In this document: piece after piece, positions 1-64,000 of the stretch | How positions within the stretch are numbered: position 1 is the first letter of the stretch | Layout of the letters: each line of letters begins with the position of its first letter | DNA from: Gammaproteobacteria bacterium | Lineage (GTDB): Bacteria > Pseudomonadota > Gammaproteobacteria > Pseudomonadales > Azotimanducaceae | Direction: 5' to 3' | NCBI GenBank assembly: GCA_026706385.1 | Contig: JAPOYV010000134.1 | Coordinates: 1 to 64,000 of the forward strand | DNA: 64,000 bases | The notes under the pieces: generated by a model | Told to the model about the DNA's origin: nothing | What the model saw: the letters and a program-made list of their open reading frames with translations, nothing else | Database searches by the model: none | Made by a program: the position numbers and the translations under genes

Positions 1-1
1 G

Positions 2-332
2 GTCCGGCCGGTCCGACGTCGTCGCCGGCGGGCAGCGCCAATCGAAAAGGGCGATGTTCGGATCGCCCGGCCCGCGATCCGCCCCGACCGCGCCGCAACG
101 CATGGCACATGGCGTCGCCGGGCTCAGGCGAGCCTTCTCCCGACCACCGCCGAACAACCAAGCCGCCGCCGAAGGGGTTGTCCACGCTTTGTCCATCGCG
201 CCGGTCCTGCGCAACCTGACGCGGTGGGCAAAGGGTGGGCAACCCCACACCGGCGTTGAACAGGGCGATGTTCGGATCGGGCTGTTGTCCTGCCGGCCCC
301 CCTTTGAATAGGGCGATGTTGCGGTAGGCCAT
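2..332 (-). CDS. Possible small ORF with repeated PNIALF motif, partial, unknown
   Basis: An open frame reads leftwards from an ATG at 332 with a G-rich, SD-like stretch just upstream and stays open to the window edge. Its start encodes MAYRNIALFKGG, and about 20 residues later DPNIALFNAG follows in the same frame. A third PNIALF-coding stretch at about 41-66 lies in a different frame, so the reading frame appears disturbed between copies two and three. No family is recognised. It may be a degenerate repeat-containing gene lying downstream of mgtE on the same strand, or non-coding repeat DNA. The interval 333-487 to its right shows nothing else. Confidence 0.2.
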   Translation of the reverse strand, partial: MAYRNIALFKGGPAGQQPDPNIALFNAGVGLPTLCPPRQVAQDRRDGQSVDNPFGGGLVVRRWSGEGSPEPGDAMCHALRRGRGGSRAGRSEHRPFRLALPAGDDVGPAG

Positions 333-487
333 GTCGATCCCCCCGACGATCCCTCGCGGCTCCCTCCGCCGACATCGAGAAGCTGACGCCGCCACCGTGG
401 GAACCAACCCCGGACGGCGCGTGATCCGAAGCGGTCAGCACCAAGCGGACACTGTGTCGAATGCGCCTGCCGCCGGGTCCACGGCGG

Positions 488-1852
488 CTAAAGCCAGCCC
501 AACGCCAGCGTCGCGAGGCCGAGCACTAGGAAGAAGCCGCACATATCCGTGACCGTGGTCAGCACGGGCCCCGAAGCCACTGCGGGATCGGCACCGAGAC
601 GGCGCAGCAGCAACGGCACGGTGCCGCCGATGGACACGGCGACCAGCGTGTTCAGCGCCAACGCCGTGGCAACGACGGCGGCGAGCCCGATGCTCCCCTT
701 CCACACCCACGCTGCGACGCCGAGCAGGAGGCCCAACGCCAAGCCGTTGAGGATGCCCACCTTGGCTTCCTGCCACCACACGCGCGCCGCGTCGCGGGGA
801 CTCGCGATGCCGAGGGCGAGTTCACGCATGCTCACGGCGACCGCCTGATTGCCCGAACAGCCGCTCATGTCGGAGACGATCGGCAGGAACACCGCCAGCG
901 CGATCACCGCGGCGAGGGTCTCCTCGAACGCCGCGATGACGCTCACCGAGATCATGTTGAGGACGATGTTGATGCTGAGCCAGGACAGCCGGCGGCCCGA
1001 CCGCTCCCGAACCGGCATGCTGCGCAATTCCTCGCCGCGCACGATGCCTTGGGACTTGAGGTGGTCGTCGGTGGCACGCTCGACCAGTGCGTCGTCCACG
1101 TGCGAGCGTTCGACAACGCCGAGCAGCCTGCCGGTGTCGTCGGTAACGGGCAACGAGAGCACCTCGGCCTCCTCGAGGCAACCGTCGACGGTCGCGAGAT
1201 CCGCTTCGGCGTTGACCGCCGTCGGTCGTGTCATCAACCCACGGATCTCGGCGGACGGATCGGCGGCCACCAGGTTGCGCGTGCGCACCACGCCGAGAAG
1301 ACGACCGCCGCCGCCGACCACGTAGCTGTACTGGAGCAGGTAGCGGGACAGGTCGCGCTCGCCCGAGGTGATGGTCTCCAGCACCTCCCGCGCCGGCGTC
1401 TGCGGCGGGAAAGCGAGGAAGTCGCGCACCATCAGGCCGCCGGCGGACTCCGCGGGATAGCTCATCAGTTCGCGCGCGTCGGCGGCGGTCTCGGGGTTGA
1501 GCGCGTCGAGGATGCGGCCGAGGTCGTCGTCGTCCACCTCGGCCAGGACGTCGGCGCGTTCGTGACCCGGCAAGGCGGTGACGATCGACGCCGCGTCGGC
1601 AACGGGCAGCCCCTCGATCAGGTCCGCCGCCACCTCGTCGGGCACGTCCTCGATGAACTCCGCCGCGGTTTCAGGCGCCAGCGCGACCAGCACCGCTTGG
1701 CGCTCGTCCTCGTCCAGCCGGAACATGGTGCGCACGACATCCGGACCCGACAGCGTCGCTAGGAAGCCGTCGATCGCTCCGGGGTCCAGGACGATCATGT
1801 TCTGCAAGCGAGCGACGGGGTCTCGCAGCGGTTGAGTCAGCCCGGTTTCCAC
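488..1852 (-). CDS. mgtE: MgtE-type magnesium transporter
   Basis: Encodes an inner-membrane Mg2+ (possibly Co2+) channel of the MgtE family. In order it has an acidic helical N domain rich in short LDP/ALxPE-type repeats, a paired CBS domain that gates the pore in response to Mg2+, and about five C-terminal membrane helices. The conserved pore-region signature SDMSGCSGNQ is clearly present. The open frame extends to an ATG at 1924, but that would leave only 8 bases to the divergent gene at 1933. A GTG at 1852 preceded by GGTGGGC, with a GATAAT -10-like element at 1886-1891, gives a better fit, and a third option is the ATG at 1798. The family assignment is firm; the start is uncertain. No M-box riboswitch is visible in the short upstream region. 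Confidence 0.88.
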   Translation of the reverse strand: METGLTQPLRDPVARLQNMIVLDPGAIDGFLATLSGPDVVRTMFRLDEDERQAVLVALAPETAAEFIEDVPDEVAADLIEGLPVADAASIVTALPGHERADVLAEVDDDDLGRILDALNPETAADARELMSYPAESAGGLMVRDFLAFPPQTPAREVLETITSGERDLSRYLLQYSYVVGGGGRLLGVVRTRNLVAADPSAEIRGLMTRPTAVNAEADLATVDGCLEEAEVLSLPVTDDTGRLLGVVERSHVDDALVERATDDHLKSQGIVRGEELRSMPVRERSGRRLSWLSINIVLNMISVSVIAAFEETLAAVIALAVFLPIVSDMSGCSGNQAVAVSMRELALGIASPRDAARVWWQEAKVGILNGLALGLLLGVAAWVWKGSIGLAAVVATALALNTLVAVSIGGTVPLLLRRLGADPAVASGPVLTTVTDMCGFFLVLGLATLALGWL

Positions 1853-1932
1853 ACGCCCACCGATTAGTTCTGTGCCATCGCGCCAATTATCGTAGAGTCC
1901 GATTTCATCGTTTTGACACGCCACGAGAGTCG

Positions 1933-2754
1933 ATGCGCGCGTCCGAACCGTCCAACAACGAACTGACCGACGCCCAGGTCGCCTTCTTCCACGCGCACGG
2001 CTATCTGCACCTGCCGGCCGTGTTCAGCAAATCCGAGACGGACACCCTCGCCGACGATCTCGACTGGCAGATCGCCACGTGGGCGAGCAAGGGCCCCGGC
2101 TGGAGCGGGGGCTGGCGGCGCGTGTACATGGCCGCGGACGTGGAGCGGCGCTCGAAGCTCGTCGCCCTGCACGACCTGCACCGCTACTCCAAGGCCTGGT
2201 GCGACGCCGTCACCCACCCCGCGCTGACCGGCGCGATGGCCGACCTCATCGGGCCGAACGTCGAACTGCATCACACGACGCTGCACGCCAAGCCGCCGGA
2301 GACCGGCCATCCGTTCCCCATGCACCAGGACTGGGCGTTCTACAAGCACGCCGACGGTCGCTACGTCGACTGCCTGATCCACCTCGACGACACCGACGAC
2401 GACAACGGCTGCATCCGCTTCCTCGACGGCTCGCACACGGGTGGCGCCCTGGACCACGTCGTCACCCAGGCCGACGGCTCGCCCTGCACGCCGCACCTGC
2501 CCACCGACGACTGGCACCTCGAGGACACCGTCCCAGTGCCCGCCCGGCGCGGCGACGTGGTGGCGTTCAGCATCCACATGGTGCATGGTTCGCGGATCAA
2601 TCAAACGGACGCCGTGCGACGCAGCGTCCGCGTCGGCTACCGCGATCCCGCCAACGAGCAGACCGCCGGCCAGTCGCTCGGACGCCCGGGGCTCATGGTG
2701 CGGGGACGACGACCACGTGCGGAAGGACAACCCGCCTTCTTGACAACCATCTAG
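1933..2754 (+). CDS. Phytanoyl-CoA dioxygenase (PhyH) family protein
   Basis: A 273-residue Fe(II)/2-oxoglutarate-dependent oxygenase of the PhyH family. The expected facial triad is visible: H131-Q-D133 in MHQDWAF and a distal H218 in MVHGS, with an arginine about 11-15 residues later in a position that would bind 2-oxoglutarate. Family members hydroxylate small molecules (fatty acyl-CoAs, osmolytes, secondary metabolites), and the substrate cannot be read from sequence. It lies 55 bases upstream of the enolase-superfamily gene at 2810 on the same strand, so the two could act on one catabolic substrate. A TTGACA at 1915-1920 sits too close to the start to be a usual -35 element. A second, diverged PhyH gene is at 9250. 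Confidence 0.85.
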   Translation: MRASEPSNNELTDAQVAFFHAHGYLHLPAVFSKSETDTLADDLDWQIATWASKGPGWSGGWRRVYMAADVERRSKLVALHDLHRYSKAWCDAVTHPALTGAMADLIGPNVELHHTTLHAKPPETGHPFPMHQDWAFYKHADGRYVDCLIHLDDTDDDNGCIRFLDGSHTGGALDHVVTQADGSPCTPHLPTDDWHLEDTVPVPARRGDVVAFSIHMVHGSRINQTDAVRRSVRVGYRDPANEQTAGQSLGRPGLMVRGRRPRAEGQPAFLTTI

Positions 2755-2809
2755 GCGATCGCCCTTACGGCGCTACGGCATCGCCCGCCCAGAACCACGA
2801 GGGAACGCA

Positions 2810-3940
2810 ATGAAAGTCACGGGTATCGAGACGATCCTCCTCAACAACACCCCGCCCTACCACGGCGGGCGGACCTTCCTGTTCATACGCTTGAGCACCG
2901 ACGAAGGTATCGTGGGCCTCGGCGAACGACCGACCGGCCATACCCCGGACCTGACCTCGCAGATCGCCCTCCTGCACGACTTGGTGGACCGCTTCGTGGT
3001 GGGCAAGAGCCCGTTCGAGATCGAGCGCATCTGGCAGAGCATCTACGCCTCCAACCACGACTATCGCCATCCGAGCCTTTACGGGACACCGGCCCTGTCG
3101 GCCATCGAAATGGCGCTTTGGGACATCGTCGGCAAGGCCACCAACCAGCCGATCTACAACCTCCTCGGCGGGCCCTGCCACGACAAGCTCCGCGCCTACG
3201 CGTACATGCCGACGCAGGGCGTCTGGGAAGACCCGAAGAAGGCGGGCGACATCGCGGCCAAGCTCGTGGCGGAAGGCAACAGCGCCTGCAAGATCGACCC
3301 GTTCATGCCCTACTACCCCCTGCCCCGCGACTTCCCCTTGAAGACCATCAAGCACGCCGCGAGGATCTTCGAGGCGATCCGCGACGCCGTCGGCGACGAC
3401 CTCGAGATCGGCATCGGCACCCACGGCCAATTCAGCACCGCCGGCGCCATCCGCGTGGCGAGCGTCTTCGAACAGTTCAACCCGTTCTGGTTCGAGGAGC
3501 CCGTACCCCCGGAGAACGTCGACGAGATGGCCCGGGTCGCCGCCCACACCAGCATTCCCATCGCGTCCGGCGAGCGCCTGGTGAGCATCTACGAGTTCTC
3601 GGAACTCTTGGAGAAGCAGGCCGCGCAGATCATTCAACTCGACGTGGGGCAGTGCGGCGGCATCCTCGAGTCGAAGAAGATCGCCGGCATCGCCGAGGCC
3701 CACTACGCGATGATCGCCCCGCACATGTACGTGGGGCCGATCGCCGCCGCCGCTGCCGTCCAGGTCGACGCCTGCTCGCCGAACTTCCTGATCCAAGAGT
3801 ACAACGGCGGCGGCCTGCACGAGGAACTCTTCACCAATCCCATCCGCTTCGAGAACGGCTTCATCGAGCTGCCAACGAGCCCTGGCCTTGGCCTCGAACT
3901 CGACGAGGACGTCGTGAATCGGCAGCGGGTCGACACGTGA
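2810..3940 (+). CDS. Enolase-superfamily (mandelate racemase/sugar-acid dehydratase-like) protein
   Basis: A 376-residue protein with the capping domain and TIM barrel of the mandelate racemase/galactonate dehydratase group. These enzymes abstract the proton alpha to a carboxylate, using Mg2+ bound by three acidic residues. Two ligands are evident, in WFEEP (E229/E230) and SGER (E255), and the catalytic His motif APHMYVGP contains H305. At the usual first-ligand site, normally D-x-HGR, the sequence reads GTHGQ (G203-T-H205), so the aspartate seems replaced by glycine. This may mark a divergent subgroup or altered metal binding. The SD-like AGGGAAC lies just before the ATG. Its TGA overlaps the ATG of the next gene (TGATG), indicating translational coupling with the TldD-type gene. 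Substrate unknown; an acid-sugar dehydratase role is inferred from the family. Confidence 0.85.
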   Translation: MKVTGIETILLNNTPPYHGGRTFLFIRLSTDEGIVGLGERPTGHTPDLTSQIALLHDLVDRFVVGKSPFEIERIWQSIYASNHDYRHPSLYGTPALSAIEMALWDIVGKATNQPIYNLLGGPCHDKLRAYAYMPTQGVWEDPKKAGDIAAKLVAEGNSACKIDPFMPYYPLPRDFPLKTIKHAARIFEAIRDAVGDDLEIGIGTHGQFSTAGAIRVASVFEQFNPFWFEEPVPPENVDEMARVAAHTSIPIASGERLVSIYEFSELLEKQAAQIIQLDVGQCGGILESKKIAGIAEAHYAMIAPHMYVGPIAAAAAVQVDACSPNFLIQEYNGGGLHEELFTNPIRFENGFIELPTSPGLGLELDEDVVNRQRVDT

Positions 3941-5649
3941 TGCGCACCCCCGCGATCCGCACGGTACTGACCGGACTCGCGCTGGCCACCGCCACCGCCG
4001 TGGCGGACAGCGACGAGCCGCCGGTCCTGGTCGCGCTGAACGCCGAGCTCGCGCGCTCCATGGAAATCCTCGGCGAGCGCCCCGAGCCGCCCTACTTCCT
4101 AAGCTACGAGGTGACCGAGCAGGACTCGGCCGCCGCCTCCGCGTCATTCGGGACACTGACCTACAGCTACCAACGGCGCAGCCGCTTCCTGGACGTGGAC
4201 CTGCGCGTCGGCGACTACGATCTCGACAACTCCCGACCCATTCGCAATGCGCGGCGCCCGCGACGGACGTTCACGCGCGTGCCCATCGAGGACGATGTCG
4301 ACGCCATCCGCAGCGTGCTCTGGAACCGCACCGACGCGACCTACAAGCAGGCGCTGCAGCAGTTGACGCGGGTGCGCACCGACATCGAGGTCAAGGTCGA
4401 CGCCGAGGACCAGTCGGCGGACTTCTCCCGCGAGAAGGCGCAGAGCAGCGTGGACAGGCCCGCCCGCCTGGCCGTGGACCTCCCCGATTGGGAAGCCAAG
4501 GTGCGGCGCTACACGGCACCGTTCGGCGCCTACGGCGAGATCTACCGCGCGAGTGCCAGCCTGACCGGAAGCACCGAGACGCGCTGGTTCGTCAACAGCG
4601 AGGGTGCGGCGATCCAGACCAGCGAGGTCCGCTATCGCCTGTCGATCAGCGCCACGACCAAGGCCGACGACGGCATGACGCTGCCACGGTACGAGTCGTT
4701 CTCGTCGTTCACGCCTGACGGCCTGCCGGACGATGAGACGGTGCTGGCGACCGTGGAACGGATGATCGCCGACCTCAACGCCCTGCGCGACGCCCCGGTG
4801 GTCGAGCCGTACACCGGGCCGGCCATCCTGTCGGGGCGCGCCAGCGGCGTCTTCTTCCACGAGATTCTCGGCCATCGCGTCGAAGGCCACCGGCAGAAGC
4901 GCGTCGACGAGGGCCAGACGTTCAAGAAGAAGATCGACGAACAGATCCTGCCGGCCGGCTTCACCGTGTCGTTCGACCCCACCCGGCGGACGCTGCGCGA
5001 CATCGATCTGGTCGGCGCCTACGCCTACGACAACCAGGGCGTGCCCGCACAGCGCGTCGACGTCGTGCAGGATGGCGTGTTCAAGAACTTCCTCATGTCG
5101 CGCACGCCCATCGAGGGGTTCTCGAACTCCAACGGCCACGGGCGCAAACAGACGGGCTACCAGGTCGTCGCCCGGCAGTCCAACCTGATCGTCGAGGTGG
5201 ACAATCCACTGACGCGCGAGGAACTCAAGGCGCGACTGATGAGCCTGCTCGAGGAACAGGACAAGCCGTTCGGCTTGCTGTTCGAGGACATCCAGGGCGG
5301 CGTCACGACCACCGGCCGGTTCATGCCGAACGCCTTCAACGTGCAGCCGATCCTGGTCTACCGCATCTATCCCGACGGGCGCGAGGAACTCGTGCGCGGC
5401 GTCGACCTGATCGGAACGCCGCTGACGACGTTGAGCCGCGTCACCGCCGCCGACGACCAGATCGCCGTGTTCAACGGCATCTGCGGCGCCGAATCGGGCG
5501 GCGTGCCGGTCGCCGCCGCGTCGCCCGCCGTGCTGGTCTCCCAGATCGAAGTGCAGAAGAAGAGCAAATCGCAGGAAAGGGCGCCGATCCTGCCCGCGCC
5601 CTTTGACGAAACACCTGTCCATACCGACGGCGAAGAGGCGGCCGAGTGA
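3940..5649 (+). CDS. TldD/PmbA-family metalloprotease, exported
   Basis: A 569-residue protein starting at the ATG that overlaps the preceding stop codon. The same frame stays open far upstream, but the N-terminal hydrophobic stretch after MRTPAIRTV looks like a signal peptide and supports this start. The C-terminal half carries the TldD signature HEILGHRVEGH, with H307, E308 and H312 forming the HExxxH zinc site, followed by the typical beta-rich TldD domain. Cytoplasmic TldD/TldE pairs process peptides such as microcins; an exported version has no assigned substrate. The next gene, overlapping by 4 bases, is a paralogue lacking the zinc motif, so the two probably form a heteromer in the way TldD and TldE do. 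Family call firm, role inferred. Confidence 0.85.
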   Translation: MRTPAIRTVLTGLALATATAVADSDEPPVLVALNAELARSMEILGERPEPPYFLSYEVTEQDSAAASASFGTLTYSYQRRSRFLDVDLRVGDYDLDNSRPIRNARRPRRTFTRVPIEDDVDAIRSVLWNRTDATYKQALQQLTRVRTDIEVKVDAEDQSADFSREKAQSSVDRPARLAVDLPDWEAKVRRYTAPFGAYGEIYRASASLTGSTETRWFVNSEGAAIQTSEVRYRLSISATTKADDGMTLPRYESFSSFTPDGLPDDETVLATVERMIADLNALRDAPVVEPYTGPAILSGRASGVFFHEILGHRVEGHRQKRVDEGQTFKKKIDEQILPAGFTVSFDPTRRTLRDIDLVGAYAYDNQGVPAQRVDVVQDGVFKNFLMSRTPIEGFSNSNGHGRKQTGYQVVARQSNLIVEVDNPLTREELKARLMSLLEEQDKPFGLLFEDIQGGVTTTGRFMPNAFNVQPILVYRIYPDGREELVRGVDLIGTPLTTLSRVTAADDQIAVFNGICGAESGGVPVAAASPAVLVSQIEVQKKSKSQERAPILPAPFDETPVHTDGEEAAE

Positions 5650-7409
5650 ACGCCCGGAACGTGGCAGGCATGGCCGCGCTGATCGGCGTTGGCCTGCCGG
5701 CGTGGGCGGCCGATGCGCCCGAACGCGGCGGCGTCGTCATGCAGGCCATGCGCGACGAACTCGCGCGGTCGGTGGAAGCGCTGCAGATGGACCGCCTGGA
5801 GAAGCCGTACTTCCTGTCCTACCGCATCGACGATGTCACTTCGACCCAAGCCGTTGCCAATTTCGGAGCCCTGGCAGACAAGTCGAGCACCCGCAACCGA
5901 TTCCTGTCGATCGAAGTCCGCGTCGGCAGCCCGGACCTCGACAACACCAATTTCATGCCGTCGCGCGTCAGCGGTTCGCCGGCCACGCGCACCCTGACCC
6001 TGCCGCTCGACGACGACTATCGGGAACTGCGCCGGCAACTGTGGCTGAACACCGACGCGGCGTACAAGTACGCCCTGGAGACCATAGCGAAGAAACGTGC
6101 GGCCTTAGAGAACCGGTCGCGCGAGGAGCTACCGGACTTCGTGCCGGCGGAGCCGCACCTGAGCTTCGCCGACGCTGCGGCGCTCCGGCCCCCCGTCGAA
6201 CCCGTCGCCGAACTGGTACGCACGCTCTCGAGGGTCTTCAGGGACTTCCCCGGCGTGCAGGCCTCGCAGACCCGCGCCAGCCACGTCTACAGGCGGTCCT
6301 ACTACGTCAACAGCGAGGGCACCGCCTTCACCCAGGCGCGACCCGCCGTGTTCATCGAGGCCCTCGCCAAGACGCAGGCCGACGACGGCACGGTGCTGCA
6401 GGACTTCGAGTGGTTCCACGCCCGCCGCTTGGAGGACCTGCCCCCCGTGGCGGTGTTGGTCGAGAGCGTCCGGGGGATGGCGACGACGCTGTCGGCGCGG
6501 CGTGACGCCCCATTCGTCGACCGCTACAGCGGGCCCGTCCTGTTCGAGGGCCAAGCGGCGGCGGAACTCTTCGCCCAGGTACTGGCACCGAAGCTCCTCG
6601 CGGTGCGCGTACCGGTCGCCGAAGACGACCGCATGGAAGGCTTCACCGCGAGCCTGCGCAACCCGTTCCAGGACAAGATCGGTGCGCGCGTGCTGCCACG
6701 GGGCTTCAGCGTGCACGACGATCCGACCTTGGACTCCTACGCAGGTGCGCCGCTCTTCGGCGGCTACCCCATCGACGACGACGGCATCCCAGCCGCACCC
6801 ACGGCACTGGTCGAGAACGGCGTTCTGAAGGGCTTGCTCGCGACCCGGAACCCGATCGCGGGCATCGCGGGCAGCACCGGCAATCGCCGCATGATGGGTA
6901 TCCCCCTGCCTAGCAACGTGCTCGTCACCACGAGCCGCGGGATGAGCGACGAGGAGCTGGCCGAGGAGTTCAAGCTCCTGATCGAGGAACGCGGCAACGA
7001 CTACGGCGTGGTGGTGCGAAGACTTGCGAATCCGATGGCCAAGCTAGACCGCTCCGACGCGGCGCGAACACCGCGTGGCGAGGTGGCCGTGGACCGGCTC
7101 ACGCGAGCCTACAAGGTCTACCCCGACGGTCGGGAGGAGGCGATCCGCAAGGCGGAACTGTCCGGGGTGAGCGAATCGGACTTCAGAGACATCGTCGCGA
7201 CTACGGAGACGACCACCAACTACACCCTCGGTTTCGTGCCCATCATCACCTACAGCCTCGCGGTCACGACGGCCCAGTACGGGACCGCCGCCACGCAACC
7301 GGCCATGTCCATCGCGGTTCCCGACCTCCTGTTCGAGGAGCTGACGCTGCGCAAGCCCGTCGGCAACGTGCCGTTGCCGCCCGTGGCAACACACCCGTTC
7401 TTCGACTGA
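5646..7409 (+). CDS. TldD/PmbA-family paralogue without zinc motif, exported
   Basis: A 587-residue paralogue of the preceding gene, beginning at a GTG in the GTGA overlap with its stop codon. The N-terminus (MNARNVAGMAALIGVGLPAWA) is a plausible signal peptide. Shared blocks include PYFLSYRIDD, YVNSEG, the ADDGT segment and the C-terminal VYPDGREE stretch. Where the partner has HEILGHRVEGH this protein has AELFAQVLAPKLLAVR, so no metal ligands remain. By analogy with TldE/PmbA it is expected to be a non-catalytic subunit of a heteromeric protease. That assignment rests on pairing and missing residues, not on any direct evidence. Confidence 0.8.
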   Translation: MNARNVAGMAALIGVGLPAWAADAPERGGVVMQAMRDELARSVEALQMDRLEKPYFLSYRIDDVTSTQAVANFGALADKSSTRNRFLSIEVRVGSPDLDNTNFMPSRVSGSPATRTLTLPLDDDYRELRRQLWLNTDAAYKYALETIAKKRAALENRSREELPDFVPAEPHLSFADAAALRPPVEPVAELVRTLSRVFRDFPGVQASQTRASHVYRRSYYVNSEGTAFTQARPAVFIEALAKTQADDGTVLQDFEWFHARRLEDLPPVAVLVESVRGMATTLSARRDAPFVDRYSGPVLFEGQAAAELFAQVLAPKLLAVRVPVAEDDRMEGFTASLRNPFQDKIGARVLPRGFSVHDDPTLDSYAGAPLFGGYPIDDDGIPAAPTALVENGVLKGLLATRNPIAGIAGSTGNRRMMGIPLPSNVLVTTSRGMSDEELAEEFKLLIEERGNDYGVVVRRLANPMAKLDRSDAARTPRGEVAVDRLTRAYKVYPDGREEAIRKAELSGVSESDFRDIVATTETTTNYTLGFVPIITYSLAVTTAQYGTAATQPAMSIAVPDLLFEELTLRKPVGNVPLPPVATHPFFD

Positions 7410-7414
7410 ACGGG

Positions 7415-8350
7415 TTGCCCGTGCGGATCCGGCCCAAAGCGGCGGTTCTCGGTGCGGCGCTAGGCACCTTGCTTTCGGCGGGCTCTGCGCTCGCCTACGA
7501 GACCGACCCGTACACGAACCGCGACCTCGACCTCGCGGACAGTCTCGCGATCCTCGACGAGAAGATGAACGTGGCGTTGGACCGGATCGCCGCCTCCTGG
7601 TCCAGGGGAGAGGACGAGTGGGCGTTCATCACGGCCATCTACCGCGATGTCGGCGGGTTGCACTGGATCGACAAGCTCGAGCGTTGGGCGATGCACGCGC
7701 CGGAGGTCGACAAGCTGCCGATCAGCCGTCGGGAGTCCGTGTTCTCGGAACTGCCGTTGCACGCCGCCCGCGGTGCGCGCTTCTGGGGCCTGGGCCGAAC
7801 CATGAACGTCAACGGGGCCTATATCGGCACGGACAAGATCGGCCACTTTCTCTCCCAGGGACGCAAGTTCTACTCGCGCTACCACCGCTTGGGGAGCATC
7901 GAGCGCGCCGCGCAACGCACGGCCACGTGGGAGGGGCTGATCTGGGGGCGCCTGCTGTCGGGAATCTTCTCCAACGCCGACCTGGTCGCCAACTACGAGG
8001 GATTCCTGTTCTATCGCGGGCTGTTCAGGAACGGCGTGGTCGGCGACAAGGTGGCGATGTTCCGCTGGGAGGACGGCCGTCCGGTGCGCCAGCGGTCGTT
8101 CTCCTGGGCCGACCACGTCAACGCGTTCTGGGACGAAACCCTCAATCCCAACGCGTACGCCGACGCCATAGTTCCCCACATGCAGCGACGGATCCTGCGT
8201 CTATGCGACGACTTCGAGCGCCGGCCGGAACGCTACCGTGTCGGCGACCGGGACGCGCTGAGCGCGCGCTACCAGGAGATCGGCATGCGCGACGCGACCG
8301 CGCCCGAGCCGTCGCGCTTTCTCGCCGAGAACTGTCCGCCGTCGCCGTGA
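7415..8350 (+). CDS. Exported protein of unknown function in the TldD operon
   Basis: A 311-residue protein whose start is either TTG 7415 or GTG 7421, five or eleven bases after the previous stop. It opens with a signal peptide ending near ALAYE and has no further membrane segment. Notable stretches are the histidine-containing DKIGHFLSQG and the Trp/Tyr/Phe-rich middle (WGRLLSGIFSNADLVANYEGFLFY), which suggest a folded periplasmic or outer-membrane-associated domain. No family was recognised. Its position as the last gene of the coupled 2810-8350 operon ties it to the two TldD-type proteins. A GC hairpin (8355-8371) follows. Confidence 0.75.
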   Translation: MPVRIRPKAAVLGAALGTLLSAGSALAYETDPYTNRDLDLADSLAILDEKMNVALDRIAASWSRGEDEWAFITAIYRDVGGLHWIDKLERWAMHAPEVDKLPISRRESVFSELPLHAARGARFWGLGRTMNVNGAYIGTDKIGHFLSQGRKFYSRYHRLGSIERAAQRTATWEGLIWGRLLSGIFSNADLVANYEGFLFYRGLFRNGVVGDKVAMFRWEDGRPVRQRSFSWADHVNAFWDETLNPNAYADAIVPHMQRRILRLCDDFERRPERYRVGDRDALSARYQEIGMRDATAPEPSRFLAENCPPSP

Positions 8351-8354
8351 CCAC

Positions 8355-8371
8355 GGCGCCGGCCGGGCGCC
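8355..8371. terminator. GC hairpin between convergent genes
   Basis: GGCGCC, a five-base loop, then GGCGCC lies exactly between the stop of the exported protein (plus strand) and the stop of the SDR gene (minus strand). Without a T tract it is at best a weak bidirectional terminator or processing signal. Confidence 0.3.
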
Positions 8372-9130
8372 TTAGAAGTGCGAGACGCCGCCGTCGATCG
8401 CGATGGTGTCGCCCGTGTGGTACGAACTCTCGTCGCTCGCGAAGTACACGGCGATGCCGCGGAAGTCCGTCGGCGTCCCCCAGCGACGCTGCGGGATGCG
8501 CCGCATCACCCGTGTCTGGAACACCTCGGTCGCGAACGCGCGTTCGGTCATCGCCGTCTCGATCCAGCCGGGGATGATGGCATTGGCACGGATCCCATAA
8601 CGCGCCTGGCCGACCGCCAGCGATTGGATGAGCGCGATCACGCCGGCCTTGGTGGCCGAGTAGTGCTCGCTGCCCGCCGCGCCGAATCGCGCCGTGCCGC
8701 TGCTGGTCACCACCAGCGAGCCGCCGCGGCCGCTCTCCTTCATGTGCTTGACCGCCTCGCGGAAGGTGAACATGACGCCGTCCATGTTGACCTTGAACAC
8801 CCGGTCCCATTCCTCGGACGTCATGGCATCGAACTGGGCTCCGCCGCCGCCGACCCCCGCGTTGGCGAAGCACGAGTCCACGCGGCCGAAGGCTTCCACC
8901 GTCTTGGCGAACGCCTCGACCACCTGGTTCTCGTCGCTGACGTCGCAACGCAATGCCTCGACCTGGCCCCCGTAGGTCAGAAGCCGGTCCTTGGCGACGG
9001 CGTTCTTGTCTTCGTTGGTGCCCCAGATGCAAACGCCCGCGCCATGCTCCGCCAAGCCCTCGGCAAATCCCAAGCCGATGCCGCCGTTGCCGCCCGTGAC
9101 CAGCGCCACCTTCCCCGAAAGATCGAACAT
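8372..9130 (-). CDS. SDR-family NAD(P)-dependent oxidoreductase
   Basis: A 252-residue classical short-chain dehydrogenase/reductase. The nucleotide-binding TGGNGGIG is at residues 12-19, the structural NAG at 90-92, and the catalytic S143/S144, Y157 and K161 are all in place. The C-terminus has the usual DGG segment (ITIDGG-like). Length is normal for the family. It interconverts an alcohol and a ketone on an unidentified substrate. It is divergent from the PhyH oxygenase gene at 9250, with 119 bases shared between the two starts, so common regulation is possible. Confidence 0.9.
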   Translation of the reverse strand: MFDLSGKVALVTGGNGGIGLGFAEGLAEHGAGVCIWGTNEDKNAVAKDRLLTYGGQVEALRCDVSDENQVVEAFAKTVEAFGRVDSCFANAGVGGGGAQFDAMTSEEWDRVFKVNMDGVMFTFREAVKHMKESGRGGSLVVTSSGTARFGAAGSEHYSATKAGVIALIQSLAVGQARYGIRANAIIPGWIETAMTERAFATEVFQTRVMRRIPQRRWGTPTDFRGIAVYFASDESSYHTGDTIAIDGGVSHF

Positions 9131-9203
9131 CGTCCCTTCCCGTCAGCCAAAGGGAACAAGCATAGCCGGTAGCGAGCCAACACCGCAGCAACACGGCCGC
9201 TTG

Positions 9204-9245
9204 TATAGAATCGACCGATCCCACACGAGCCCTTCGAGGAGGACG
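9204..9245 (+). promoter_or_regulatory. Candidate -10 and strong ribosome binding site upstream of PhyH gene
   Basis: A TATAGAAT -10-like element at 9204-9211 and a GAGGAGGA Shine-Dalgarno sequence near 9235-9243 precede the ATG at 9250. No convincing -35 was found at the usual spacing. Confidence 0.4.
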
Positions 9246-9249
9246 ACCG

Positions 9250-10170
9250 ATGGAGACCGCAGCGACCCAGATCAGCGACGAGGTGAAGGATCTCAATCTC
9301 GAGTCCTACGTACTGGAACTCGAAGCGGACGGTCTCACGGTCGTACCACCCGAGGTCACCGGCGTGAGCGCTGAGTTCTTCGACCGGTGCACGGACGTTC
9401 TGCTCACGCAGTTCACGGCGATGACTGGCGGCTGTCCGATCTCCCTCGAAGCCGGACCCGAAGGCGAGTTGTCCTGGCCGGAGAGGCCCGCCGGCCCTCG
9501 CGCGCCCAAGGACGCCCCGCCACCGACCCAGATGCTGATCCAGCAACTGCTGCAACTCGACCGCTGCTTCCGCGACCTCTTCGTCAATCCCGTAGTCGAT
9601 GCACTGATCGACCACCTGGTCGGCCGCGCGCCGATCATGGGTGGCAAGATGCGGCGCCTGTCGAGCACGAATTCCTTCGTCAAGTGGCAGGGCGAGTACG
9701 GCTATGGACCCAATCTCGGCCTGCACTGCGACCAGGGCGCCAACCCGCTGCCGTGGGGCAGCCGCGCGCTCACCGCCAACGCCACGTGGTGCCTGACCGA
9801 GTACACGCTCGAAGACGGCGCGCTGGCCTACGTGCCCGGTTCCCACCGGTCGAACGCGCACCCGGGCCCGGGTGCCGCCAAGGCCGCGAAGCCGGTTGCG
9901 TGCCCGCGGGGCTCGGTGATCGTCTGGCCGGGCTCGACGTGGCACGGCGCGTATCCGAAGCAGACCCCGGGATTGCGGCTGAACGCCGTGGCCTACTACC
10001 GCCACCAGGCCGTGCTGCCGCAGGAGAACATGAAGGTCACCATGCGCGACGAGCCGTGGGACGACTGCGACAACCCGGCGATGATGCGCGAGTTGATCGG
10101 CTTCGACGACATCTTCCCTTACGAGGCGCAGAACCAGCCCGTCCCCACGCTCGCCAGCGCAGCGGCTTGA
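9250..10170 (+). CDS. Phytanoyl-CoA dioxygenase (PhyH) family protein
   Basis: A 306-residue Fe(II)/2-oxoglutarate oxygenase. The triad is H159-C-D161 (LHCDQG) and H232 in STWHGAYP, followed by R243 in GLRLN as the probable 2-oxoglutarate anchor. The GSHR segment typical of the family is at about residues 197-200. It is only distantly similar to the PhyH protein at 1933, so the two probably have different substrates. A strong SD fixes the start. The divergent SDR gene could act on the same compound, for example oxidising an alcohol produced by the oxygenase; that is inference from arrangement only. Confidence 0.88.
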   Translation: METAATQISDEVKDLNLESYVLELEADGLTVVPPEVTGVSAEFFDRCTDVLLTQFTAMTGGCPISLEAGPEGELSWPERPAGPRAPKDAPPPTQMLIQQLLQLDRCFRDLFVNPVVDALIDHLVGRAPIMGGKMRRLSSTNSFVKWQGEYGYGPNLGLHCDQGANPLPWGSRALTANATWCLTEYTLEDGALAYVPGSHRSNAHPGPGAAKAAKPVACPRGSVIVWPGSTWHGAYPKQTPGLRLNAVAYYRHQAVLPQENMKVTMRDEPWDDCDNPAMMRELIGFDDIFPYEAQNQPVPTLASAAA

Positions 10171-10300
10171 CGGCGCCGTATGGCGGATGTCCTACAAACG
10201 GTCTAGCTGATCGCCACTTCCACCCCGTTGTCCGGCCTCTAAAACTGCCGTCCTGAACAAGACGACAGGGCCGCAGCCATGGGTGTGGTACGTTATGGAC

Positions 10301-11095
10301 ATGACCTCTTTGGTTCGCCACGAACGGGCGTCGAAGCCGCCACCGTTGGCGGCGGACGGTACGCCGCGACTCCCCCACGTCGCCTATGACGACGAGGGCT
10401 ATCCCCACTCGGATGGCGCCCCGTTGGCTCAGAACACCCCACAGGCGGACCAGATCTTCTATGCCTTTCCAGCGTTGAAGACCATCCTCCGCGAGCGTTT
10501 CCCGGACGCTTTCGTGGCCAGCGACCTGCTGATCTATCCCAGGCCACGGGATCTCAAGGCGTCGGTGGCACCCGACGTGTTCGTGGCGTTCGGCGCGGGC
10601 GACCACGCTCGCCTCTCCTACAAGCTCTGGGAGGGCGAGCCTGTCCCCGCCTTCGTGCTCGAGGTCCTTTCCGGCACGACCGCGGACAAAGACCTCGGCG
10701 AGAAGCGCGACAAGTACGCCGACATGGGCGTCCGGGAGTTCTGGGTGTTCGACCCGTTCGGTGCCCGGATACCCGACCGCGTCGCAGGCTACCAACTGCA
10801 CGGTCGGCGGTACCGGCCGATTCCACCGCTACCGGGGACGCGCGTCGTTCTGAGCGACGTGCTCGGGCTCGAGTTCCGCGAAGAACGCGGCAGCCTGCGT
10901 ATCCACGATCCGGCCACGGGCGAGGATCTCCAAAGTCACCGCGAGGGGCAGATCGACAAGCTGGCCGCGCAGCGCCGGGCCACCGCCGAGGCGGAACGAG
11001 CCGATGCCGAGGCGGAACGCGCGAATGCACTCGCGGCCGAGAATGCCCGGCTCCGGCGGCGGCTAAAGCGCTACGAGTCCGGCCAGGCCTCCTAG
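10301..11095 (+). CDS. Uma2-family restriction-endonuclease-fold protein
   Basis: About 264 residues from the ATG at 10301 (in-frame GTG 10283 and ATG 10295 are alternatives). It has the Uma2/DUF820 PD-(D/E)xK-like fold: SVAPDVFV supplies the first acidic residue, PAFVLEVLS the second, and GEKRDKYADMGVREFWVFDP is the characteristic following stretch. The usual lysine after the E-V pair is not obvious, so catalysis is uncertain. The C-terminus is an Ala/Glu/Arg-rich coiled coil (QRRATAEAERADAEAERANA), common in this family and likely an oligomerisation element. Uma2 genes are often multicopy and of unknown biological role. It runs tail to tail with the SUMF1-lipoprotein operon, whose last stop overlaps its own stop region. 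Confidence 0.82.
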   Translation: MTSLVRHERASKPPPLAADGTPRLPHVAYDDEGYPHSDGAPLAQNTPQADQIFYAFPALKTILRERFPDAFVASDLLIYPRPRDLKASVAPDVFVAFGAGDHARLSYKLWEGEPVPAFVLEVLSGTTADKDLGEKRDKYADMGVREFWVFDPFGARIPDRVAGYQLHGRRYRPIPPLPGTRVVLSDVLGLEFREERGSLRIHDPATGEDLQSHREGQIDKLAAQRRATAEAERADAEAERANALAAENARLRRRLKRYESGQAS

Positions 11096-12663
11096 CGCGC
11101 CCGGTCGAATACCACCCGGAAACCCACCGTCGGCGAGCGGTAGTTCGGCGACAGGTGGTTGCGGTAGTCGAACCTTGCGGTCGAGACCCCCGGCAGCAGG
11201 TAGTTGCCGCCCTTGACGACGACCGCGTAGCCGCCGCTCACCGTGGACACGCTGCGCGTCCACTCGGAGACGTTGCCGCCCAACGCGAGCACGCCCTGCG
11301 CGGACCGGTCGCTGGTGTCCGCCGAGGTGACTTGCGCGGCCCCCAAGGCCTGCTCGCCCGTGACCGGGCTCGCGCCATCGAAGCCGTTACCCCAGGGATA
11401 CAGACGCCGGCCCTGGTCGGAGGCTGCGCTTTCCCATTCCTCCGCCGTCGGCAGACGCCCGCCCGCCCACGACGCGAACGCATAGGCGGACCACCAGTCC
11501 ACGTTGACCACCGGCAAGTCCGGTGTCCGGCTCTGTTCGTCCCAGTCGGGGGGGCGATGCTCGTGCCCGGCGGGCTGGTTGTCCTCGGCGTGGAAGCCGG
11601 CGAGCACGAACGGGTCGCGCAGGAACGCGGCGTACTCGCGGCGCGTGATCTCGCGTACCGTGAAATGGACGTCGGTCGCCGCCGGGCGATCACCCCGCTC
11701 GAGGATCCGCCCAATCAGTGCGATGCGGTCGCGCGGCAAGGCGTTGAGCAGGCTCGGGATGCGCGCACCGTCCGGCACGCCCACGTCGTAGCGCCCCGCT
11801 CGCACCGGCAAGGCACTAACCCCGGTTCGCCAAGGGGTCGCCGGCACGGGTGCGTCGTAGGCGCAGCGGAATCCCAGGTACGGCGAGCGGTAGTCCAGCG
11901 ACGTCCGCCGGTAGAGCGGGGCGAGCGCGTAGAGGTCGCGGGGGGCGTTGTAGGCGTTGCCGCCCATGACGCCGGCGACGGTGGGGTCGTCCAGGACCGC
12001 CCACTCCGAGACCACGCCCCCCATGTCCTCGACCCCCTCCGGCGTCGCCGAGGCCGTATCCGCGCCGCACGTCTGCGCAGCGTTGAGGAGCGGGTCGAGG
12101 TAGGGGGGCGGCGCCTGGTCGAACTCGTCGCCCCACGGATACAGGTGCCGCGCCGGCCCAACGGCCGCGGCCAGCCACTCCTGCGCGCGCGGCAGGCGGC
12201 CGCCGGCCGCCCGGCAGTACGCGTAGGCGTCGTAGAAGGTGACGCCGTTCGCGGGGCCTTCGAGTCGGCCGCTCACGGCGTGATCGTGCGTATTGCTCGA
12301 ATAGCGCCAGGGCGTCGGTTCGCTGGGCGCCGCGATCGCTGCCTCGGGGTGGAACGGCTGCCAGCCGACGAACTTGTAGAAGTCGCCCTGGCGGACCTCG
12401 CACCGGTCGAGCCAGAACGTCTCGGCGATCCGGATCGCCCGCGGACCCGCCGCGAAGACGTGATCGAAGGACCGCAGGTAGCCCAAGTGCGCCAAGTTGC
12501 GCAGCAAGACGGCATCGAAGCGATTCCCCGGCGACGACGACGGATCCGGGAACGCGAAACGCACGTGCACGGTATCGAAGTCGCGCCACAGCGGGCGCAG
12601 GTTGACGCATGCGGCGAGTGTCAGCAGCGCCACCACGACGCCGATCCAAGCGCGCAGCGTCAC
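11092..12663 (-). CDS. Lipoprotein with two SUMF1/FGE-sulfatase-like domains, non-catalytic
   Basis: A 523-residue protein starting at GTG 12663, which overlaps the upstream stop codon (GTGA). The N-terminus TLRAWIGVVVALLTLAAC is a lipoprotein signal with C19 as acylation site. Two formylglycine-generating-enzyme-like domains follow, at about 78-270 and 330-520, each with the typical GRLPRAQEW or GRLPTAEEW, LYPWG, VSEW and YRSP..GFR blocks. The cysteines that do chemistry in true FGE (in the GGSW.C...CR region) are absent: here the text is KGGNYLLPG and MGGNAYNAP. The fold therefore probably serves binding or structure, as in the GldJ/GldK lipoproteins. Last gene of the MotA/ExbB-like operon, it could be the outer-membrane part of an energised envelope complex. 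Confidence 0.82.
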   Translation of the reverse strand: MTLRAWIGVVVALLTLAACVNLRPLWRDFDTVHVRFAFPDPSSSPGNRFDAVLLRNLAHLGYLRSFDHVFAAGPRAIRIAETFWLDRCEVRQGDFYKFVGWQPFHPEAAIAAPSEPTPWRYSSNTHDHAVSGRLEGPANGVTFYDAYAYCRAAGGRLPRAQEWLAAAVGPARHLYPWGDEFDQAPPPYLDPLLNAAQTCGADTASATPEGVEDMGGVVSEWAVLDDPTVAGVMGGNAYNAPRDLYALAPLYRRTSLDYRSPYLGFRCAYDAPVPATPWRTGVSALPVRAGRYDVGVPDGARIPSLLNALPRDRIALIGRILERGDRPAATDVHFTVREITRREYAAFLRDPFVLAGFHAEDNQPAGHEHRPPDWDEQSRTPDLPVVNVDWWSAYAFASWAGGRLPTAEEWESAASDQGRRLYPWGNGFDGASPVTGEQALGAAQVTSADTSDRSAQGVLALGGNVSEWTRSVSTVSGGYAVVVKGGNYLLPGVSTARFDYRNHLSPNYRSPTVGFRVVFDRAR

Positions 12664-14318
12664 GCCGCCTTCCAGTAGCGCCCAACGAGGCCGAGTGCGA
12701 ACACGAGGGCGATCAGGCCGTAGAGCAGGACCTGGCGCGTCTCGCTGCGAAAGGCAATGCTCGGCCGCACCGACTCCACGCGGACGCCGCCGATGTCGAC
12801 GGCGTTCTCGTCCACCGGCAGAACCATCCGGCCGGCCGTGTCGAAGCCGGCGTAGACGAACCCGGTCACGAAGTCCGTCCGTTCCGGATTGACGAGCGTC
12901 ACCACGCGCCACTTGATGTCACGCCCGGCGCCCGGCTCGGATCCGGGCACCAGCACGATGCCGTCTCGCGGCAAGGCCACGCGCAGACCTTCGTGGATCT
13001 CGGCGTGTGTCCCGAGGCGCATGGTCACCGTGGCTCGGTCGCGCGCCCAGTTCAAGCGCGGCTGGTCCGAATCGCGGCGCCAGAGGGCCAAGCCGAGCGG
13101 CTCGTGCGGAAACAGCGCGATCGCCTGACCCTGCACATCCGCGCGGTCCTGGACGCGGATCGCGAGGCCGTCCGACGGTGAAGCACTCCGCGGATCCTCC
13201 ATGAGGAACCTGACGCTGTGCAGCAGACCCGTTTCCGCTGGCGTCGGCGCCGGGAGATTCGGTATGCGACCCAGGACGTCGCGTTCGAAATCGTAGCGCG
13301 GCAGCCGCGACGGCACGCCGGCGTCGGCGTCGGCCTGCACGACGCGCATGTACGCGTACAGCGCGCGCAGGAGGGCGAACAGGTCGACATCGGACGTGAG
13401 CAGGGTCTCCGCAGCCGGCGCCGCCGGGCGCGCGGCCCGGAAGCTGCGGCTGCCGCCGGCTGCGGATGTCCCGGTGTCGGCCGTGGCGCTCGCGGGCGGC
13501 CGGCCCGCATCGTTGCTGCTCTCGTCGCCGGGGCCGCCAGGCAGGTCGAAGAACTCCTGGGAGGCTGCTCCGGCGCCGCCACGCGCCGCGAACGCATCCG
13601 CCGGATAGTTCGCGTCGACGCCGCCGGCGCGTGCCAAGGCCACGTCCTCCGGCAGCGCGGCGCCCGCGCCGAACGCATCGCCCGCTGCCGCCGGACCCGT
13701 GCCCGGTTCGCCGTCGCGGCGTTCGGTACCAACGGCGATGCCGTCGCCATCGGCGCGTGCAACGGCGGCGACCTGGCCGCCAAGGCCGGTACCGCCCGGT
13801 GTGCCCAGGAAGTGCCAATGCCGCGGCCGGTGGTTGTGCGCCTTGAAGATCGACATGGCGACGTAGAACTGGTCGATCGCATAGACGTCCACGCGGACGC
13901 TAAGCAACTGCGCCGGCGTCAGGCTCCCGAGATAGCGATCGAAGGCGTTGTCGTAACGGAGCAACTCCTCGCGGGAGTACGTCTCGCCGGTGTAGTAGTC
14001 GCGGATGAAGTCGGCGTGCAGTTCGATGATGGGCATGATCGAACGCTGCGGATTGCGGTCGAGGGGCGAGGTCACGTAGTCGTGCAACTGCGCGGGCGGG
14101 CTCGTGGGCAACGCGTTCATCACGAACGAACTGGCGAGTTCCCGGCTCAGCAGCACGGCCACATCCTCCGCCTGCTCCAGCTTGTCCTGCTCCTCCTCGT
14201 AGCGCGCCATCAGCGTCACCACGATCATGATGATGACGATGGCGACGCTGTTGGCGAGGATGTCGGCCAGCGCGACGCCCGCGAACGCGGGGAACATGCC
14301 GGGGCGTTCTGGCGGCAC
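12660..14318 (-). CDS. Bitopic ExbD/MotB-like membrane-anchored protein, unknown
   Basis: A 552-residue protein with one N-terminal membrane helix (about residues 15-38, ADILANSVAIVIIMIVVTLMAR) resembling the ExbD/TolR/MotB anchor helix, including an acidic residue at its start. A charged coiled segment rich in Glu follows, then a long periplasmic region with a low-complexity Ala/Gly/Arg-rich middle (about 180-290), and a second hydrophobic helix at the extreme C-terminus (LLYGLIALVFALGLVGRYW). No OmpA-type peptidoglycan-binding motif was recognised. It sits four bases after the small membrane protein gene and overlaps the lipoprotein gene, so it is presumably the stator or torque-linking partner of the channel encoded at 14849. 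Confidence 0.7.
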   Translation of the reverse strand: MPPERPGMFPAFAGVALADILANSVAIVIIMIVVTLMARYEEEQDKLEQAEDVAVLLSRELASSFVMNALPTSPPAQLHDYVTSPLDRNPQRSIMPIIELHADFIRDYYTGETYSREELLRYDNAFDRYLGSLTPAQLLSVRVDVYAIDQFYVAMSIFKAHNHRPRHWHFLGTPGGTGLGGQVAAVARADGDGIAVGTERRDGEPGTGPAAAGDAFGAGAALPEDVALARAGGVDANYPADAFAARGGAGAASQEFFDLPGGPGDESSNDAGRPPASATADTGTSAAGGSRSFRAARPAAPAAETLLTSDVDLFALLRALYAYMRVVQADADAGVPSRLPRYDFERDVLGRIPNLPAPTPAETGLLHSVRFLMEDPRSASPSDGLAIRVQDRADVQGQAIALFPHEPLGLALWRRDSDQPRLNWARDRATVTMRLGTHAEIHEGLRVALPRDGIVLVPGSEPGAGRDIKWRVVTLVNPERTDFVTGFVYAGFDTAGRMVLPVDENAVDIGGVRVESVRPSIAFRSETRQVLLYGLIALVFALGLVGRYWKAA

Positions 14319-14321
14319 GGG

Positions 14322-14807
14322 TCAGCGCAGCGTCTCGTGCGCTTCCGGGGCCACCGCCTGACGGATGAACGCCGGGATGTCGCCGAGCGACACGGATTTC
14401 AAGAGTTCGTCGTTGGCGATGATCCAGCCGATCGACAGCAGGCGCTCCGGCAGCACGCGCATGATGCAGTTGCGCGCCTCGGCCATGGTGCCGACGCCGT
14501 CCTCGAGAATCGCGAACACGATCTGCTGCCGATCCGCCTGGTACACGCGCCGCACGTACGGCACGAACGGGCTGTCGGGGCGGCAGATGGCGCCAGCGGA
14601 GATCGCCTGGCCGGTCTCCACGATGCGCAACTCCGACGGAAAGGCGAGCACCACGTAGCCCTCCCCGCTCGCCCCCCAGCCGACCCGGTAGAGGCCTTCC
14701 TCCGACGCCGTCTCCAGGCGCTCAACCAGGGCCGCCTGCGAGAGCAGGTTCATGAGCAGGAAGAGCACCAGGAGCAGCGCGAAGATGCCGCCGAAAATCT
14801 CCACCAT
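14322..14807 (-). CDS. Small membrane-anchored protein in ExbB-like operon
   Basis: A 161-residue protein from the ATG at 14807. The frame is open further upstream, but that part overlaps the channel gene and reads as a shadow. It starts with a membrane helix (MVEIFGGIFALLLVLFLLMNLLSQA) carrying an acidic residue at position 3, as ExbD/TolR anchors often do, and continues as a soluble domain with two cysteines (AICRP, NCIMRV). No family is recognised. Its place directly after the channel gene suggests it is a second bitopic subunit of the same complex. Confidence 0.65.
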   Translation of the reverse strand: MVEIFGGIFALLLVLFLLMNLLSQAALVERLETASEEGLYRVGWGASGEGYVVLAFPSELRIVETGQAISAGAICRPDSPFVPYVRRVYQADRQQIVFAILEDGVGTMAEARNCIMRVLPERLLSIGWIIANDELLKSVSLGDIPAFIRQAVAPEAHETLR

Positions 14808-14848
14808 CGGGGCACCGCTGGACTCCTGTTCCAGCGCCCGCGGCGATG

Positions 14849-15931
14849 CTATGGCGAGTCCCCCGGACGCGGCGCGTCCCCTGGACGCGGCGTCTGGGCC
14901 CGTACGCGGCCCTCGTAGGCCACGAGCACACCGTCCTCCCAGCGCTGCAGGGCGGTCTGCAACAGGGTGAGGAAGACGCTCAGCGACAGCGCGATCAGCG
15001 TCGTGTCGAAGGCGATTCCCAGCGGTGCGATGGCCTGGCCCAGTTCCGTGGACAGGTCCGACAGGCTGCTGCGCGAACCGATGATGTTCTGGATGCCGTC
15101 GGCGGCCAGCGAGATGCCGAGCACGGTGCCGATGAAACCGAGGATGGGGATCGCCCAGTTGATGTAGCGCGGCACGATGTAGAAGTCCGCGGACTTCTTC
15201 CACACCAGTTCCAGGAACTCGTTGGTGCCCGTGATCTCGCCGCCGGCGACCGCTTGGCCATGGGCGCGCAGCAGCACGGACTCGCTGCCTTGGCGGGGCC
15301 GGTCCATCAGCCTGCCCTCGCGCCACAACACCCAAGCCTTGTTAGCCAGCAGCAGCAGACCCCAGAAGAACAGCATGAGGGTGAGCGGCGGAATGATGCC
15401 GCGGTCGACGAACTTCGCCGTCACGTACGACCAGGACGGCACGCGCAGACCCACGTAGTGAATGAGCAGCACGGCACCGACGGCCACCGTGATACCGAGC
15501 GCAAGCGTCAGCACCATGGGCGGGCCGGAGAGCGCAACCGAGAGGCGGTCCGGCACCGAGGCCTGACGCGCTAAAACACCTTCACGCCGGTTCAACAGCA
15601 GGTAGACGACGTACACCGACGGCGCCATCAGCAGCAGCGGGATCGACGCTTCGATCAGCACCGGTTCATCGGCCAGGACCGGCAACAGGGCGCTGGCCGA
15701 GAGCGTCGCTGCGATCCCAAGAAGCAGCACGAGGCCGACCACCTCCGCGCAACGCCCCGACTCCGGCGCGCCCGCCAAGCGAGGGAGCCACATCGGCAAC
15801 GAGCCCAACGCGATGCCCAGAAGGCCGCCGAGCACGAGCGGCGCGCCCAAGGCCAGTGCGATGCTCGCCCCGGCAATGGCGCAAAGCGCCGCGAATGCGC
15901 CAATGAGGACTGTGTGCAGCATCGCGTCCAA
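14849..15931 (-). CDS. MotA/TolQ/ExbB-family proton channel protein
   Basis: A 360-residue inner-membrane protein. The N-terminal half has several hydrophobic segments. The C-terminal part (about 195-345) is the MotA/ExbB core: NWAIPILGFIGTVLGIS, then GQAIAPLGIAFDTTLIALSLSVFLTLLQTAL, matching the two conserved pore helices. Such proteins form pentamers around a dimer of bitopic subunits and convert proton or sodium flow into movement. It is larger than TolQ or ExbB (about 230) and lacks an obvious flagellar MotA cytoplasmic domain. First gene of a four-gene minus-strand operon with two bitopic proteins and a SUMF1-fold lipoprotein; the combined function is unknown. Confidence 0.85.
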   Translation of the reverse strand: MDAMLHTVLIGAFAALCAIAGASIALALGAPLVLGGLLGIALGSLPMWLPRLAGAPESGRCAEVVGLVLLLGIAATLSASALLPVLADEPVLIEASIPLLLMAPSVYVVYLLLNRREGVLARQASVPDRLSVALSGPPMVLTLALGITVAVGAVLLIHYVGLRVPSWSYVTAKFVDRGIIPPLTLMLFFWGLLLLANKAWVLWREGRLMDRPRQGSESVLLRAHGQAVAGGEITGTNEFLELVWKKSADFYIVPRYINWAIPILGFIGTVLGISLAADGIQNIIGSRSSLSDLSTELGQAIAPLGIAFDTTLIALSLSVFLTLLQTALQRWEDGVLVAYEGRVRAQTPRPGDAPRPGDSP

Positions 15932-16030
15932 CGGGCATGAGGTGGGCGAAGCATAAGCGAACGCCGGTGCCCGAACGACCCTCGCAACGAGGCGCGCGTC
16001 CCCGCCCCCATCCAGGGCCGTGAAGCCCAG

Positions 16031-16492
16031 CTATCCGCCGGGTGGCTCCCCCACGTGCGCCGTCTCCAGCGGCTGGCGTGTATGTTCTTCCACGACGCGT
16101 ACGCGCTCCGCCAAGCCTTCCACACTGATCTGGATCGCCGTCACAGCCTGCTCCAATCCCCGCACGCGGTCATCGAGGGCACCGATTTGGGCGGTGAGGT
16201 CCCTGCGCATGTTGTTCATCTCCACACGCAGATTGCCGACCTCCGTGCGAACGCTTCCGATCTGCGTGCGCATCTCCGTGCGAACGCTTTCGATCTCCGT
16301 GCGCATCTCCGTGCGCACGCTTCCGATCTCCGTGCGGATGCCCGCCGTCGTCACCAGAATCATGGCGCCGATGCCAACGGCGACGGTGAGCACGGTGCCA
16401 ATGACGGCGACGGTCTGGCCGTCGAGTCGCGCGGGCAAACTCGACCTCCGTCGTTCTGTCGTCTGCACTTTCGGCTTCACCTGCTGCCTCAA
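16031..16492 (-). CDS. Membrane-anchored hendecad coiled-coil protein
   Basis: A 153-residue protein with a charged N-terminus, one membrane helix (about 28-50, VAVIGTVLTVAVGIGAMILV), then a long coiled coil built on 11-residue units (RTEIGSVRTEM, RTEIESVRTEM, RTQIGSVRTEV) and a further heptad-rich tail. The role is unknown; proteins of this build are often small envelope or scaffold proteins. It lies upstream of the proton-channel gene on the same strand, 100 bases away, so it may or may not belong to that operon. Confidence 0.65.
   Translation of the reverse strand: MRQQVKPKVQTTERRRSSLPARLDGQTVAVIGTVLTVAVGIGAMILVTTAGIRTEIGSVRTEMRTEIESVRTEMRTQIGSVRTEVGNLRVEMNNMRRDLTAQIGALDDRVRGLEQAVTAIQISVEGLAERVRVVEEHTRQPLETAHVGEPPGG
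16241..16340. repeat. 33-bp tandem repeat inside coiled-coil gene
   Basis: About three imperfect 33-base units (ctccgtgcgcat ctccgtgcg..) encode the hendecad repeat. The in-frame period suggests expansion by slippage. Confidence 0.6.
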
Positions 16493-16674
16493 TCCGCCGG
16501 GACGCCCTTGTGACGTTTACGGGGTGGCGTTCCTAGCGCCAAGAGTGGGCAGTAGCTTACCGCGTATCGAGCGCCGGTTGAAGCCTATGGAGAAATTTCA
16601 TTAATAAAAACAATATATTCGAACATTTCTGCACGAGCACGTTTTTCCCGGACGCTCGCACGGATGCCCCCATC
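16493..16674. promoter_or_regulatory. AT-rich intergenic segment upstream of coiled-coil gene
   Basis: The stretch 16585-16640 (attaataaaaacaatatatt region) is strikingly AT-rich for this genome. It lies between the stop of the DUF2235 gene and the start of the coiled-coil gene on the minus strand, so it is a likely promoter region for the latter. No unambiguous -35/-10 pair was assigned. Confidence 0.35.
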
Positions 16675-18192
16675 CTACGCCATCCGCTCTATGTTCAAGA
16701 GCAGCCATCCCTCGTTGTCGTCGTACGAGTCCATGAGGTCGATCCGTGATTGGATGTCATTGGCGAAAGCCAGAAGGTGGCCGTCGAACGGGGCGTCGAA
16801 CTCTGCTTTCAACCCGATGCGAAACGGCGCCTCCCGACCGTCCGCAGCGCGAAGGATGCCGACGAGTTCCAGCCAGTTGGCGTCGGGGAGGACGCGTCGG
16901 CTTCGGCCGAGGTTGATCAGCGGGCGCTTCATTCGGCTGAGCCGGCGGAAGTGGGTTCCGAGCGCCTCGTCGTCCATGTGCCAGCCGCGCGCGTCGCAGG
17001 GCGGGAGGTCGCCGTCACGCCAGCACTGTGTCGGTTCCGCCCACAGCCGGTAGCGAGCCCCGGCGACCATCCGGACGAAGGTGTCGTTCCGATGGCGCTC
17101 CGCATGGACGATCGCCTGGGCGCGCCCACGGGGCTCAAGCGCGGTTCGGCGCGGCAGCAGCCCCAGACTGCCCAGTGTGCCTACCTCTCGCGCTGCCGCG
17201 TCAAGCAGACCGCGCTGTTCGCCGCCGAGGTCTTCGCCGTAGTCCGGCAGGTCCATGAAACGCGCGATCGCGGAGGCATGGAACACGGGCGCGTCACCGA
17301 GCCCCCGGCGCCGGCGCCCGTAGATCGGGTTTCTGTCGCGGCTGAAGTAGGCGTTGTGATCCCTTGCCGCGAGGCCCGGAAAAGCGGTATCGACCGAGAG
17401 CCCCAGCCCATGCCGCGCGATACCTTCCGCCATCCACTCCAGCGCGAACCGCGCCAGCGGCTCCTTGTGCTTGGTTCCGCCGCCGACGGATCCGTGGTCG
17501 CCGGGGAACCAGACCTCCTCGAGGTTCTGTCCCTCACGGCCACGTCGCATGCGCGTCGGCGCGAATTCCCGGCGTCGCTCGTCGATCGCGACCGCGTGCA
17601 GCGCGTTCGCCACGTGCGGCCCGAGTTGGCCGTCGATCCACCGGTAGCGCCGGTTGAAGCGGCGGTCCAGTCCGATTCCAGGCAGCTTGTCGGGGATGCC
17701 CAGGGCACCCACCGTGTCCCAGCACCCGAGCAACGTGATCTCCGGAACGCGCGTGCCGTGCTCGGCCCGGAACGCCTTCGCGGCGACCCCGTTGGCCTCC
17801 TTCTCGCTCCGGTACAACTCGTAGGCCTGCGCGAAATGCGTGAGCTGGTGCCGCCCCAGCATGCCGGCGTAGCCGATCAACCCCGCGAGGCTTCGGGCCG
17901 TGTACGCGCCCCGACTGAAGCCGAACAGGTAGATCTCGTCGCCGGCCTCGTGGTTGTTGGCCAGGAAACGGTAGGCCTGGCGTACGTTGAGGTCCAAGCC
18001 CTCGCCCATCGCGCCGCCGGCAATCCGGTCCATCCAACCCGCCGTACCCACGCCCTCGTCGTAGTAGACGAGCTGCAGGCATCCATCCGTGCCCCGCGGG
18101 CTCACGGCTTGCGCCATGCGGACTACGTTCGTGGGACTCTCCATCTCGGGCGTGTTCCACGTGCCGTCGCAACAAACCACCAGTCGCTTCAT
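16675..18192 (-). CDS. DUF2235 alpha/beta hydrolase (Tle1-like phospholipase fold)
   Basis: A 505-residue protein of the DUF2235 family. It begins KRLVVCCDGTWN, the family's N-terminal hallmark, and has the nucleophile elbow GFSRG with S93, followed by YTARSLAGLIGYAG; a DTVGALG segment is also typical. The start at 18192 is chosen because GGGAGGTG sits seven bases upstream; the frame is open further but reads as shadow. Members include type VI secretion phospholipase effectors (Tle1) and many uncharacterised cytoplasmic hydrolases. No VgrG, PAAR or immunity gene is adjacent, so an effector role is not supported. Divergent from a small membrane-protein gene. Confidence 0.85.
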   Translation of the reverse strand: MKRLVVCCDGTWNTPEMESPTNVVRMAQAVSPRGTDGCLQLVYYDEGVGTAGWMDRIAGGAMGEGLDLNVRQAYRFLANNHEAGDEIYLFGFSRGAYTARSLAGLIGYAGMLGRHQLTHFAQAYELYRSEKEANGVAAKAFRAEHGTRVPEITLLGCWDTVGALGIPDKLPGIGLDRRFNRRYRWIDGQLGPHVANALHAVAIDERRREFAPTRMRRGREGQNLEEVWFPGDHGSVGGGTKHKEPLARFALEWMAEGIARHGLGLSVDTAFPGLAARDHNAYFSRDRNPIYGRRRRGLGDAPVFHASAIARFMDLPDYGEDLGGEQRGLLDAAAREVGTLGSLGLLPRRTALEPRGRAQAIVHAERHRNDTFVRMVAGARYRLWAEPTQCWRDGDLPPCDARGWHMDDEALGTHFRRLSRMKRPLINLGRSRRVLPDANWLELVGILRAADGREAPFRIGLKAEFDAPFDGHLLAFANDIQSRIDLMDSYDDNEGWLLLNIERMA

Positions 18193-18345
18193 GGCAATCA
18201 CCTCCCGGACCGCGCGACGATCGTCCCAGACCGGCGCCGCCCCGCCAAGTCCCCATGGGGTCAGCGCCGCGGCGGATGCTTGCCCTTTGGTCGGTTCCGT
18301 GATACGCCGTCGAGCAGGCGTGTCACGCCGGGAGCTGTCCAACAA

Positions 18346-18894
18346 GTGATCGTCCGCACGGCATTCTGGTTCGGGGTCGTCGGCGCCGCCGTGTTCATGG
18401 TCGCCTGGCCTGTCGGGCTGACCCCGGTGCTCATGGCCCCGTTGCCGGACCACATCGGAACCGTGCTGCTCGATGTGATGGGCTATGTACCCTATGCCGC
18501 AAGCTGGGCCCTTGCCGCCCTGTTCGGCTTCGTCTAGCTCGCGGTGCCGGGGTTCGCGTGGGGCGCCTACCGGGCATGGCGGGAACGTCGCCGCTATTGG
18601 CACGACCCGACGGGCCGTGACGCAACCGGGCTTCTCCGGGAAGGCACCGGGATCTGGGCTGTGGCGGTCGGCTCGGTAGCGGGTGCGGCGCTGGCTTTAG
18701 CCGTTTCCTTGTCCCGCCCCGTGCCGGACGGGGCTCCCGGCGTTCCACTGCCACTGTCGGCGATGGCTGGCATCGCGGGCGACTGGCCCCTCTTTTTGGC
18801 GTGCGCCGTTCTCGGCGGCTTGCTCGGCCATTTCGCCGTCAAGTGGGTCCACGCGGTGTGGCGCGTCGAGGACCACGCGGGCGACGACAGATAA
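18346..18894 (+). pseudogene. Membrane protein gene interrupted by in-frame TAG
   Basis: Two open segments, 18346-18537 (63 residues from GTG) and 18538-18894, lie in the same frame and are separated only by a TAG at 18535-18537. Read through, they give about 182 residues with three to four hydrophobic segments; the interrupted helix (ASWALAALFGFV, stop, LAVPGFAWGAYRAW) is continuous across the stop, followed by an RERRRYW basic turn. This looks like a single membrane protein with a nonsense mutation, a suppressible amber codon, or a base error. The downstream half could restart at GTG 18544. No family recognised. Confidence 0.5.
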
Positions 18895-18953
18895 GTTGCG
18901 GCGCGCAACCGCCGCGTAGTACAACCCGGCAATTGAGTGCGCGGGTGGCGTGT

Positions 18954-19868
18954 ATGCCGAGCCTGTCCATCGTCGTCGCCGCCTACGACATGCAAAGAGA
19001 GGCCCCGCGGACGGTTCTGTCGCTCCTACCCCCATTGCAGCGCGGCGTGGCCGACGTGGAATACGAGATCATCGTCGTCGACAACGGCTCGCCGGTGCCC
19101 CTGGACCTCGGTCGCCACGTCCGCGACGGCGCGAAGCCGCCCGTGCGCCTCGTGCGCATCTCGCGCTGCGAGGCGCAGGTCTCGCCCACGCGGTGCATCA
19201 ACGCCGCCGCCAAGGAGACGATGGGCGACTGGCTGATGATCTGCATAGACGGCGCACGGCTCGCGAGTTCGCACCTCGTGCGCCGGACGGTCGAGGTGCT
19301 CTCGCGGCATCCAAAGGCGTTCACGTTCGTCGGCAGCCGACATCTCGGTGCGAAACCGCAGATGCAGTCCGTACAGGAGGGCTACGACCAGGGCGCGGAG
19401 GACGAGTTGCTGCGGTCAGTCGCCTGGCAAACCGATCTGGACGAACTCTTCCGGATCAGCGTCTGGGCCAATGCCCACGACCAGCGCGAACGAATCCGGC
19501 AGAACGAGAGCAATGCGTTCGCCATGGCGCGGTCCACCTGGGACGCCCTCGGCGGCTACGACGAGGGCTTCACCCGGCCCGGCGGTGGCCTGTGCAACCT
19601 GGAACTCTTCGAGCGCGCGGTCAATCGCAAACCGTCCCTCGGCACCCTGAACGTCCTCCTCTACGGCGAGAGCACGTTCCACCAGGTCCACGGCGGCGCG
19701 GCAACGTCCCTCGACGGCTATTTCAAGCAGAGCCAGGAGGAATACACGCGGGTGACCGGGCGTACCTATGCGCGGCCGTCCTACCCGTTCCTGGCGGATC
19801 TCGGCGAGACGCATGACCGCATGGCGGCCGTCGGCCGGTTCCTGATCGACCACGAGAGCCATGCCTGA
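18954..19868 (+). CDS. Family 2-type glycosyltransferase
   Basis: A 304-residue GT-A fold glycosyltransferase. The N-terminus PSLSIVVAAYDM and EIIVVDNGSP are classic family-2 nucleotide-sugar-binding strands; LGGYDEGFTRPGGG is the usual acceptor-side motif. It would transfer a sugar from a nucleotide donor to a growing glycan at the cytoplasmic face. The ATG at 18954 is chosen because the upstream in-frame sequence is shadow coding. Its stop overlaps the start of the next gene by eight bases, coupling it to the sulfotransferase-glycosyltransferase fusion. Confidence 0.82.
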   Translation: MPSLSIVVAAYDMQREAPRTVLSLLPPLQRGVADVEYEIIVVDNGSPVPLDLGRHVRDGAKPPVRLVRISRCEAQVSPTRCINAAAKETMGDWLMICIDGARLASSHLVRRTVEVLSRHPKAFTFVGSRHLGAKPQMQSVQEGYDQGAEDELLRSVAWQTDLDELFRISVWANAHDQRERIRQNESNAFAMARSTWDALGGYDEGFTRPGGGLCNLELFERAVNRKPSLGTLNVLLYGESTFHQVHGGAATSLDGYFKQSQEEYTRVTGRTYARPSYPFLADLGETHDRMAAVGRFLIDHESHA

Positions 19869-21870
19869 CACGCCCTGCGTGGTCGTCGCGGGGATGCATC
19901 GATCCGGCACCTCGCTGGTGGCCGCGATGCTCGCGGACGTCGGTCTCCGGCCGCTGGGCGAAACGATGCCGGCCCACCCCGTAGACAACCCGGGCGGCTA
20001 CTTCGAGTCGCGCGAACTGGTGCAGATCAACAATCGCTTCCTCGCGTCGAGCGGACAGACCTGGGCATCCCCGCAGCCGCTGCCCGGCGGGTTTTTCGAC
20101 AGCGCCGATGCGAGGCGCTCCCGCGAGGAAATCGACGCCTTCCTCGACGCGCACCGCCCCGCAGCGCGCGGCGTATTGATCAAGGATCCGCGGCTGTGCC
20201 GACTGCTGCCGCTTTGGGTCGAAGCGCTCGCCGCGCGTTTCGATCCGCTGGTGTTCGTGCGCGTGATACGCCGCGCCGACGCCGTTTTCCGATCCCTGGC
20301 GCGGCGCGCCGAGCGCAACGACACCGCCAAGGCGGCCGTCACCTGCCCGGCGCAAGCCGATCTGCTGTGGCTGCACTACAACCTCGAGCTCGACAAGCAC
20401 ACCGTGTCGCGGCAGCGCTTCACGGTCGCCTACGAAGACCTCATGCAAGCGCGCAGCCGCCGCGTGACCGACTTCCTCGCCGGGTTGAGCCGTTCGCTCG
20501 ACGCCACCGTCGAATCGCCCGCCAACCCGGCCAGGCGATCCCAAAAAGCGGCCAGGGACATAGCACTGATGTCGGATCGCGACCGCGTTTGCGAAACCGT
20601 CTACCAAGCCCTGCTCGAGGGCGACGATGCGACGCTCGACGCCGCGCGACGCCAGCTCGAGACAACGGTCCCCGACGCCCACCAGGACGTGACCGGGACA
20701 GACGCCGAAGTCTTCCACCGGGCCCGCCTGCGCCACTTCGTGAGCAAGACCGCCTATCGGCCCGTTTTCCCGTCGTCCCCGCGAGCCCGCCTGTGGCGGC
20801 GGCCCAGGCGCGATCGCGGCCAGCGTGAGTTCCTGTTCGTCTCCGGCAGACCGCGCAACCGGGGACACCTCTACCGCGTCCACAACGCCGTCGATGCCTT
20901 GAACCGCATGGGGGTTCCGGCCCGCTGGATGTCGCGCGCCATGTTGGAACGCCACGGCATGCCAAGCAGCCGTCCGCGCTGCGTAGTCATCCACCGTTGC
21001 CCCTACGACGCGACGATCGAACAACTGCTGGACAGGTGCCGCGCCCGCGGCATCACGGTCGGCTTCGACATCGACGACCTGATCTTCGACCCGGAGCTGA
21101 TCGAACTCGGCGGCATCCGCTTCATCGCCGACCTGGAGCCGCCGGCCAGAGCGCGCTGGGTACAGGATGCCCGGTCCTATCAGCGCACGATGGCGGCCGC
21201 GGCGTTCTGCATCGTACCGACCGAGCCGCTGGCGGACCACGCGCGGCGCTTCAACACCCAAGTCGCCGTCATAGAAAACGCCTTCAACCCGGACGTACTC
21301 GCCCTTTCCGACTTCTGGCGGGAGCAGCGCGAAGCGAACGCGGTCGTACGAATCGGCTACGCCAGCGGCACGGCCACGCACGATGGCGACTTCGCGACCA
21401 TCGCGCGGCCCTTGGCGAAAGCCCTTGCGGGCCAGGCCGATTGGCGCTTTACCGCGCTGGGCACCCTAGGTCGTCAGACGTACGAGAACGTCGTTGCCGC
21501 GGGCCAAGTCGAGGTGCGACCGGTGGTCGAACACGTGAACCTCGCCTACGAACTCGCGCGCTTCGACGTCAACCTGATCCCCCTGGAGAGCAACGCGTTC
21601 TGCGACGCCAAGAGTCCCCTCAAGTACTTCGAGGCGGCCCTCACCGGCACGCCGACCCTCGCCGTGCGCAACCCCCTCTACGCGGACTTGATCGAACACG
21701 GCCGCAACGGCCTGCTCGCCGCGACGGACGACGAGTGGCAGGACGGCATCGCCGTGCTCGCGAGCGACCCCGGACGGCGCCGCGAACTCGCGACCGCCGC
21801 GCGGGAGCAGTGCCAGGATCGTTTCCACGTGGACCGGCTCGTCGAGAAGTACCTGCACCTGCCGATCTGA
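19861..21870 (+). CDS. Sulfotransferase-glycosyltransferase fusion protein
   Basis: A 669-residue two-domain enzyme. Residues 1-250 are a PAPS-dependent sulfotransferase: GMHRSGTS is the 5'-phosphosulfate-binding loop and the stretch RVIRRADAVFRSLARR fits the 3'-phosphate-binding segment. Residues about 320-669 are a GT-B type glycosyltransferase, with FVSGRPRNRGHLYRV early and the C-terminal SPLKYFEAALTGTP and HGRNGLLA motifs that bind the donor nucleotide. The fusion implies coupled glycosylation and sulfation of a carbohydrate. It overlaps the gene before and precedes another fusion at 21914, defining an operon for a sulfated glycan. The substrate is unknown. Confidence 0.8.
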   Translation: MPDTPCVVVAGMHRSGTSLVAAMLADVGLRPLGETMPAHPVDNPGGYFESRELVQINNRFLASSGQTWASPQPLPGGFFDSADARRSREEIDAFLDAHRPAARGVLIKDPRLCRLLPLWVEALAARFDPLVFVRVIRRADAVFRSLARRAERNDTAKAAVTCPAQADLLWLHYNLELDKHTVSRQRFTVAYEDLMQARSRRVTDFLAGLSRSLDATVESPANPARRSQKAARDIALMSDRDRVCETVYQALLEGDDATLDAARRQLETTVPDAHQDVTGTDAEVFHRARLRHFVSKTAYRPVFPSSPRARLWRRPRRDRGQREFLFVSGRPRNRGHLYRVHNAVDALNRMGVPARWMSRAMLERHGMPSSRPRCVVIHRCPYDATIEQLLDRCRARGITVGFDIDDLIFDPELIELGGIRFIADLEPPARARWVQDARSYQRTMAAAAFCIVPTEPLADHARRFNTQVAVIENAFNPDVLALSDFWREQREANAVVRIGYASGTATHDGDFATIARPLAKALAGQADWRFTALGTLGRQTYENVVAAGQVEVRPVVEHVNLAYELARFDVNLIPLESNAFCDAKSPLKYFEAALTGTPTLAVRNPLYADLIEHGRNGLLAATDDEWQDGIAVLASDPGRRRELATAAREQCQDRFHVDRLVEKYLHLPI

Positions 21871-21913
21871 GCCGGAACCCCAAGCCAGGTTCAACGGCGG
21901 TATTCTTCGGCGG

Positions 21914-24310
21914 ATGCGGCGACACCCCTACCGGTACTCGATGGTCGTCGATCGGGCGCCGTTACATCCCTACCAGGCGGGCATTCTGCTGTTCACGCTG
22001 GAACGCTTCGCAGGCGTGCCACGCGAGAGCGTCGTCGTGCAGTGCACCGACCGGGTGTCCCGCGACGTGCGCGAGACCTTCGAAGCCAACGGCTACGCCG
22101 TCGCGACGCTCGTCCCCTACCTCGACGGCAAATACTGCAACAAGATCGCCCAACTCGATCACCTGGTGGACAACCAGGACGACGGTATCGAGGGCGTCTT
22201 TCTGCTCGACCTCGACCTCGCGGTGGCGGCGCCGCTCGACATCGCCGACCCGGCAGTGGTGTGGGGCAAACCCGTCGACGCCGACAGCCCCCCGCTGCCC
22301 GCGCTCGAGAAGGTGTTCGCTGCGGCCGACGTGCCGCTGCCCGCGACCCTGGCCTGCGACTGGCCGAACCGCGGCGAGTCGATCGACACGAACTTCAACG
22401 GCGGTTTCCTCTACATCCCGGCAGCCGTTGTGCCGAGTCTGCGAACGGCATGGCGCGCTTGGGCCGAGTTCCTCTTCGCCAGCCCGGAGATCTTCGACCC
22501 GCCCTCCGCCCGGCACCACATCGACCAGATCTCCTTTGCCATGGCGCTCGCGACCGAGCGGACGCCGTACCGGCACCTCGCGACGAACTGGAACTTCCCG
22601 TGCCACAACGCCAAGGCGCTGCCGCCACGCCGCTTCGACGCCGCCGAGCAACTGCGCGTCGTCCACTACCACGACTGCCTGGACGAATTCGGCCTGGTCG
22701 CACCGAGGCTGCAAGGATTCGCGCCGCTCGACGCCGCGCTCGACACGGTGAACGCCGCCATCGGCGCGCGAGAGGACGCGCTCTTCTTCGAGCCGTACAA
22801 GCGGCACCTGGCCTTGGACGCGGCCAGCCGCATTCCGGCGGTCTCGACGCCGCTTTTCTCCCCGGAGTTCGTCGCGCGAACGTGGAGCGGCGAGGAAAAG
22901 CGCCGCCTGATCCTGCACGCGGGGACGCCGAAAACCGGCACGTCGTCGCTGCAACGTCACCTCGGCCTGCACCGCGACGCGCTGGCCAAGCATGGATGGT
23001 GGTATCCGGAGCCGTCGGACACGCCGGAACCCAAGCACCAGCAGATCAACGACCTTTTGATGTGGGGCGACGAAGAGGCGTTTACCCGCCACATCGAGGA
23101 CGCGCTGCGCGACATGCCGGACGAGACGCACACCATCGTCTTCACCACGGAAGGCATCTACAACCAGTGGTGGGACTACAAGCCCGCGGTCAAGGGTGCC
23201 TTGCGCCACCTGGCCGCGCTGTTCGACTTCGAACTGTGCGTGTGGTTTCGCCAGCCCGAAGAGTTCGCCGCGTCGCTCTACGTCCAGTACCTGACCAACC
23301 CGCCTTCCCGGAACGCCCCGCGGAACGTCTACGGGCGCGACATCGGCTTTGCCGAAGCCCTGGCGGACCCCTGGTTCCGCCGCCACCTGGACTACCTCGG
23401 CTTCTACCTCGAGGCGCAACAGCTTTTCGGACCGGGCCGCGTCAGCGCGTTCCCCTACGCGGGCGACACGGTCAAGACCTTTTTCGACTACTACGGCGTC
23501 CGCGGCGTGTCGCCCGGACACGGCCGCCGCAATCCGTCCTTGAGCCGCCCGGCCATCGACTTCGTCCGCGCCGTGAACCGCGCTGCGCTCGAGAAAGGCG
23601 AGCGCGCACGCGCGATGAAGCTGATCGACGAGATCCAAGACATCGTGGGGGACCGCGGCGACGCCCTGGAGCTAGACCAGGACGAACGGCGCGCGGTCGC
23701 CCGGCTGGCCAACGCCGGCTGGAGCGCGCTTGGTCCCGAGCTGTCGAACCCCAGGCGCACGGCACACCGACGCCCTCTCAAGCCGAAGGTGTTCGGCATC
23801 GGCTTCCACAAGACGGGCACCAAGTCGCTGCGCAAGGCACTGGCAACGCTCGGCTACGAGGTCACCGGGCCGGACGGCGCCCAGGATCCCGCCATCGCGG
23901 ACCGTGCGGTTGCCGTCGCGCTGGGCCTGGCCACGGAACACGATGGCTTCAGCGACAACCCGTGGCCGCTCCTGTACCGGGAACTCGACGTCGCCTTCCC
24001 CGGCAGCCGGTTCGTCCTGACGGTGCGCGACGAGAGTCAGTGGATCGACAGTGTCGTGCGGTTCTTCGGCGCCGCGGAGTCGCCCATGCGGGAGTGGATC
24101 TACGGCGTCGGAACCCCCGTCGGCAACGAGGCCACCTATCTCACCCGCTACCGCCGCCACAACGCCGATGTGCTCGAGTACTTCCGAGACCGCGACGATC
24201 TCCTGGTGATGGACCTCGAAAGCGGCGACGGATGGAAGGAACTGTGCGGCTTTCTCGGCGTAGCGACACCCGCATCGCGTTTTCCCCACGTGCAACCGCC
24301 GCCTCGCTAA
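21914..24310 (+). CDS. Tri-domain glycosyltransferase-sulfotransferase-sulfotransferase
   Basis: A 798-residue protein with three parts. Residues 1-300 resemble a GT-A nucleotide-sugar transferase, with FLLDLDLAV at about 96-104 giving a DxD-type motif and FNGGFLYIP later. Residues about 330-600 form a sulfotransferase-like domain beginning LILHAGTPKTGTSS. Residues about 625-798 form a second one beginning KVFGIGFHKTGTKS, with FVLTVRDESQW as its 3'-phosphate-binding region. Two PAPS-type loops in one chain suggest sulfation at two positions, or one active and one binding domain. It is the last gene of the 18.95-24.3 kb cassette. Assignments rest on motifs only. Confidence 0.78.
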   Translation: MRRHPYRYSMVVDRAPLHPYQAGILLFTLERFAGVPRESVVVQCTDRVSRDVRETFEANGYAVATLVPYLDGKYCNKIAQLDHLVDNQDDGIEGVFLLDLDLAVAAPLDIADPAVVWGKPVDADSPPLPALEKVFAAADVPLPATLACDWPNRGESIDTNFNGGFLYIPAAVVPSLRTAWRAWAEFLFASPEIFDPPSARHHIDQISFAMALATERTPYRHLATNWNFPCHNAKALPPRRFDAAEQLRVVHYHDCLDEFGLVAPRLQGFAPLDAALDTVNAAIGAREDALFFEPYKRHLALDAASRIPAVSTPLFSPEFVARTWSGEEKRRLILHAGTPKTGTSSLQRHLGLHRDALAKHGWWYPEPSDTPEPKHQQINDLLMWGDEEAFTRHIEDALRDMPDETHTIVFTTEGIYNQWWDYKPAVKGALRHLAALFDFELCVWFRQPEEFAASLYVQYLTNPPSRNAPRNVYGRDIGFAEALADPWFRRHLDYLGFYLEAQQLFGPGRVSAFPYAGDTVKTFFDYYGVRGVSPGHGRRNPSLSRPAIDFVRAVNRAALEKGERARAMKLIDEIQDIVGDRGDALELDQDERRAVARLANAGWSALGPELSNPRRTAHRRPLKPKVFGIGFHKTGTKSLRKALATLGYEVTGPDGAQDPAIADRAVAVALGLATEHDGFSDNPWPLLYRELDVAFPGSRFVLTVRDESQWIDSVVRFFGAAESPMREWIYGVGTPVGNEATYLTRYRRHNADVLEYFRDRDDLLVMDLESGDGWKELCGFLGVATPASRFPHVQPPPR

Positions 24311-24351
24311 GGTGTACGGGCGAATCTCCGCCCGCGCCGCGCGTCCTTAAC

Positions 24352-24365
24352 CTTGCATGTGCAAG
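24352..24365. promoter_or_regulatory. Palindrome upstream of hybrid regulator gene
   Basis: CTTGCATGTGCAAG has perfect six-base arms with a two-base spacer, about 135 bases upstream of the hybrid kinase-regulator start. It could be an operator, possibly for autoregulation by the OmpR-type DNA-binding domain encoded downstream. Confidence 0.35.
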
Positions 24366-24501
24366 CCGTGTGTGGATGCGCTCGCCGCGTGTGGTTAGAG
24401 TAGTCGGCGGGCTCGGCCCGGCCGGCGGCAACACGGACGTCGCGTGATCCAGCGCGAGCGGAATTGCCACCGCGGGCTCCGACCGATGGGAGACACGACC
24501 C

Positions 24502-26838
24502 GTGACGGAACGCATTGCCCGCGACGACGGCCCCGTCGACGACGGGCGTACGGACACCGGCGCGTCGGCACTGGCGGCGGCGATTCTCGGCATCAGCGAG
24601 AGCCTCGATCTCGACACGGTGCTGCGGGAGATCGTGGAGGGCGCCCGGCGACTGACCGGGGCGCGGCGCGGCATCATCGCCACGGTAGGCGAGTCCGGCG
24701 TGCCCGGCGAGTACGTCTTCTGCCAGTTCGAAACCGACGATGAGCGCGAACTCGTGGAGTGGTCCGGCGGGCTGCCCCTGCTCGAGCATCTGTACGAGCT
24801 GCCGGGTCCTCTGCGCGTGCCGGATCTGCCGACCTACGTGCGCAAGATCGGGCTGACGCCCCCCGCGATCTTCGCCGGCGCCTTCCAAGGCACGCCGATC
24901 CGCTACCGGGGCGCTCCGGTCGGCTACCTGTTCCTCAGCGTGAAGGAGGCTGGGGCGGAGTTCACCGCCGCGGACGAGGACGTCCTACTCCTCTTCGCGG
25001 CGCAGGCGGCGGCTGCGATCGGCAACGCCCGCGCACACCGCAGCGAGCAGCGCGCGCGGATGGACCTTGAAGCCCTGATCGAGACCTCGCCCGTGGGGGT
25101 GGTGGTCTTCGACGGCCGGAGCGGGGGCATGGTTTCGTCCAACCGGGAGGCCCGGCGCATCGTCGAGAGCCTGCGCACGCCCGGTCATCCGCTTGAGCAA
25201 CTGCTAGACGTCATCGTTTGCCGTCGCGCCGACGGTCGCGAAGTGTCGCTCGCGGAGTACCCGCTGGCGCATCAGTTCTCGAGCCCCGAGACCGTGCGTT
25301 CGGAGGAGGTGGTGCTCTCGGTTCCCGACGGGCGCAGCGTGCGGACGCTGATCAATGCAACGCCGATCCGGGCCGAGGGGTCCGCGACCGGTTCGGTGGT
25401 GGTGACCATGCAGGACCTCGCGCCGCTGGAGGAGACCGAACGCTTGCGCACGGAGTTCCTGGGCCTCGTGAGCCACGAGCTGCGCGCGCCGCTGACGTCG
25501 ATCAAGGGGTCGGCGGACACGCTGCTGGAGGAGGCCAGCGCGCTCGACCCGGCGGAGATGCGCGAGTTCCACCGCATCATCGCCGAACAGGCGAGCCACA
25601 TGCGTGGTCTGATCGCCGACCTGCTCGATGCCGGGCGGATCGACTCGGGCACGCTGTCGGTCTCGCCCGAACCGTCGGCGGTAGCAGACCTGGTCGAACA
25701 GGCGCGCAGCACGTTCCTGACCGGCGACGCTGCCGGGCGCAACGTCGCTGTCGACCTGGCCGACGACCTGCCCCGCGTGATGGCCGATCGGCGGCGGATC
25801 GTGCAAGTGCTGAACAACCTCCTCGCCAATGCCGCGTTGCACACGGTGGCGTCGTCGGTGATTCGCGTGGCGGCGAAGCGCGACGGCCAGGACATCGCCG
25901 TCTCCGTCAGCGACGACGGTGCCGGCGTGCCGCCCGATCTCCTCCCGCACCTCTTCCGCAAGCACGTTGCCGGGGGCAGCGGCACCGCGCGCCAAGGCCT
26001 GGGACTGGCGATCTGCAAGGGCCTCGTCGAGGCGCACGGCGGTCGCATCCGGGCGGAGAGCGACGGCCCGGGCTTCGGCACCACGATCACCTTCACCGTC
26101 CCGGCGGCGGAGTCAGGCGAGCCGGGCATCGGGCGGACCGCCGAGCCCTCCTCCGCCGCGCCGAGCGAGCGGCCCCGCATCCTCGTCATCGACGACGATC
26201 CGAACACGCTGCGCGTCGTGCGCGACACGCTGGACTCCGCCGGCTACGCGCCGCTCGTGACGGGTGCACCCAACGACCTCGCCGGCCTGATCCGCGCCGA
26301 GCGTCCACAGCTCGTGCTGCTCGACCTCCTGCTGCCGGGGCGGGACGGGCTGGAACTGCTGCAGGAGGTGCCGGAACTCGCCGACCTGCCGGTGATCTTC
26401 ATCTCGGGCTACGGGCGCGACGAGACAGTCGCACGGGCATTCGAGTTGGGCGCGGACGACTACATCGTCAAGCCGTTCTCGCCAACCGAGCTGGTGGCGC
26501 GCATCCGGGCGGCGCTGCGCCGCCACCAGGAGCCGGAACCGTTCGTGCTGGGCGACTTGGCAATCCACTACGAGCGCCGCGAGGCGACGGTTGGTGGCAA
26601 GGCGGTGGAGCTGACGGCCACGGAGTTCGAACTGCTGCGCCTGCTGTCGCTGAACGCCGGGCGGGTCGTCCACCACGACACGTTGCTGCGCCGCATCTGG
26701 GGCGACCGCGACGGCGCCGACGCGAACCTGATCCGCATCTTCGTACGCAACCTGCGCCGCAAGCTCGGCGACAGCGCGGACAACCCCACCTGGATCTTCA
26801 ACCTGCGCGGCGTCGGCTACCGCATGCCGAAGGGCTGA
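24502..26838 (+). CDS. Hybrid GAF-PAS-histidine kinase-receiver-OmpR DNA-binding protein
   Basis: A 778-residue protein that holds a whole two-component pathway in one chain. In order: GAF domain (about 25-175), PAS-like domain (185-300), HisKA with phospho-acceptor H325 in VSHELRAPL, HATPase (NLLANA, DDGAGVP, GLGLAICKGLVEAHGG), receiver domain with D608 in LVLLDLLLPGRDG and K657 in IVKPFS, and a C-terminal OmpR/PhoB winged helix (LTATEFELLRLL, RIFVRNLRRKLG, RGVGYRMP). No membrane segment is visible, so it should sense a soluble cue in the cytoplasm and bind DNA itself. A GGGAG precedes the GTG start. A paralogue lies tail to tail at 27660. Confidence 0.9.
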   Translation: MTERIARDDGPVDDGRTDTGASALAAAILGISESLDLDTVLREIVEGARRLTGARRGIIATVGESGVPGEYVFCQFETDDERELVEWSGGLPLLEHLYELPGPLRVPDLPTYVRKIGLTPPAIFAGAFQGTPIRYRGAPVGYLFLSVKEAGAEFTAADEDVLLLFAAQAAAAIGNARAHRSEQRARMDLEALIETSPVGVVVFDGRSGGMVSSNREARRIVESLRTPGHPLEQLLDVIVCRRADGREVSLAEYPLAHQFSSPETVRSEEVVLSVPDGRSVRTLINATPIRAEGSATGSVVVTMQDLAPLEETERLRTEFLGLVSHELRAPLTSIKGSADTLLEEASALDPAEMREFHRIIAEQASHMRGLIADLLDAGRIDSGTLSVSPEPSAVADLVEQARSTFLTGDAAGRNVAVDLADDLPRVMADRRRIVQVLNNLLANAALHTVASSVIRVAAKRDGQDIAVSVSDDGAGVPPDLLPHLFRKHVAGGSGTARQGLGLAICKGLVEAHGGRIRAESDGPGFGTTITFTVPAAESGEPGIGRTAEPSSAAPSERPRILVIDDDPNTLRVVRDTLDSAGYAPLVTGAPNDLAGLIRAERPQLVLLDLLLPGRDGLELLQEVPELADLPVIFISGYGRDETVARAFELGADDYIVKPFSPTELVARIRAALRRHQEPEPFVLGDLAIHYERREATVGGKAVELTATEFELLRLLSLNAGRVVHHDTLLRRIWGDRDGADANLIRIFVRNLRRKLGDSADNPTWIFNLRGVGYRMPKG

Positions 26839-27659
26839 CGCCGCGGTAGGTCGGAGTTCCGCCTGGCCCACGTCCGCACGGTGGCCCCGACAGCCGACCC
26901 GAAGGGGCGGTGTACGCCGAGTACGCTCCGGGGCGGTTGTCCGGCCATGTCGCAAACCACGCCTTCGCCTTGGTCGAACTCGGACCTGCCGTCAAAGCGC
27001 ACCTCGAATGCGGGGCGAACCGGAAACCGTGCGTAGACCGCGCTCCCGCCATTCTGAGATTACGTTAACAACATGATAAATCTACGGATACACACGTTTA
27101 ATTTACTGAAGGCGGGGCGATTCCGTGGTAGCGTACCTGACAAAAAGGCGGCGTTTTTCGGGTGGAGATGCACCTGCAACGGGGGGAATCGACAAGATAT
27201 TCGCGCCGGTGGCTGCAAACCGGCCGCGCGGCAGGAACTCGATCACACCGCAACGGCCATCGGACGATGGCGGGGTCCGGCGCTGACGAACCGACCTGAG
27301 CCTCAGGACCTGGGCGGCTGCACGGAGTGGCCGATGACCTTCTCGGCGTTGGTCTACCCGACGGATCCTAGCCTCGCCGCCTCGCCGCGCCGTCTCGCTA
27401 CGATCAGCTTGACAACGCTGTTCACCACCCCCATGCGAGGCGGCGCGGCGGTCGCGAGGGTGCATCTTCGGTACGCTCGAAGACCGCCCAAGGATGTCTC
27501 GAGCATGGACATGGCCATCGCTCGTTGGTTGGGGGTTCCCGATGCATGAACCGGATGGAGAAGCCCACATGCCAGTAGATTCCGGGGATTCCAGACCGTG
27601 TCCTGCAGAAAGTCGGGCCTGACCCGGAAGGGATCCTCGAGGGTGCGTCCGAACGCGAC
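26839..27659. other. Intergenic region between convergent hybrid kinases
   Basis: No convincing gene is seen in these 821 bases; the open frames on both strands look like GC-rich chance frames. A sharply AT-rich patch at about 27053-27110 (attacgttaacaacatgataaatc region) stands out and resembles a promoter or a recombination scar. No strong rho-independent terminator serves either flanking gene. Confidence 0.4.
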
Positions 27660-30005
27660 TCAACCCTCCGCCGGATCCGGCATCCGGTAGCCGACGCCGC
27701 GCGCATTGAAGACGTAGGCGGGTCGCGCCGCGTCGTCGCCGAGTTTCGCCCGCAGCTTGCGCACGAACGAGCGCACCGGCTGGGCGTCCCCCGGGTCGCG
27801 CCCGCCCCACGCCTGGCGCAGTAGCGCCTCGAACGTGACCACGCGCCCGGCATGCAGCGACAGGATGCGCAGCACGTCGTACTCCGTCGCCGTGAGCGCA
27901 ACCTCGCGGGCGCCGACGGTCACGCGGCGACGCGCGTAGTCGATGCGCAGGTCGCCCAACTCGTACGTCGCCGGCTCCGCGCGCAGGCGCAGCGCGGCCG
28001 CCACCCGCGCCTTGAGCTCCGTCGGCGAGAAGGGCTTGACGATGTAGTCCGCCGCGCCGCTGCCGAGCGCCAGCGCGACCGTCTCGTCGCGCCCGTACCC
28101 CGATATGAAGATCACCGGCACGTCGGCGAGTTCCGGCACGGTGCGCATCAGTTCGATGCCGTCGGTGCCGGGCAGCGCCAGATCGAGCAGCACCAGCCGC
28201 GGCCGCTCGCGGCGCACCAGTGCACCGACCTCGCCGGGGTCGGCCGTGACCACCGGCGCGTAGCCCGAGTCGGCGAGCACACCGCGCACGTAGCGCAGGG
28301 CGTTCGGATCGTCATCGACCACCAGCACGCACGTGCGCTCGCCCGGCGCGGCGCTCTGCAGTGCCGGGACGGCGGCCGGCAAGGCGTCCGCCCTCGGCGC
28401 CACCGGCAGCGTGAAGGCGAAGCGCGCGCCCTGGCCCGGCCCGGCGCTCTCGGCGCGTATGCGGCCCCCGTGCGCCTCGACCAGTCCCTTGCAGATGGCC
28501 AGGCCGAGTCCGGCAGCGCCGCCGGGCTCGCCGCCGGCGAGCGCCACGTGCTTGCGGAACAGACGCGGCAGCATTTCGGCGCTCACGCCGCGCCCGCGGT
28601 CCACCACCGATACCTCGACGTGCGCCCCGTCGCGGGCCGCCTCGACAACGATGGGGGAGGTCGCCGGTGCGTTCCGGGCCGCGTTCGCCAGCAGGTTGAC
28701 GAGCACCTGGGCCACCCGCTCGGGATCGGCCATTACGCGCGGCAGGTCCGGGGGCAGGTCGATGCGCACGACGTGGCGCGCGCCGCCCCCGGCGAACGTG
28801 CTCCGCGCGGCGTCTACGAGGGCCCGTATGTCGGACGGCTCGGGGTCCACCGACAGCGTGCCGGCCTCCATGCGTCCCGCATCCAGGAGGTCGGCGATCA
28901 GGCCCTGCATGTGGTCCGCCTGGGCGTCGACGATGCGGAAGAACTGGCGCATCTCCGTGCGCGACACGCTGCGCGCGCTGCCGAGTACGCCGGCGGCCGA
29001 GCCCTTGATCGCCGCCAGCGGCGCGCGCAGCTCGTGGCTGACCATGCTCACGAACTCGCTGCGCTGGCGCTCCAGCTCCTCCAGCGGCGCCAGGTCCTGC
29101 ATCGTCGCCACCACCGACGCGACCTGCCCGTCCGCGCCGCGGTTCGGGGACACGTTGATCAGCACGCGCACACTCCGCCCGTTGCGCACCGACAGCACGA
29201 CCTCCTCGGCGCGCATCTCCTGGGCAGCCGCGAGCGCGCGGCCGATCGGGAACTCCGCCAGATCCAGCTCGCGACCGTCCGCGAACCGGCAGGTCAGGGT
29301 CGAAAGCACCGACTCGAGATCCTCGTCGCCGCTCCAAAGCGGCTCGACGAGGCGCCGTGCCTCGTGGTTGAAGGTCGCGAGACGGCCGGTCTTCGCATCG
29401 AGCACGGCGACGCCGACGGGCGAGGTCTCGATCAGCAGTTCGAGGTCCGCCCGGGCGCGCTCCTCGCCGCTGAACGCACGCGCGTTGGCGATCGCCGCAG
29501 CCGCCTGGGCGGCGAACAGCTCCAGCGTCTCCTCGTCCTCGGCCGTGAACGTCGCCGCATCCGCCTTCTCGGCCAGAAAGAAGTGGCCGACCGGCGCCCC
29601 GCGGTGACGCATGGGCATCGACTGCAACGTCTTCGAGCGCATCAGTTCAGGCGAGAATCCGCGCTCGTGCACGTAGTCGGGCAGGTCCGCGATCCGGAGC
29701 GGACCGGGCTGGTCGCGCAGATGCGCGAACAGGCGCGGGCCGTCAGGCCACTCGGCGAAGCGGCGTTTCTCCTCGGCGGTGAAGCCGGAGGTGACGAAGT
29801 CGACCACGTCGCCGGCCGCGTCGACCGTGCAGATGACCCCGAAACGGGCCGCCGTGAGCGCGCGTGCGCTGTCGACGACCTCCTGCAGGACCGTGGCGAG
29901 ATCGAGGCTGTCGCTGACGCGGAGCACCGCGGCGCTCAGCGCCGCGACACGCTCCCGGAGCGCACGCACCTCGCGCTGCAAATCGTCGGACTCTTGCATC
30001 GACAT
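27660..30005 (-). CDS. Hybrid GAF-PAS-histidine kinase-receiver-OmpR DNA-binding protein (paralogue)
   Basis: A 781-residue paralogue of the gene at 24502 with the same domain order and near-identical spacing: phospho-acceptor H324 in VSHELRAPLAAIKGS, receiver D608 in LVLLDLALPGTDG, K657 in IVKPFS, and a C-terminal OmpR-type winged helix ending RGVGYRMPDPAEG. The GAF region (with FFLAEKADAATFTAEDEETLELFAAQAAAAIANA) differs more from the paralogue than the kinase core does, fitting recognition of a different signal. No membrane helix. The start is ATG 30005, or 29999 six bases in. Fusion of kinase, receiver and output would allow intramolecular phosphotransfer. Targets are unknown. Confidence 0.9.
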   Translation of the reverse strand: MSMQESDDLQREVRALRERVAALSAAVLRVSDSLDLATVLQEVVDSARALTAARFGVICTVDAAGDVVDFVTSGFTAEEKRRFAEWPDGPRLFAHLRDQPGPLRIADLPDYVHERGFSPELMRSKTLQSMPMRHRGAPVGHFFLAEKADAATFTAEDEETLELFAAQAAAAIANARAFSGEERARADLELLIETSPVGVAVLDAKTGRLATFNHEARRLVEPLWSGDEDLESVLSTLTCRFADGRELDLAEFPIGRALAAAQEMRAEEVVLSVRNGRSVRVLINVSPNRGADGQVASVVATMQDLAPLEELERQRSEFVSMVSHELRAPLAAIKGSAAGVLGSARSVSRTEMRQFFRIVDAQADHMQGLIADLLDAGRMEAGTLSVDPEPSDIRALVDAARSTFAGGGARHVVRIDLPPDLPRVMADPERVAQVLVNLLANAARNAPATSPIVVEAARDGAHVEVSVVDRGRGVSAEMLPRLFRKHVALAGGEPGGAAGLGLAICKGLVEAHGGRIRAESAGPGQGARFAFTLPVAPRADALPAAVPALQSAAPGERTCVLVVDDDPNALRYVRGVLADSGYAPVVTADPGEVGALVRRERPRLVLLDLALPGTDGIELMRTVPELADVPVIFISGYGRDETVALALGSGAADYIVKPFSPTELKARVAAALRLRAEPATYELGDLRIDYARRRVTVGAREVALTATEYDVLRILSLHAGRVVTFEALLRQAWGGRDPGDAQPVRSFVRKLRAKLGDDAARPAYVFNARGVGYRMPDPAEG

Positions 30006-30385
30006 CCCCCCCGGCGGCCGGAGGCTGGATTCTCACCCGAAAGCCGTGCCAAAGGAATGCAAGCCGCCGCTCCGGGCACACGAAAGGAACACGTCGGCAC
30101 ACGCCCACCGCCGGACCGACCAGGCGGGCGAGACCGCCCCGTTTGCGGGGCCTGAATCTCGACCACGAACATCTGTCGCCCGGTACACAAGCGACCGTCA
30201 ATTCGGCAGCGGCACTAAGGCACTGAAATAGAACTGAAAACACCTACATGAGCACACAAAAGACACTATCAATCGCTTAAGGTAGTCGTTTCGGGTTCTG
30301 CGCTAGGTTGCGGTATCGGGGGGACCGGCCGGACAGTTCCCTTGCGTTGGTCCGCCCGTCCGAAACCCGCGTCGGCGGACGGGGA
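30006..30385. promoter_or_regulatory. Divergent intergenic region with AT-rich patch
   Basis: The segment 30185-30300 is AT-rich compared with its surroundings and lies between divergent genes (hybrid kinase on minus, membrane protein on plus). On the minus strand TTGATA is followed 17 bases later by ATGTAG, a possible weak promoter. Nothing coding was recognised. Confidence 0.3.
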
Positions 30386-30751
30386 ATGGGGCGAAGACGG
30401 ACAGTCCAGCTAGGAGCGGGAGCCGACCGGCTCGCACGGCGCAGGACCAGCCTGCTGCTGCTCGCCGCACCGGTCGTCGTCGGAGCGCTCGCGCTCATGG
30501 CCCTAGGCGCCGGCCTCGCCGAGTTCGTGGCCGACCCGTCCGGGCTCGCGCTGCATGTCCCGGAGTGGATCACCGTCGAGATCGCCGTGTGGGTTGTCGC
30601 GTTGGTGGTCGTCGGCTTCGTGCTGGTCCGCATCCAACGCCGCTACGGCACCGTGCGGGCGCTGCTGGCACTGGCCGTGCTTATGGGCGTCGCGCTGTTC
30701 GCCATCACCGTGGGCGAACTGGTGGCGTACATGGGCACCCACGGATGGTAG
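30386..30751 (+). CDS. Small three-helix membrane protein, unknown
   Basis: About 121 residues from ATG 30386 (a TTG at 30308 in the same frame is an alternative). It has a basic N-terminus (MGRRRTVQLG, RLARRR) and three hydrophobic segments: SLLLLAAPVVVGALALMALG, ITVEIAVWVVALVVVGFVLV and ALLALAVLMGVALFAITVGEL. This is an inner-membrane protein with a short cytoplasmic N-terminus. No family recognised. It is upstream of the LuxR-type regulator with about 115 bases between them. Confidence 0.6.
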   Translation: MGRRRTVQLGAGADRLARRRTSLLLLAAPVVVGALALMALGAGLAEFVADPSGLALHVPEWITVEIAVWVVALVVVGFVLVRIQRRYGTVRALLALAVLMGVALFAITVGELVAYMGTHGW

Positions 30752-30865
30752 GTCCGCCCCTGTGCCCGGCGGCCCCCGCCACCCCGATTTCCCGGCGCGG
30801 CGCGGCCACCGGCGCGGCCGGACCATCGACCGCGTCCCGTTGCGCAGGACAGCCCTCGAACCGGC

Positions 30866-32005
30866 ATGGCCGGCGCCATGTCCGTCCGCGACCGGGTTGA
30901 CCGCATCATCGAGTTGCTGCGCGAAGCGCAACTCGACGATGCCCGGTGGCCGGCAGCGTCGGCCTTGATCGACGACCTGTGCGGTCTGGAAGGCAACGAC
31001 CTCCTGCTCGGACGCTTGACGCCGCAGCGCGGCATCGACATAGAGCTCCGTTGGCTGTTCCTGCGCGGCGATCCGCGTCCCGAGTTGCAGCGCGAGTACG
31101 TCGAGCACTACGCGGCGATCGACGAACGTCCGGTCGCCGGCATTCGCGAACCGTTCGGCAAGCTGGTCCACACCAACGCGCTCATGACCGACCGTGTCCG
31201 CCGGACGTCGACGACCTACAACGACTACCTGGTACCCAACGCCGGCGAGAACTGCCTGAACGTGCGGTTGCCCGTCGACGGGGACCTGCAGATGGCCTGG
31301 TCGCTGGTCGGGCCGGGCGGCGGCACGCCCGGCGACTGGACAGGCGGCCAGGTCGACGCGATCCGGCAGGTGCTGCCCCACGTGCGCCAGTTCGTCCGGG
31401 TCCGACACGCATTGGCCGAGGCGCGGGCCGAAGGCATGGCGACGGCGGCACTGCTGGACACGCGGCGCATCGGCATGCTGCTGCTGGACCGCGCTGGCCG
31501 GGTCGTCGAAGCCAACGACCGCGCCCGGGCCATGCTCGCCCGAGGCGAGGGCCTGGCAGTCCGCGACGGCCGTCTGGTTGGCGTGACGCCAGCCGACCCG
31601 GTCCAGGTGGCACGACTCCTCGCCGCGGCCTGCCAGGGACGCGACGGATCGTTGCCGATCGCTCGGCCGGCACGCGACCCCCTGGTCCTGCACGCCACGC
31701 CGCGCACACCGGTCGGGACGTCCCGCGGCGTCGTCCGGGTCCTGCTCGCGGAGCCGTTCTCCACCTCGCCGATCAACGCCGCGCACGTGGCGGCCGCGTT
31801 GGGGCTCACCCCCGGGCAGGGCGTCGTGGCGGCGGCGCTGGCCGGCGGCGCCACGGTCGCTTCGATCGCGGCCGCGTCGCATCGGTCGGAGGCCGCGGTG
31901 CGCTGGCACATCCGCCAGGCGCTCCAGCGGCTGGGTCTGTCACGCCAGGCCGATCTCGTCAGGGTGGTGCTGTCGACGCCGGGGATTTTCGTTGAGGACT
32001 ACTGA
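30866..32005 (+). CDS. LuxR-family helix-turn-helix transcriptional regulator
   Basis: A 379-residue protein (start ATG 30866 or 30878). The N-terminal 290 residues form a sensor-like region with a PAS-like strand pattern around GMLLLDRAGRVVEANDRARAML. The C-terminal 70 residues are a LuxR/GerE-type helix-turn-helix: LGLTPGQGVVAAALAGGATVASIAAASHRSEAAVRWHIRQALQRLGL. The recognition helix lacks the usual Val-Glu pair but the spacing fits. No receiver domain and no autoinducer-binding domain were recognised, so the ligand is unknown. Targets may include the neighbouring membrane protein or the secreted-protein island to the right. Confidence 0.78.
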   Translation: MAGAMSVRDRVDRIIELLREAQLDDARWPAASALIDDLCGLEGNDLLLGRLTPQRGIDIELRWLFLRGDPRPELQREYVEHYAAIDERPVAGIREPFGKLVHTNALMTDRVRRTSTTYNDYLVPNAGENCLNVRLPVDGDLQMAWSLVGPGGGTPGDWTGGQVDAIRQVLPHVRQFVRVRHALAEARAEGMATAALLDTRRIGMLLLDRAGRVVEANDRARAMLARGEGLAVRDGRLVGVTPADPVQVARLLAAACQGRDGSLPIARPARDPLVLHATPRTPVGTSRGVVRVLLAEPFSTSPINAAHVAAALGLTPGQGVVAAALAGGATVASIAAASHRSEAAVRWHIRQALQRLGLSRQADLVRVVLSTPGIFVEDY

Positions 32006-32174
32006 GCAAAGCGGAGCGACTGCGGGCCGGGCGTTGACGCAACGCAACCACGCCGCTTGCGACAGGCGCGTCGGGGTCGCTCGACGGCCGGCCAAAACCC
32101 ATCATTTTGCTCGGCGCGCCCGGTTCCGGTAGCCGCACGCGGGATACGTGATGGCGCGGGGCCAAGATGTCGCG

Positions 32175-32516
32175 CTAATCGCGACCCGCGGCATCGGCCA
32201 CAGCCAACCGGTCGTAGTCGGCACTGCGAACGGAAGGATGCTGGCGAAGGCGCGCGAGCGTGTCCGCCAGACTGTTGGCGTCCCCATCGAACGCGGCGAC
32301 GGCGAGTCCGAACTCGTCGTCCGATGAAACGACCCGCCCGCGCTCGGCCTCCAGGAAGCCGCGCAGATCCGATACCGGTCCCGCCAACTGCACGACCAAG
32401 ATCCCGCATCTCGCCCGTTCACCTTCGTAGACACAGACCTCCGTACCAGGGCCCGCGCACGCCGCTGCCGCGATGGCCCCGATCCACGCTGCCACGCCCG
32501 CCACTGCCAGCCTCAC
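32175..32516 (-). CDS. Small lipoprotein with subtilase-propeptide-like (I9-like) region
   Basis: A 113-residue protein starting at GTG 32516, overlapping the stop of the large subtilase gene by four bases. The N-terminus RLAVAGVAAWIGAIAAAAC gives a lipoprotein or cleavable signal. The C-terminal part (GLAVAAFDGDANSLADTLARLRQHPSVRSADYDR) resembles the peptidase inhibitor I9/subtilisin-propeptide pattern, in which a hydrophobic strand precedes a helix and then a P-x-V...D/E-x-D strand. Translational coupling to a subtilase suggests a separate inhibitor or folding partner for that protease. The resemblance is by eye, so the functional call is tentative. Confidence 0.6.
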   Translation of the reverse strand: MRLAVAGVAAWIGAIAAAACAGPGTEVCVYEGERARCGILVVQLAGPVSDLRGFLEAERGRVVSSDDEFGLAVAAFDGDANSLADTLARLRQHPSVRSADYDRLAVADAAGRD

Positions 32517-35500
32517 TCCTGCGGCACCCGAATCGGTAGCCTGAACCGCCCCAATACCGCCGAGCCGTCGCCGCGTGCCCAGAGATGCACGTTGTGCCGG
32601 AGTTCGGAGATCGACTGCTTGCGCTGGCCGGTCAGTTCGACCACGAAGTACACCTGGGCCCCCGGATCCGCGTACCAGCCGATGGGATCGATCCCCGTTA
32701 CCCAATCCTCGCCGGCTATCACCTCCAACGTGACGTGCATCCGTGCCAAGGCCGCCGAGGCGCCCTCGGTCAGTGCAGCCACGATCTGCGAGCTTTCAGC
32801 ATCTAGGGAGAGCACACTCCCGTCCGTGGCGTCGGCCAGTTCCTGAAGATCCTCCCTTGCGGATGCGTCCGATCCGCTCTGCAGACCGACGACCGTGATC
32901 CCCTCCTCACGCAGGACATCGAGCACCTCCCGCTTCCCCGTGCCGGGGTATTGGCTCTCTGTGTCCGAGTCGTGGAAGCCGGCGTCCGTCGCCAGAAACA
33001 GAATCTTGAGAGCTCCGTCCCGCCAGCCCAACTCGTTCGACGCGCGGTACACCGCCTCGAGCTGCGACTCCCGATTGTCGCCACCGTTCATGAGAGGCCG
33101 GTCCAGCGCATCGATTGCGCGGGCGAACGCCTCCGCGTCATCCGTGATTCTCTGGTGGAGCACGTAGGGCGCATCGCCTCGACTCCCGTACGGGCTGATC
33201 GGGTAGTCCGCGAACCCCACAACGCCGAACTGCACGTCCACATCCTCGAGCGAGAGAAGCCCCTGCACGATCTCCCGCGACTTCTCCTGGAACGTGTCGA
33301 TGTCGTCGCGGTAGCTGCCGCTACGATCGACCACGAAACCTATGTCGATCGCCGTCGCCCCGCTCTCCGGGACGGTGACTACGACAACCTCGAGATCCGA
33401 ATCCCCCAGGCCGAGGTCGACCTCCGCCAGCTCGGTCAACTCCACGCCTTTTGCCAGCAGGGCCGATTGCACGGCGCGGTGCAGATTCAGCCGGGTGTTC
33501 GGCGTCGTGGCAGGCGCGGTCCCCGTGCATCCCGTGTTCGGCTTGATCGCCTTGTCCGCGGACCTGACAAGAATGGAGCGCGTCTCCTCCGCGGAGAAGG
33601 TCCCCTCCACCGCCCGTACGAGCCCCGCGGCTCCGGCCACCAGCGGGGCTGCGAACGAGGTCCCGTCGCCTATCCCGGTGCCGAACCCGACGGACGCGCC
33701 GGGAGCCATGATGTTCACGACCTCGCCCATCCGCGACCAGCAAGCGTCCGTCGAGTCCGCGGTCGACGCGCCAACGATCAACGCGTGGCTCCGCCAGGAG
33801 TCGGAACTCGGGTCTTCCACGCCACCGTCATCCGGTTCGGGAAGCAGCCGGTCATCCTGCTTCTCGCAGTTGTTCCCGGCGGACCAGACCGTCAGGACGT
33901 CCTTCCGGCGGGCGTAGTTGACGGCTACGCTCTTGGCGAGCCGCCAACGCTGCCGGCTCGTCTGCCTTGTGATCGGCTCGTGCCAGCACTTCGAGCGCTC
34001 CCCCCACGACACGTTCACAACGTCGGCGCCACGGTCAATGGCGATCTTGACGCCGAATGCGAGGTCGGTAACGAACGTCTTCCCGTTCGCCTTGCTGCTC
34101 AATACGTCCACGAAGAGGACGCCGCTGTGCGGGTTCACACCGCGGCGGTCGGGCGTGTTCCCGTAGGCCGCCGCGTAGCCCGAGACCCAGAGACCATGGG
34201 TTTCCTCCGGCGTGTCATCGCCCAGCACATACATCGACTGCACATGCGGATCGGGGTGGTGCGCCAACGCTTGAGAGTAGCGATGGATCCGATCCTCATC
34301 CAGGATGTCCTGGCCAGCGCGAACGCCGGTGTCCACGATACCCACCGTAGTCGCCGAAAGATCCGGAAGCCCGGACAGGGCTGCCCACGCCGTCTCCGCT
34401 TCGATCTGGTCGATCCAGTAGTCGCCGGCGAACGACGTTGCCGATGGGGCTGGCACATCCGCGGGCGCTGGCGCGCCTGTCCCATCCGTGGCCAACCAGT
34501 CGCCGTACCCCGTTTCGTTCGAGGTGAAGAACGCCCCATCCAGAGACGCCACCTCGTTCACATTGGCCCCGGCAACCCCGGCCCGCGTCGACAGCGCATC
34601 GATGAAGTCCTGCTCCCGCGTGTCCGCCGCTATGCCCGCCTGGATCATCCGCAGCTCGTAGTTTTCGGCCTTGATGCGCGCCCTCCTGTCCGCGATCTGC
34701 TGGCGCACTGCAGTCAGTTCCTCGTTCGTGATGTCCTCGGCGAGGAACACCAGCACCTCGTCCTCGGCAGCCTCGACCGCCAACCCGTCGACGAAAACGG
34801 TCTCCGTCGAGGTAGGTTTCACGAATGGCGCGTTCCCCACCTGGGTCGCCTCGAATCGCATGGACAAGGTGTACGGTCCGGCACCGAACCCCGTGACCTC
34901 GATGTAGTGCACGCCGGCCGAAACGGGTGCCCTGATATTGAAGTTGAGACCGGAACCCGAGTCGTCGTCCGATGCCAACTCCGCGAGGTCGGCATCCATC
35001 AGCCGGCCGAACGTGTCGGTCGGACCGTTCGAGTGGACATGGAGCATGCCGGTCCCGGTCGATATCCGAAACACGTCGCGATCGCCCGGCCGCTGCAGGG
35101 CGCCGTGCAGCAGCGCGGGCAACGTCGGCACACGTGTCGCCACGGCTGTAGGCTCGTCGCCATGGTCGTCGCCGTGGTCGTAGAGGTTCTCGTACCACGC
35201 GACCTCGTCGTCGTATCCCGAGGACGTGAGGACGTCCGGGTCGCCGTCACCGTCCAGATCGACGGCTAGGACGTCGGTCGGATACCCGCCGGTGTCGAGC
35301 ACCCGCTGTTCCGAGAAGAAGCCCTCGCCCAGGTTCTCGTACCACGCGAACTTGCCGTCGTTGATCGATGCGGAGAGCACGTCTGGATCGCCGTCGCCGT
35401 CCAAGTCCGCCGTGGCTACCGCCCTCGGGTTCGCGACATCGGTCGTGATCGTCCGCCGCGCGGCGAACGAGCCACCGCCGAGGTTTTCGTACCAGGCGAT

Positions 35501-38317
35501 CTCGTCATCGGTGGCGTCCTGGCTTCCCCAGCCGAACCCCGCCAGGACGTCGGTGTCGCCGTCGTCGTCCAGGTCCGCCACGCCCACGTCCGACGCGTAG
35601 GAGGCGTTGTCGAGCACTCGCTGACCGGAGAAGGACCCGTCGCCGAGGTTCTCGTACCACGCGATCTTGTCCGCGTCCTGCGACGCCGACAGGAAATCCG
35701 CATCGCCATCGCCGTCGAGGTCGGCGGCATAAACGACGCGCGTGCTTTCATCCTCGATCCTGTGGGCGATGAACGTGCCGTCGACGTTCTCATACCACTC
35801 GATGCCCGAGATCCCGGTTCCGCCCGCCGCGGCGGCGACCACGTCCGCATCGCCGTCCCCGTCCAGATCCCCCGCATGGACGGAGAGCGCCCGAAAACCG
35901 GACGTGATGAGGCGTTGCGAGGAGAACTCGCCGTCGCCCAAGTTCTCGTACCACGCCACCTTGGTGTCTCGCCAGGACGCCGACAAGACGTCCGCGTCGC
36001 CGTCGCCGTCCAAGTCCGCCGTATAGACCGAGTACGCATGGTCGGCGTCGGTCGTGATGATCCGCTGCCCCGAGAACTCGCCGCCGCCCACGTTCTCGTA
36101 CCAGGCGACCTTGTGGTCGAACTGGGAGGTCGACAGCACGTCCGGGTCGCCGTCGCCGTCAAGGTCCGCCGCGTGCACGGAGTCGGCAAAGTCGGCATCC
36201 GTGGTGATGATGCGCTGCGTCGAGAACCCTCCTGTGCTCTGCGGTGTCGCATCGGCCTCGTTGGACGGGTCGCTCGCACCGCGAGCGTTGACCGCCCGCA
36301 CCTGGAAGTGCGTGCGTTCGCCGTTGACGAGACCCGTGACCACGAAGTCGGCTGCGTTCTCGCCGCCCGGCGCGCTGTCCGGTATGAGGCGCCATCCGCC
36401 GTACGATCCTCCGCTGCTGCGCATTCGGTACTCGTGCCGGATCACCGGGCTGCCGCCGTCGTCCGCGGGCGTCCATGCCAGCCGCGCCTCGCGGTTCCCT
36501 GGCGCCGCCGTGAGTCCCGTTGGCGCGTCGGGAACGCGCGTGAACTCGACCACAAGCCCGTACCGACCCGTCTGGCGGCCGTCGGCAGCGCGAACCTCGA
36601 TGTAGTACACGCCGTCGTCGACATCGGCCCGAATCTCGTCGTCCTCGGCCAATACGGTGCCGTCGGCGGCAATCAACCTGACAGCCGTGTCCACCGGCCC
36701 GCTGGCGTACGCCCTGAGCAACCCCGGCTGGCCGACGTCGATGCGGAACACGTCCCGGTCGCCCGCCCGCTCCAGTTCGCCATCGCCCGACCACGGCAGG
36801 TCCACGACCATGGTGGCCGCTTCCGGAGAGTCGCCATGGTCGTCGCGCAACGAGTAGCGCGCCAGTACAAGGTAGTAGCCAACTCGCTGCGCACGAACCT
36901 CCAGATAGTAGATGCCGGCGTCCAACGTCGCCGAGATGCTGAAGTTGCCGTCCCCGGCGTCCCCGACAAGCTCCACGCCGCGGCTGTCGACCAACCGACC
37001 GTCGGCGCCGGCGTCGCCGGCCGCGCGGATCCCCACCTCGGTCGCGTCGTACGGCACGTCGATGCGGAACACGTCGACGTCGGCGGCCGGGCTGATGCGC
37101 CCGGACGTCGCCAGGAGGATCGACGGCGAGACCGCCGCCACCTCGGCGTCGCTCAGCAGCCGCAGCGCCGTCGAGGACTCCAGCGTGTCGCCGTGCAGGT
37201 CGTCGACCTCGCCGACCGTGCGCACGTTGACCGCGTACTCGCCCGTCCCCTCGACGCGGACGTAGTAGATTCCGCGCTCGAGCTCGCGGCGGATGCTGAA
37301 GTTCCCCCCGGGGCCGCTGTCCTCGTCCAGGGCCAGGCTGGCCCCCGCGCTGTCCCTGAGTTCGCCCTTGGTGTCGCTCGGCCCCGTGGTGCGGACTTCG
37401 ACCGTGGTTCGTCCGACCAGATCGAAACGGAACACGTCGACGTCCCCGTCCCCGCCGAGCGTTCCCGCGACGGGTGCGCCGAGCTCGATCCTGGTCGCCG
37501 TGCGGGGGCCGTCGCCGTGGTCGTCAGCGGTTGCGGCTGGGGCCCGACCGCCGGAGTAGCGCGCCAGCACAAGGTAGTATCCGACGCGGTGCGCGCTGGT
37601 CTCCAGGTAGTAGATGCCGGCGTCCAACGTCGTCGAGATGCTGAAGTTGCCGTCCCCGGCGTCCCCGACAAGCTCCGCGCCGCGGCTGTCGACCAACCGA
37701 CCGTCGGCGCCGGCGTCGCCGGCCGCGCGGATCCCCACCTCGGTCGCGTCGTACGGCACGTCGATGCGGAACACGTCGACGTCGGCGGCCGGGCTGATGC
37801 GCCCGGACGTCGCCAGGAGGATCGACGGCGAGACCGCCGCCACCTCGGCGTCGCTCAGCAGCCGCAGCGCCGTCGAGGACTCCAGCGTGTCGCCGTGCAG
37901 GTCGTCGACCTCGCCGACCGTGCGCACGTTGACCGCGTACTCGCCCGTCCCCTCGACGCGGACGTAGTAGATTCCGCGCTCGAGCTCGCGGCGGATGCTG
38001 AAGTTCCCCCCGGGGCCGCTGTCCTCGTCCAGGGCCAGGCTGGCCCCCGCGCTGTCCCTGAGTTCGCCCTTGGTGTCGCTCGGCCCCGTGGTGCGGACTT
38101 CGACCGTGGTTCGTCCGACCAGATCGAAACGGAACACGTCGACGTCCCCGTCCCCGCCGAGGGTTCCCGCGACGGGTGCGCCGAGCTCGATCCTGGTGGC
38201 CGTGCGGGGGCCGTCGCCGTGGTCGTCGGCCGCAGCGGACGGCGTCAGGCAAATCCCAGTTGCGCCTGCGAACACGGCCGCCGCTAGCCAGCGGCGCCTC
38301 CTGGGTCTGCGGAGCAT
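32513..38317 (-). CDS. Giant secreted modular subtilase (PPC-FN3-VCBS-S8-vWA)
   Basis: A 1934-residue exported protein with a signal peptide ending near SAAADDHGD. Approximate layout: two tandem near-identical double-PPC modules (30-490), another PPC (490-590), FN3 (595-690), about seven FG-GAP/VCBS units with DLDGDGDPDVL calcium-type loops (700-1065), PPC (1070-1165), a propeptide-like linker, a subtilisin-type S8 domain with D1329 (GIVDTG), H1374 (ETHGLW) and S1554 (GTSFAAP), and a C-terminal von Willebrand A domain with MIDAS DRSGS. The protease is expected to be extracellular, with the PPC and propeller parts mediating binding. Placing the catalytic domain after roughly 1,200 residues of adhesion modules and before a vWA is unusual. 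A small inhibitor-like lipoprotein is coupled downstream. Confidence 0.88.
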   Translation of the reverse strand: MLRRPRRRRWLAAAVFAGATGICLTPSAAADDHGDGPRTATRIELGAPVAGTLGGDGDVDVFRFDLVGRTTVEVRTTGPSDTKGELRDSAGASLALDEDSGPGGNFSIRRELERGIYYVRVEGTGEYAVNVRTVGEVDDLHGDTLESSTALRLLSDAEVAAVSPSILLATSGRISPAADVDVFRIDVPYDATEVGIRAAGDAGADGRLVDSRGAELVGDAGDGNFSISTTLDAGIYYLETSAHRVGYYLVLARYSGGRAPAATADDHGDGPRTATRIELGAPVAGTLGGDGDVDVFRFDLVGRTTVEVRTTGPSDTKGELRDSAGASLALDEDSGPGGNFSIRRELERGIYYVRVEGTGEYAVNVRTVGEVDDLHGDTLESSTALRLLSDAEVAAVSPSILLATSGRISPAADVDVFRIDVPYDATEVGIRAAGDAGADGRLVDSRGVELVGDAGDGNFSISATLDAGIYYLEVRAQRVGYYLVLARYSLRDDHGDSPEAATMVVDLPWSGDGELERAGDRDVFRIDVGQPGLLRAYASGPVDTAVRLIAADGTVLAEDDEIRADVDDGVYYIEVRAADGRQTGRYGLVVEFTRVPDAPTGLTAAPGNREARLAWTPADDGGSPVIRHEYRMRSSGGSYGGWRLIPDSAPGGENAADFVVTGLVNGERTHFQVRAVNARGASDPSNEADATPQSTGGFSTQRIITTDADFADSVHAADLDGDGDPDVLSTSQFDHKVAWYENVGGGEFSGQRIITTDADHAYSVYTADLDGDGDADVLSASWRDTKVAWYENLGDGEFSSQRLITSGFRALSVHAGDLDGDGDADVVAAAAGGTGISGIEWYENVDGTFIAHRIEDESTRVVYAADLDGDGDADFLSASQDADKIAWYENLGDGSFSGQRVLDNASYASDVGVADLDDDGDTDVLAGFGWGSQDATDDEIAWYENLGGGSFAARRTITTDVANPRAVATADLDGDGDPDVLSASINDGKFAWYENLGEGFFSEQRVLDTGGYPTDVLAVDLDGDGDPDVLTSSGYDDEVAWYENLYDHGDDHGDEPTAVATRVPTLPALLHGALQRPGDRDVFRISTGTGMLHVHSNGPTDTFGRLMDADLAELASDDDSGSGLNFNIRAPVSAGVHYIEVTGFGAGPYTLSMRFEATQVGNAPFVKPTSTETVFVDGLAVEAAEDEVLVFLAEDITNEELTAVRQQIADRRARIKAENYELRMIQAGIAADTREQDFIDALSTRAGVAGANVNEVASLDGAFFTSNETGYGDWLATDGTGAPAPADVPAPSATSFAGDYWIDQIEAETAWAALSGLPDLSATTVGIVDTGVRAGQDILDEDRIHRYSQALAHHPDPHVQSMYVLGDDTPEETHGLWVSGYAAAYGNTPDRRGVNPHSGVLFVDVLSSKANGKTFVTDLAFGVKIAIDRGADVVNVSWGERSKCWHEPITRQTSRQRWRLAKSVAVNYARRKDVLTVWSAGNNCEKQDDRLLPEPDDGGVEDPSSDSWRSHALIVGASTADSTDACWSRMGEVVNIMAPGASVGFGTGIGDGTSFAAPLVAGAAGLVRAVEGTFSAEETRSILVRSADKAIKPNTGCTGTAPATTPNTRLNLHRAVQSALLAKGVELTELAEVDLGLGDSDLEVVVVTVPESGATAIDIGFVVDRSGSYRDDIDTFQEKSREIVQGLLSLEDVDVQFGVVGFADYPISPYGSRGDAPYVLHQRITDDAEAFARAIDALDRPLMNGGDNRESQLEAVYRASNELGWRDGALKILFLATDAGFHDSDTESQYPGTGKREVLDVLREEGITVVGLQSGSDASAREDLQELADATDGSVLSLDAESSQIVAALTEGASAALARMHVTLEVIAGEDWVTGIDPIGWYADPGAQVYFVVELTGQRKQSISELRHNVHLWARGDGSAVLGRFRLPIRVPQE
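36854..37525. repeat. 672-bp tandem repeat, copy 1
   Basis: Encodes one double-PPC module of the subtilase. It matches the segment 37556-38227 at a constant offset of 702 bases with only scattered differences, most of them near the 36.86-36.91 kb end, indicating a recent duplication or gene conversion. Confidence 0.85.
37556..38227. repeat. 672-bp tandem repeat, copy 2
   Basis: Second copy of the double-PPC module, encoding the first mature residues of the subtilase. A 30-base linker (37526-37555) separates it from copy 1. Confidence 0.85.
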
Positions 38318-38636
38318 GTCGAGTACCCACCGGCCAGTCGATCGGGCCGAACATAGCGAGGGACACGACTGGGCGCGCTACCCAAACTGATAGGTTTCGC
38401 CACCGTATTCGGTGGGATTCGCCGGTCGCCACGTATGCCGTCCCGGACCGCGGCCGCATATCCGACCATTGCTCCCCGGATGGTTCCGCGGCCCACACGG
38501 GCCGTCGCCAAGGCGGCGCCACAGGCCAGTTCCGGCGGACATTGACGAGCCGCCCTGCTGGGGTGCAGCACGTCCTCGCGCCTTGGATGTTGTGGTGGCT
38601 ACTCCACCAAGACCAGGCCTCGTCCTGCTCGGCGTC
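38318..38636. promoter_or_regulatory. Intergenic region with hairpin upstream of subtilase gene
   Basis: No gene is seen. A perfect hairpin, CCACCG-TATT-CGGTGG at 38400-38415, lies about 85 bases upstream of the subtilase start on the minus strand. It may be an operator or the end of the upstream transcript; there is no T tract. Confidence 0.35.
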
Positions 38637-39230
38637 CTAGGTCGCGATGTCTGAAAGGGAGTAGGTTCGGTAGAACGACTTCCCGCTCCCGTGAGTCCAC
38701 GTTCGGCAGGTGGCGGCGTCGTCGTAGGGGCGGACGTACACAGAACTCCCGGCTGACCCAATAGCAGGCCGGATGACGTTGGCGTGTGCGGCCCTCCGCT
38801 CGTCGGCGTATCCTCCTCGGTAACGGGTGGTCGTCAGGGTGAACTCTTGCAGGCACATCGGGTCGTAGTCGATTTGACCGTCGGAACGTCTTCGCTGGAC
38901 GACGTGGCAAAGTGGCTGGGCCTTGAATGCGATCGCCGGACCAAGCGCGGCAAGCAAGGATTTCTTCTCAACGAATACCGACTTGACCTTGCGTAGGCTC
39001 GAACGGAGCTGGCGGTCGCGCTGATCCAGGACTGCGTCCAAGGCGCCTTCAATCCGGGTCTCCACAAAAGCGTCGACGTCTGACTCGGTGGCATAAGGAC
39101 TTTCCGTCAGGAACTGGTCGCGCAACCTTTGCTCGACGGCCCTTCGCGTGGGGATGGTGAGGGCAGAGTACGAGGGAACGCCTCGGCTTTCGGCCCCAAG
39201 GAGTGGTCGGTCAAGACCCGGGCGTGGCAT
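38637..39230 (-). CDS. Hypothetical protein
   Basis: About 197 residues from the ATG at 39230 (an ATG at 39290 in frame would overlap the LuxR gene by 80 bases). The N-terminal part is charged and helical (RRAVEQRLRDQFL, DQRDRQLRSSLRKVKSVFVEKKS). The rest has aromatic and Arg-rich strands (SSVYVRPYDDAATCRTWTHGSGKSFYRTYSL). There is no signal peptide or membrane helix. No family recognised. It lies just downstream of the MalT-like regulator on the same strand and could be co-transcribed. Base composition is somewhat less GC-rich than its neighbours. Confidence 0.5.
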   Translation of the reverse strand: MPRPGLDRPLLGAESRGVPSYSALTIPTRRAVEQRLRDQFLTESPYATESDVDAFVETRIEGALDAVLDQRDRQLRSSLRKVKSVFVEKKSLLAALGPAIAFKAQPLCHVVQRRRSDGQIDYDPMCLQEFTLTTTRYRGGYADERRAAHANVIRPAIGSAGSSVYVRPYDDAATCRTWTHGSGKSFYRTYSLSDIAT

Positions 39231-42009
39231 CGATTGGCATGATTCCGATAGCCCGCGCCTTGCGTACAGCTTCGAACCGATTTCGGACACCCAGTTTCGC
39301 GAAAGCGGTACGCAACCGGTAGCGCACGCCGTCGACGCTCAGGTGCAGGCGCGAGGCGATGCGCTTGTCCGGTTCACCACGCGCGACGAGTTCGAGCACC
39401 TCGAGTTGCGCTGCCGTCAATGCAGGCGCTGTAGCGGCCTCGGGCATCGCTCGGCGCCGCACCACCTCGGCCAGGCGCCCCGCCGCTTCCAGGGTCTGAT
39501 CTTCGACGAGCCGGTCGAGCAGTGTCACTGTCTCGTCGTGGTCCGTCGCAAGGCCGACGGTGTAGCCGGTCTCCGCGTAGTACCGCACAAACGCGGCGAG
39601 GTGCCCCATGGCCGCGGCCTCGTCTCCGGCCCGCAGCGCCACGACCATGGATAGGGCCTCTGCCCGCATGACCGTCCGCGTCAGGTGTCGCGATTCGGCC
39701 AATCGGCGCAGCCCCGCCGCGAGTTCCTTCGCGGCTTCGATGTTCCCCCGCGCGATGCATAGCCGCACCATCGTGCTCGCGAGCATCTCCGTTTGCCGCC
39801 AGCCGCGGCGCTGAATGTCCAGGCAGTCCTCTGGCGCCTGAGGCAGCCCGTCGAACTGCCAGGCTCGCGTGGCCTCCTCCACCTGTTCATCCGCCAGAAG
39901 TACGGTGACCTGTAGCGCCGCAACGTGCTTTGCGAGCGCCGGGCGTCTGGTCCGCAGGGCGTACTCCCGAGCGTCCTCGACGTGTAGGGCCGCCATTTCC
40001 GTGTCGCCGTGTGCCAGTGTCTTCTGAACGAGTACGCCCAAACTCGCCGCGTAAACCGACGACGTCGCGGCGGATTCGCCCAACAGCCTCAGCGGGGCGC
40101 CCCCGCCGATGGCGGTGGCGTCCCCGGTCTGTTCGTAGGCAAGCTCGTCCTTCAGTATGCGGCCAATCGCCACTGCACCGGAGTCGCGCAGATAGGCGCT
40201 TCGCGCCATCGCCAGCCCGTCGCCATAGTAGTTCGCGGCTGCGTCCGGGTGACCTCCCGCCATCGCCATCTGTCCCAACTCGTAACGTACGCGCGGGGAG
40301 AGGTGCGAGCGGTCGCCGAGTTGCGCCATGGCGCGCTTGCCCCAGTCGTGCGCCTGGGCGAACTGTGCTGCGCTGGCGCTGGCTACGCAGAGGCCGTAGG
40401 CGAAGACGGATCGGATACGAAGATCGATGTCCGTTGCGACGAGGTCCGCCACTTCCTCGATCCCGGCCACTTCCGCCATCCCGCGGGGTCTGCACCCGCA
40501 CACGTGCATCACGCCGAGTAGAAGCTTGTGTTCGATGACCAGCGCAAGGTCATCGCCGCCAGGCCGATCGCGCGTGAAGCCGGCAGTCTGGATGGAGATG
40601 CCACGGTAGTCCCTCTCCGCCGCCTCGATGTCTCCGGCCTGGGCACACGTCTGACACCGGGCAAGCGCCAGCCTTGGATACTTGGCGAAGATCTCGGCGT
40701 TCAGCATGCCGATGACCTTGCGGGTTCCATCAGGGCCGTCGTGGACCGCCGCGGTCAGACTCGCGGACCGCTCGGCGATCCGCCCTATCAGTTCCGTATC
40801 CCTTGCCGCGATGGCGTGACGCAGCGCCTCGACGGCTTGACCGCGTCGCGCCAGCGAACGTGCGATCGTCGCATGGATGGCGCGGAACCGGTCCGGGGTT
40901 TCCCGGAGCCGTCGCGACGCGCCGTAGTCGCGAATCAACGGGTGCAGGCGCATTGTCGGTCCGTTGCTCGTCGTCTGGACCAACCCGTTGAGCGAGTGCA
41001 TGCCCGCGATTCGCGCGCTCGCACCGATGCCATCGAGCACTTCGTCCATCAACTTGGCGTCGAACCAGTCGAACAGCGCCATGTCCAGAACAAGCTCTCG
41101 ATCCTGTTCCGCCAATCCGCGCCACAGCCGCGACTCGATCCAGGAGGCCAACGTGTCGGCGCCTGCGTCCGGCGTGTGGCCCTCCTCTTGCGCGTTTCGG
41201 AAGATGCGCAGCGCCAGGGGCCAGCCGGCCGACTGCTTCATGATCGCCCGCCGTTCCCCGCCGGAGAGCGGCGCCCGGAAAAACCGCGCGATCTCCGAAT
41301 CCGAGAACCGGAGTTCCTCCGCCGATATGCGCGCGCTGCTGGCGTCGAGCAGGGGTGTGGCGATGTTGAGGCCGGTCGGCCGCTGCCGGTACGCCATGGC
41401 GAAACGAAGGTTGGCTGGCGCGCGCTCGAGAAACACGTTGAGGACTCGTACGCCGGCCTTGTCGGGCAGGCACTCCACGTCGTCGAGCGCGAGCAGACAG
41501 GGGGCGCCGAGCCGTTCCAGGGCCGCGATCAGGACACTCACTCGATAGGCCACCTCGCTGCTCATTTCCTGATCCGTCCCACCGCCTACTTCGGCGATGG
41601 CTTCCGTTCCTTGCGGATTGAAGATCTCCACACCAGCTTGCTGGAACGCCGCCAGCAGGTATGTCGCCAGCGCATCGGGACCGTCGGTCGGGTCGAGTGC
41701 CAGCCACGCCACACGGATGCCCTGCTCCCGTAGATTCCGGCAGCGATGCGCCAGGAGAGCCGTCTTGCCGAAACCGGCCGGCGCGGACAGTAGGGTCAGG
41801 CGGTGTTCCATGAAGCCGCAGCGCCGTTCGAGCTCGGGGCGTTCCAGATAGCCTTCGACCGGGTCCGGCAGCAGCACGCGCTGGCGCTGCAACCACGGCA
41901 CCTGGTCCCACGGCGCGTCGGTCTCAACGCGTGTCACCGGGGTGGTTTCAGCACCCACCTTCGGCTCCGGGTTGCCACTGCACGTCCCCACCGTCTTGCC
42001 CTTCCCCAC
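39211..42009 (-). CDS. MalT-type LuxR-family ATP-dependent regulator
   Basis: A 932-residue signal-transduction ATPase (STAND class). Walker A is SAPAGFGKTALL (about 75-86) and the Walker B-like strand is CLLALDDVE. A long helical region of TPR-like repeats follows, then a C-terminal LuxR/GerE helix-turn-helix (LTAAQLEVLELVARGEPDKRIASRLHLSVDGVRYRL). In MalT relatives, ligand and ATP binding drive oligomerisation and promoter activation. It is divergent from the small secreted Cys-protein gene at 42249; two inverted repeats in the shared upstream region could be its targets. It sits between the subtilase and the LRR/PPC genes and is the best candidate regulator of the island. Confidence 0.88.
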   Translation of the reverse strand: MGKGKTVGTCSGNPEPKVGAETTPVTRVETDAPWDQVPWLQRQRVLLPDPVEGYLERPELERRCGFMEHRLTLLSAPAGFGKTALLAHRCRNLREQGIRVAWLALDPTDGPDALATYLLAAFQQAGVEIFNPQGTEAIAEVGGGTDQEMSSEVAYRVSVLIAALERLGAPCLLALDDVECLPDKAGVRVLNVFLERAPANLRFAMAYRQRPTGLNIATPLLDASSARISAEELRFSDSEIARFFRAPLSGGERRAIMKQSAGWPLALRIFRNAQEEGHTPDAGADTLASWIESRLWRGLAEQDRELVLDMALFDWFDAKLMDEVLDGIGASARIAGMHSLNGLVQTTSNGPTMRLHPLIRDYGASRRLRETPDRFRAIHATIARSLARRGQAVEALRHAIAARDTELIGRIAERSASLTAAVHDGPDGTRKVIGMLNAEIFAKYPRLALARCQTCAQAGDIEAAERDYRGISIQTAGFTRDRPGGDDLALVIEHKLLLGVMHVCGCRPRGMAEVAGIEEVADLVATDIDLRIRSVFAYGLCVASASAAQFAQAHDWGKRAMAQLGDRSHLSPRVRYELGQMAMAGGHPDAAANYYGDGLAMARSAYLRDSGAVAIGRILKDELAYEQTGDATAIGGGAPLRLLGESAATSSVYAASLGVLVQKTLAHGDTEMAALHVEDAREYALRTRRPALAKHVAALQVTVLLADEQVEEATRAWQFDGLPQAPEDCLDIQRRGWRQTEMLASTMVRLCIARGNIEAAKELAAGLRRLAESRHLTRTVMRAEALSMVVALRAGDEAAAMGHLAAFVRYYAETGYTVGLATDHDETVTLLDRLVEDQTLEAAGRLAEVVRRRAMPEAATAPALTAAQLEVLELVARGEPDKRIASRLHLSVDGVRYRLRTAFAKLGVRNRFEAVRKARAIGIMPIDATPGS

Positions 42010-42046
42010 CTATGCGTTGTCGGTCTTACACGTGTCGTCGCCCTCC

Positions 42047-42061
42047 TGACAAGGGCTGTCA
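42047..42061. promoter_or_regulatory. Inverted repeat TGACA-N5-TGTCA
   Basis: TGACAAGGGCTGTCA, with perfect five-base arms, lies just upstream of the MalT-like regulator start and within the divergent promoter region. Candidate operator. Confidence 0.35.
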
Positions 42062-42083
42062 CAACGGCCGCGCACGCCAGAGA

Positions 42084-42125
42084 CAGTAGTCGGCCTCGGT
42101 AGTATCTCTGCGCGGAGGACTACTG
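42084..42125. promoter_or_regulatory. Inverted repeat CAGTAGTC...GACTACTG
   Basis: Eight-base perfect arms at 42084-42091 and 42118-42125 flank a 26-base centre in the divergent region between the MalT-like gene and the small secreted protein gene. Spacing suits a dimeric regulator. Confidence 0.4.
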
Positions 42126-42248
42126 CCCCACTTCTCGCCGCCCACCAACTGCCGCGACCGATGGCACCGAGGGGTGGTTCTGCGGCAGCACTCGGTCGAG
42201 ACCATGGCTGTGATAGGCTGCTGCCGGGGTGCGCGAAGGGATCCGCTC

Positions 42249-42641
42249 GTGAGGAAGAAATGTCTGCGCTGGGCCGCGACTGCGGTCCTTGCCGTCTTCG
42301 TCGTGCCGGCGAGCCATGCGGCAACGGCGAAGATCACGGCGAAAGCGCTACGGACGCTGGCCACCGATGGCGACCGTTTCGGGGGTTGCATGGTCCAGTT
42401 GAACCGCAACGTCGCCGTGCTGGCGGCGAATCTGCCGGACCCTGTTGTGCTGAACTGCCCTGGTTCCTGGGTGACTTTCAGTTGCAGTGGTATCCACACC
42501 ACGAAGGAGGCGTCGGCACGCATGTTCGACTCCGCCAAGATGGGTTTCGAATTGGACAAGCCACTGATCCTGGAAGTGACCGACGAAAAGAAACACCAAG
42601 GCCACTGTTACGTGCGCCGCATTGACGTGAAGAAAGATTGA
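42249..42641 (+). CDS. Small secreted four-cysteine protein
   Basis: A 130-residue protein from GTG 42249, with GAAGGG eight bases upstream; an ATG at 42204 is an alternative. It has a signal peptide (RKKCLRWAATAVLAVFVVPASHA) and a mature domain with four conserved cysteines in GGCMVQL, LNCPGSWVTFSC and GHCYVRR. The same domain recurs at 43072 (N-terminal part), 51400 and 55783, so it is a small family spread over this island. Two disulfides are likely in the exported form. The function is unknown; repeated occurrence beside secreted modular proteins suggests a cell-envelope or secreted role. Confidence 0.72.
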   Translation: MRKKCLRWAATAVLAVFVVPASHAATAKITAKALRTLATDGDRFGGCMVQLNRNVAVLAANLPDPVVLNCPGSWVTFSCSGIHTTKEASARMFDSAKMGFELDKPLILEVTDEKKHQGHCYVRRIDVKKD

Positions 42642-42665
42642 CCGCCCGGTACTGTCGTGGCGCGC

Positions 42666-43082
42666 ATGAGGTGGCGCAGGATCGCCTGGTGTTGCGGCAT
42701 CGCCACGCCCATCGCAGCCTGGCTCTGGTTCGAGGCGACATCGTCTCCTCGGCCTTGGCCAGATGACACGGCCCCTGTCCCCGTCGCGGTGGCCGCACCG
42801 CGTGACGCCGATACGTTGCGAGAAGCCGCTCCGGATGTCGCGAGCCCGGTCCGGGCTGCCCCGGTAGCGCGTGGCGAGATTCGTCCGGCCCAACCTGGCA
42901 GCAATGCCGAACCCTATGTCGACCCCGATGCGCCGCCGACCTGGAGTCCCGGTCGCCCGGCCGTGCATGTCGGTGCTTACGTGGACCCGGATGGGCCGCA
43001 ACTCACGCCGGAAGAAGGCCGGACGGTACATGTCGGCGAGTGGCTGGATCCCGAAGACCAGCGCGACAACGATGGCCTGTGA
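42666..43082 (+). CDS. Exported protein with VDPDxP repeats
   Basis: About 138 residues from ATG 42666 (GTG 42657 also possible). The N-terminal segment (RIAWCCGIATPIAAWLWF) is a signal or membrane anchor. The rest is low-complexity and Pro/Ala/Asp-rich, with repeated AEPYVDPDAPP, VGAYVDPDGP and VGEWLDPED motifs. No family known. Its stop overlaps the start of the next gene at 43072, which places it in an operon with the four-Cys proteins. Confidence 0.55.
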   Translation: MRWRRIAWCCGIATPIAAWLWFEATSSPRPWPDDTAPVPVAVAAPRDADTLREAAPDVASPVRAAPVARGEIRPAQPGSNAEPYVDPDAPPTWSPGRPAVHVGAYVDPDGPQLTPEEGRTVHVGEWLDPEDQRDNDGL

Positions 43083-45059
43083 CCGCTCGAAGGCGCGGCC
43101 CTCCCCGGCGGGGTTGCACCAGGCAGTCTGCTTCCTTGCACTCATGGTCGCGACCGGAGTTGGCGCAGCGACCCGGTCGATCGAGGCCGGCGTTGAACGG
43201 ATCGCGGCCATCGAGAACGACCGCTCTGGCGAATGCGCCGCCTTGCTGGACACGTCCCTCGGCGCCGCAGGCTTGGACTGTCCTGGTGATTGGGTGACCT
43301 TCGACTGCGTCGGCACGACGAGTCGTGGCGGTGGCGACCGCATGTACGCACTGCTGCGGGCCGCGCTCGCGGACGGGAAGTCCGTCGCGCTCACGGTCAC
43401 CGACGAACAGAAAACCGGCGGCTATTGCCGGGCCAGCCGGGTCACCCTGCAGGACTCCCCCTTCGTCGACGTGGACAGCGACGGTGACGGGGTGAATGAC
43501 TTGGCCGACGACGTGCCGCTGGATCCCTTCGAGGTCACCGACACCGACGACGACGGCATCGGCGACGTCACCGACGAAGACGACGACAACGATGGCGTAC
43601 CCGATGTTGACGACGAGCTGCCGAGGAACCCCGACGAGTGGCAGGACACGGACGGCGACGGCATCGGCAACATCGCCGACCAGGACGACGACGGCGACGG
43701 CTTGCTGGATACGGAGGATCCGTTCCCCGTCGGCACTGTCGCCTTCGACCTGCACCACGGCAGCGACAATCCCATCGGGATCGTCGCAGCGCGCGGGAAG
43801 CTCTACACGGTGGATCGGCGGGACGAGCGCGTGTACGCCTTCGCGCAGAACGGCGAGCGGTATCCTTCCGGTGACTTCGACCTCGTGCCGGAAAGACGGG
43901 AAATCCGCGATATCGCCTACGCGTCGGGCTATTTCTACGTCTTGTACGAGCGTCTGAGCCTGGTCCATGCGTACACACCCACCGGCGACCGCGCCTATGA
44001 GCGGGACCTCGGGCTTGACGCTGCCGACCGATTTCCGTTGGCGCTCGACTACTACGACGGCCTGTTCCGAGTCGTCCAATACGACGCCGTGCGCAGCAGC
44101 GTCGACGCGTACACGGAACTCGGCGAGCGCGTGCCGGACCGCGATTTCGACTTGGACATCGCGTCCAGGCAGCCCGGCAGCATCACGCACCGGGCCGGTG
44201 CGATCTATGTACTCGACAGCGCGGACGTGAAAGCCTATGCCTACACGCAGACGGGCGAGCGGCAGCCAAGGTTCGATTTCGACATCGAGGGCGGGTACGC
44301 CGCCGGCCTCACGTTCGCCGAAGGTCGGTTCCACATTGCCTACCTGAACAAGGGCGTTGCGATCGCATACCTGGCGGACGGCCGGCGAGCCCCGGTGCAC
44401 GACTTCGACACGAGCCCGGGCACCAACGACTCGCCGACCGGTGTTGCGTACTTCGACGGCAGGTTCTACGTCGTCGACATGGACGAGAGGAAAATCTTCG
44501 TCTACTCCACGTCAGGCGAATACCTGCCTGACCGTGACTTTATGCGCTCAGTACGCCCGACACCCCGTACTACGCGACGTTTGTGGGCGACACCCTCCTG
44601 GTCGGTGCGGGGCCCGGGCGGATTCACGCCTACCAACACACCGGTGCCCGCATTCCCTCCAAGGACCTGAGGATCCGCACCGGGGACCGCGCGACGGGAA
44701 TCGAGTACGCGAACGATCGAATCTACATAGGCGATGCCCGCCTACGCCGGCTGGCTGCCTACACGGCTGATGGCGAAAGGGCGGCGCGCTACGATGTCCG
44801 GTTACTGGCCAATCCGCAGGGACCGCGTGGCATCGCCTACGGACACGGCCGGTTCTACACCGGGGATTGGACACTTGAGCCCCTGGTGTTCGCTTACGAC
44901 GAGTTCGGGCGACACCTTCCCGGTCACGATTTCGATCTTGGAGGGCCGTTCCGTGGTCGCGAAGGAGCGCACGGGCCGGCTGGCTTGGTTTTCGCCGACG
45001 GCGCCCTCTACGTCCTGGACTGGCGGGGCGATCAGATTCTGCCGTACGCGATCGACTAG
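43072..45059 (+). pseudogene. Secreted Cys-domain/TSP3/beta-propeller protein, frameshifted
   Basis: The start ATG 43072 gives a signal peptide ending near ATGVGA. A four-Cys domain homologous to the gene at 42249 follows, then a run of thrombospondin type 3-like DxDxDG calcium repeats, then propeller-like repeats (GIVAARGKLYTVDR, ALDYYDGLFRV, GVAYFDGRFYVVD). The frame ends at 44670, but the propeller continues in another frame from 44541 to 45059 (YALSTPDTPYYATF, RFYTGDWTLEPLVFAYDEFGR). Adding one T to the TTT at 44539-44541 joins DRDF to YALSTP and restores about 660 residues. This is either a one-base deletion in a T run or a sequence error. Confidence 0.65.
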
Positions 45060-45065
45060 CCGGGC

Positions 45066-45497
45066 GTGGTCGAGACGGCTACGGGTCTGCAGGAATCCTG
45101 CGATCTGATCGTCCACAGCCATGTCCTCGAGCATCTCCCCTGCAACCACGCCTACGTCCTCTTCCACCTCCACCGAATCCTCACGGACAGCGGTCGGATC
45201 GTCTGCTGCATCCCGGTTGTGGCTGGCTACTACGACTTCGCGACGTCGCCCGCACTTAGCGAAGACGAAAGGCATCGCCGATTCGGGCAGCACAACCACG
45301 TGGCCCGTTACGGGCGCGAGGATCTCTCCATGTCCCTCGGGAAGTTCTACGACTTGGAGGACTACGATCTGACACGCCACTTCGACGTCGACGACCTCCG
45401 CCGGTACAACATCCCCGAGCGCATCTGGCGGGGTTTCAGCCCAAGCAGCGTGCTTTGCCTATCGCGACTCGACTACCGGCTCATGCTCCCGGACTGA
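45066..45497 (+). pseudogene. SAM-dependent methyltransferase, N-terminally truncated
   Basis: An open frame of about 143 residues from GTG 45066 holds the second half of a class I methyltransferase: SCDLIVHSHVLEHLP, LHRILTDSGRIVCCIPV, and a long C-terminal part ending RLMLPD. The preceding glycine-rich SAM-binding motif (VLEIGCG type) is absent, and there is no room for it because the propeller gene ends six bases upstream. It therefore looks like a 5'-truncated remnant, possibly joined here by the rearrangement that also affected the neighbouring gene. Confidence 0.6.
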
Positions 45498-45675
45498 AGG
45501 CAAGGACCAAAGTCACATTGGCGTCAGTCGCCCAAGAGTGTGCGTCTTTGCTGGCCGTCGAATGAACGGTGTCCTAGCCGGCGGTGAAGGCTTCGGACTC
45601 TTCAAAGGCGCGCCAGCGCAGCGGTGCTGATGTAAGGTTACCTCGTCCTCCGAACCCGTAGCGCGGCGTGTACCG
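45498..45675. other. Intergenic, nothing recognised
   Basis: Between the methyltransferase remnant and the metallopeptidase gene no gene, strong promoter or hairpin is evident. Confidence 0.4.
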
Positions 45676-48600
45676 GTGCGGCAATCCTGCATGAAACTGG
45701 CGTCGATGACTTGGTGGTACACGTCCAGAGCGCGCGTGGCCGCGCACTGCGCGATGCTTGGCGCGGCGTTCGCCGTGGCTGGCGCGGCCGGAACGGCAGC
45801 GGCCGGTCCGCGCCTCGTCGACCTCCATGGCGCGGGTACCCAAGCGGCTGTCGTGCGCCACGCCGATGGCACATGGCGCGCCTACGGCGGCCGGGACCTC
45901 GCTACGCCGGTGCAGCTTTCGATGACCCGGAACAAGCAGTGGTACTGGGCGGCGAGCGGCGACTTCGACGGGAACGGCACCCACGACGTCCTGCTGCGTC
46001 GCACCGACGGCGTGTGGACCTACTACCCGATGGGCGGCGGGAACGTCGTCGACGCCGGTCGGGGCTGGTCGAAACTGACCAGGAATCCCGACTGGCGCCC
46101 TGTCGGCGTCGGCGACTTCAACGACGACGGCCGGGACGACGTGCTGCTTCGCCGGGGCAACGGGGGCTGGGCGTACTACGCCATGAACGGGCGCCGCGTG
46201 ATCGACGAAGAGAGCGGCTGGGCCAACCTGCCGCGCAGGCTCGACTGGCGAATTGCGGGCGTCGGCGACTTCGACGGCGACGGGCGGGACGACGTCCTGC
46301 TCCGGCACGTCGACGGCGCCTGGCGACTTTACCCGATGGAAGGCCGGCGCATAGTCCGGGAGCGGGTAGTCAACCTCGGGTTTGAGGACGACGTCGCCTG
46401 GCGCTTCGTCTCGGTGGGCGACTTCGACGCGGACGGGCGGGATGACGTCCTGCTGCGGCACACCAGCGGACGGTGGCGGTGGCAGTCCTCGATGGGCGAC
46501 GCTGTCGCCTCGCACCACCCCCCGATACCGCCCGACTGGCGCTGGCGTCTAGCCGCCGTGGGCGACGTCGACGGAGACGGTGGCGACGACGTGCTGGTGC
46601 GGCACGTCGACGGAAGATGGCGCAGCCACTCGGGCCTTGGCGGGCCGTCGGTGGCCCGAACCCCGGGAATGCCCGCGGACCTCGCGTGGCGGATCGGCAC
46701 GCCGCCCGTGCACATCCCCGACCCGGCCCTGCGCCGGAGGCTTCGCGCCGCGCTGGCGTTGAGCGCAGAAGCCCCGATCACGCGCCGGGCTTTGTCGGGA
46801 TTGGAGGCTCTCAAGGCCAACGGGGCCGGCGTGAGCGACCTCTCCGGGCTGGGTCTGGCGACGGGGCTACGAGACCTGGAGCTCAGGGCCGTCTCGAGTG
46901 CGCACGGCACGCCGAAGAGCGTGGTCGACGACATCACGGAGCTGGCGAGTCTCGTCCAGTTGACGAGGCTGTCACTATCCAACCACGGACTGACGGACAT
47001 CTCGCCGGTGTCGACCTTGACTAGGCTCGAGTACCTCGCCCTCAGCGTCAACCGGATCGTGGACATCGGTCCATTGGCGGCGCTAAGCCGACTGAGCATC
47101 CTCTGGCTGGTCCACAACCGGATCCACGACCTCGCTCCGCTCGCCGGGCTCGACAATCTCCACGCGCTGTATCTCGATGACAACGACGTCGCAGACCTCG
47201 CTCCGCTGTCGGGCCTTTCCAGTCTTCGGACGCTTTACATGCACTGGAACGAGATCGAGGACGTGGCGCCCCTCGCGGCCCTGACCGACCTCACGTCCCT
47301 GAGGCTGGAGTCCAACCGCATCACCGACATTTCGCCGCTCGCAAGCCTCACGAAGCTGGGCTTGCTGTCGGTGTACCGCAACCGGATCTCGGACGTGTCC
47401 ACCCTGTCCGAGCTGACCGCTCTGACCTTCCTCGGCCTGGGCAAGAACGACATCAGGGACATCTCCGCGCTGCGGAAGCTCACAAGGCTGACGTACCTGT
47501 CGCTCGGGGAGACCGCGATCTCCGACATAACCCCGCTGTCGGACATGCGAGAGTTGAGACGACTCGAGCTCGAGTCGAACGACATCGTCGACATCACGCC
47601 CCTGGCCGCATTCACGAAGCTGGTGTGGCTGGAGCTCGACGACAACGCCATCGTGGAGATCGGCCCATTGGCGAACCTGACGGCGCTCACGGACCTCCGG
47701 CTCGCCGGGAACCGGATCGCCGACATAGCCGCGCTGCGGGACCTCCGGAAGGTCGAAAGGCTGAACTTGAGCGGCAACGAGATCGTCGACATCGCCGCGC
47801 TGGAGTTCCTCACGGAGCTTGAGGATCTCGACCTGTCCTACAACCGGATCGCCGACATCGCACCGCTCGCGGCCAACGAAGGGCTGGGCGACGGCGACTC
47901 GATCGACCTTCGCGGGAACCCGTTGTCGGACACGTCCCTCACGACGAATGTCCGCGTCCTGGTGGATCGCGGCGCGCAGGTCGAAACGCCTGTTCGATGG
48001 GACCATGACTACCTCCACGACGACATGGTCGTCATCCTCCCGATCGACAAGGACGTCGCGGCCGAAACGGTCTACACCGGCCTCCCGCTGCGTGACTACG
48101 CGGCCGAGTTCTACAGCCATTTCCAGGACGAGTTCGACTTCCTGATGTTCTTTTCCAACCTCGACGACATCTCGGAGCACGACAACCCCCGCTACTACGG
48201 GATCTACCTGCGCGTGAGGAACGACGTGGAGGGCGCGGGACTGCGCAAGTACTACGACAACCGCTTCCGGTCCCGGGAACGCCTCAAGGGCGTGATCCAC
48301 TTCCCCTACAACCGCGCGCTCATGTACGGACCGTCGCTGCACGAGATCCTCCACGCGTGGGCGAACTTCGCCGTGCCCACCGCGACCGGCGCCCATTGGG
48401 GGTTCAGCAGCGCCAACGGGCAGCTCGGCGGCTTCGACCTGGCGAACCTCGAGGAGCTCGGCGAAGGGCGCTACGCCGCCGGGCGTTTCGGGACGTTCGC
48501 GAACGGCGGCAACGGCCCGCCCTACAGTCCGATCGAACTCTACCTCGCGGGCTTCCTGCCGCCCGAGGAGGTTCCCGACCTCTGGGTGGCTGCGGACGGC

Positions 48601-49131
48601 CAGTGGGCCCGCGGGAATGACGGCGCTTCCGCCACAACGGAGGCCGGGAGTGCGATCTTCGAGGCCGAAGACGTCCGCACCTACACCGTCGACGACATCG
48701 TCGAGCGCAACGGCGAGCGCGTCCCGACGATGGGCGAGGCGCAGCGGAGCTTCCGGGCGGCGCTGGTCCTGCTGACCGACGACGACCACCCGGCAACGCC
48801 GGAGCAGCTCGACATCCTGAGCGAGCACGCGGCGTGGTTCAGCCAGCAGGGCAGCGACGACCGGCCCGGGCTGCACAACTTCTACGAGGCGACCCAGGGT
48901 CGCGGGTCGATCACGTTCGACGGCCTGGCGGCAGTGCGAAGAGCCACGGCGGGGGCGCCCGCCGACCTGCCGGCGTCGTACGGAACCGTGCCGGCTGCCC
49001 ACGCGTCTCTCATCGACGGGACGTGCGTGATCGTCGATCTTGCGCGGATAGGCGAATCGATGCCCGTGACGATCCGACTGGCTGCCCCGGGAAGGGGCTT
49101 TGTCCTGGAGGGGGAGCCGGGGCGGCCCTGA
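45676..49131 (+). CDS. Secreted FG-GAP/LRR metallopeptidase (HEXXH)
   Basis: An 1151-residue exported protein (start GTG 45676 or ATG 45691), with a signal peptide ending near GTAAAGPR. Residues about 35-345 hold six FG-GAP/VCBS-like units (VGDFDGDGRDDVLLR, LYPM). Residues 355-770 are roughly 18 SDS22-type leucine-rich repeats with the ISPLASLTKL pattern, as in internalins. Residues about 780-1151 include the zinc-metallopeptidase motif HEILHAW (H889, E890, H893) and a downstream GGFDLANLEELGEG and PIELYLAGFLPPEEVPDL segment. Likely an extracellular protease with a large binding array. A damaged copy of its catalytic region is at 50610-50893. Confidence 0.85.
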   Translation: MRQSCMKLASMTWWYTSRARVAAHCAMLGAAFAVAGAAGTAAAGPRLVDLHGAGTQAAVVRHADGTWRAYGGRDLATPVQLSMTRNKQWYWAASGDFDGNGTHDVLLRRTDGVWTYYPMGGGNVVDAGRGWSKLTRNPDWRPVGVGDFNDDGRDDVLLRRGNGGWAYYAMNGRRVIDEESGWANLPRRLDWRIAGVGDFDGDGRDDVLLRHVDGAWRLYPMEGRRIVRERVVNLGFEDDVAWRFVSVGDFDADGRDDVLLRHTSGRWRWQSSMGDAVASHHPPIPPDWRWRLAAVGDVDGDGGDDVLVRHVDGRWRSHSGLGGPSVARTPGMPADLAWRIGTPPVHIPDPALRRRLRAALALSAEAPITRRALSGLEALKANGAGVSDLSGLGLATGLRDLELRAVSSAHGTPKSVVDDITELASLVQLTRLSLSNHGLTDISPVSTLTRLEYLALSVNRIVDIGPLAALSRLSILWLVHNRIHDLAPLAGLDNLHALYLDDNDVADLAPLSGLSSLRTLYMHWNEIEDVAPLAALTDLTSLRLESNRITDISPLASLTKLGLLSVYRNRISDVSTLSELTALTFLGLGKNDIRDISALRKLTRLTYLSLGETAISDITPLSDMRELRRLELESNDIVDITPLAAFTKLVWLELDDNAIVEIGPLANLTALTDLRLAGNRIADIAALRDLRKVERLNLSGNEIVDIAALEFLTELEDLDLSYNRIADIAPLAANEGLGDGDSIDLRGNPLSDTSLTTNVRVLVDRGAQVETPVRWDHDYLHDDMVVILPIDKDVAAETVYTGLPLRDYAAEFYSHFQDEFDFLMFFSNLDDISEHDNPRYYGIYLRVRNDVEGAGLRKYYDNRFRSRERLKGVIHFPYNRALMYGPSLHEILHAWANFAVPTATGAHWGFSSANGQLGGFDLANLEELGEGRYAAGRFGTFANGGNGPPYSPIELYLAGFLPPEEVPDLWVAADGQWARGNDGASATTEAGSAIFEAEDVRTYTVDDIVERNGERVPTMGEAQRSFRAALVLLTDDDHPATPEQLDILSEHAAWFSQQGSDDRPGLHNFYEATQGRGSITFDGLAAVRRATAGAPADLPASYGTVPAAHASLIDGTCVIVDLARIGESMPVTIRLAAPGRGFVLEGEPGRP

Positions 49132-49154
49132 GAGCGACGGGGCCGCCGAGAGCG

Positions 49155-50475
49155 CTAACGGAAAACCGACTGCATATCTGACAGCGTCTCCGCTACGGTG
49201 GCCGGTACGGGTCTCCCCCCGCCCGCCGCGCGGAGCATGTCGCGCTCCGCGATCACCATCCGTCGGTGCGCCACAGGATCGCCGGAGCCGGTCCGGGAGA
49301 ACAACACGCCCGGCTCCTGCAGGCGGGCGACCCGGAAGTCGTACACGCTGGCGTCGACGAAGTCGCACTCGCCGTCGATCACGTCGCCGAACAGCATGAT
49401 GCCGCCCGCGCTCGCGGCCGGGGAGACGAGGTCGAAGAAATACGCGTAGCAGAGGATGTCGAATCCGCGGTACACGACCAAGTAGTCGTAGCCGAAGATG
49501 TCTTCCGAGTCGAAGTCAGAGACCGGCACGCCGAAGTAGAAGTAGGTAGTCAGGTCGTAGACGACGTCCGGCGTGTAGTCCGTTTCCACGGCGATCGCGT
49601 GGCCGTCCTCTTCGACGATCCGGGTCAGCGACCACGCCGTCGCACTGTAGCCGCCGAACGTCCAGCGGAAAGCGCCGGCCCACGTTCCGAGTAGGCTCTC
49701 CGCAACCACCGGCGGCGGCATGAAAGCGGGGTCGTAGTCGCCCTGGCCGAGGATCCGGTACGCACCGACTTCGTTTGCCGCGACCGTAGCGTAGTAAGTA
49801 CCGGCGTCCAGTGTCGTGTCGATGCGGAACGCGCCGCGCCCGTCCGCCGCCGCGACCTCGTGGCCCGCCGCGTCGGTGAGCGAGGCGCGCGTGTCGAAGG
49901 CCGACGGCGCCGTCCGCAGCGTCACGTCGGTGGCGTCATGCGCGACATCGAGCCTGAACACGTCCACGTCGTCCGGCGACGGGTCTATGCGAGCACTGGT
50001 GGCCAGCAGCACGGACGGATCGACGGCGTCCAGCTCCTCCGCCGTGTAGAGCCTGAGGAACGTCGAGGACTCCGGGGTGTCCCCGTGGTCCCGATCTCCG
50101 CCGAGGCTGGCGCTGGCGGTGTAGTTCCCGGGTCCGCCCTGCACTTCGACATAGTAGACGCCGGGCTCAAGTTCGGCGGTCATCGAGAAATTGTCGCCCG
50201 GACCGCTGTCGTCGTCTGACATCAGGCGCGCCCCGGTGCTGTCGATGAGTTCGCCCCTGGTGTCCGTCTGCCCGGACGTTCGCACCTCGATCTCGGCGGT
50301 GCCGAGCAGTTCGAGCCGGAATACGTCGGTATCGCCCACGTCCAGAGCGCCCGGAATCGCCGTTCCTATGCCCAGTACGGTCGAGTCGGTGTAAGGAGTC
50401 GCCATGGTCATCCTGCGCAGCGACGGCATGAGCCAAGGCGATTGCCAGGGCCGCAGTGATTGCGCGGTAGGTCAT
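49155..50475 (-). pseudogene. Secreted PPC-domain protein with frameshift after the signal peptide
   Basis: The long frame (49155-50429, 424 residues) begins inside a PPC domain (YTDSTVLGIGTAIPGALDV). In the adjacent frame an ATG at 50475 encodes a signal peptide MTYRAITAALAIALAHAVAAQ followed by DDHGD, the usual PPC start. Removing one of the two T's opposite 50393-50394 joins DDHGDS to YTDSTVLG. The mature part has two PPC domains (to about 270) and a beta-rich C-terminus (YFYFGVPVSDFDSEDIFGYDYLVVY). It is related to the first PPC pair of the subtilase. It may be a decayed gene or a homopolymer error. Confidence 0.65.
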
Positions 50476-50609
50476 GTTCGGCACTTGGTCTCTCCTGTGC
50501 GTTCCCACTTCTTGACGGACTAAACCAGTCGGCAGAAGTCCTAGTCTAGACTACGAGTGCCTGCGAAGTGGGCGCTCGCCCAAGCGGTACGGCGACGCGG
50601 CTCAGGACG

Positions 50610-50893
50610 GGTTCGACTCCTGATGTTCCCCTCGGACCTCGTCGACGTCTGGGGCACGAGAACCCGGCTACTAGGGGATCTACCTGCGCATGTGGACGGG
50701 GCGGGCGGCAGCTACGACAACAGCTGCCGCTCCCGGAACGCCCCAGGGGCGCGGTCCACTTCCCCTACAACCGTGCCTTGATGAACGGGCCGTCGCTGCA
50801 CGAGATCCTCCACGCGTGGGCCAACTTCGCGGTGCCGATGGCCGTCGGCGCGCACTGGCGATTCAGCAGCGCGAACGGACAGCCGGCCTACAA
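50610..50893 (+). pseudogene. Degenerate copy of metallopeptidase catalytic region
   Basis: Matches the 48120-48432 part of the metallopeptidase gene with indels and frame changes. It preserves blocks corresponding to GIYLR, HFPYNRA and SLHEILHAWANFAVP, then GAHWRFSSANGQ. It has no signal peptide and no flanking LRR array. This is a partial duplication that no longer codes for a full enzyme. Confidence 0.75.
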
Positions 50894-50917
50894 ACCGCAT
50901 AGCCGTCTGCGGAAAAG

Positions 50918-51136
50918 CTAGGACACTCCGGCCGATCTGTCCGCCAACGTGTTGAGCCGTTCGAGGATCGTCTCGGCGTCCTCGTCGTCCACGGCGTACA
51001 GCACGGCGGTGTGCAGCACCGTTCCGCGGTTCTCCGCCAGCGCGTTCAGCGTGGCACTTGCGAACACGACGGCCTTCGTCTCGCTCAAGAGCAGCCTTGT
51101 CCACGTTCCGGAGCGGTTGCGAACCAGGCAGGGCAT
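50918..51136 (-). CDS. Small hypothetical protein
   Basis: Seventy-two residues from the ATG at 51136, which has a strong GGAGGAG just upstream. The sequence (PCLVRNRSGTWTRLLLSETKAVVF, YAVDDEDAETILERLNTLADRS) suggests a small alpha/beta cytoplasmic protein. No family recognised. Confidence 0.55.
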   Translation of the reverse strand: MPCLVRNRSGTWTRLLLSETKAVVFASATLNALAENRGTVLHTAVLYAVDDEDAETILERLNTLADRSAGVS

Positions 51137-51399
51137 TGACTCCTCCGAACCTGCTCCAACCCCAGAGAGCCTACAGCCCGTCGCCGAGCAAACCAAGGGA
51201 CCTTCACGCAAGCGATTCGTAGCGACGACGTCCCGCGCGCGCCTGCCGAGGCGTGTCGCGCGGCCAGATCGAGCAGATCAAAACAGCTCCTTGCCCAAGG
51301 CTGATCGCCGCGCCGCCTCGCTTTGAGGTGGCCAGCGAATGTCGCTGACGCGCGAGACGGCGCGGCGGGAAAGCCGCTAGGTCGGATCCGCGGAAATCG
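51137..51399. other. Intergenic, nothing recognised
   Basis: No gene or clear signal is seen between the small hypothetical gene and the four-Cys protein gene. Confidence 0.4.
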
Positions 51400-51783
51400 T
51401 CAAGAGCCCAACACGTCTATGCGCGAGGCAAAGCAGTGGCCGTTGTGCTTGCGCGTGTCGTCCACCCAGACCAGTACCCGGCGCCCCGTGACGAACGCCA
51501 GTTGCGCGGCGTCGTACATGCGTAAGGCGTCCGCCGTCGTAGTGTGTTCGCCCGTACAACTGAACGTCACCCACTTGCTGCCCGCAGGGCAATCCAGGCC
51601 ATGAGCCGACGGTGCTTCCTCCAATGCGGCCATACAGCCACCGAAACGGCCATCCGCCGCCGCCAAAGTCCGGGTGACGCGCGTATCGATGCTCACCGTC
51701 GTGGCCTGCCCCACGCTCATCGGTGTGGCGACCAGCACCAACGCAAGCACATACCTACCGACCCGTTGAATCGTCGTAGTCAT
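51400..51783 (-). CDS. Small secreted four-cysteine protein (paralogue A)
   Basis: A 127-residue protein with ATG 51783 preceded by AGGAGGG. Signal peptide (RYVLALVLVATPMSVGQA) and the same four-Cys domain as at 42249: FGGCMAAL, LDCPAGSKWVTFSC, GHCFASRIDV. It differs from the copy at 55783 at about 14 positions, mostly in the signal peptide, and is almost identical over the last two-thirds. The two copies flank the LRR-PPC gene in the same orientation, indicating a recent duplication. Function unknown. Confidence 0.75.
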   Translation of the reverse strand: MTTTIQRVGRYVLALVLVATPMSVGQATTVSIDTRVTRTLAAADGRFGGCMAALEEAPSAHGLDCPAGSKWVTFSCTGEHTTTADALRMYDAAQLAFVTGRRVLVWVDDTRKHNGHCFASRIDVLGS

Positions 51784-52321
51784 GGTCCCTCCTGAATCCA
51801 GATGCCGCGACCTGTGGCCTGCCGTACCCAATGCGGGTTCCCTGAGCCTAGACCAAAAGGCACTGCGTCTGACTCGTTTGCAGCTTCGCCGCGAAGGTTA
51901 GGCCGCTGCACCCAAGTTTCGGCTACGACGGCTTCCGACGCAACGTAGCAGGGCTTAGCTTACAGCAAAGCGCGCCGCAGGTGCCTCCCTTCCTGGCTGG
52001 CTCGTCGCGCTGCTACGCGACAGGTCCGGACACTAACGCGACATCCGCCGCATGCATGCTTGCCCGTTTGCACGACTGCGTGTACGCCTACGCTGTCGAG
52101 CAAGAGACGCCCCTCCGGGTTTCCGGCGCGTCGCGATTTCTACGAGGAGACCCCATGAGACCCAAGTTTAGGCCTGTGTCGCGGCCCATGCAGCGTGTAC
52201 GACCGACGTGTGCCGGAAACCGCGCAGCACGGTGGCGGGCGGAGACAGCGGTTGTCCCACCGTCAGGTCGAGAACCTCGACATCAAACCGTTCCTGGTGC
52301 CGTGGCACCGGCGAGGTCGGG
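51784..52321. other. Intergenic with possible remnant ORF
   Basis: No firm gene. A plus-strand ATG at 52155 has a strong GAGGAG ribosome site but runs antisense into the LRR-PPC gene. A second frame there (VENLDIKPFLVPWHRRG) looks protein-like for about 40 residues. This could be a frameshifted remnant of unknown origin. Confidence 0.3.
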
Positions 52322-55300
52322 TCATTCGCCGACGTTCTCCTTCTCAGGTGGCGCAGCCAAGCTCAGGCGCCACCCGCGCCAGAAACTAGCCAACGGCTCG
52401 CCCACAGCCGTCCCTTCTGGCGGCGCAACCGTGCCAACAGGGCCAAGGCCAACTGCGTTGACCGCACGGACCGTGACGGTGTAGTCCACGCCGTCCGCAA
52501 GACCAACGATCGTGCAACCCCGGGCGTCGGGGCTGGTCGTGCACGTGATCGGCTCTCCGCCGTCCGATGGCGTTGCGATGACGCGATAGCGGGTGATGAG
52601 GCCCCCGGCAAGGTCGTTCGGCACGGAGTCCCAGGTGACGACGAGCGAAGACCCGTCGCGCATCACGGTTATGTTGACCGGCGGGACGGTCGGCGCAATC
52701 GCGGCCTGAAGGACGTACGGTCCGATGCCAGCGAATCCGCGAGATCCGCTCACCGTGACGTAGTAGACACCGGGACCGAGGCGGCGACGAATGATGAAGT
52801 TGTCTCCCCGTCCGCCGTGCGAATCGACGGCCACGCGACTCGAGCCGGCACCACCTATGCGCCCGGCCGTGTCCGTCGGCCCGGTCGTGTATATCGCAAC
52901 GTCGGTGGCCTCGGAGAGTTCGAGGCGGAACACATCCTCGTCGTCGACGCTTGACAGCGCCCCGGCGGCCCTAGTGCCCGGCGCCAATAGGGTGGCAGTG
53001 CTTGTCCGATCGCCATGGTCATCGCCAAAGCCCACGAAAACACCCCTCTCCTCGAGGGCTGGCAAATGGACGTCAAGCGCGGTCTGGCTCAGCGGATTGC
53101 CAGCCAAGATCACCTTATCCCCTGGGCCTAGGCCCGTGTTGGCCACCAGTGCAGCAATGTCCGAGATTTCGTTGCCCTCCAGATCCAGCTCGGCGAGCCT
53201 TGTCATCCCGGAGAGCGGTGACAACTGGTCGATCGAGTTGTCGCGTAGCGTCAAGTGCCGCAAGCTAACGGCAGCATCCAATCCGGCAAGGTCCGTAATC
53301 CGCGAGTTTGCGGCGTCGAACACCTGGAGTGGGGCCAAGTCGCCCGTCCTAACTGAGGCACCAGACCCCAAGTACGCGCGCTCGATGTATCCGAGAAGCT
53401 GAGTGTCCGCGATCTCCACCTGCTCGTCCACGATGGCGTGAACCACGTAGGTCCCGACCGCATCAGCATAGCCCGCCACCTTGATGAAATAGTCACCGGC
53501 CGGGAGTGTGGCGCGCAACAGGAAGTTGCCGGCCGATCCGCCGTCATCGTCTGCCGCCAATTGCGCCCCGCGGCTGTCCGACAGCGTACCGACAAGATCC
53601 ACCTCCCCCGTCGTGAAAACCGCGACCTCCGTGAACTCGCCGGGTAACGTCAGCCGGAAGTGGTCCTGGTCCGACGCGCGATGGATCGACGCGGCAAGGT
53701 TGCCGCCGAGGGCTAGGGCGGTCGCTCCCGAAGGCTGGTTCGCATGGTCGTCCGCAAATACGACGGACACACCTCGGGCGATCAGGTCCGCGACTTGGCC
53801 GTTTGCCCTCCGCGACAGGGGGTTCCCTTGAAGAAAGACGAGATCACCGTGCCCGAGGCCACTGTTCATCACCAGTGGACCAACATCCGAAACCCTGTTG
53901 TCTTCGAGGCGCAACTCCTTGAGCGCGCGAACCAGCGACAGCGGCTCGACGTCCACGACGCGGTTACGGCCAAGGTCGACGTGGGTTAGATTGACGGCAT
54001 GCTCCAGACCGGCGAGGCTACGGATGCTCGAGTCAGCGGCTTGGAGCGACGTCATCGCCGCCAGATCAACCGCTCTGATCGCGGCTTCCGGCGGCTTGTT
54101 CAACGTGTTCGCGACCACTGTGCGCAGGTTCAAATCCGGCAGGATCGCCGCATTCGGATCCTCATGCACGTGGACGACGTAAGGGCCGCGGGTCGGCTCG
54201 TCGGCCGCCCGGACTTCGACGTAGTAATCCCCTGCATCGAGCGCTCGTGAAATCTTGGCGTTCCCCGGTTCCTGCGCGTCGTAGGCGCCCAGTCGGCGAC
54301 GTCGCGCGTCATAGAGCACAACGGAAGCGTCGACGTCTCCAGTCGTGTAGAGCACCACGTCGGTCGACGCCCCAAGCCGCAACCGGAAGACATCCCGATC
54401 CTTGGCCGGATAGATTGATGCCGAGACGGCATCGCCCAAGGTGATCGGGCTCGCCGTGTCGATATCGTCGCCGTGCGCATCCGTGCGGCCAACGAACACG
54501 CCCCGGCCTTCGAGCGCCGGGATAGCCGCATTCAAGGCCTCGTCGGAAAGCACGCTGCCACCGAGAAACAGTCTGTCACCAGGGCCGAAACCGGAATTGG
54601 CAAGCAGCGGCGTGAGTTCGGACACCCCGGTACGCTCGAGATCGACATCGGCGAGGCTAACCAGACTCGACAATTGCCTTAGGTCATCCAAGTGTCCGTT
54701 CCGGCTGAGATTCAAGCCGGTCAGGTTGACCGCGAACTCCAAACCATCAAGGTTGCGCACTCCAGCGCCTCGGGCGTTCAGTGCCCCGGTGAGGGTCGCC
54801 AACTCCGAGGAGGAGAAGCCGTCGCCTGCCGCGTCGCCCAGTGTTTCGCCAACGAGCGCGCGAAGGCTGGCATCCGCGAACTGGACCGGGGCGCCTCCCA
54901 CTGCGTGGAGTGTGTACGGTCCGCGGACACCCGTCACTCGCACGTAGTAACGGCCAGGTTGGAGATGCTCGCGGATCAGGAAGTTGTCGAACGCACCACT
55001 TGACGAATCCGAAACCAACAGCCGCCCCGTATCCGTCAGCAAGTCGCCCTGCGTGTTCCCGCCCGTCGTGAAGACGACGACATCCGCTGCAAGGAGGAGT
55101 TCAAATCGGAAGTAGTCAGAGTCGGAAGTACTGCCGATGCCGCCGCTCGGCGTTTCGCCTAGGGCCAACGAGGTCGCCGTCAAGATCGCATTCCCGTGGT
55201 CGTCGCGGAAGCCAACGAACGCGCCATTCGACTCAAGCTGCGGTATCAACTCACCCATGGACGCGGCACTAAGGGGGTTCCCCGCCAGGAAAACCTGATC

Positions 55301-55723
55301 CCCAACCCCAAAACTCTCGTTCTCCGTCAGCGGAGAGATGTCAGTGACGTTGTTATCGTCCAGCTCGAGTCGATTGAGGCGACGTAGATCCGCCAGCGGT
55401 CCCAAATTCGAGATGCGATTGCCGCGGACGTTCAGCCGTTCCAAGTTGACAGCGAACTCGAGCCCCGTCAGTTCGTGAACGTCGTAGGCGGAACCAGAGA
55501 CATCTACGGCGACCAGCCGTTCCATATCCGACCGCCGGATCGCATTGCCCGGCTGAACGCCAAGCGCTTTCTCGACCGCCGCGCGGAGATTGAGGTCCAC
55601 GACGTGCACTTCCGCCTCGGACCCGCTCTCTGCCCAGACCGCAGTCGCCGCAACGCCGACAAGGAGTCCTAGCCATACGAGCGTCCGCCGGCTGATGGAA
55701 GGCCGGGCCATCGACGATGACAT
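52322..55723 (-). CDS. Secreted protein with four alternating LRR-PPC modules and FN3
   Basis: About 1133 residues from ATG 55723 (ATG 55711 also possible), with a signal peptide ending near ATAVWA. It repeats one design four times: a short SDS22-like leucine-rich block (DLNLRAAVEKAL, LEFAVNLERLNVRGNRISN, GVGDQVFLAGNPLS) followed by a PPC beta-sandwich opening with DDHGN or DDHGD and ending in GRYYVRVTG-like strands. A C-terminal FN3 domain (PPVNITVMRDGSSLVVTW) follows. No catalytic motif is seen, so it is probably an adhesin or scaffold. The LRR unit closely resembles that of the metallopeptidase at 45676, and the PPC units those of the subtilase, showing module exchange within the island. 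Confidence 0.85.
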   Translation of the reverse strand: MSSSMARPSISRRTLVWLGLLVGVAATAVWAESGSEAEVHVVDLNLRAAVEKALGVQPGNAIRRSDMERLVAVDVSGSAYDVHELTGLEFAVNLERLNVRGNRISNLGPLADLRRLNRLELDDNNVTDISPLTENESFGVGDQVFLAGNPLSAASMGELIPQLESNGAFVGFRDDHGNAILTATSLALGETPSGGIGSTSDSDYFRFELLLAADVVVFTTGGNTQGDLLTDTGRLLVSDSSSGAFDNFLIREHLQPGRYYVRVTGVRGPYTLHAVGGAPVQFADASLRALVGETLGDAAGDGFSSSELATLTGALNARGAGVRNLDGLEFAVNLTGLNLSRNGHLDDLRQLSSLVSLADVDLERTGVSELTPLLANSGFGPGDRLFLGGSVLSDEALNAAIPALEGRGVFVGRTDAHGDDIDTASPITLGDAVSASIYPAKDRDVFRLRLGASTDVVLYTTGDVDASVVLYDARRRRLGAYDAQEPGNAKISRALDAGDYYVEVRAADEPTRGPYVVHVHEDPNAAILPDLNLRTVVANTLNKPPEAAIRAVDLAAMTSLQAADSSIRSLAGLEHAVNLTHVDLGRNRVVDVEPLSLVRALKELRLEDNRVSDVGPLVMNSGLGHGDLVFLQGNPLSRRANGQVADLIARGVSVVFADDHANQPSGATALALGGNLAASIHRASDQDHFRLTLPGEFTEVAVFTTGEVDLVGTLSDSRGAQLAADDDGGSAGNFLLRATLPAGDYFIKVAGYADAVGTYVVHAIVDEQVEIADTQLLGYIERAYLGSGASVRTGDLAPLQVFDAANSRITDLAGLDAAVSLRHLTLRDNSIDQLSPLSGMTRLAELDLEGNEISDIAALVANTGLGPGDKVILAGNPLSQTALDVHLPALEERGVFVGFGDDHGDRTSTATLLAPGTRAAGALSSVDDEDVFRLELSEATDVAIYTTGPTDTAGRIGGAGSSRVAVDSHGGRGDNFIIRRRLGPGVYYVTVSGSRGFAGIGPYVLQAAIAPTVPPVNITVMRDGSSLVVTWDSVPNDLAGGLITRYRVIATPSDGGEPITCTTSPDARGCTIVGLADGVDYTVTVRAVNAVGLGPVGTVAPPEGTAVGEPLASFWRGWRLSLAAPPEKENVGE

Positions 55724-55782
55724 CGCTCCGTCTCGGCCGGATCGCGGGGTTCGCGTACCCGTCCGTCGCCCCCGGAACAGCG

Positions 55783-56166
55783 TCACGAGCCCAACACGTC
55801 TATACGCGAGGCAAAGCAGTGGCCGTTGTGCTTGCGCGTGTCGTCCACCCAGACCAGTACCCGGCGGCCCGTGACGAACGCCAGTTGCGCGGAGTCATAC
55901 ATGCGCAAAGCGTCAGCCGTCGTCGTGTGTTCGCCCGTACAACTAAACGTCACCCACTTGCTGCCGGCGGGGCAATCGAGGCCATGATCTGACGGCGCTT
56001 CGTCCAATGCGGCCATACAGCCACCGAAACGGCCATCGGCCGCCGCCAAAGTCCGGGTGATGCGCGCATCTATGCTCACCGTCGTGGCCTGCCCCACGCT
56101 AATCGGTGTGGCGATCAGCACCAGTGCAAGCATGCACTTGCCAGCCCGTCGAACAGTCAAAGTCAT
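55783..56166 (-). CDS. Small secreted four-cysteine protein (paralogue B)
   Basis: A 127-residue protein with ATG 56166 and AGGAGGGAGG upstream. It contains a signal peptide and the four-Cys domain (FGGCMAAL, LDCPAGSKWVTFSC, GHCFASRIDV). Located 59 bases upstream of the LRR-PPC gene on the same strand, so the two are probably co-transcribed. Near duplicate of the gene at 51400. Function unknown. Confidence 0.75.
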   Translation of the reverse strand: MTLTVRRAGKCMLALVLIATPISVGQATTVSIDARITRTLAAADGRFGGCMAALDEAPSDHGLDCPAGSKWVTFSCTGEHTTTADALRMYDSAQLAFVTGRRVLVWVDDTRKHNGHCFASRIDVLGS

Positions 56167-56464
56167 CCTCCCTCCTGAAATTGGCTCGACACCCATGTCG
56201 TCTTGTGGACTTGCGGGATGCTACACGCCGGCAGCGCAATGCCTCAAACACAAAGAGCCCACACCGCACCGCATCCGACCCCTATGCACCAAACGCTGTG
56301 AAGGTTGCGCGGTCAGCCCAACCCCGGTACGGACGGCATACCGGCGCACCGTATCAAGACCTAACCTGACGCACAACGAGAACCGGGCCTGCCCGGGACC
56401 GTCCGATGTGTTTCAGTCGCAACGCACCGTCGGCAACCAGGATCTACACGAAATCTCTCTGGCC
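56167..56464. other. Intergenic, nothing recognised
   Basis: This 298-base gap upstream of the four-Cys gene presumably holds its promoter; no clear element was assigned. Confidence 0.35.
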
Positions 56465-57229
56465 TTAGTTCGCTATCGGAGACCAGTCACAAAGCCGATG
56501 CTTGCGTCGGTCTGAGTCCTTGGCGCAACACTCGACGAAGATGTCGCTAGCCACATCGCGAATGTCCCGATCGGACGTCAGCACCATGATTCGGTTGTTC
56601 CCATCGGTACCAACCCGATCCCGATGGAACGAGCGAAGAACGGCACCGAGTCGTGATGCATCCAGACCGAATTCGCCGTTCCGCTCCTCGTAACCCTCGT
56701 CGACATAAATATCGAAAGCGCAGCGATTGGCCACATCATCGGGATGGTCTGCCAAACTGAGCACGGCCTTCTTGATGCGCCAGTACTCGTCGCTAGTGCA
56801 GTCCGCGGCCTGCTCGCAGCGCGAACTCGCGTATTGATGGGCACCGGTGTAACCACGTTGTTCCATGAAGACATCAAGAATCGTACCGAGTGGCGGCACG
56901 TCCCCGATGGGCGTCCCATCTTCCCCGACCACATAGACGACGATGCGGTTCGCGGACTGAATGTGGCGGATGTCGCCTCGTTCAACGGTATAGTCGGACG
57001 TCTCCAAGTAACCGAGCTCGAACGAACGCTCGTTCAGCAGGTACTGGTTGCGGTGGAACCACCCCGCGCTGAACTCGCAGCCGGGCCACTCAAGGCATTG
57101 CACGCGGATAACCGTCGGCGCATCGGAAGTGGCCGGAACCTCCCAAAGGTGCTCCGATGACGCAGCCGCCGCGGCGGTCAGAGCGCACACCGCCAAGGTG
57201 CGTGTGCCGATCTTCATGTGGCTGGCCAT
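56465..57229 (-). CDS. Exported cysteine-containing protein, unknown
   Basis: A 254-residue protein (ATG 57229 or 57217) with a signal peptide (KIGTRTLAVCALTAAAAASS). The mature part has several paired cysteines (CLEWPGC, CEQAADC, ECCAKDSDRRKHRLC), suggesting disulfides in the periplasm or outside. Segments GTILDVFMEQRGY and RIMVLTSDRDIRDVASDIFVECC look like alternating strand and helix. No family recognised. It lies just downstream of the terminator of the duplicated gene, so it is a separate transcription unit. Confidence 0.6.
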   Translation of the reverse strand: MASHMKIGTRTLAVCALTAAAAASSEHLWEVPATSDAPTVIRVQCLEWPGCEFSAGWFHRNQYLLNERSFELGYLETSDYTVERGDIRHIQSANRIVVYVVGEDGTPIGDVPPLGTILDVFMEQRGYTGAHQYASSRCEQAADCTSDEYWRIKKAVLSLADHPDDVANRCAFDIYVDEGYEERNGEFGLDASRLGAVLRSFHRDRVGTDGNNRIMVLTSDRDIRDVASDIFVECCAKDSDRRKHRLCDWSPIAN

Positions 57230-57306
57230 GGGTTCGCTCCGTTTACGTGGGGCCTAGGAGACATTGGCTGCGGCATCACGCCAATGATGCTTCGCCTGGC
57301 CGTAGA

Positions 57307-57345
57307 GCAAAAGAAACCCCCGGCCCCATTCCTGGGACCGGGGGT
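57307..57345 (-). terminator. Rho-independent terminator of duplicated gene, copy 1
   Basis: On the minus strand CCCCCGGTCCC, a six-base loop, GGGGCCGGGGG and a T-rich tail (tttctttt) follow the stop of the gene at 57396. Confidence 0.85.
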
Positions 57346-59100
57346 TCGCTTCTCTTGGCCGGGGGCAGGCCGAGGCCCGCCGCCCGGGTCCGGACTCAGC
57401 CGCCGGACACGTAGGTGTTGTTGACCAGCACGCCCTCGGAGCGCGTCAGCACCTGCACCTCGACGTTGCGGTCCGGCGCGATCACGTCGCACGCCAGCCG
57501 GCCCTCCATCCAGGCGTCCTCGCCGAACACCTCGCGAAGGTCCATCGCCGAGCCGCCGCCGCCGTCGCGCAGCGTCATCGTCGCACGCGCCGGGATCATC
57601 GCGGAGACCTTGCCGAACACGTCGTTGCCCGCCGTGTCCGTGCACGCCAGGAAGATCTGGCAGTCGCTGCTGTCGTCGCAGCGAACCCGCACGTTGCTCG
57701 TGTCGCCGCTCGACATCGGCGCGATCGCGTAGGCCCGCGGCAGCATGCCGTCGGTGCCCGCGTAGCGCACCTGCACCGTGGCCATGCCAGGCTCGGCCAC
57801 GCCGACCCACGGCGGCGCCGCCAGCCACATCAGGTCGGCGATGCCGCTGCGGAACGAGACCGACGCCGTCGCCTTGATCGTGCCCGGGCTCAGCGTCCGC
57901 TTGCCGTCGACCATCACGTACAGCTTCGCGCTCGACGGCAGACCGCTCAGCGAGAAGTCGTTCGTCGCCATGCCGCCCGACACCGCCAGCTCCTCGCCGG
58001 TGTCCATCACCGGACCGCCGCGGTTCGCGACCGTGTCCAGGAACACCATGTCCGTGTCGCCGACGCCGTACACCGTCACCACCGCGTGGCCCGCGCCCCC
58101 GGCGTCGAACCCGAAGGCCTTGCCGTTCGACTGCAGGACGCCCGGCGTCAGCATCACGCTCACCGTGCCGACCTCGATCAGGCTCGTCATCTTCGGCGGC
58201 GTGCCGCCCGTCACCAGCTGCATGCGGCCCTCGACGTCGATGTCCGCGTAGGACATCTCCGGGCTCATGCTCAGCATGACCGCGTCCGCCGCGCGGGGGA
58301 TGACCCGCGTGCTGATCGCCACGTCGTCGTCCACCAGCGCGCCGTCCTTCATCACCTTGCGCTCGACCATGTCGACCACCGGGAAGTTCGTCGTGATGCT
58401 GTCCGTCGAAACCGACACCGTCACCCCGCCTGCCGAGACGCCGTCCAGGGCCGGCAGCTTAAGTACGAACATGTCGCCAAGGCTCGGGGTATCTGCGCTG
58501 CTGTCGCTGTCGGTGCGGGCTTCCCCGAAGCTCCCGCCGGTCGCGATCTGAACCTCGAACGTCACCGAGCTGTCGCCCGCGGCGCCGCCCTCCGACCGTC
58601 TCAGGACGGCGAAGGTTGCAGCCGCCTCGGCGGCCACGGTGTTGAAGCCGGTGGCTGTTTGCGCATCGGTCTGCCCCGCGATGGCGACTAGGTCGCTGTT
58701 GCGCACCGAGGTCGCGAACTTCGCGCCTCCCAGCGCGAACGTGATCAGGCCCTTGCTGTCCGCCGCCATTGCGGCGTCGGCCGACCGGGCCTCGAGGATC
58801 ACGTACGGGCGCATCCCGTCGTTCGCGCCGAAGCCCAGCAGGGCCTCGATCGCCGAAGCCGCGGTCGGCACGTCGCCGGCCGCCGGCGCGGCCGAATACG
58901 TCGGGTAGCCCGACACCTTGCCGGTGCCGACGATCTCCTCCAGCGCGTAGGTGTGGCCGTTGTTGCCCGCCGACACCTCGAACGCCCCGTTCACGTAGTC
59001 GCCCGCGGCCTGCGCCCAGGCGCCGACCGCGAGCACCACCGCCAACGCGGCCGCAGCCGCTGTCCTCAGTTGCTTCATGACCATGAGTCGTTACTCTCCA
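57314..59100. repeat. 1.79-kb direct repeat, copy 1
   Basis: Covers terminator, coding region and ribosome site of the exported protein. It matches 59299-61085 at a constant offset of 1985 bases with only a few differences, all near the start codon end in what was compared. Confidence 0.9.
57396..59084 (-). CDS. Duplicated exported protein, unknown (copy 1)
   Basis: A 562-residue protein with a clear signal peptide (KQLRTAAAAALAVVLAVGAWAQA). The mature part is acidic, rich in Ala, Gly, Val, Ser and Thr, and poor in Lys and Cys, which together with predicted strands (VSVMLTPGVLQSNG, VTVYGVGDTDMVFLDT) suggests an extracellular beta-rich protein. Two cysteine pairs are near the end (RVRCDDSSDCQIFLAC and GRLACD). 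No catalytic motif or family was recognised. The ATG GTC ATG start has GGAGAG nine bases upstream, a good promoter at 59155-59182 and a strong terminator, as for an abundant protein such as a surface-layer or major secreted protein. That role is inferred. Confidence 0.8.
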   Translation of the reverse strand: MVMKQLRTAAAAALAVVLAVGAWAQAAGDYVNGAFEVSAGNNGHTYALEEIVGTGKVSGYPTYSAAPAAGDVPTAASAIEALLGFGANDGMRPYVILEARSADAAMAADSKGLITFALGGAKFATSVRNSDLVAIAGQTDAQTATGFNTVAAEAAATFAVLRRSEGGAAGDSSVTFEVQIATGGSFGEARTDSDSSADTPSLGDMFVLKLPALDGVSAGGVTVSVSTDSITTNFPVVDMVERKVMKDGALVDDDVAISTRVIPRAADAVMLSMSPEMSYADIDVEGRMQLVTGGTPPKMTSLIEVGTVSVMLTPGVLQSNGKAFGFDAGGAGHAVVTVYGVGDTDMVFLDTVANRGGPVMDTGEELAVSGGMATNDFSLSGLPSSAKLYVMVDGKRTLSPGTIKATASVSFRSGIADLMWLAAPPWVGVAEPGMATVQVRYAGTDGMLPRAYAIAPMSSGDTSNVRVRCDDSSDCQIFLACTDTAGNDVFGKVSAMIPARATMTLRDGGGGSAMDLREVFGEDAWMEGRLACDVIAPDRNVEVQVLTRSEGVLVNNTYVSGG

Positions 59101-59154
59101 GTGTTCTCAAACCCCGTCCCGGAAACCGGCAGTGCCCGCCTAGGACTTGCCGCA

Positions 59155-59182
59155 ATTCTAGCCGCTTCGCGCAACGCTGCAA
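59155..59182 (-). promoter_or_regulatory. Promoter of duplicated gene, copy 1
   Basis: Minus strand TTGCAG, 16 bases, TAGAAT, about 70 bases before the start codon. The same arrangement occurs upstream of copy 2 with surrounding bases otherwise diverged. Confidence 0.65.
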
Positions 59183-59291
59183 CCGTTTCTTTTGCAAAAT
59201 GTCGTCGCGTCCGCGAACGCGCGTCTTCGCCAAGGCAGCGGCGTCCGCAGCGAGGCGAGAAACCAAAGCCGACCAGGGCCCCGCCCTCACG

Positions 59292-59330
59292 AAAAGAAAA
59301 ACCCCCGGCCCCATTCCTGGGACCGGGGGT
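59292..59330 (-). terminator. Rho-independent terminator of duplicated gene, copy 2
   Basis: Identical hairpin to the one at 57316-57345, followed on the minus strand by a longer T tract (tttttctttt). Confidence 0.87.
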
Positions 59331-61085
59331 TCGCTTCTCTTGGCCGGGGGCAGGCCGAGGCCCGCCGCCCGGGTCCGGACTCAGCCGCCGGACACGTAGG
59401 TGTTGTTGACCAGCACGCCCTCGGAGCGCGTCAGCACCTGCACCTCGACGTTGCGGTCCGGCGCGATCACGTCGCACGCCAGCCGGCCCTCCATCCAGGC
59501 GTCCTCGCCGAACACCTCGCGAAGGTCCATCGCCGAGCCGCCGCCGCCGTCGCGCAGCGTCATCGTCGCACGCGCCGGGATCATCGCGGAGACCTTGCCG
59601 AACACGTCGTTGCCCGCCGTGTCCGTGCACGCCAGGAAGATCTGGCAGTCGCTGCTGTCGTCGCAGCGAACCCGCACGTTGCTCGTGTCGCCGCTCGACA
59701 TCGGCGCGATCGCGTAGGCCCGCGGCAGCATGCCGTCGGTGCCCGCGTAGCGCACCTGCACCGTGGCCATGCCAGGCTCGGCCACGCCGACCCACGGCGG
59801 CGCCGCCAGCCACATCAGGTCGGCGATGCCGCTGCGGAACGAGACCGACGCCGTCGCCTTGATCGTGCCCGGGCTCAGCGTCCGCTTGCCGTCGACCATC
59901 ACGTACAGCTTCGCGCTCGACGGCAGACCGCTCAGCGAGAAGTCGTTCGTCGCCATGCCGCCCGACACCGCCAGCTCCTCGCCGGTGTCCATCACCGGAC
60001 CGCCGCGGTTCGCGACCGTGTCCAGGAACACCATGTCCGTGTCGCCGACGCCGTACACCGTCACCACCGCGTGGCCCGCGCCCCCGGCGTCGAACCCGAA
60101 GGCCTTGCCGTTCGACTGCAGGACGCCCGGCGTCAGCATCACGCTCACCGTGCCGACCTCGATCAGGCTCGTCATCTTCGGCGGCGTGCCGCCCGTCACC
60201 AGCTGCATGCGGCCCTCGACGTCGATGTCCGCGTAGGACATCTCCGGGCTCATGCTCAGCATGACCGCGTCCGCCGCGCGGGGGATGACCCGCGTGCTGA
60301 TCGCCACGTCGTCGTCCACCAGCGCGCCGTCCTTCATCACCTTGCGCTCGACCATGTCGACCACCGGGAAGTTCGTCGTGATGCTGTCCGTCGAAACCGA
60401 CACCGTCACCCCGCCTGCCGAGACGCCGTCCAGGGCCGGCAGCTTAAGTACGAACATGTCGCCAAGGCTCGGGGTATCTGCGCTGCTGTCGCTGTCGGTG
60501 CGGGCTTCCCCGAAGCTCCCGCCGGTCGCGATCTGAACCTCGAACGTCACCGAGCTGTCGCCCGCGGCGCCGCCCTCCGACCGTCTCAGGACGGCGAAGG
60601 TTGCAGCCGCCTCGGCGGCCACGGTGTTGAAGCCGGTGGCTGTTTGCGCATCGGTCTGCCCCGCGATGGCGACTAGGTCGCTGTTGCGCACCGAGGTCGC
60701 GAACTTCGCGCCTCCCAGCGCGAACGTGATCAGGCCCTTGCTGTCCGCCGCCATTGCGGCGTCGGCCGACCGGGCCTCGAGGATCACGTACGGGCGCATC
60801 CCGTCGTTCGCGCCGAAGCCCAGCAGGGCCTCGATCGCCGAAGCCGCGGTCGGCACGTCGCCGGCCGCCGGCGCGGCCGAATACGTCGGGTAGCCCGACA
60901 CCTTGCCGGTGCCGACGATCTCCTCCAGCGCGTAGGTGTGGCCGTTGTTGCCCGCCGACACCTCGAACGCCCCGTTCACGTAGTCGCCCGCGGCCTGCGC
61001 CCAGGCGCCGACCGCGAACACCACCGCCAACGCGGCCGCGGCCGCTGTCCTCAGTTTCTTCATGACCATGAGTCGTTACTCTCCA
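59299..61085. repeat. 1.79-kb direct repeat, copy 2
   Basis: Second copy of the unit at 57314-59100. The 198 bases between the copies hold the copy 1 promoter and leader. Confidence 0.9.
59381..61069 (-). CDS. Duplicated exported protein, unknown (copy 2)
   Basis: A 562-residue protein identical to copy 1 except for two residues in the signal peptide (K for Q at position 5 and F for L at position 18), so the mature proteins are the same. It has its own promoter and terminator. Such identity at the DNA level implies very recent duplication or ongoing gene conversion, with selection for dosage as one explanation. Confidence 0.8.
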   Translation of the reverse strand: MVMKKLRTAAAAALAVVFAVGAWAQAAGDYVNGAFEVSAGNNGHTYALEEIVGTGKVSGYPTYSAAPAAGDVPTAASAIEALLGFGANDGMRPYVILEARSADAAMAADSKGLITFALGGAKFATSVRNSDLVAIAGQTDAQTATGFNTVAAEAAATFAVLRRSEGGAAGDSSVTFEVQIATGGSFGEARTDSDSSADTPSLGDMFVLKLPALDGVSAGGVTVSVSTDSITTNFPVVDMVERKVMKDGALVDDDVAISTRVIPRAADAVMLSMSPEMSYADIDVEGRMQLVTGGTPPKMTSLIEVGTVSVMLTPGVLQSNGKAFGFDAGGAGHAVVTVYGVGDTDMVFLDTVANRGGPVMDTGEELAVSGGMATNDFSLSGLPSSAKLYVMVDGKRTLSPGTIKATASVSFRSGIADLMWLAAPPWVGVAEPGMATVQVRYAGTDGMLPRAYAIAPMSSGDTSNVRVRCDDSSDCQIFLACTDTAGNDVFGKVSAMIPARATMTLRDGGGGSAMDLREVFGEDAWMEGRLACDVIAPDRNVEVQVLTRSEGVLVNNTYVSGG

Positions 61086-61371
61086 ATCGTTTTCGATCCC
61101 GTCCCTTGGGACCAGTTTGCGCCCGGGACCGCCGCATTCTAGCCGCTTCCGACAACGCTGTAACCCGGTTTCTGTTCACACGAGACACGCCATCGAGACC
61201 AGCACCGGCAGCAACCCTCCCCGGCCGGATCGCCCACAACCTAGTGGACACTCCTCGGACCATACACGCTTTCGATTGCATGTCAATAGCTTGGTCACCC
61301 ATTTGCCAACGTGCGTCCCACCGGACACGCAGGTTCGGCAACCACGGGCACGCCGGGTTCCCAGACCAACG
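61070..61371. other. Intergenic region between secretin and duplicated gene
   Basis: Apart from the promoter at 61136-61163 nothing is recognised in these 302 bases; no strong terminator for the secretin gene was seen. Confidence 0.4.
61136..61163 (-). promoter_or_regulatory. Promoter of duplicated gene, copy 2
   Basis: Minus strand TTACAG, 16 bases, TAGAAT. The core is conserved with the copy 1 promoter (GAAGCGGCTAGAAT) although the flanks differ, supporting function. Confidence 0.65.
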
Positions 61372-63420
61372 CTACTGGCGGAATTCCTCATGCAGTTCCA
61401 ACCGCTGTTTCACACGCTCCGTCAGTTCCACACCCGCCTGATAATCGGTCACGACGTAGGGAATAACCATGACGATCAGCTCCGTCCGATCGTTCTGGTA
61501 GCTCTCGGATCTGAACAAGCGCCCGAGGACAGGCACGCTGCCGAGGGCCGGCAACCGCGTGCTCCCATCGCTCTGGCTGTTCGCGATCAACCCCCCCATC
61601 AGCAACGCCGCACCGTCGCGGAGCGTCAAGCTCGTCGTGATGTCGCGCGTCAGAATCGTCGGTGTGCCGTCCAGGCTGGTCGCCGCCGTCGGGCGGGCCT
61701 CGCTCAGCACCTGCGAGATCTCCAGGTCCACAAGGCCGTTGGCTTGCACGATCGGCGTGAATTCGAGCGAAACGCCGGTGTTGCGGTAGGAAACCTGCTG
61801 CAGGATGTTCGTGGAGCCTTCGATCTGGGTTCCGCGCTCGGCGATCTGCGAGATCGTCGGAATCTCGTTGCCGACCTGGATCGTCCCGGTCGCACCACTC
61901 TTCACCAGCAGACGCGGATTGGACCGGATTACCACCAGGCTGTTCTCCGCGAAGAAGTTGAGCACGGCGCGCGTTTGGCCCGCGCTATCCAAAGTGAGCG
62001 TCCCACCCTTGGCACCCACCCCCAGCGCGCCGAGCGTGCCGCCGAAGAAACTCCTGCTGCCAGCCACGCCGTCGAAGACGAACTCGAACCCGCTGGCCTG
62101 CTCGTCGCCCAGCGTGACCTCCGCGATCACAACGTCAACCAGCACCGACGGCACTGGCCTGTCGAGCTTGGCGATGATCTCGAGTATTTCGGCCCACTGC
62201 GCGCCCGACCCGCGATACAGCAGCAGGTTGTTGTTCTTGTCGACCACGATGGCCCCGCCACCCGCTGGCTGCGGCTGCGCCTCGTTGTCGTCAGAGTCGG
62301 TGCTCGGCCGCACAGTCCCTCGATCCGTGGCAGGCAGCACCTGGTTGAGGGTCTCCGCGAGCAACTCGGCTTGCGTATTGCGGACCTCGTACGTGAACAG
62401 GGCATCGGTGATGGACTCGCGGTGCTCCTCGTCGAATGAGCGCGCGTAGTCCTCGGTGCGCTGCAAGGTCGCCCGGTCCGTTGCGTAAACGACCAGCTTG
62501 TTGAGGTCATCCAGCACCACGAATATGACGGAACCGCCCATGGTGTCGCGGGAGACCACGTATCCCTCCACCGTGAGCACCTTGGACAACAGGTCGGCCA
62601 GTGCCTCGGCTTTCAGGAACGCCGGCTCGATGATGATCCCGTGACGGCCGTGGAGCGCGGGTTGGTCGAACACCTCCACCATATTGAGCGCACGTTCAAC
62701 GATCCGTCGATTGCCGCGCAGTACCACCGTATTGCGATCCGGATCCTCGATGATCTCCAAGGCCTCACGATCGAAGAGTTCAAGCAACCACGAGCGGACG
62801 TATGACGGGCTGGTCACCTTCAACAGGACGAGTTGGAAGATCGTCCGGTGGGAAGGGGGTACTTCGGGCAACGTCCGCCCGCTGACGATCAGTGGTACCT
62901 CACCACCCGCAACTTCGTCGTTGGCAAAGAAGGTGAGCACGCCGTCCTCGTCGCGCATGTCGATCCCATAACTTGCCAAGACCCGCCGCGCCGCGGCAAA
63001 AAGCTGGGTAGGGGAGACGGGCTCCGTGAGCCTCAACGTGACCAGGTCTGCCTGGGCCTGCAGCGGCGGCGAGATGGCAAACGACATGTCCAGCAGTTCC
63101 CCGAACACTTCGTTGATGAAGGCAATCAACGGCAGTTCGTTGAACGTGACCTGGATCGGGTCGCCGGTGAGCCCTTCGCCCAGCTGGTCGGCGAGCCCTT
63201 CGGCAATCGAACGCTGGATGACCACGCCCGGGGTAGCGGAGACGGTTGTCTGCCGGGCGGGGGCCTCTGGCGGCGCCGCGTCAGTCTGCGGTTCCAGGCC
63301 TTCGAGAGGTCCTCGGATGGGTTCTGGCAACGGAGCGACCTTGAGGGGAGAGCAGGCCGCTACCAACCCGAGGACAAGAACCATCGATGGCAGACATAGC
63401 CTCTTCAAGACGACCTCCAT
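61372..63420 (-). CDS. gspD: Type II secretion secretin (GspD family)
   Basis: A 682-residue outer-membrane secretin. The N-terminus (MVLVLGLVAAC) is a lipoprotein signal with an acylatable cysteine near residue 23. N-domains (about 90-360, with ANLL-type KH-like repeats such as PDRNTVVLRGNRRIVERALNMVEVFD) precede the C-terminal secretin core (about 430-660) with VPVLGRLFRSESYQNDRTELIVMVIPYVV, the family signature. Secretins form the gated pore through which type II substrates leave the cell. Length is typical of GspD. The acylated N-terminus may make a separate pilotin unnecessary. A GspK-like gene lies 130 bases upstream on the same strand. Confidence 0.9.
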   Translation of the reverse strand: MEVVLKRLCLPSMVLVLGLVAACSPLKVAPLPEPIRGPLEGLEPQTDAAPPEAPARQTTVSATPGVVIQRSIAEGLADQLGEGLTGDPIQVTFNELPLIAFINEVFGELLDMSFAISPPLQAQADLVTLRLTEPVSPTQLFAAARRVLASYGIDMRDEDGVLTFFANDEVAGGEVPLIVSGRTLPEVPPSHRTIFQLVLLKVTSPSYVRSWLLELFDREALEIIEDPDRNTVVLRGNRRIVERALNMVEVFDQPALHGRHGIIIEPAFLKAEALADLLSKVLTVEGYVVSRDTMGGSVIFVVLDDLNKLVVYATDRATLQRTEDYARSFDEEHRESITDALFTYEVRNTQAELLAETLNQVLPATDRGTVRPSTDSDDNEAQPQPAGGGAIVVDKNNNLLLYRGSGAQWAEILEIIAKLDRPVPSVLVDVVIAEVTLGDEQASGFEFVFDGVAGSRSFFGGTLGALGVGAKGGTLTLDSAGQTRAVLNFFAENSLVVIRSNPRLLVKSGATGTIQVGNEIPTISQIAERGTQIEGSTNILQQVSYRNTGVSLEFTPIVQANGLVDLEISQVLSEARPTAATSLDGTPTILTRDITTSLTLRDGAALLMGGLIANSQSDGSTRLPALGSVPVLGRLFRSESYQNDRTELIVMVIPYVVTDYQAGVELTERVKQRLELHEEFRQ

Positions 63421-63552
63421 TTCGCTTGTGCCTACACAACGGATCCGGCGGCTAGTTTACAAATCAAAGACCACATGGGGCACCGGCCGTTCCGTCGCCC
63501 ACCGCGTCGGCACACGAGCTAAAGGCATCAGCCCCCAAGTCCAGCACGATGA

Positions 63553-64000
63553 CTAATGTAGAAGTGCGGTCTCAGGAACGACAGGCCGCTCCGGAGATCC
63601 GGTTGGGTCCTGGTGCCTCGGCGCCGTGTAGCTATAGTCTTTGCGCCAAGCCGAACCATCCGTGTAGGCGGTCAACTGGATCCCCACCACGCGCTGCGCT
63701 GTGCCAGGTGACCAGGTTGCGATGCGCAGGCGGTCAGAGACGCGCATACGTAGCTCGATGTCGTCCATGACGTCTGCAAAGCCGCCATAAGGGAGAGTGC
63801 GCACGACGGAACCACTCGCGCGCAGCGCCAGTATGTCGGCCGCCGCCTGGTCGTCCAGCACCGCCCGGACGATGTCCGCGGGCATCGTGTTGAAGTTGGG
63901 GCTCGTTGCCTGACGCATCGTGAGCATGCCGCGGAGCCTTTGCCACTGATCCCGTGTGACCAAGTCCGAGAACCCCTGAACCTGTTCAAGTTCCATGGGT
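63553..64000 (-). CDS. gspK: GspK-like minor pseudopilin, C-terminal part (partial at window edge)
   Basis: An open frame running into the right edge. It carries SPNFNTMPADIVRAVL, resembling the NxNTAP..VL motif before the helical inserted domain of type II secretion GspK, followed by ADILALRASGSV and a C-terminal strand set (ELRMRVSDRLRIATWSPGTAQRVVGIQLTAYTDGS). GspK caps the pseudopilus tip. The ATG at 63996 is unlikely to be the real start, since the family has an N-terminal prepilin helix that would lie outside this window. Its position before the secretin gene supports the call. Confidence 0.65.
   Translation of the reverse strand, partial: PMELEQVQGFSDLVTRDQWQRLRGMLTMRQATSPNFNTMPADIVRAVLDDQAAADILALRASGSVVRTLPYGGFADVMDDIELRMRVSDRLRIATWSPGTAQRVVGIQLTAYTDGSAWRKDYSYTAPRHQDPTGSPERPVVPETALLH

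Follow-up and report, generated by a model that had tools for sequence, protein, structure and literature searches.

What kind of machine is encoded by four adjacent genes in a gammaproteobacterial draft genome (5.1 Mb), in which a channel protein (CH) is followed by two membrane proteins (P3 and P2) and a protein with two FGE-type domains (SU)? The unit sits in contig C83, inside the window, i.e., the whole 64,000-nucleotide stretch of DNA that was analysed. Our results support the combination of an Exb-type channel, two membrane partners and a pseudo-FGE protein. No description of a CH-P3-P2-SU unit was found in the literature among the matches listed, and the available parts of PMC8163846, PMC9389320, PMC12505986, PMC11812461 and PMC8986121 do not describe it. 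The four genes are best read as encoding an undescribed proton motor of the 5:2 type, whose two axle-type subunits differ from each other and whose pseudo-FGE partner is anchored in the membrane.

Recurrence and surroundings of the unit

The four genes share one strand and lie entirely inside 15931..11092, with a gap of 3 nt between P3 and P2 and an overlap of 4 nt (GTGA) between P2 and SU, in agreement with the sequence-only reading, which had called them coupled. Their co-occurrence was checked among channel relatives from a scan of genome contigs, of which the best 80 of 380 stretches were used. Within these best 80, 56 loci (L095-L150) were assigned as orthologues by neighbourhood; P3 adjoins CH in 55/56, P2 is present in 53/56 and SU in 49/56. 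The 24 other loci of the same best 80 (L151-L174) gave no match to P3, P2 or SU at E ≤ 1e-4. The order CH-P3-P2-SU is kept wherever the contig allows, except in L103, where the unit is split and P3-P2-SU lie together at another place on the same single contig, and in L099, where no SUMF1 match was found in the remaining ~660 bases of the contig. A contig end accounts for the missing SU in L100, L105, L108, L137 and L147. The gap is at most 100 nt in 144 of 157 adjacent gene pairs, and 91 pairs overlap, although single gap values may be off because start codons were picked by a simple rule. Since the same four genes recur in divergent genomes, the unit is more than chance. Rare co-occurrence, which would have refuted the sequence-only reading, is not what these loci show. 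The observation is real, and the conservation is stronger than a single sequence could tell.

Beyond the four genes, the surroundings vary. In the genus of the window (host genus below; L095-L107), a GT4-sulfotransferase fusion gene lies upstream within 8 kb in 9/13 loci, and in five (L097, L104-L107) 18-44 nt separate the end of a GT-sulfotransferase gene from CH; in the window, GT and sulfotransferase genes occupy 18801-24310 on the strand opposite to the unit. This link was not found in clades outside the host genus, and for that reason a sulfated-glycan link was not adopted as a general function. Single neighbours elsewhere include a cytochrome-assembly gene (L130) and a GmrSD/HNH-type gene (L131); reading by eye adds a GGDEF/EAL-like gene at L149, a transposase-like gene at L143 and several housekeeping genes. 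No fifth gene around the unit is fixed across clades; with such varied neighbours, the unit stands alone and sits at different places.

The same genome holds a related arrangement on another contig (C131), whose members are a PF01618 channel, a PEGA-SUMF1 protein and two helix proteins. Each of the latter has an N-terminal FLDV..CGFGA helix, and a VWA-type DxSxS motif can be made out by eye; of the two copies in L058, Pfam recognises VWA in one, at no better than E 0.06. Thus, two schemes combine an Exb-type channel with an FGE-fold protein and a pair of axle-type proteins.

The channel, its membrane partners and the pseudo-FGE protein

CH is a MotA/TolQ/ExbB-type channel protein (14849..15922, minus strand, 357 aa, ATG at 15922). 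A TTG at 15931 is an alternative start, less likely than this ATG. The window copy has no MotA_ExbB match in Pfam, but 26/38 homologues match PF01618 at E ≤ 0.01, and the copies L148 and L149 (Vibrio) and L150 (Aliivibrio) score above the Pfam cut-off for this family. Comparison of the CH family profile with a 23-row profile (A8) by hhalign gave a probability of 99.9% and E 7.6e-37 over CH residues 129-339; two A8 rows, L055 and L058, both match PF01618 when tested directly. Judged by these profiles, CH is a member of the MotA/TolQ/ExbB superfamily, which bears out the ExbB/MotA-like channel proposed earlier. Conserved stretches are PRYINWAIPILGFIGTVLGISLA and APLGIAFDTTLIALSLS, and the best conserved are PILGFIGTVLGIS and PLGIAFDTTL; Asp306, Thr307 and Thr308 are invariant (55/55, and likewise across a 38-row set with the vibrios included). 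By hydropathy, 23/38 have eight segments, 10/38 seven and 5/38 fewer, so that CH has about eight hydrophobic segments, whereas ExbB and TolQ have three.

P3 (14322..14807, minus strand, 161 aa, ATG at 14807) consists of an N-terminal hydrophobic helix and a predicted TolR/ExbD-like domain. It begins MVEIFGG, with the Glu codon at 14801-14799, and the family has two invariant Cys. Several homologues start 10-16 codons further upstream, and a CTG at 14834 is a possible start in the window. Structure prediction gave a periplasmic ExbD/TolR fold, with TolR/ExbD as the nearest folds, and supports a TolR-like domain. Unlike ExbD and TolR, P3 lacks the Asp as well as any PF02472 match (0/54 members at E ≤ 0.05); a weak MotB_plug match occurs in 1/54 (E 0.03). 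At the acid position the 54 members have 25 Glu, 29 Ala and no Asp, and the 29 Ala-bearing rows form one clade, whereas the Asp is invariant in 32/32 rows of the ExbD family.

P2 (12660..14318, minus strand, 552 aa, GTG at 14318) is built from an N-terminal helix, a conserved part, a variable Gly/Ala/Pro-rich middle and a C-terminal helix. Its Asp lies in VALADILANS (motif L[AVS]DILAN; codon 14264-14262), is invariant in 51/51 and stands in all of them at the start of the N-terminal helix, as expected of a MotB-type protein. The sequence-only reading had given both partners an acid where the helix starts; this is borne out for P2 and fails for P3, which has Glu or Ala there. Of the two likely axle proteins, only P2 thus always has the acid that motors of this kind normally require. 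Nor are both partners bitopic, as had been proposed, since P2 has a second, C-terminal hydrophobic segment in 48/50 homologues; the remaining two are truncated where their contigs stop. For this reason P2 looks anchored at both ends, and most of its chain, including the variable middle, is presumably periplasmic.

Neither partner has a clear relative by sequence. Pfam and NCBIfam scans of P2 and P3 from the window gave nothing useful; across 50 P2 proteins there was no Pfam family apart from one stray FemAB_like match (1/50), and MotB_plug (PF13677) or an OmpA-type domain was found in 0/50 at E ≤ 0.01. Profiles of CH, P2 and P3 searched against PDB sequences returned no credible relative, and their troponin T-like matches were set aside as composition. 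In hhalign comparisons of short helices, in which MotB and ExbD themselves reach only 22%, the P3 helix scores 10-14% with MotB, ExbD and VWA-like proteins against controls of at most 6%, and the P2 helix stays at control level (MotB 0.3%, ExbD 1.8%, VWA-like 5.8%). Low-scoring alignments of the P2 helix nonetheless put Asp on Asp with both MotB and VWA-like proteins.

SU (11092..12663, minus strand, 523 aa, GTG at 12663) has an N-terminal hydrophobic segment and a tandem SUMF1/FGE fold, with both FGE-sulfatase domains matching PF03781 (profile matches at about aa 74-222 and 337-518). Among solved structures, its sequence is closest to FGE/SUMF1 (E 9e-15), with PorK further off (E 8e-7). Between the GGN and GFR motifs, where the catalytic Cys pair of FGE presumably lies, no Cys is present in either domain in any of 47 SU proteins; in contrast, human FGE has several Cys in the stretch when aligned with SU. 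On the evidence of these alignments both domains are catalytically dead, consistent with the two FGE folds without catalytic cysteines described before. The description of SU as a lipoprotein does not carry over to the family: the lipobox pattern matches 5/47 proteins and is well placed in 2/47, namely the window copy and its ~93%-identical neighbour L095, the N-terminus being otherwise a plain hydrophobic segment.

Known motors and competing explanations

The unit resembles ExbBD/TolQR (PF01618, PF02472) in the superfamily of CH and in the predicted TolR/ExbD-like fold of P3, and differs in having two further proteins, P2 with its two helices and its Asp and SU with its tandem pseudo-FGE domains. 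It might accordingly be a specialised Ton/Tol-like energiser, in which CH and P3 work as ExbBD/TolQR and P2 or SU serves as a TonB/TolA-like transducer pulling an outer-membrane receptor. The P3 fold favours this, as do genes downstream of SU on the same strand in one clade, which also has a Ser/Thr kinase gene upstream on the other strand (15 loci): genes for TPR-TonB_C proteins (9 loci) and/or TonB-dependent receptors (14 loci) are found at 16 loci in all. However, all 16 fall inside a single 17-row clade; the host genus has sulfotransferases upstream instead, and TonB-related genes were not seen by eye among the ORFs surrounding the vibrio copies. The genome also already has 4 PF02472 and 6 PF01618 genes, and a TonB_C domain is absent from the window SU and from 50 P2 proteins. 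We regard this explanation as unlikely.

The unit could instead belong to a surface, gliding or secretion machine like GldKLMN or AglRQS, its motor acting on SU, by way of which a partner in the outer membrane or at the surface would be driven. According to the available part of PMC9389320, AglRQS of Myxococcus xanthus combines one channel with two different axle-type proteins, as this unit does, but AglQ and AglS both have a conserved aspartate, and an FGE-fold partner is not named there. GldLM-GldKN/PorLM-PorKN joins a proton motor to an FGE-fold envelope protein (PMC8986121, available part), a layout shared by the unit, and PorK does match SU. Thus, the analogy to gliding/type 9 secretion drawn earlier stands for the layout. 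It does not extend to kinship with GldK, whose model SU matches with 19 bits against a cut-off of 350, and SU is closer to FGE than to PorK. GldK is a lipoprotein of the outer membrane, which SU for the most part is not, and SU contains two FGE domains. A further difference is that in type IX secretion GldL carries the essential acid. An SprA translocon profile had no match in the genome, and likewise none in 14 control genomes. The sulfotransferase genes directly before CH in 5/13 host-genus loci would suit a surface machine, but the scarcity of well-placed lipoboxes and the lack of any further gene fixed across clades speak against one, and this explanation is decidedly improbable. We rate the unit as a variant of the 5:2-type motors and not as a type IX system.

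The unit might also be an anti-phage system like Zorya, its motor sensing envelope damage, and several slight resemblances point this way. All PADLOC matches of CH are to ZorA3 models (E 0.003-0.07; 14 bits at E 0.003), the P3 helix region has a weak match (E 1.2) to 8qyd_F, a 'Membrane protein' that we take to be ZorB, L109, L110 and L148 have a DNA methylase gene upstream that ends 21-56 nt from CH, and the locus sits at differing genomic places. ZorA has a long cytoplasmic tail, and Zorya a cytoplasmic effector; the unit has neither, and has an FGE-fold partner instead. With no ZorB match in the window P2 or P3 at E ≤ 1, no PADLOC match for P2, P3 or SU, and a methylase model matched by at most 5/129 flanking ORFs (among the best 25 of 152 matching families, a scope in which other defence genes near the unit may be missed), this explanation is very improbable.

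Carriers, mechanism and meaning

Within the host genus, a strong channel match occurs in 14/16 genomes (own one counted) and P3 in 15/16; in the host family, P3 is found in 34/206 genomes and 4/37 genera, and in an even draw of 369 gammaproteobacterial genomes in 6, own one counted. MAGs titled Nitrospirales (L131), Myxococcota (L129) and Deltaproteobacteria (L112) nest among Gammaproteobacteria, and horizontal transfer between phyla was therefore considered; it is not claimed because titles may be outdated and bins mixed. By our reading of titles, 31/56 carriers are sponge-associated compared with 0/24 distant loci (Fisher p 5e-7), in a comparison drawn from the best 80 of 380 relatives whose rows are not independent and whose control taxa differ from the carriers. 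Three of these loci (L130, L143, L145) are presumably sponge-derived by name, and we take the sample codes of the others (15 COS/IRC/RHO/STY, 11 SB06xx, 2 PNG) to denote sponges. Sponge species with initials matching the sample codes are named in the available part of PMC8163846; in that of PMC11812461, the codes were not found as bin names. The carriers are marine bacteria, many of them apparently living in sponges.

We consider it probable (roughly 0.6) that the four proteins form one inner-membrane motor of the MotAB/ExbBD/TolQR superfamily with SU as a dedicated periplasmic partner. In such a motor, CH would build the ring, P2 would provide the essential Asp where its N-terminal helix starts, and P3 would either serve as a second subunit of axle type or pack against the ring as a partner. 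From the homology of CH, we infer that protons, as the driving ion, would pass between CH and the Asp helix of P2; their flow past this Asp and Asp306, Thr307 and Thr308 of CH would move ring and axle relative to each other, presumably by rotation at a 5:2 stoichiometry. P2 and P3 may contact the membrane-anchored SU and hand the movement on to it in the periplasm, where its dead FGE domains would act as a binding module for a putative envelope or surface ligand. Surface-glycan handling or host contact are guesses at the task, made because of the sulfotransferase neighbours in the host genus and the apparent sponge bias.

A bolder proposal, possible though rather doubtful, is a motor with an unlike pair of axle helices that always keeps the acid on one only, with P2 as both axle and transducer, and that serves sponge hosts. 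It builds on the 29-row clade in which P3 has Ala where ExbD has Asp, while the P2 Asp is kept. If it is true, with a single protonation site on the axle and five subunits in the ring, each stroke would be ~72 degrees as opposed to 36 degrees; P2, with both ends anchored in the membrane, would unite axle (ExbD/MotB) and transducer (TonB/TolA) in one chain; and the machine would be used in attaching to sponge hosts or in exchange with them.

Few motors are known in this superfamily (flagellar stator, Ton, Tol, Agl, Zorya and, by analogy, Gld), to which a fixed four-gene composition with a dedicated dead-enzyme partner would be new. The carriers include two culture-collection strains, Vibrio thalassae CECT8203 (L149) and Aliivibrio finisterrensis LMG 23869 (L150), so the task can be tested by gene removal, and the Glu/Ala series at the acid position of P3 offers a natural test of how many protonation sites such a motor needs.

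Genes flanking the motor unit

Directly upstream of the channel gene CH, positions 16031-16492 of the window encode a short protein that contains both a hydrophobic stretch and repeats of the SVRTEMRTE kind, and ORFs resembling it also lie near the motor at another locus, L039. The product of the gene at 16675-18603 carries a catalytic domain of the Tle1-like phospholipase type (PF09994, E 2e-80). Near the motor genes and on the opposite strand is a row of glycosyltransferase and sulfotransferase genes (18801-24310), some of them fusions. Elsewhere in the window, two tandem genes at 57396-59084 and 59381-61069 encode proteins of 562 aa each with almost identical starts; their third-position GC of 95% is above that of their neighbours.

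Variation among orthologous loci

At three loci with the orthologous unit (L109, L110 and L148), DNA methylase genes (N6_N4_Mtase) stop 21-56 bases ahead of the channel gene, including those at L109:6338-7666, which also carries HNH, and L148:6517-7476. In the draft genome of L041 / L098, P3, P2 and SU are broken by frame changes and a run of N, and these interruptions are probably assembly faults.

A second channel system

The genome of the window harbors a second system similar in make-up to the motor (L055:2381-13670, contig C131). It combines a PF01618 channel and two VWA-like proteins whose N-terminal helix contains an Asp (FLDV..CGFGA) with one protein of PEGA-SUMF1 type, one of TPR type and further members. 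Its gene order is conserved across four loci, L055 and its counterparts L056, L057 and L058. Weak channel matches also occur in many further genomes of the family, several of them adjoined by an FGE-like match, and these may represent the L055-type second system.
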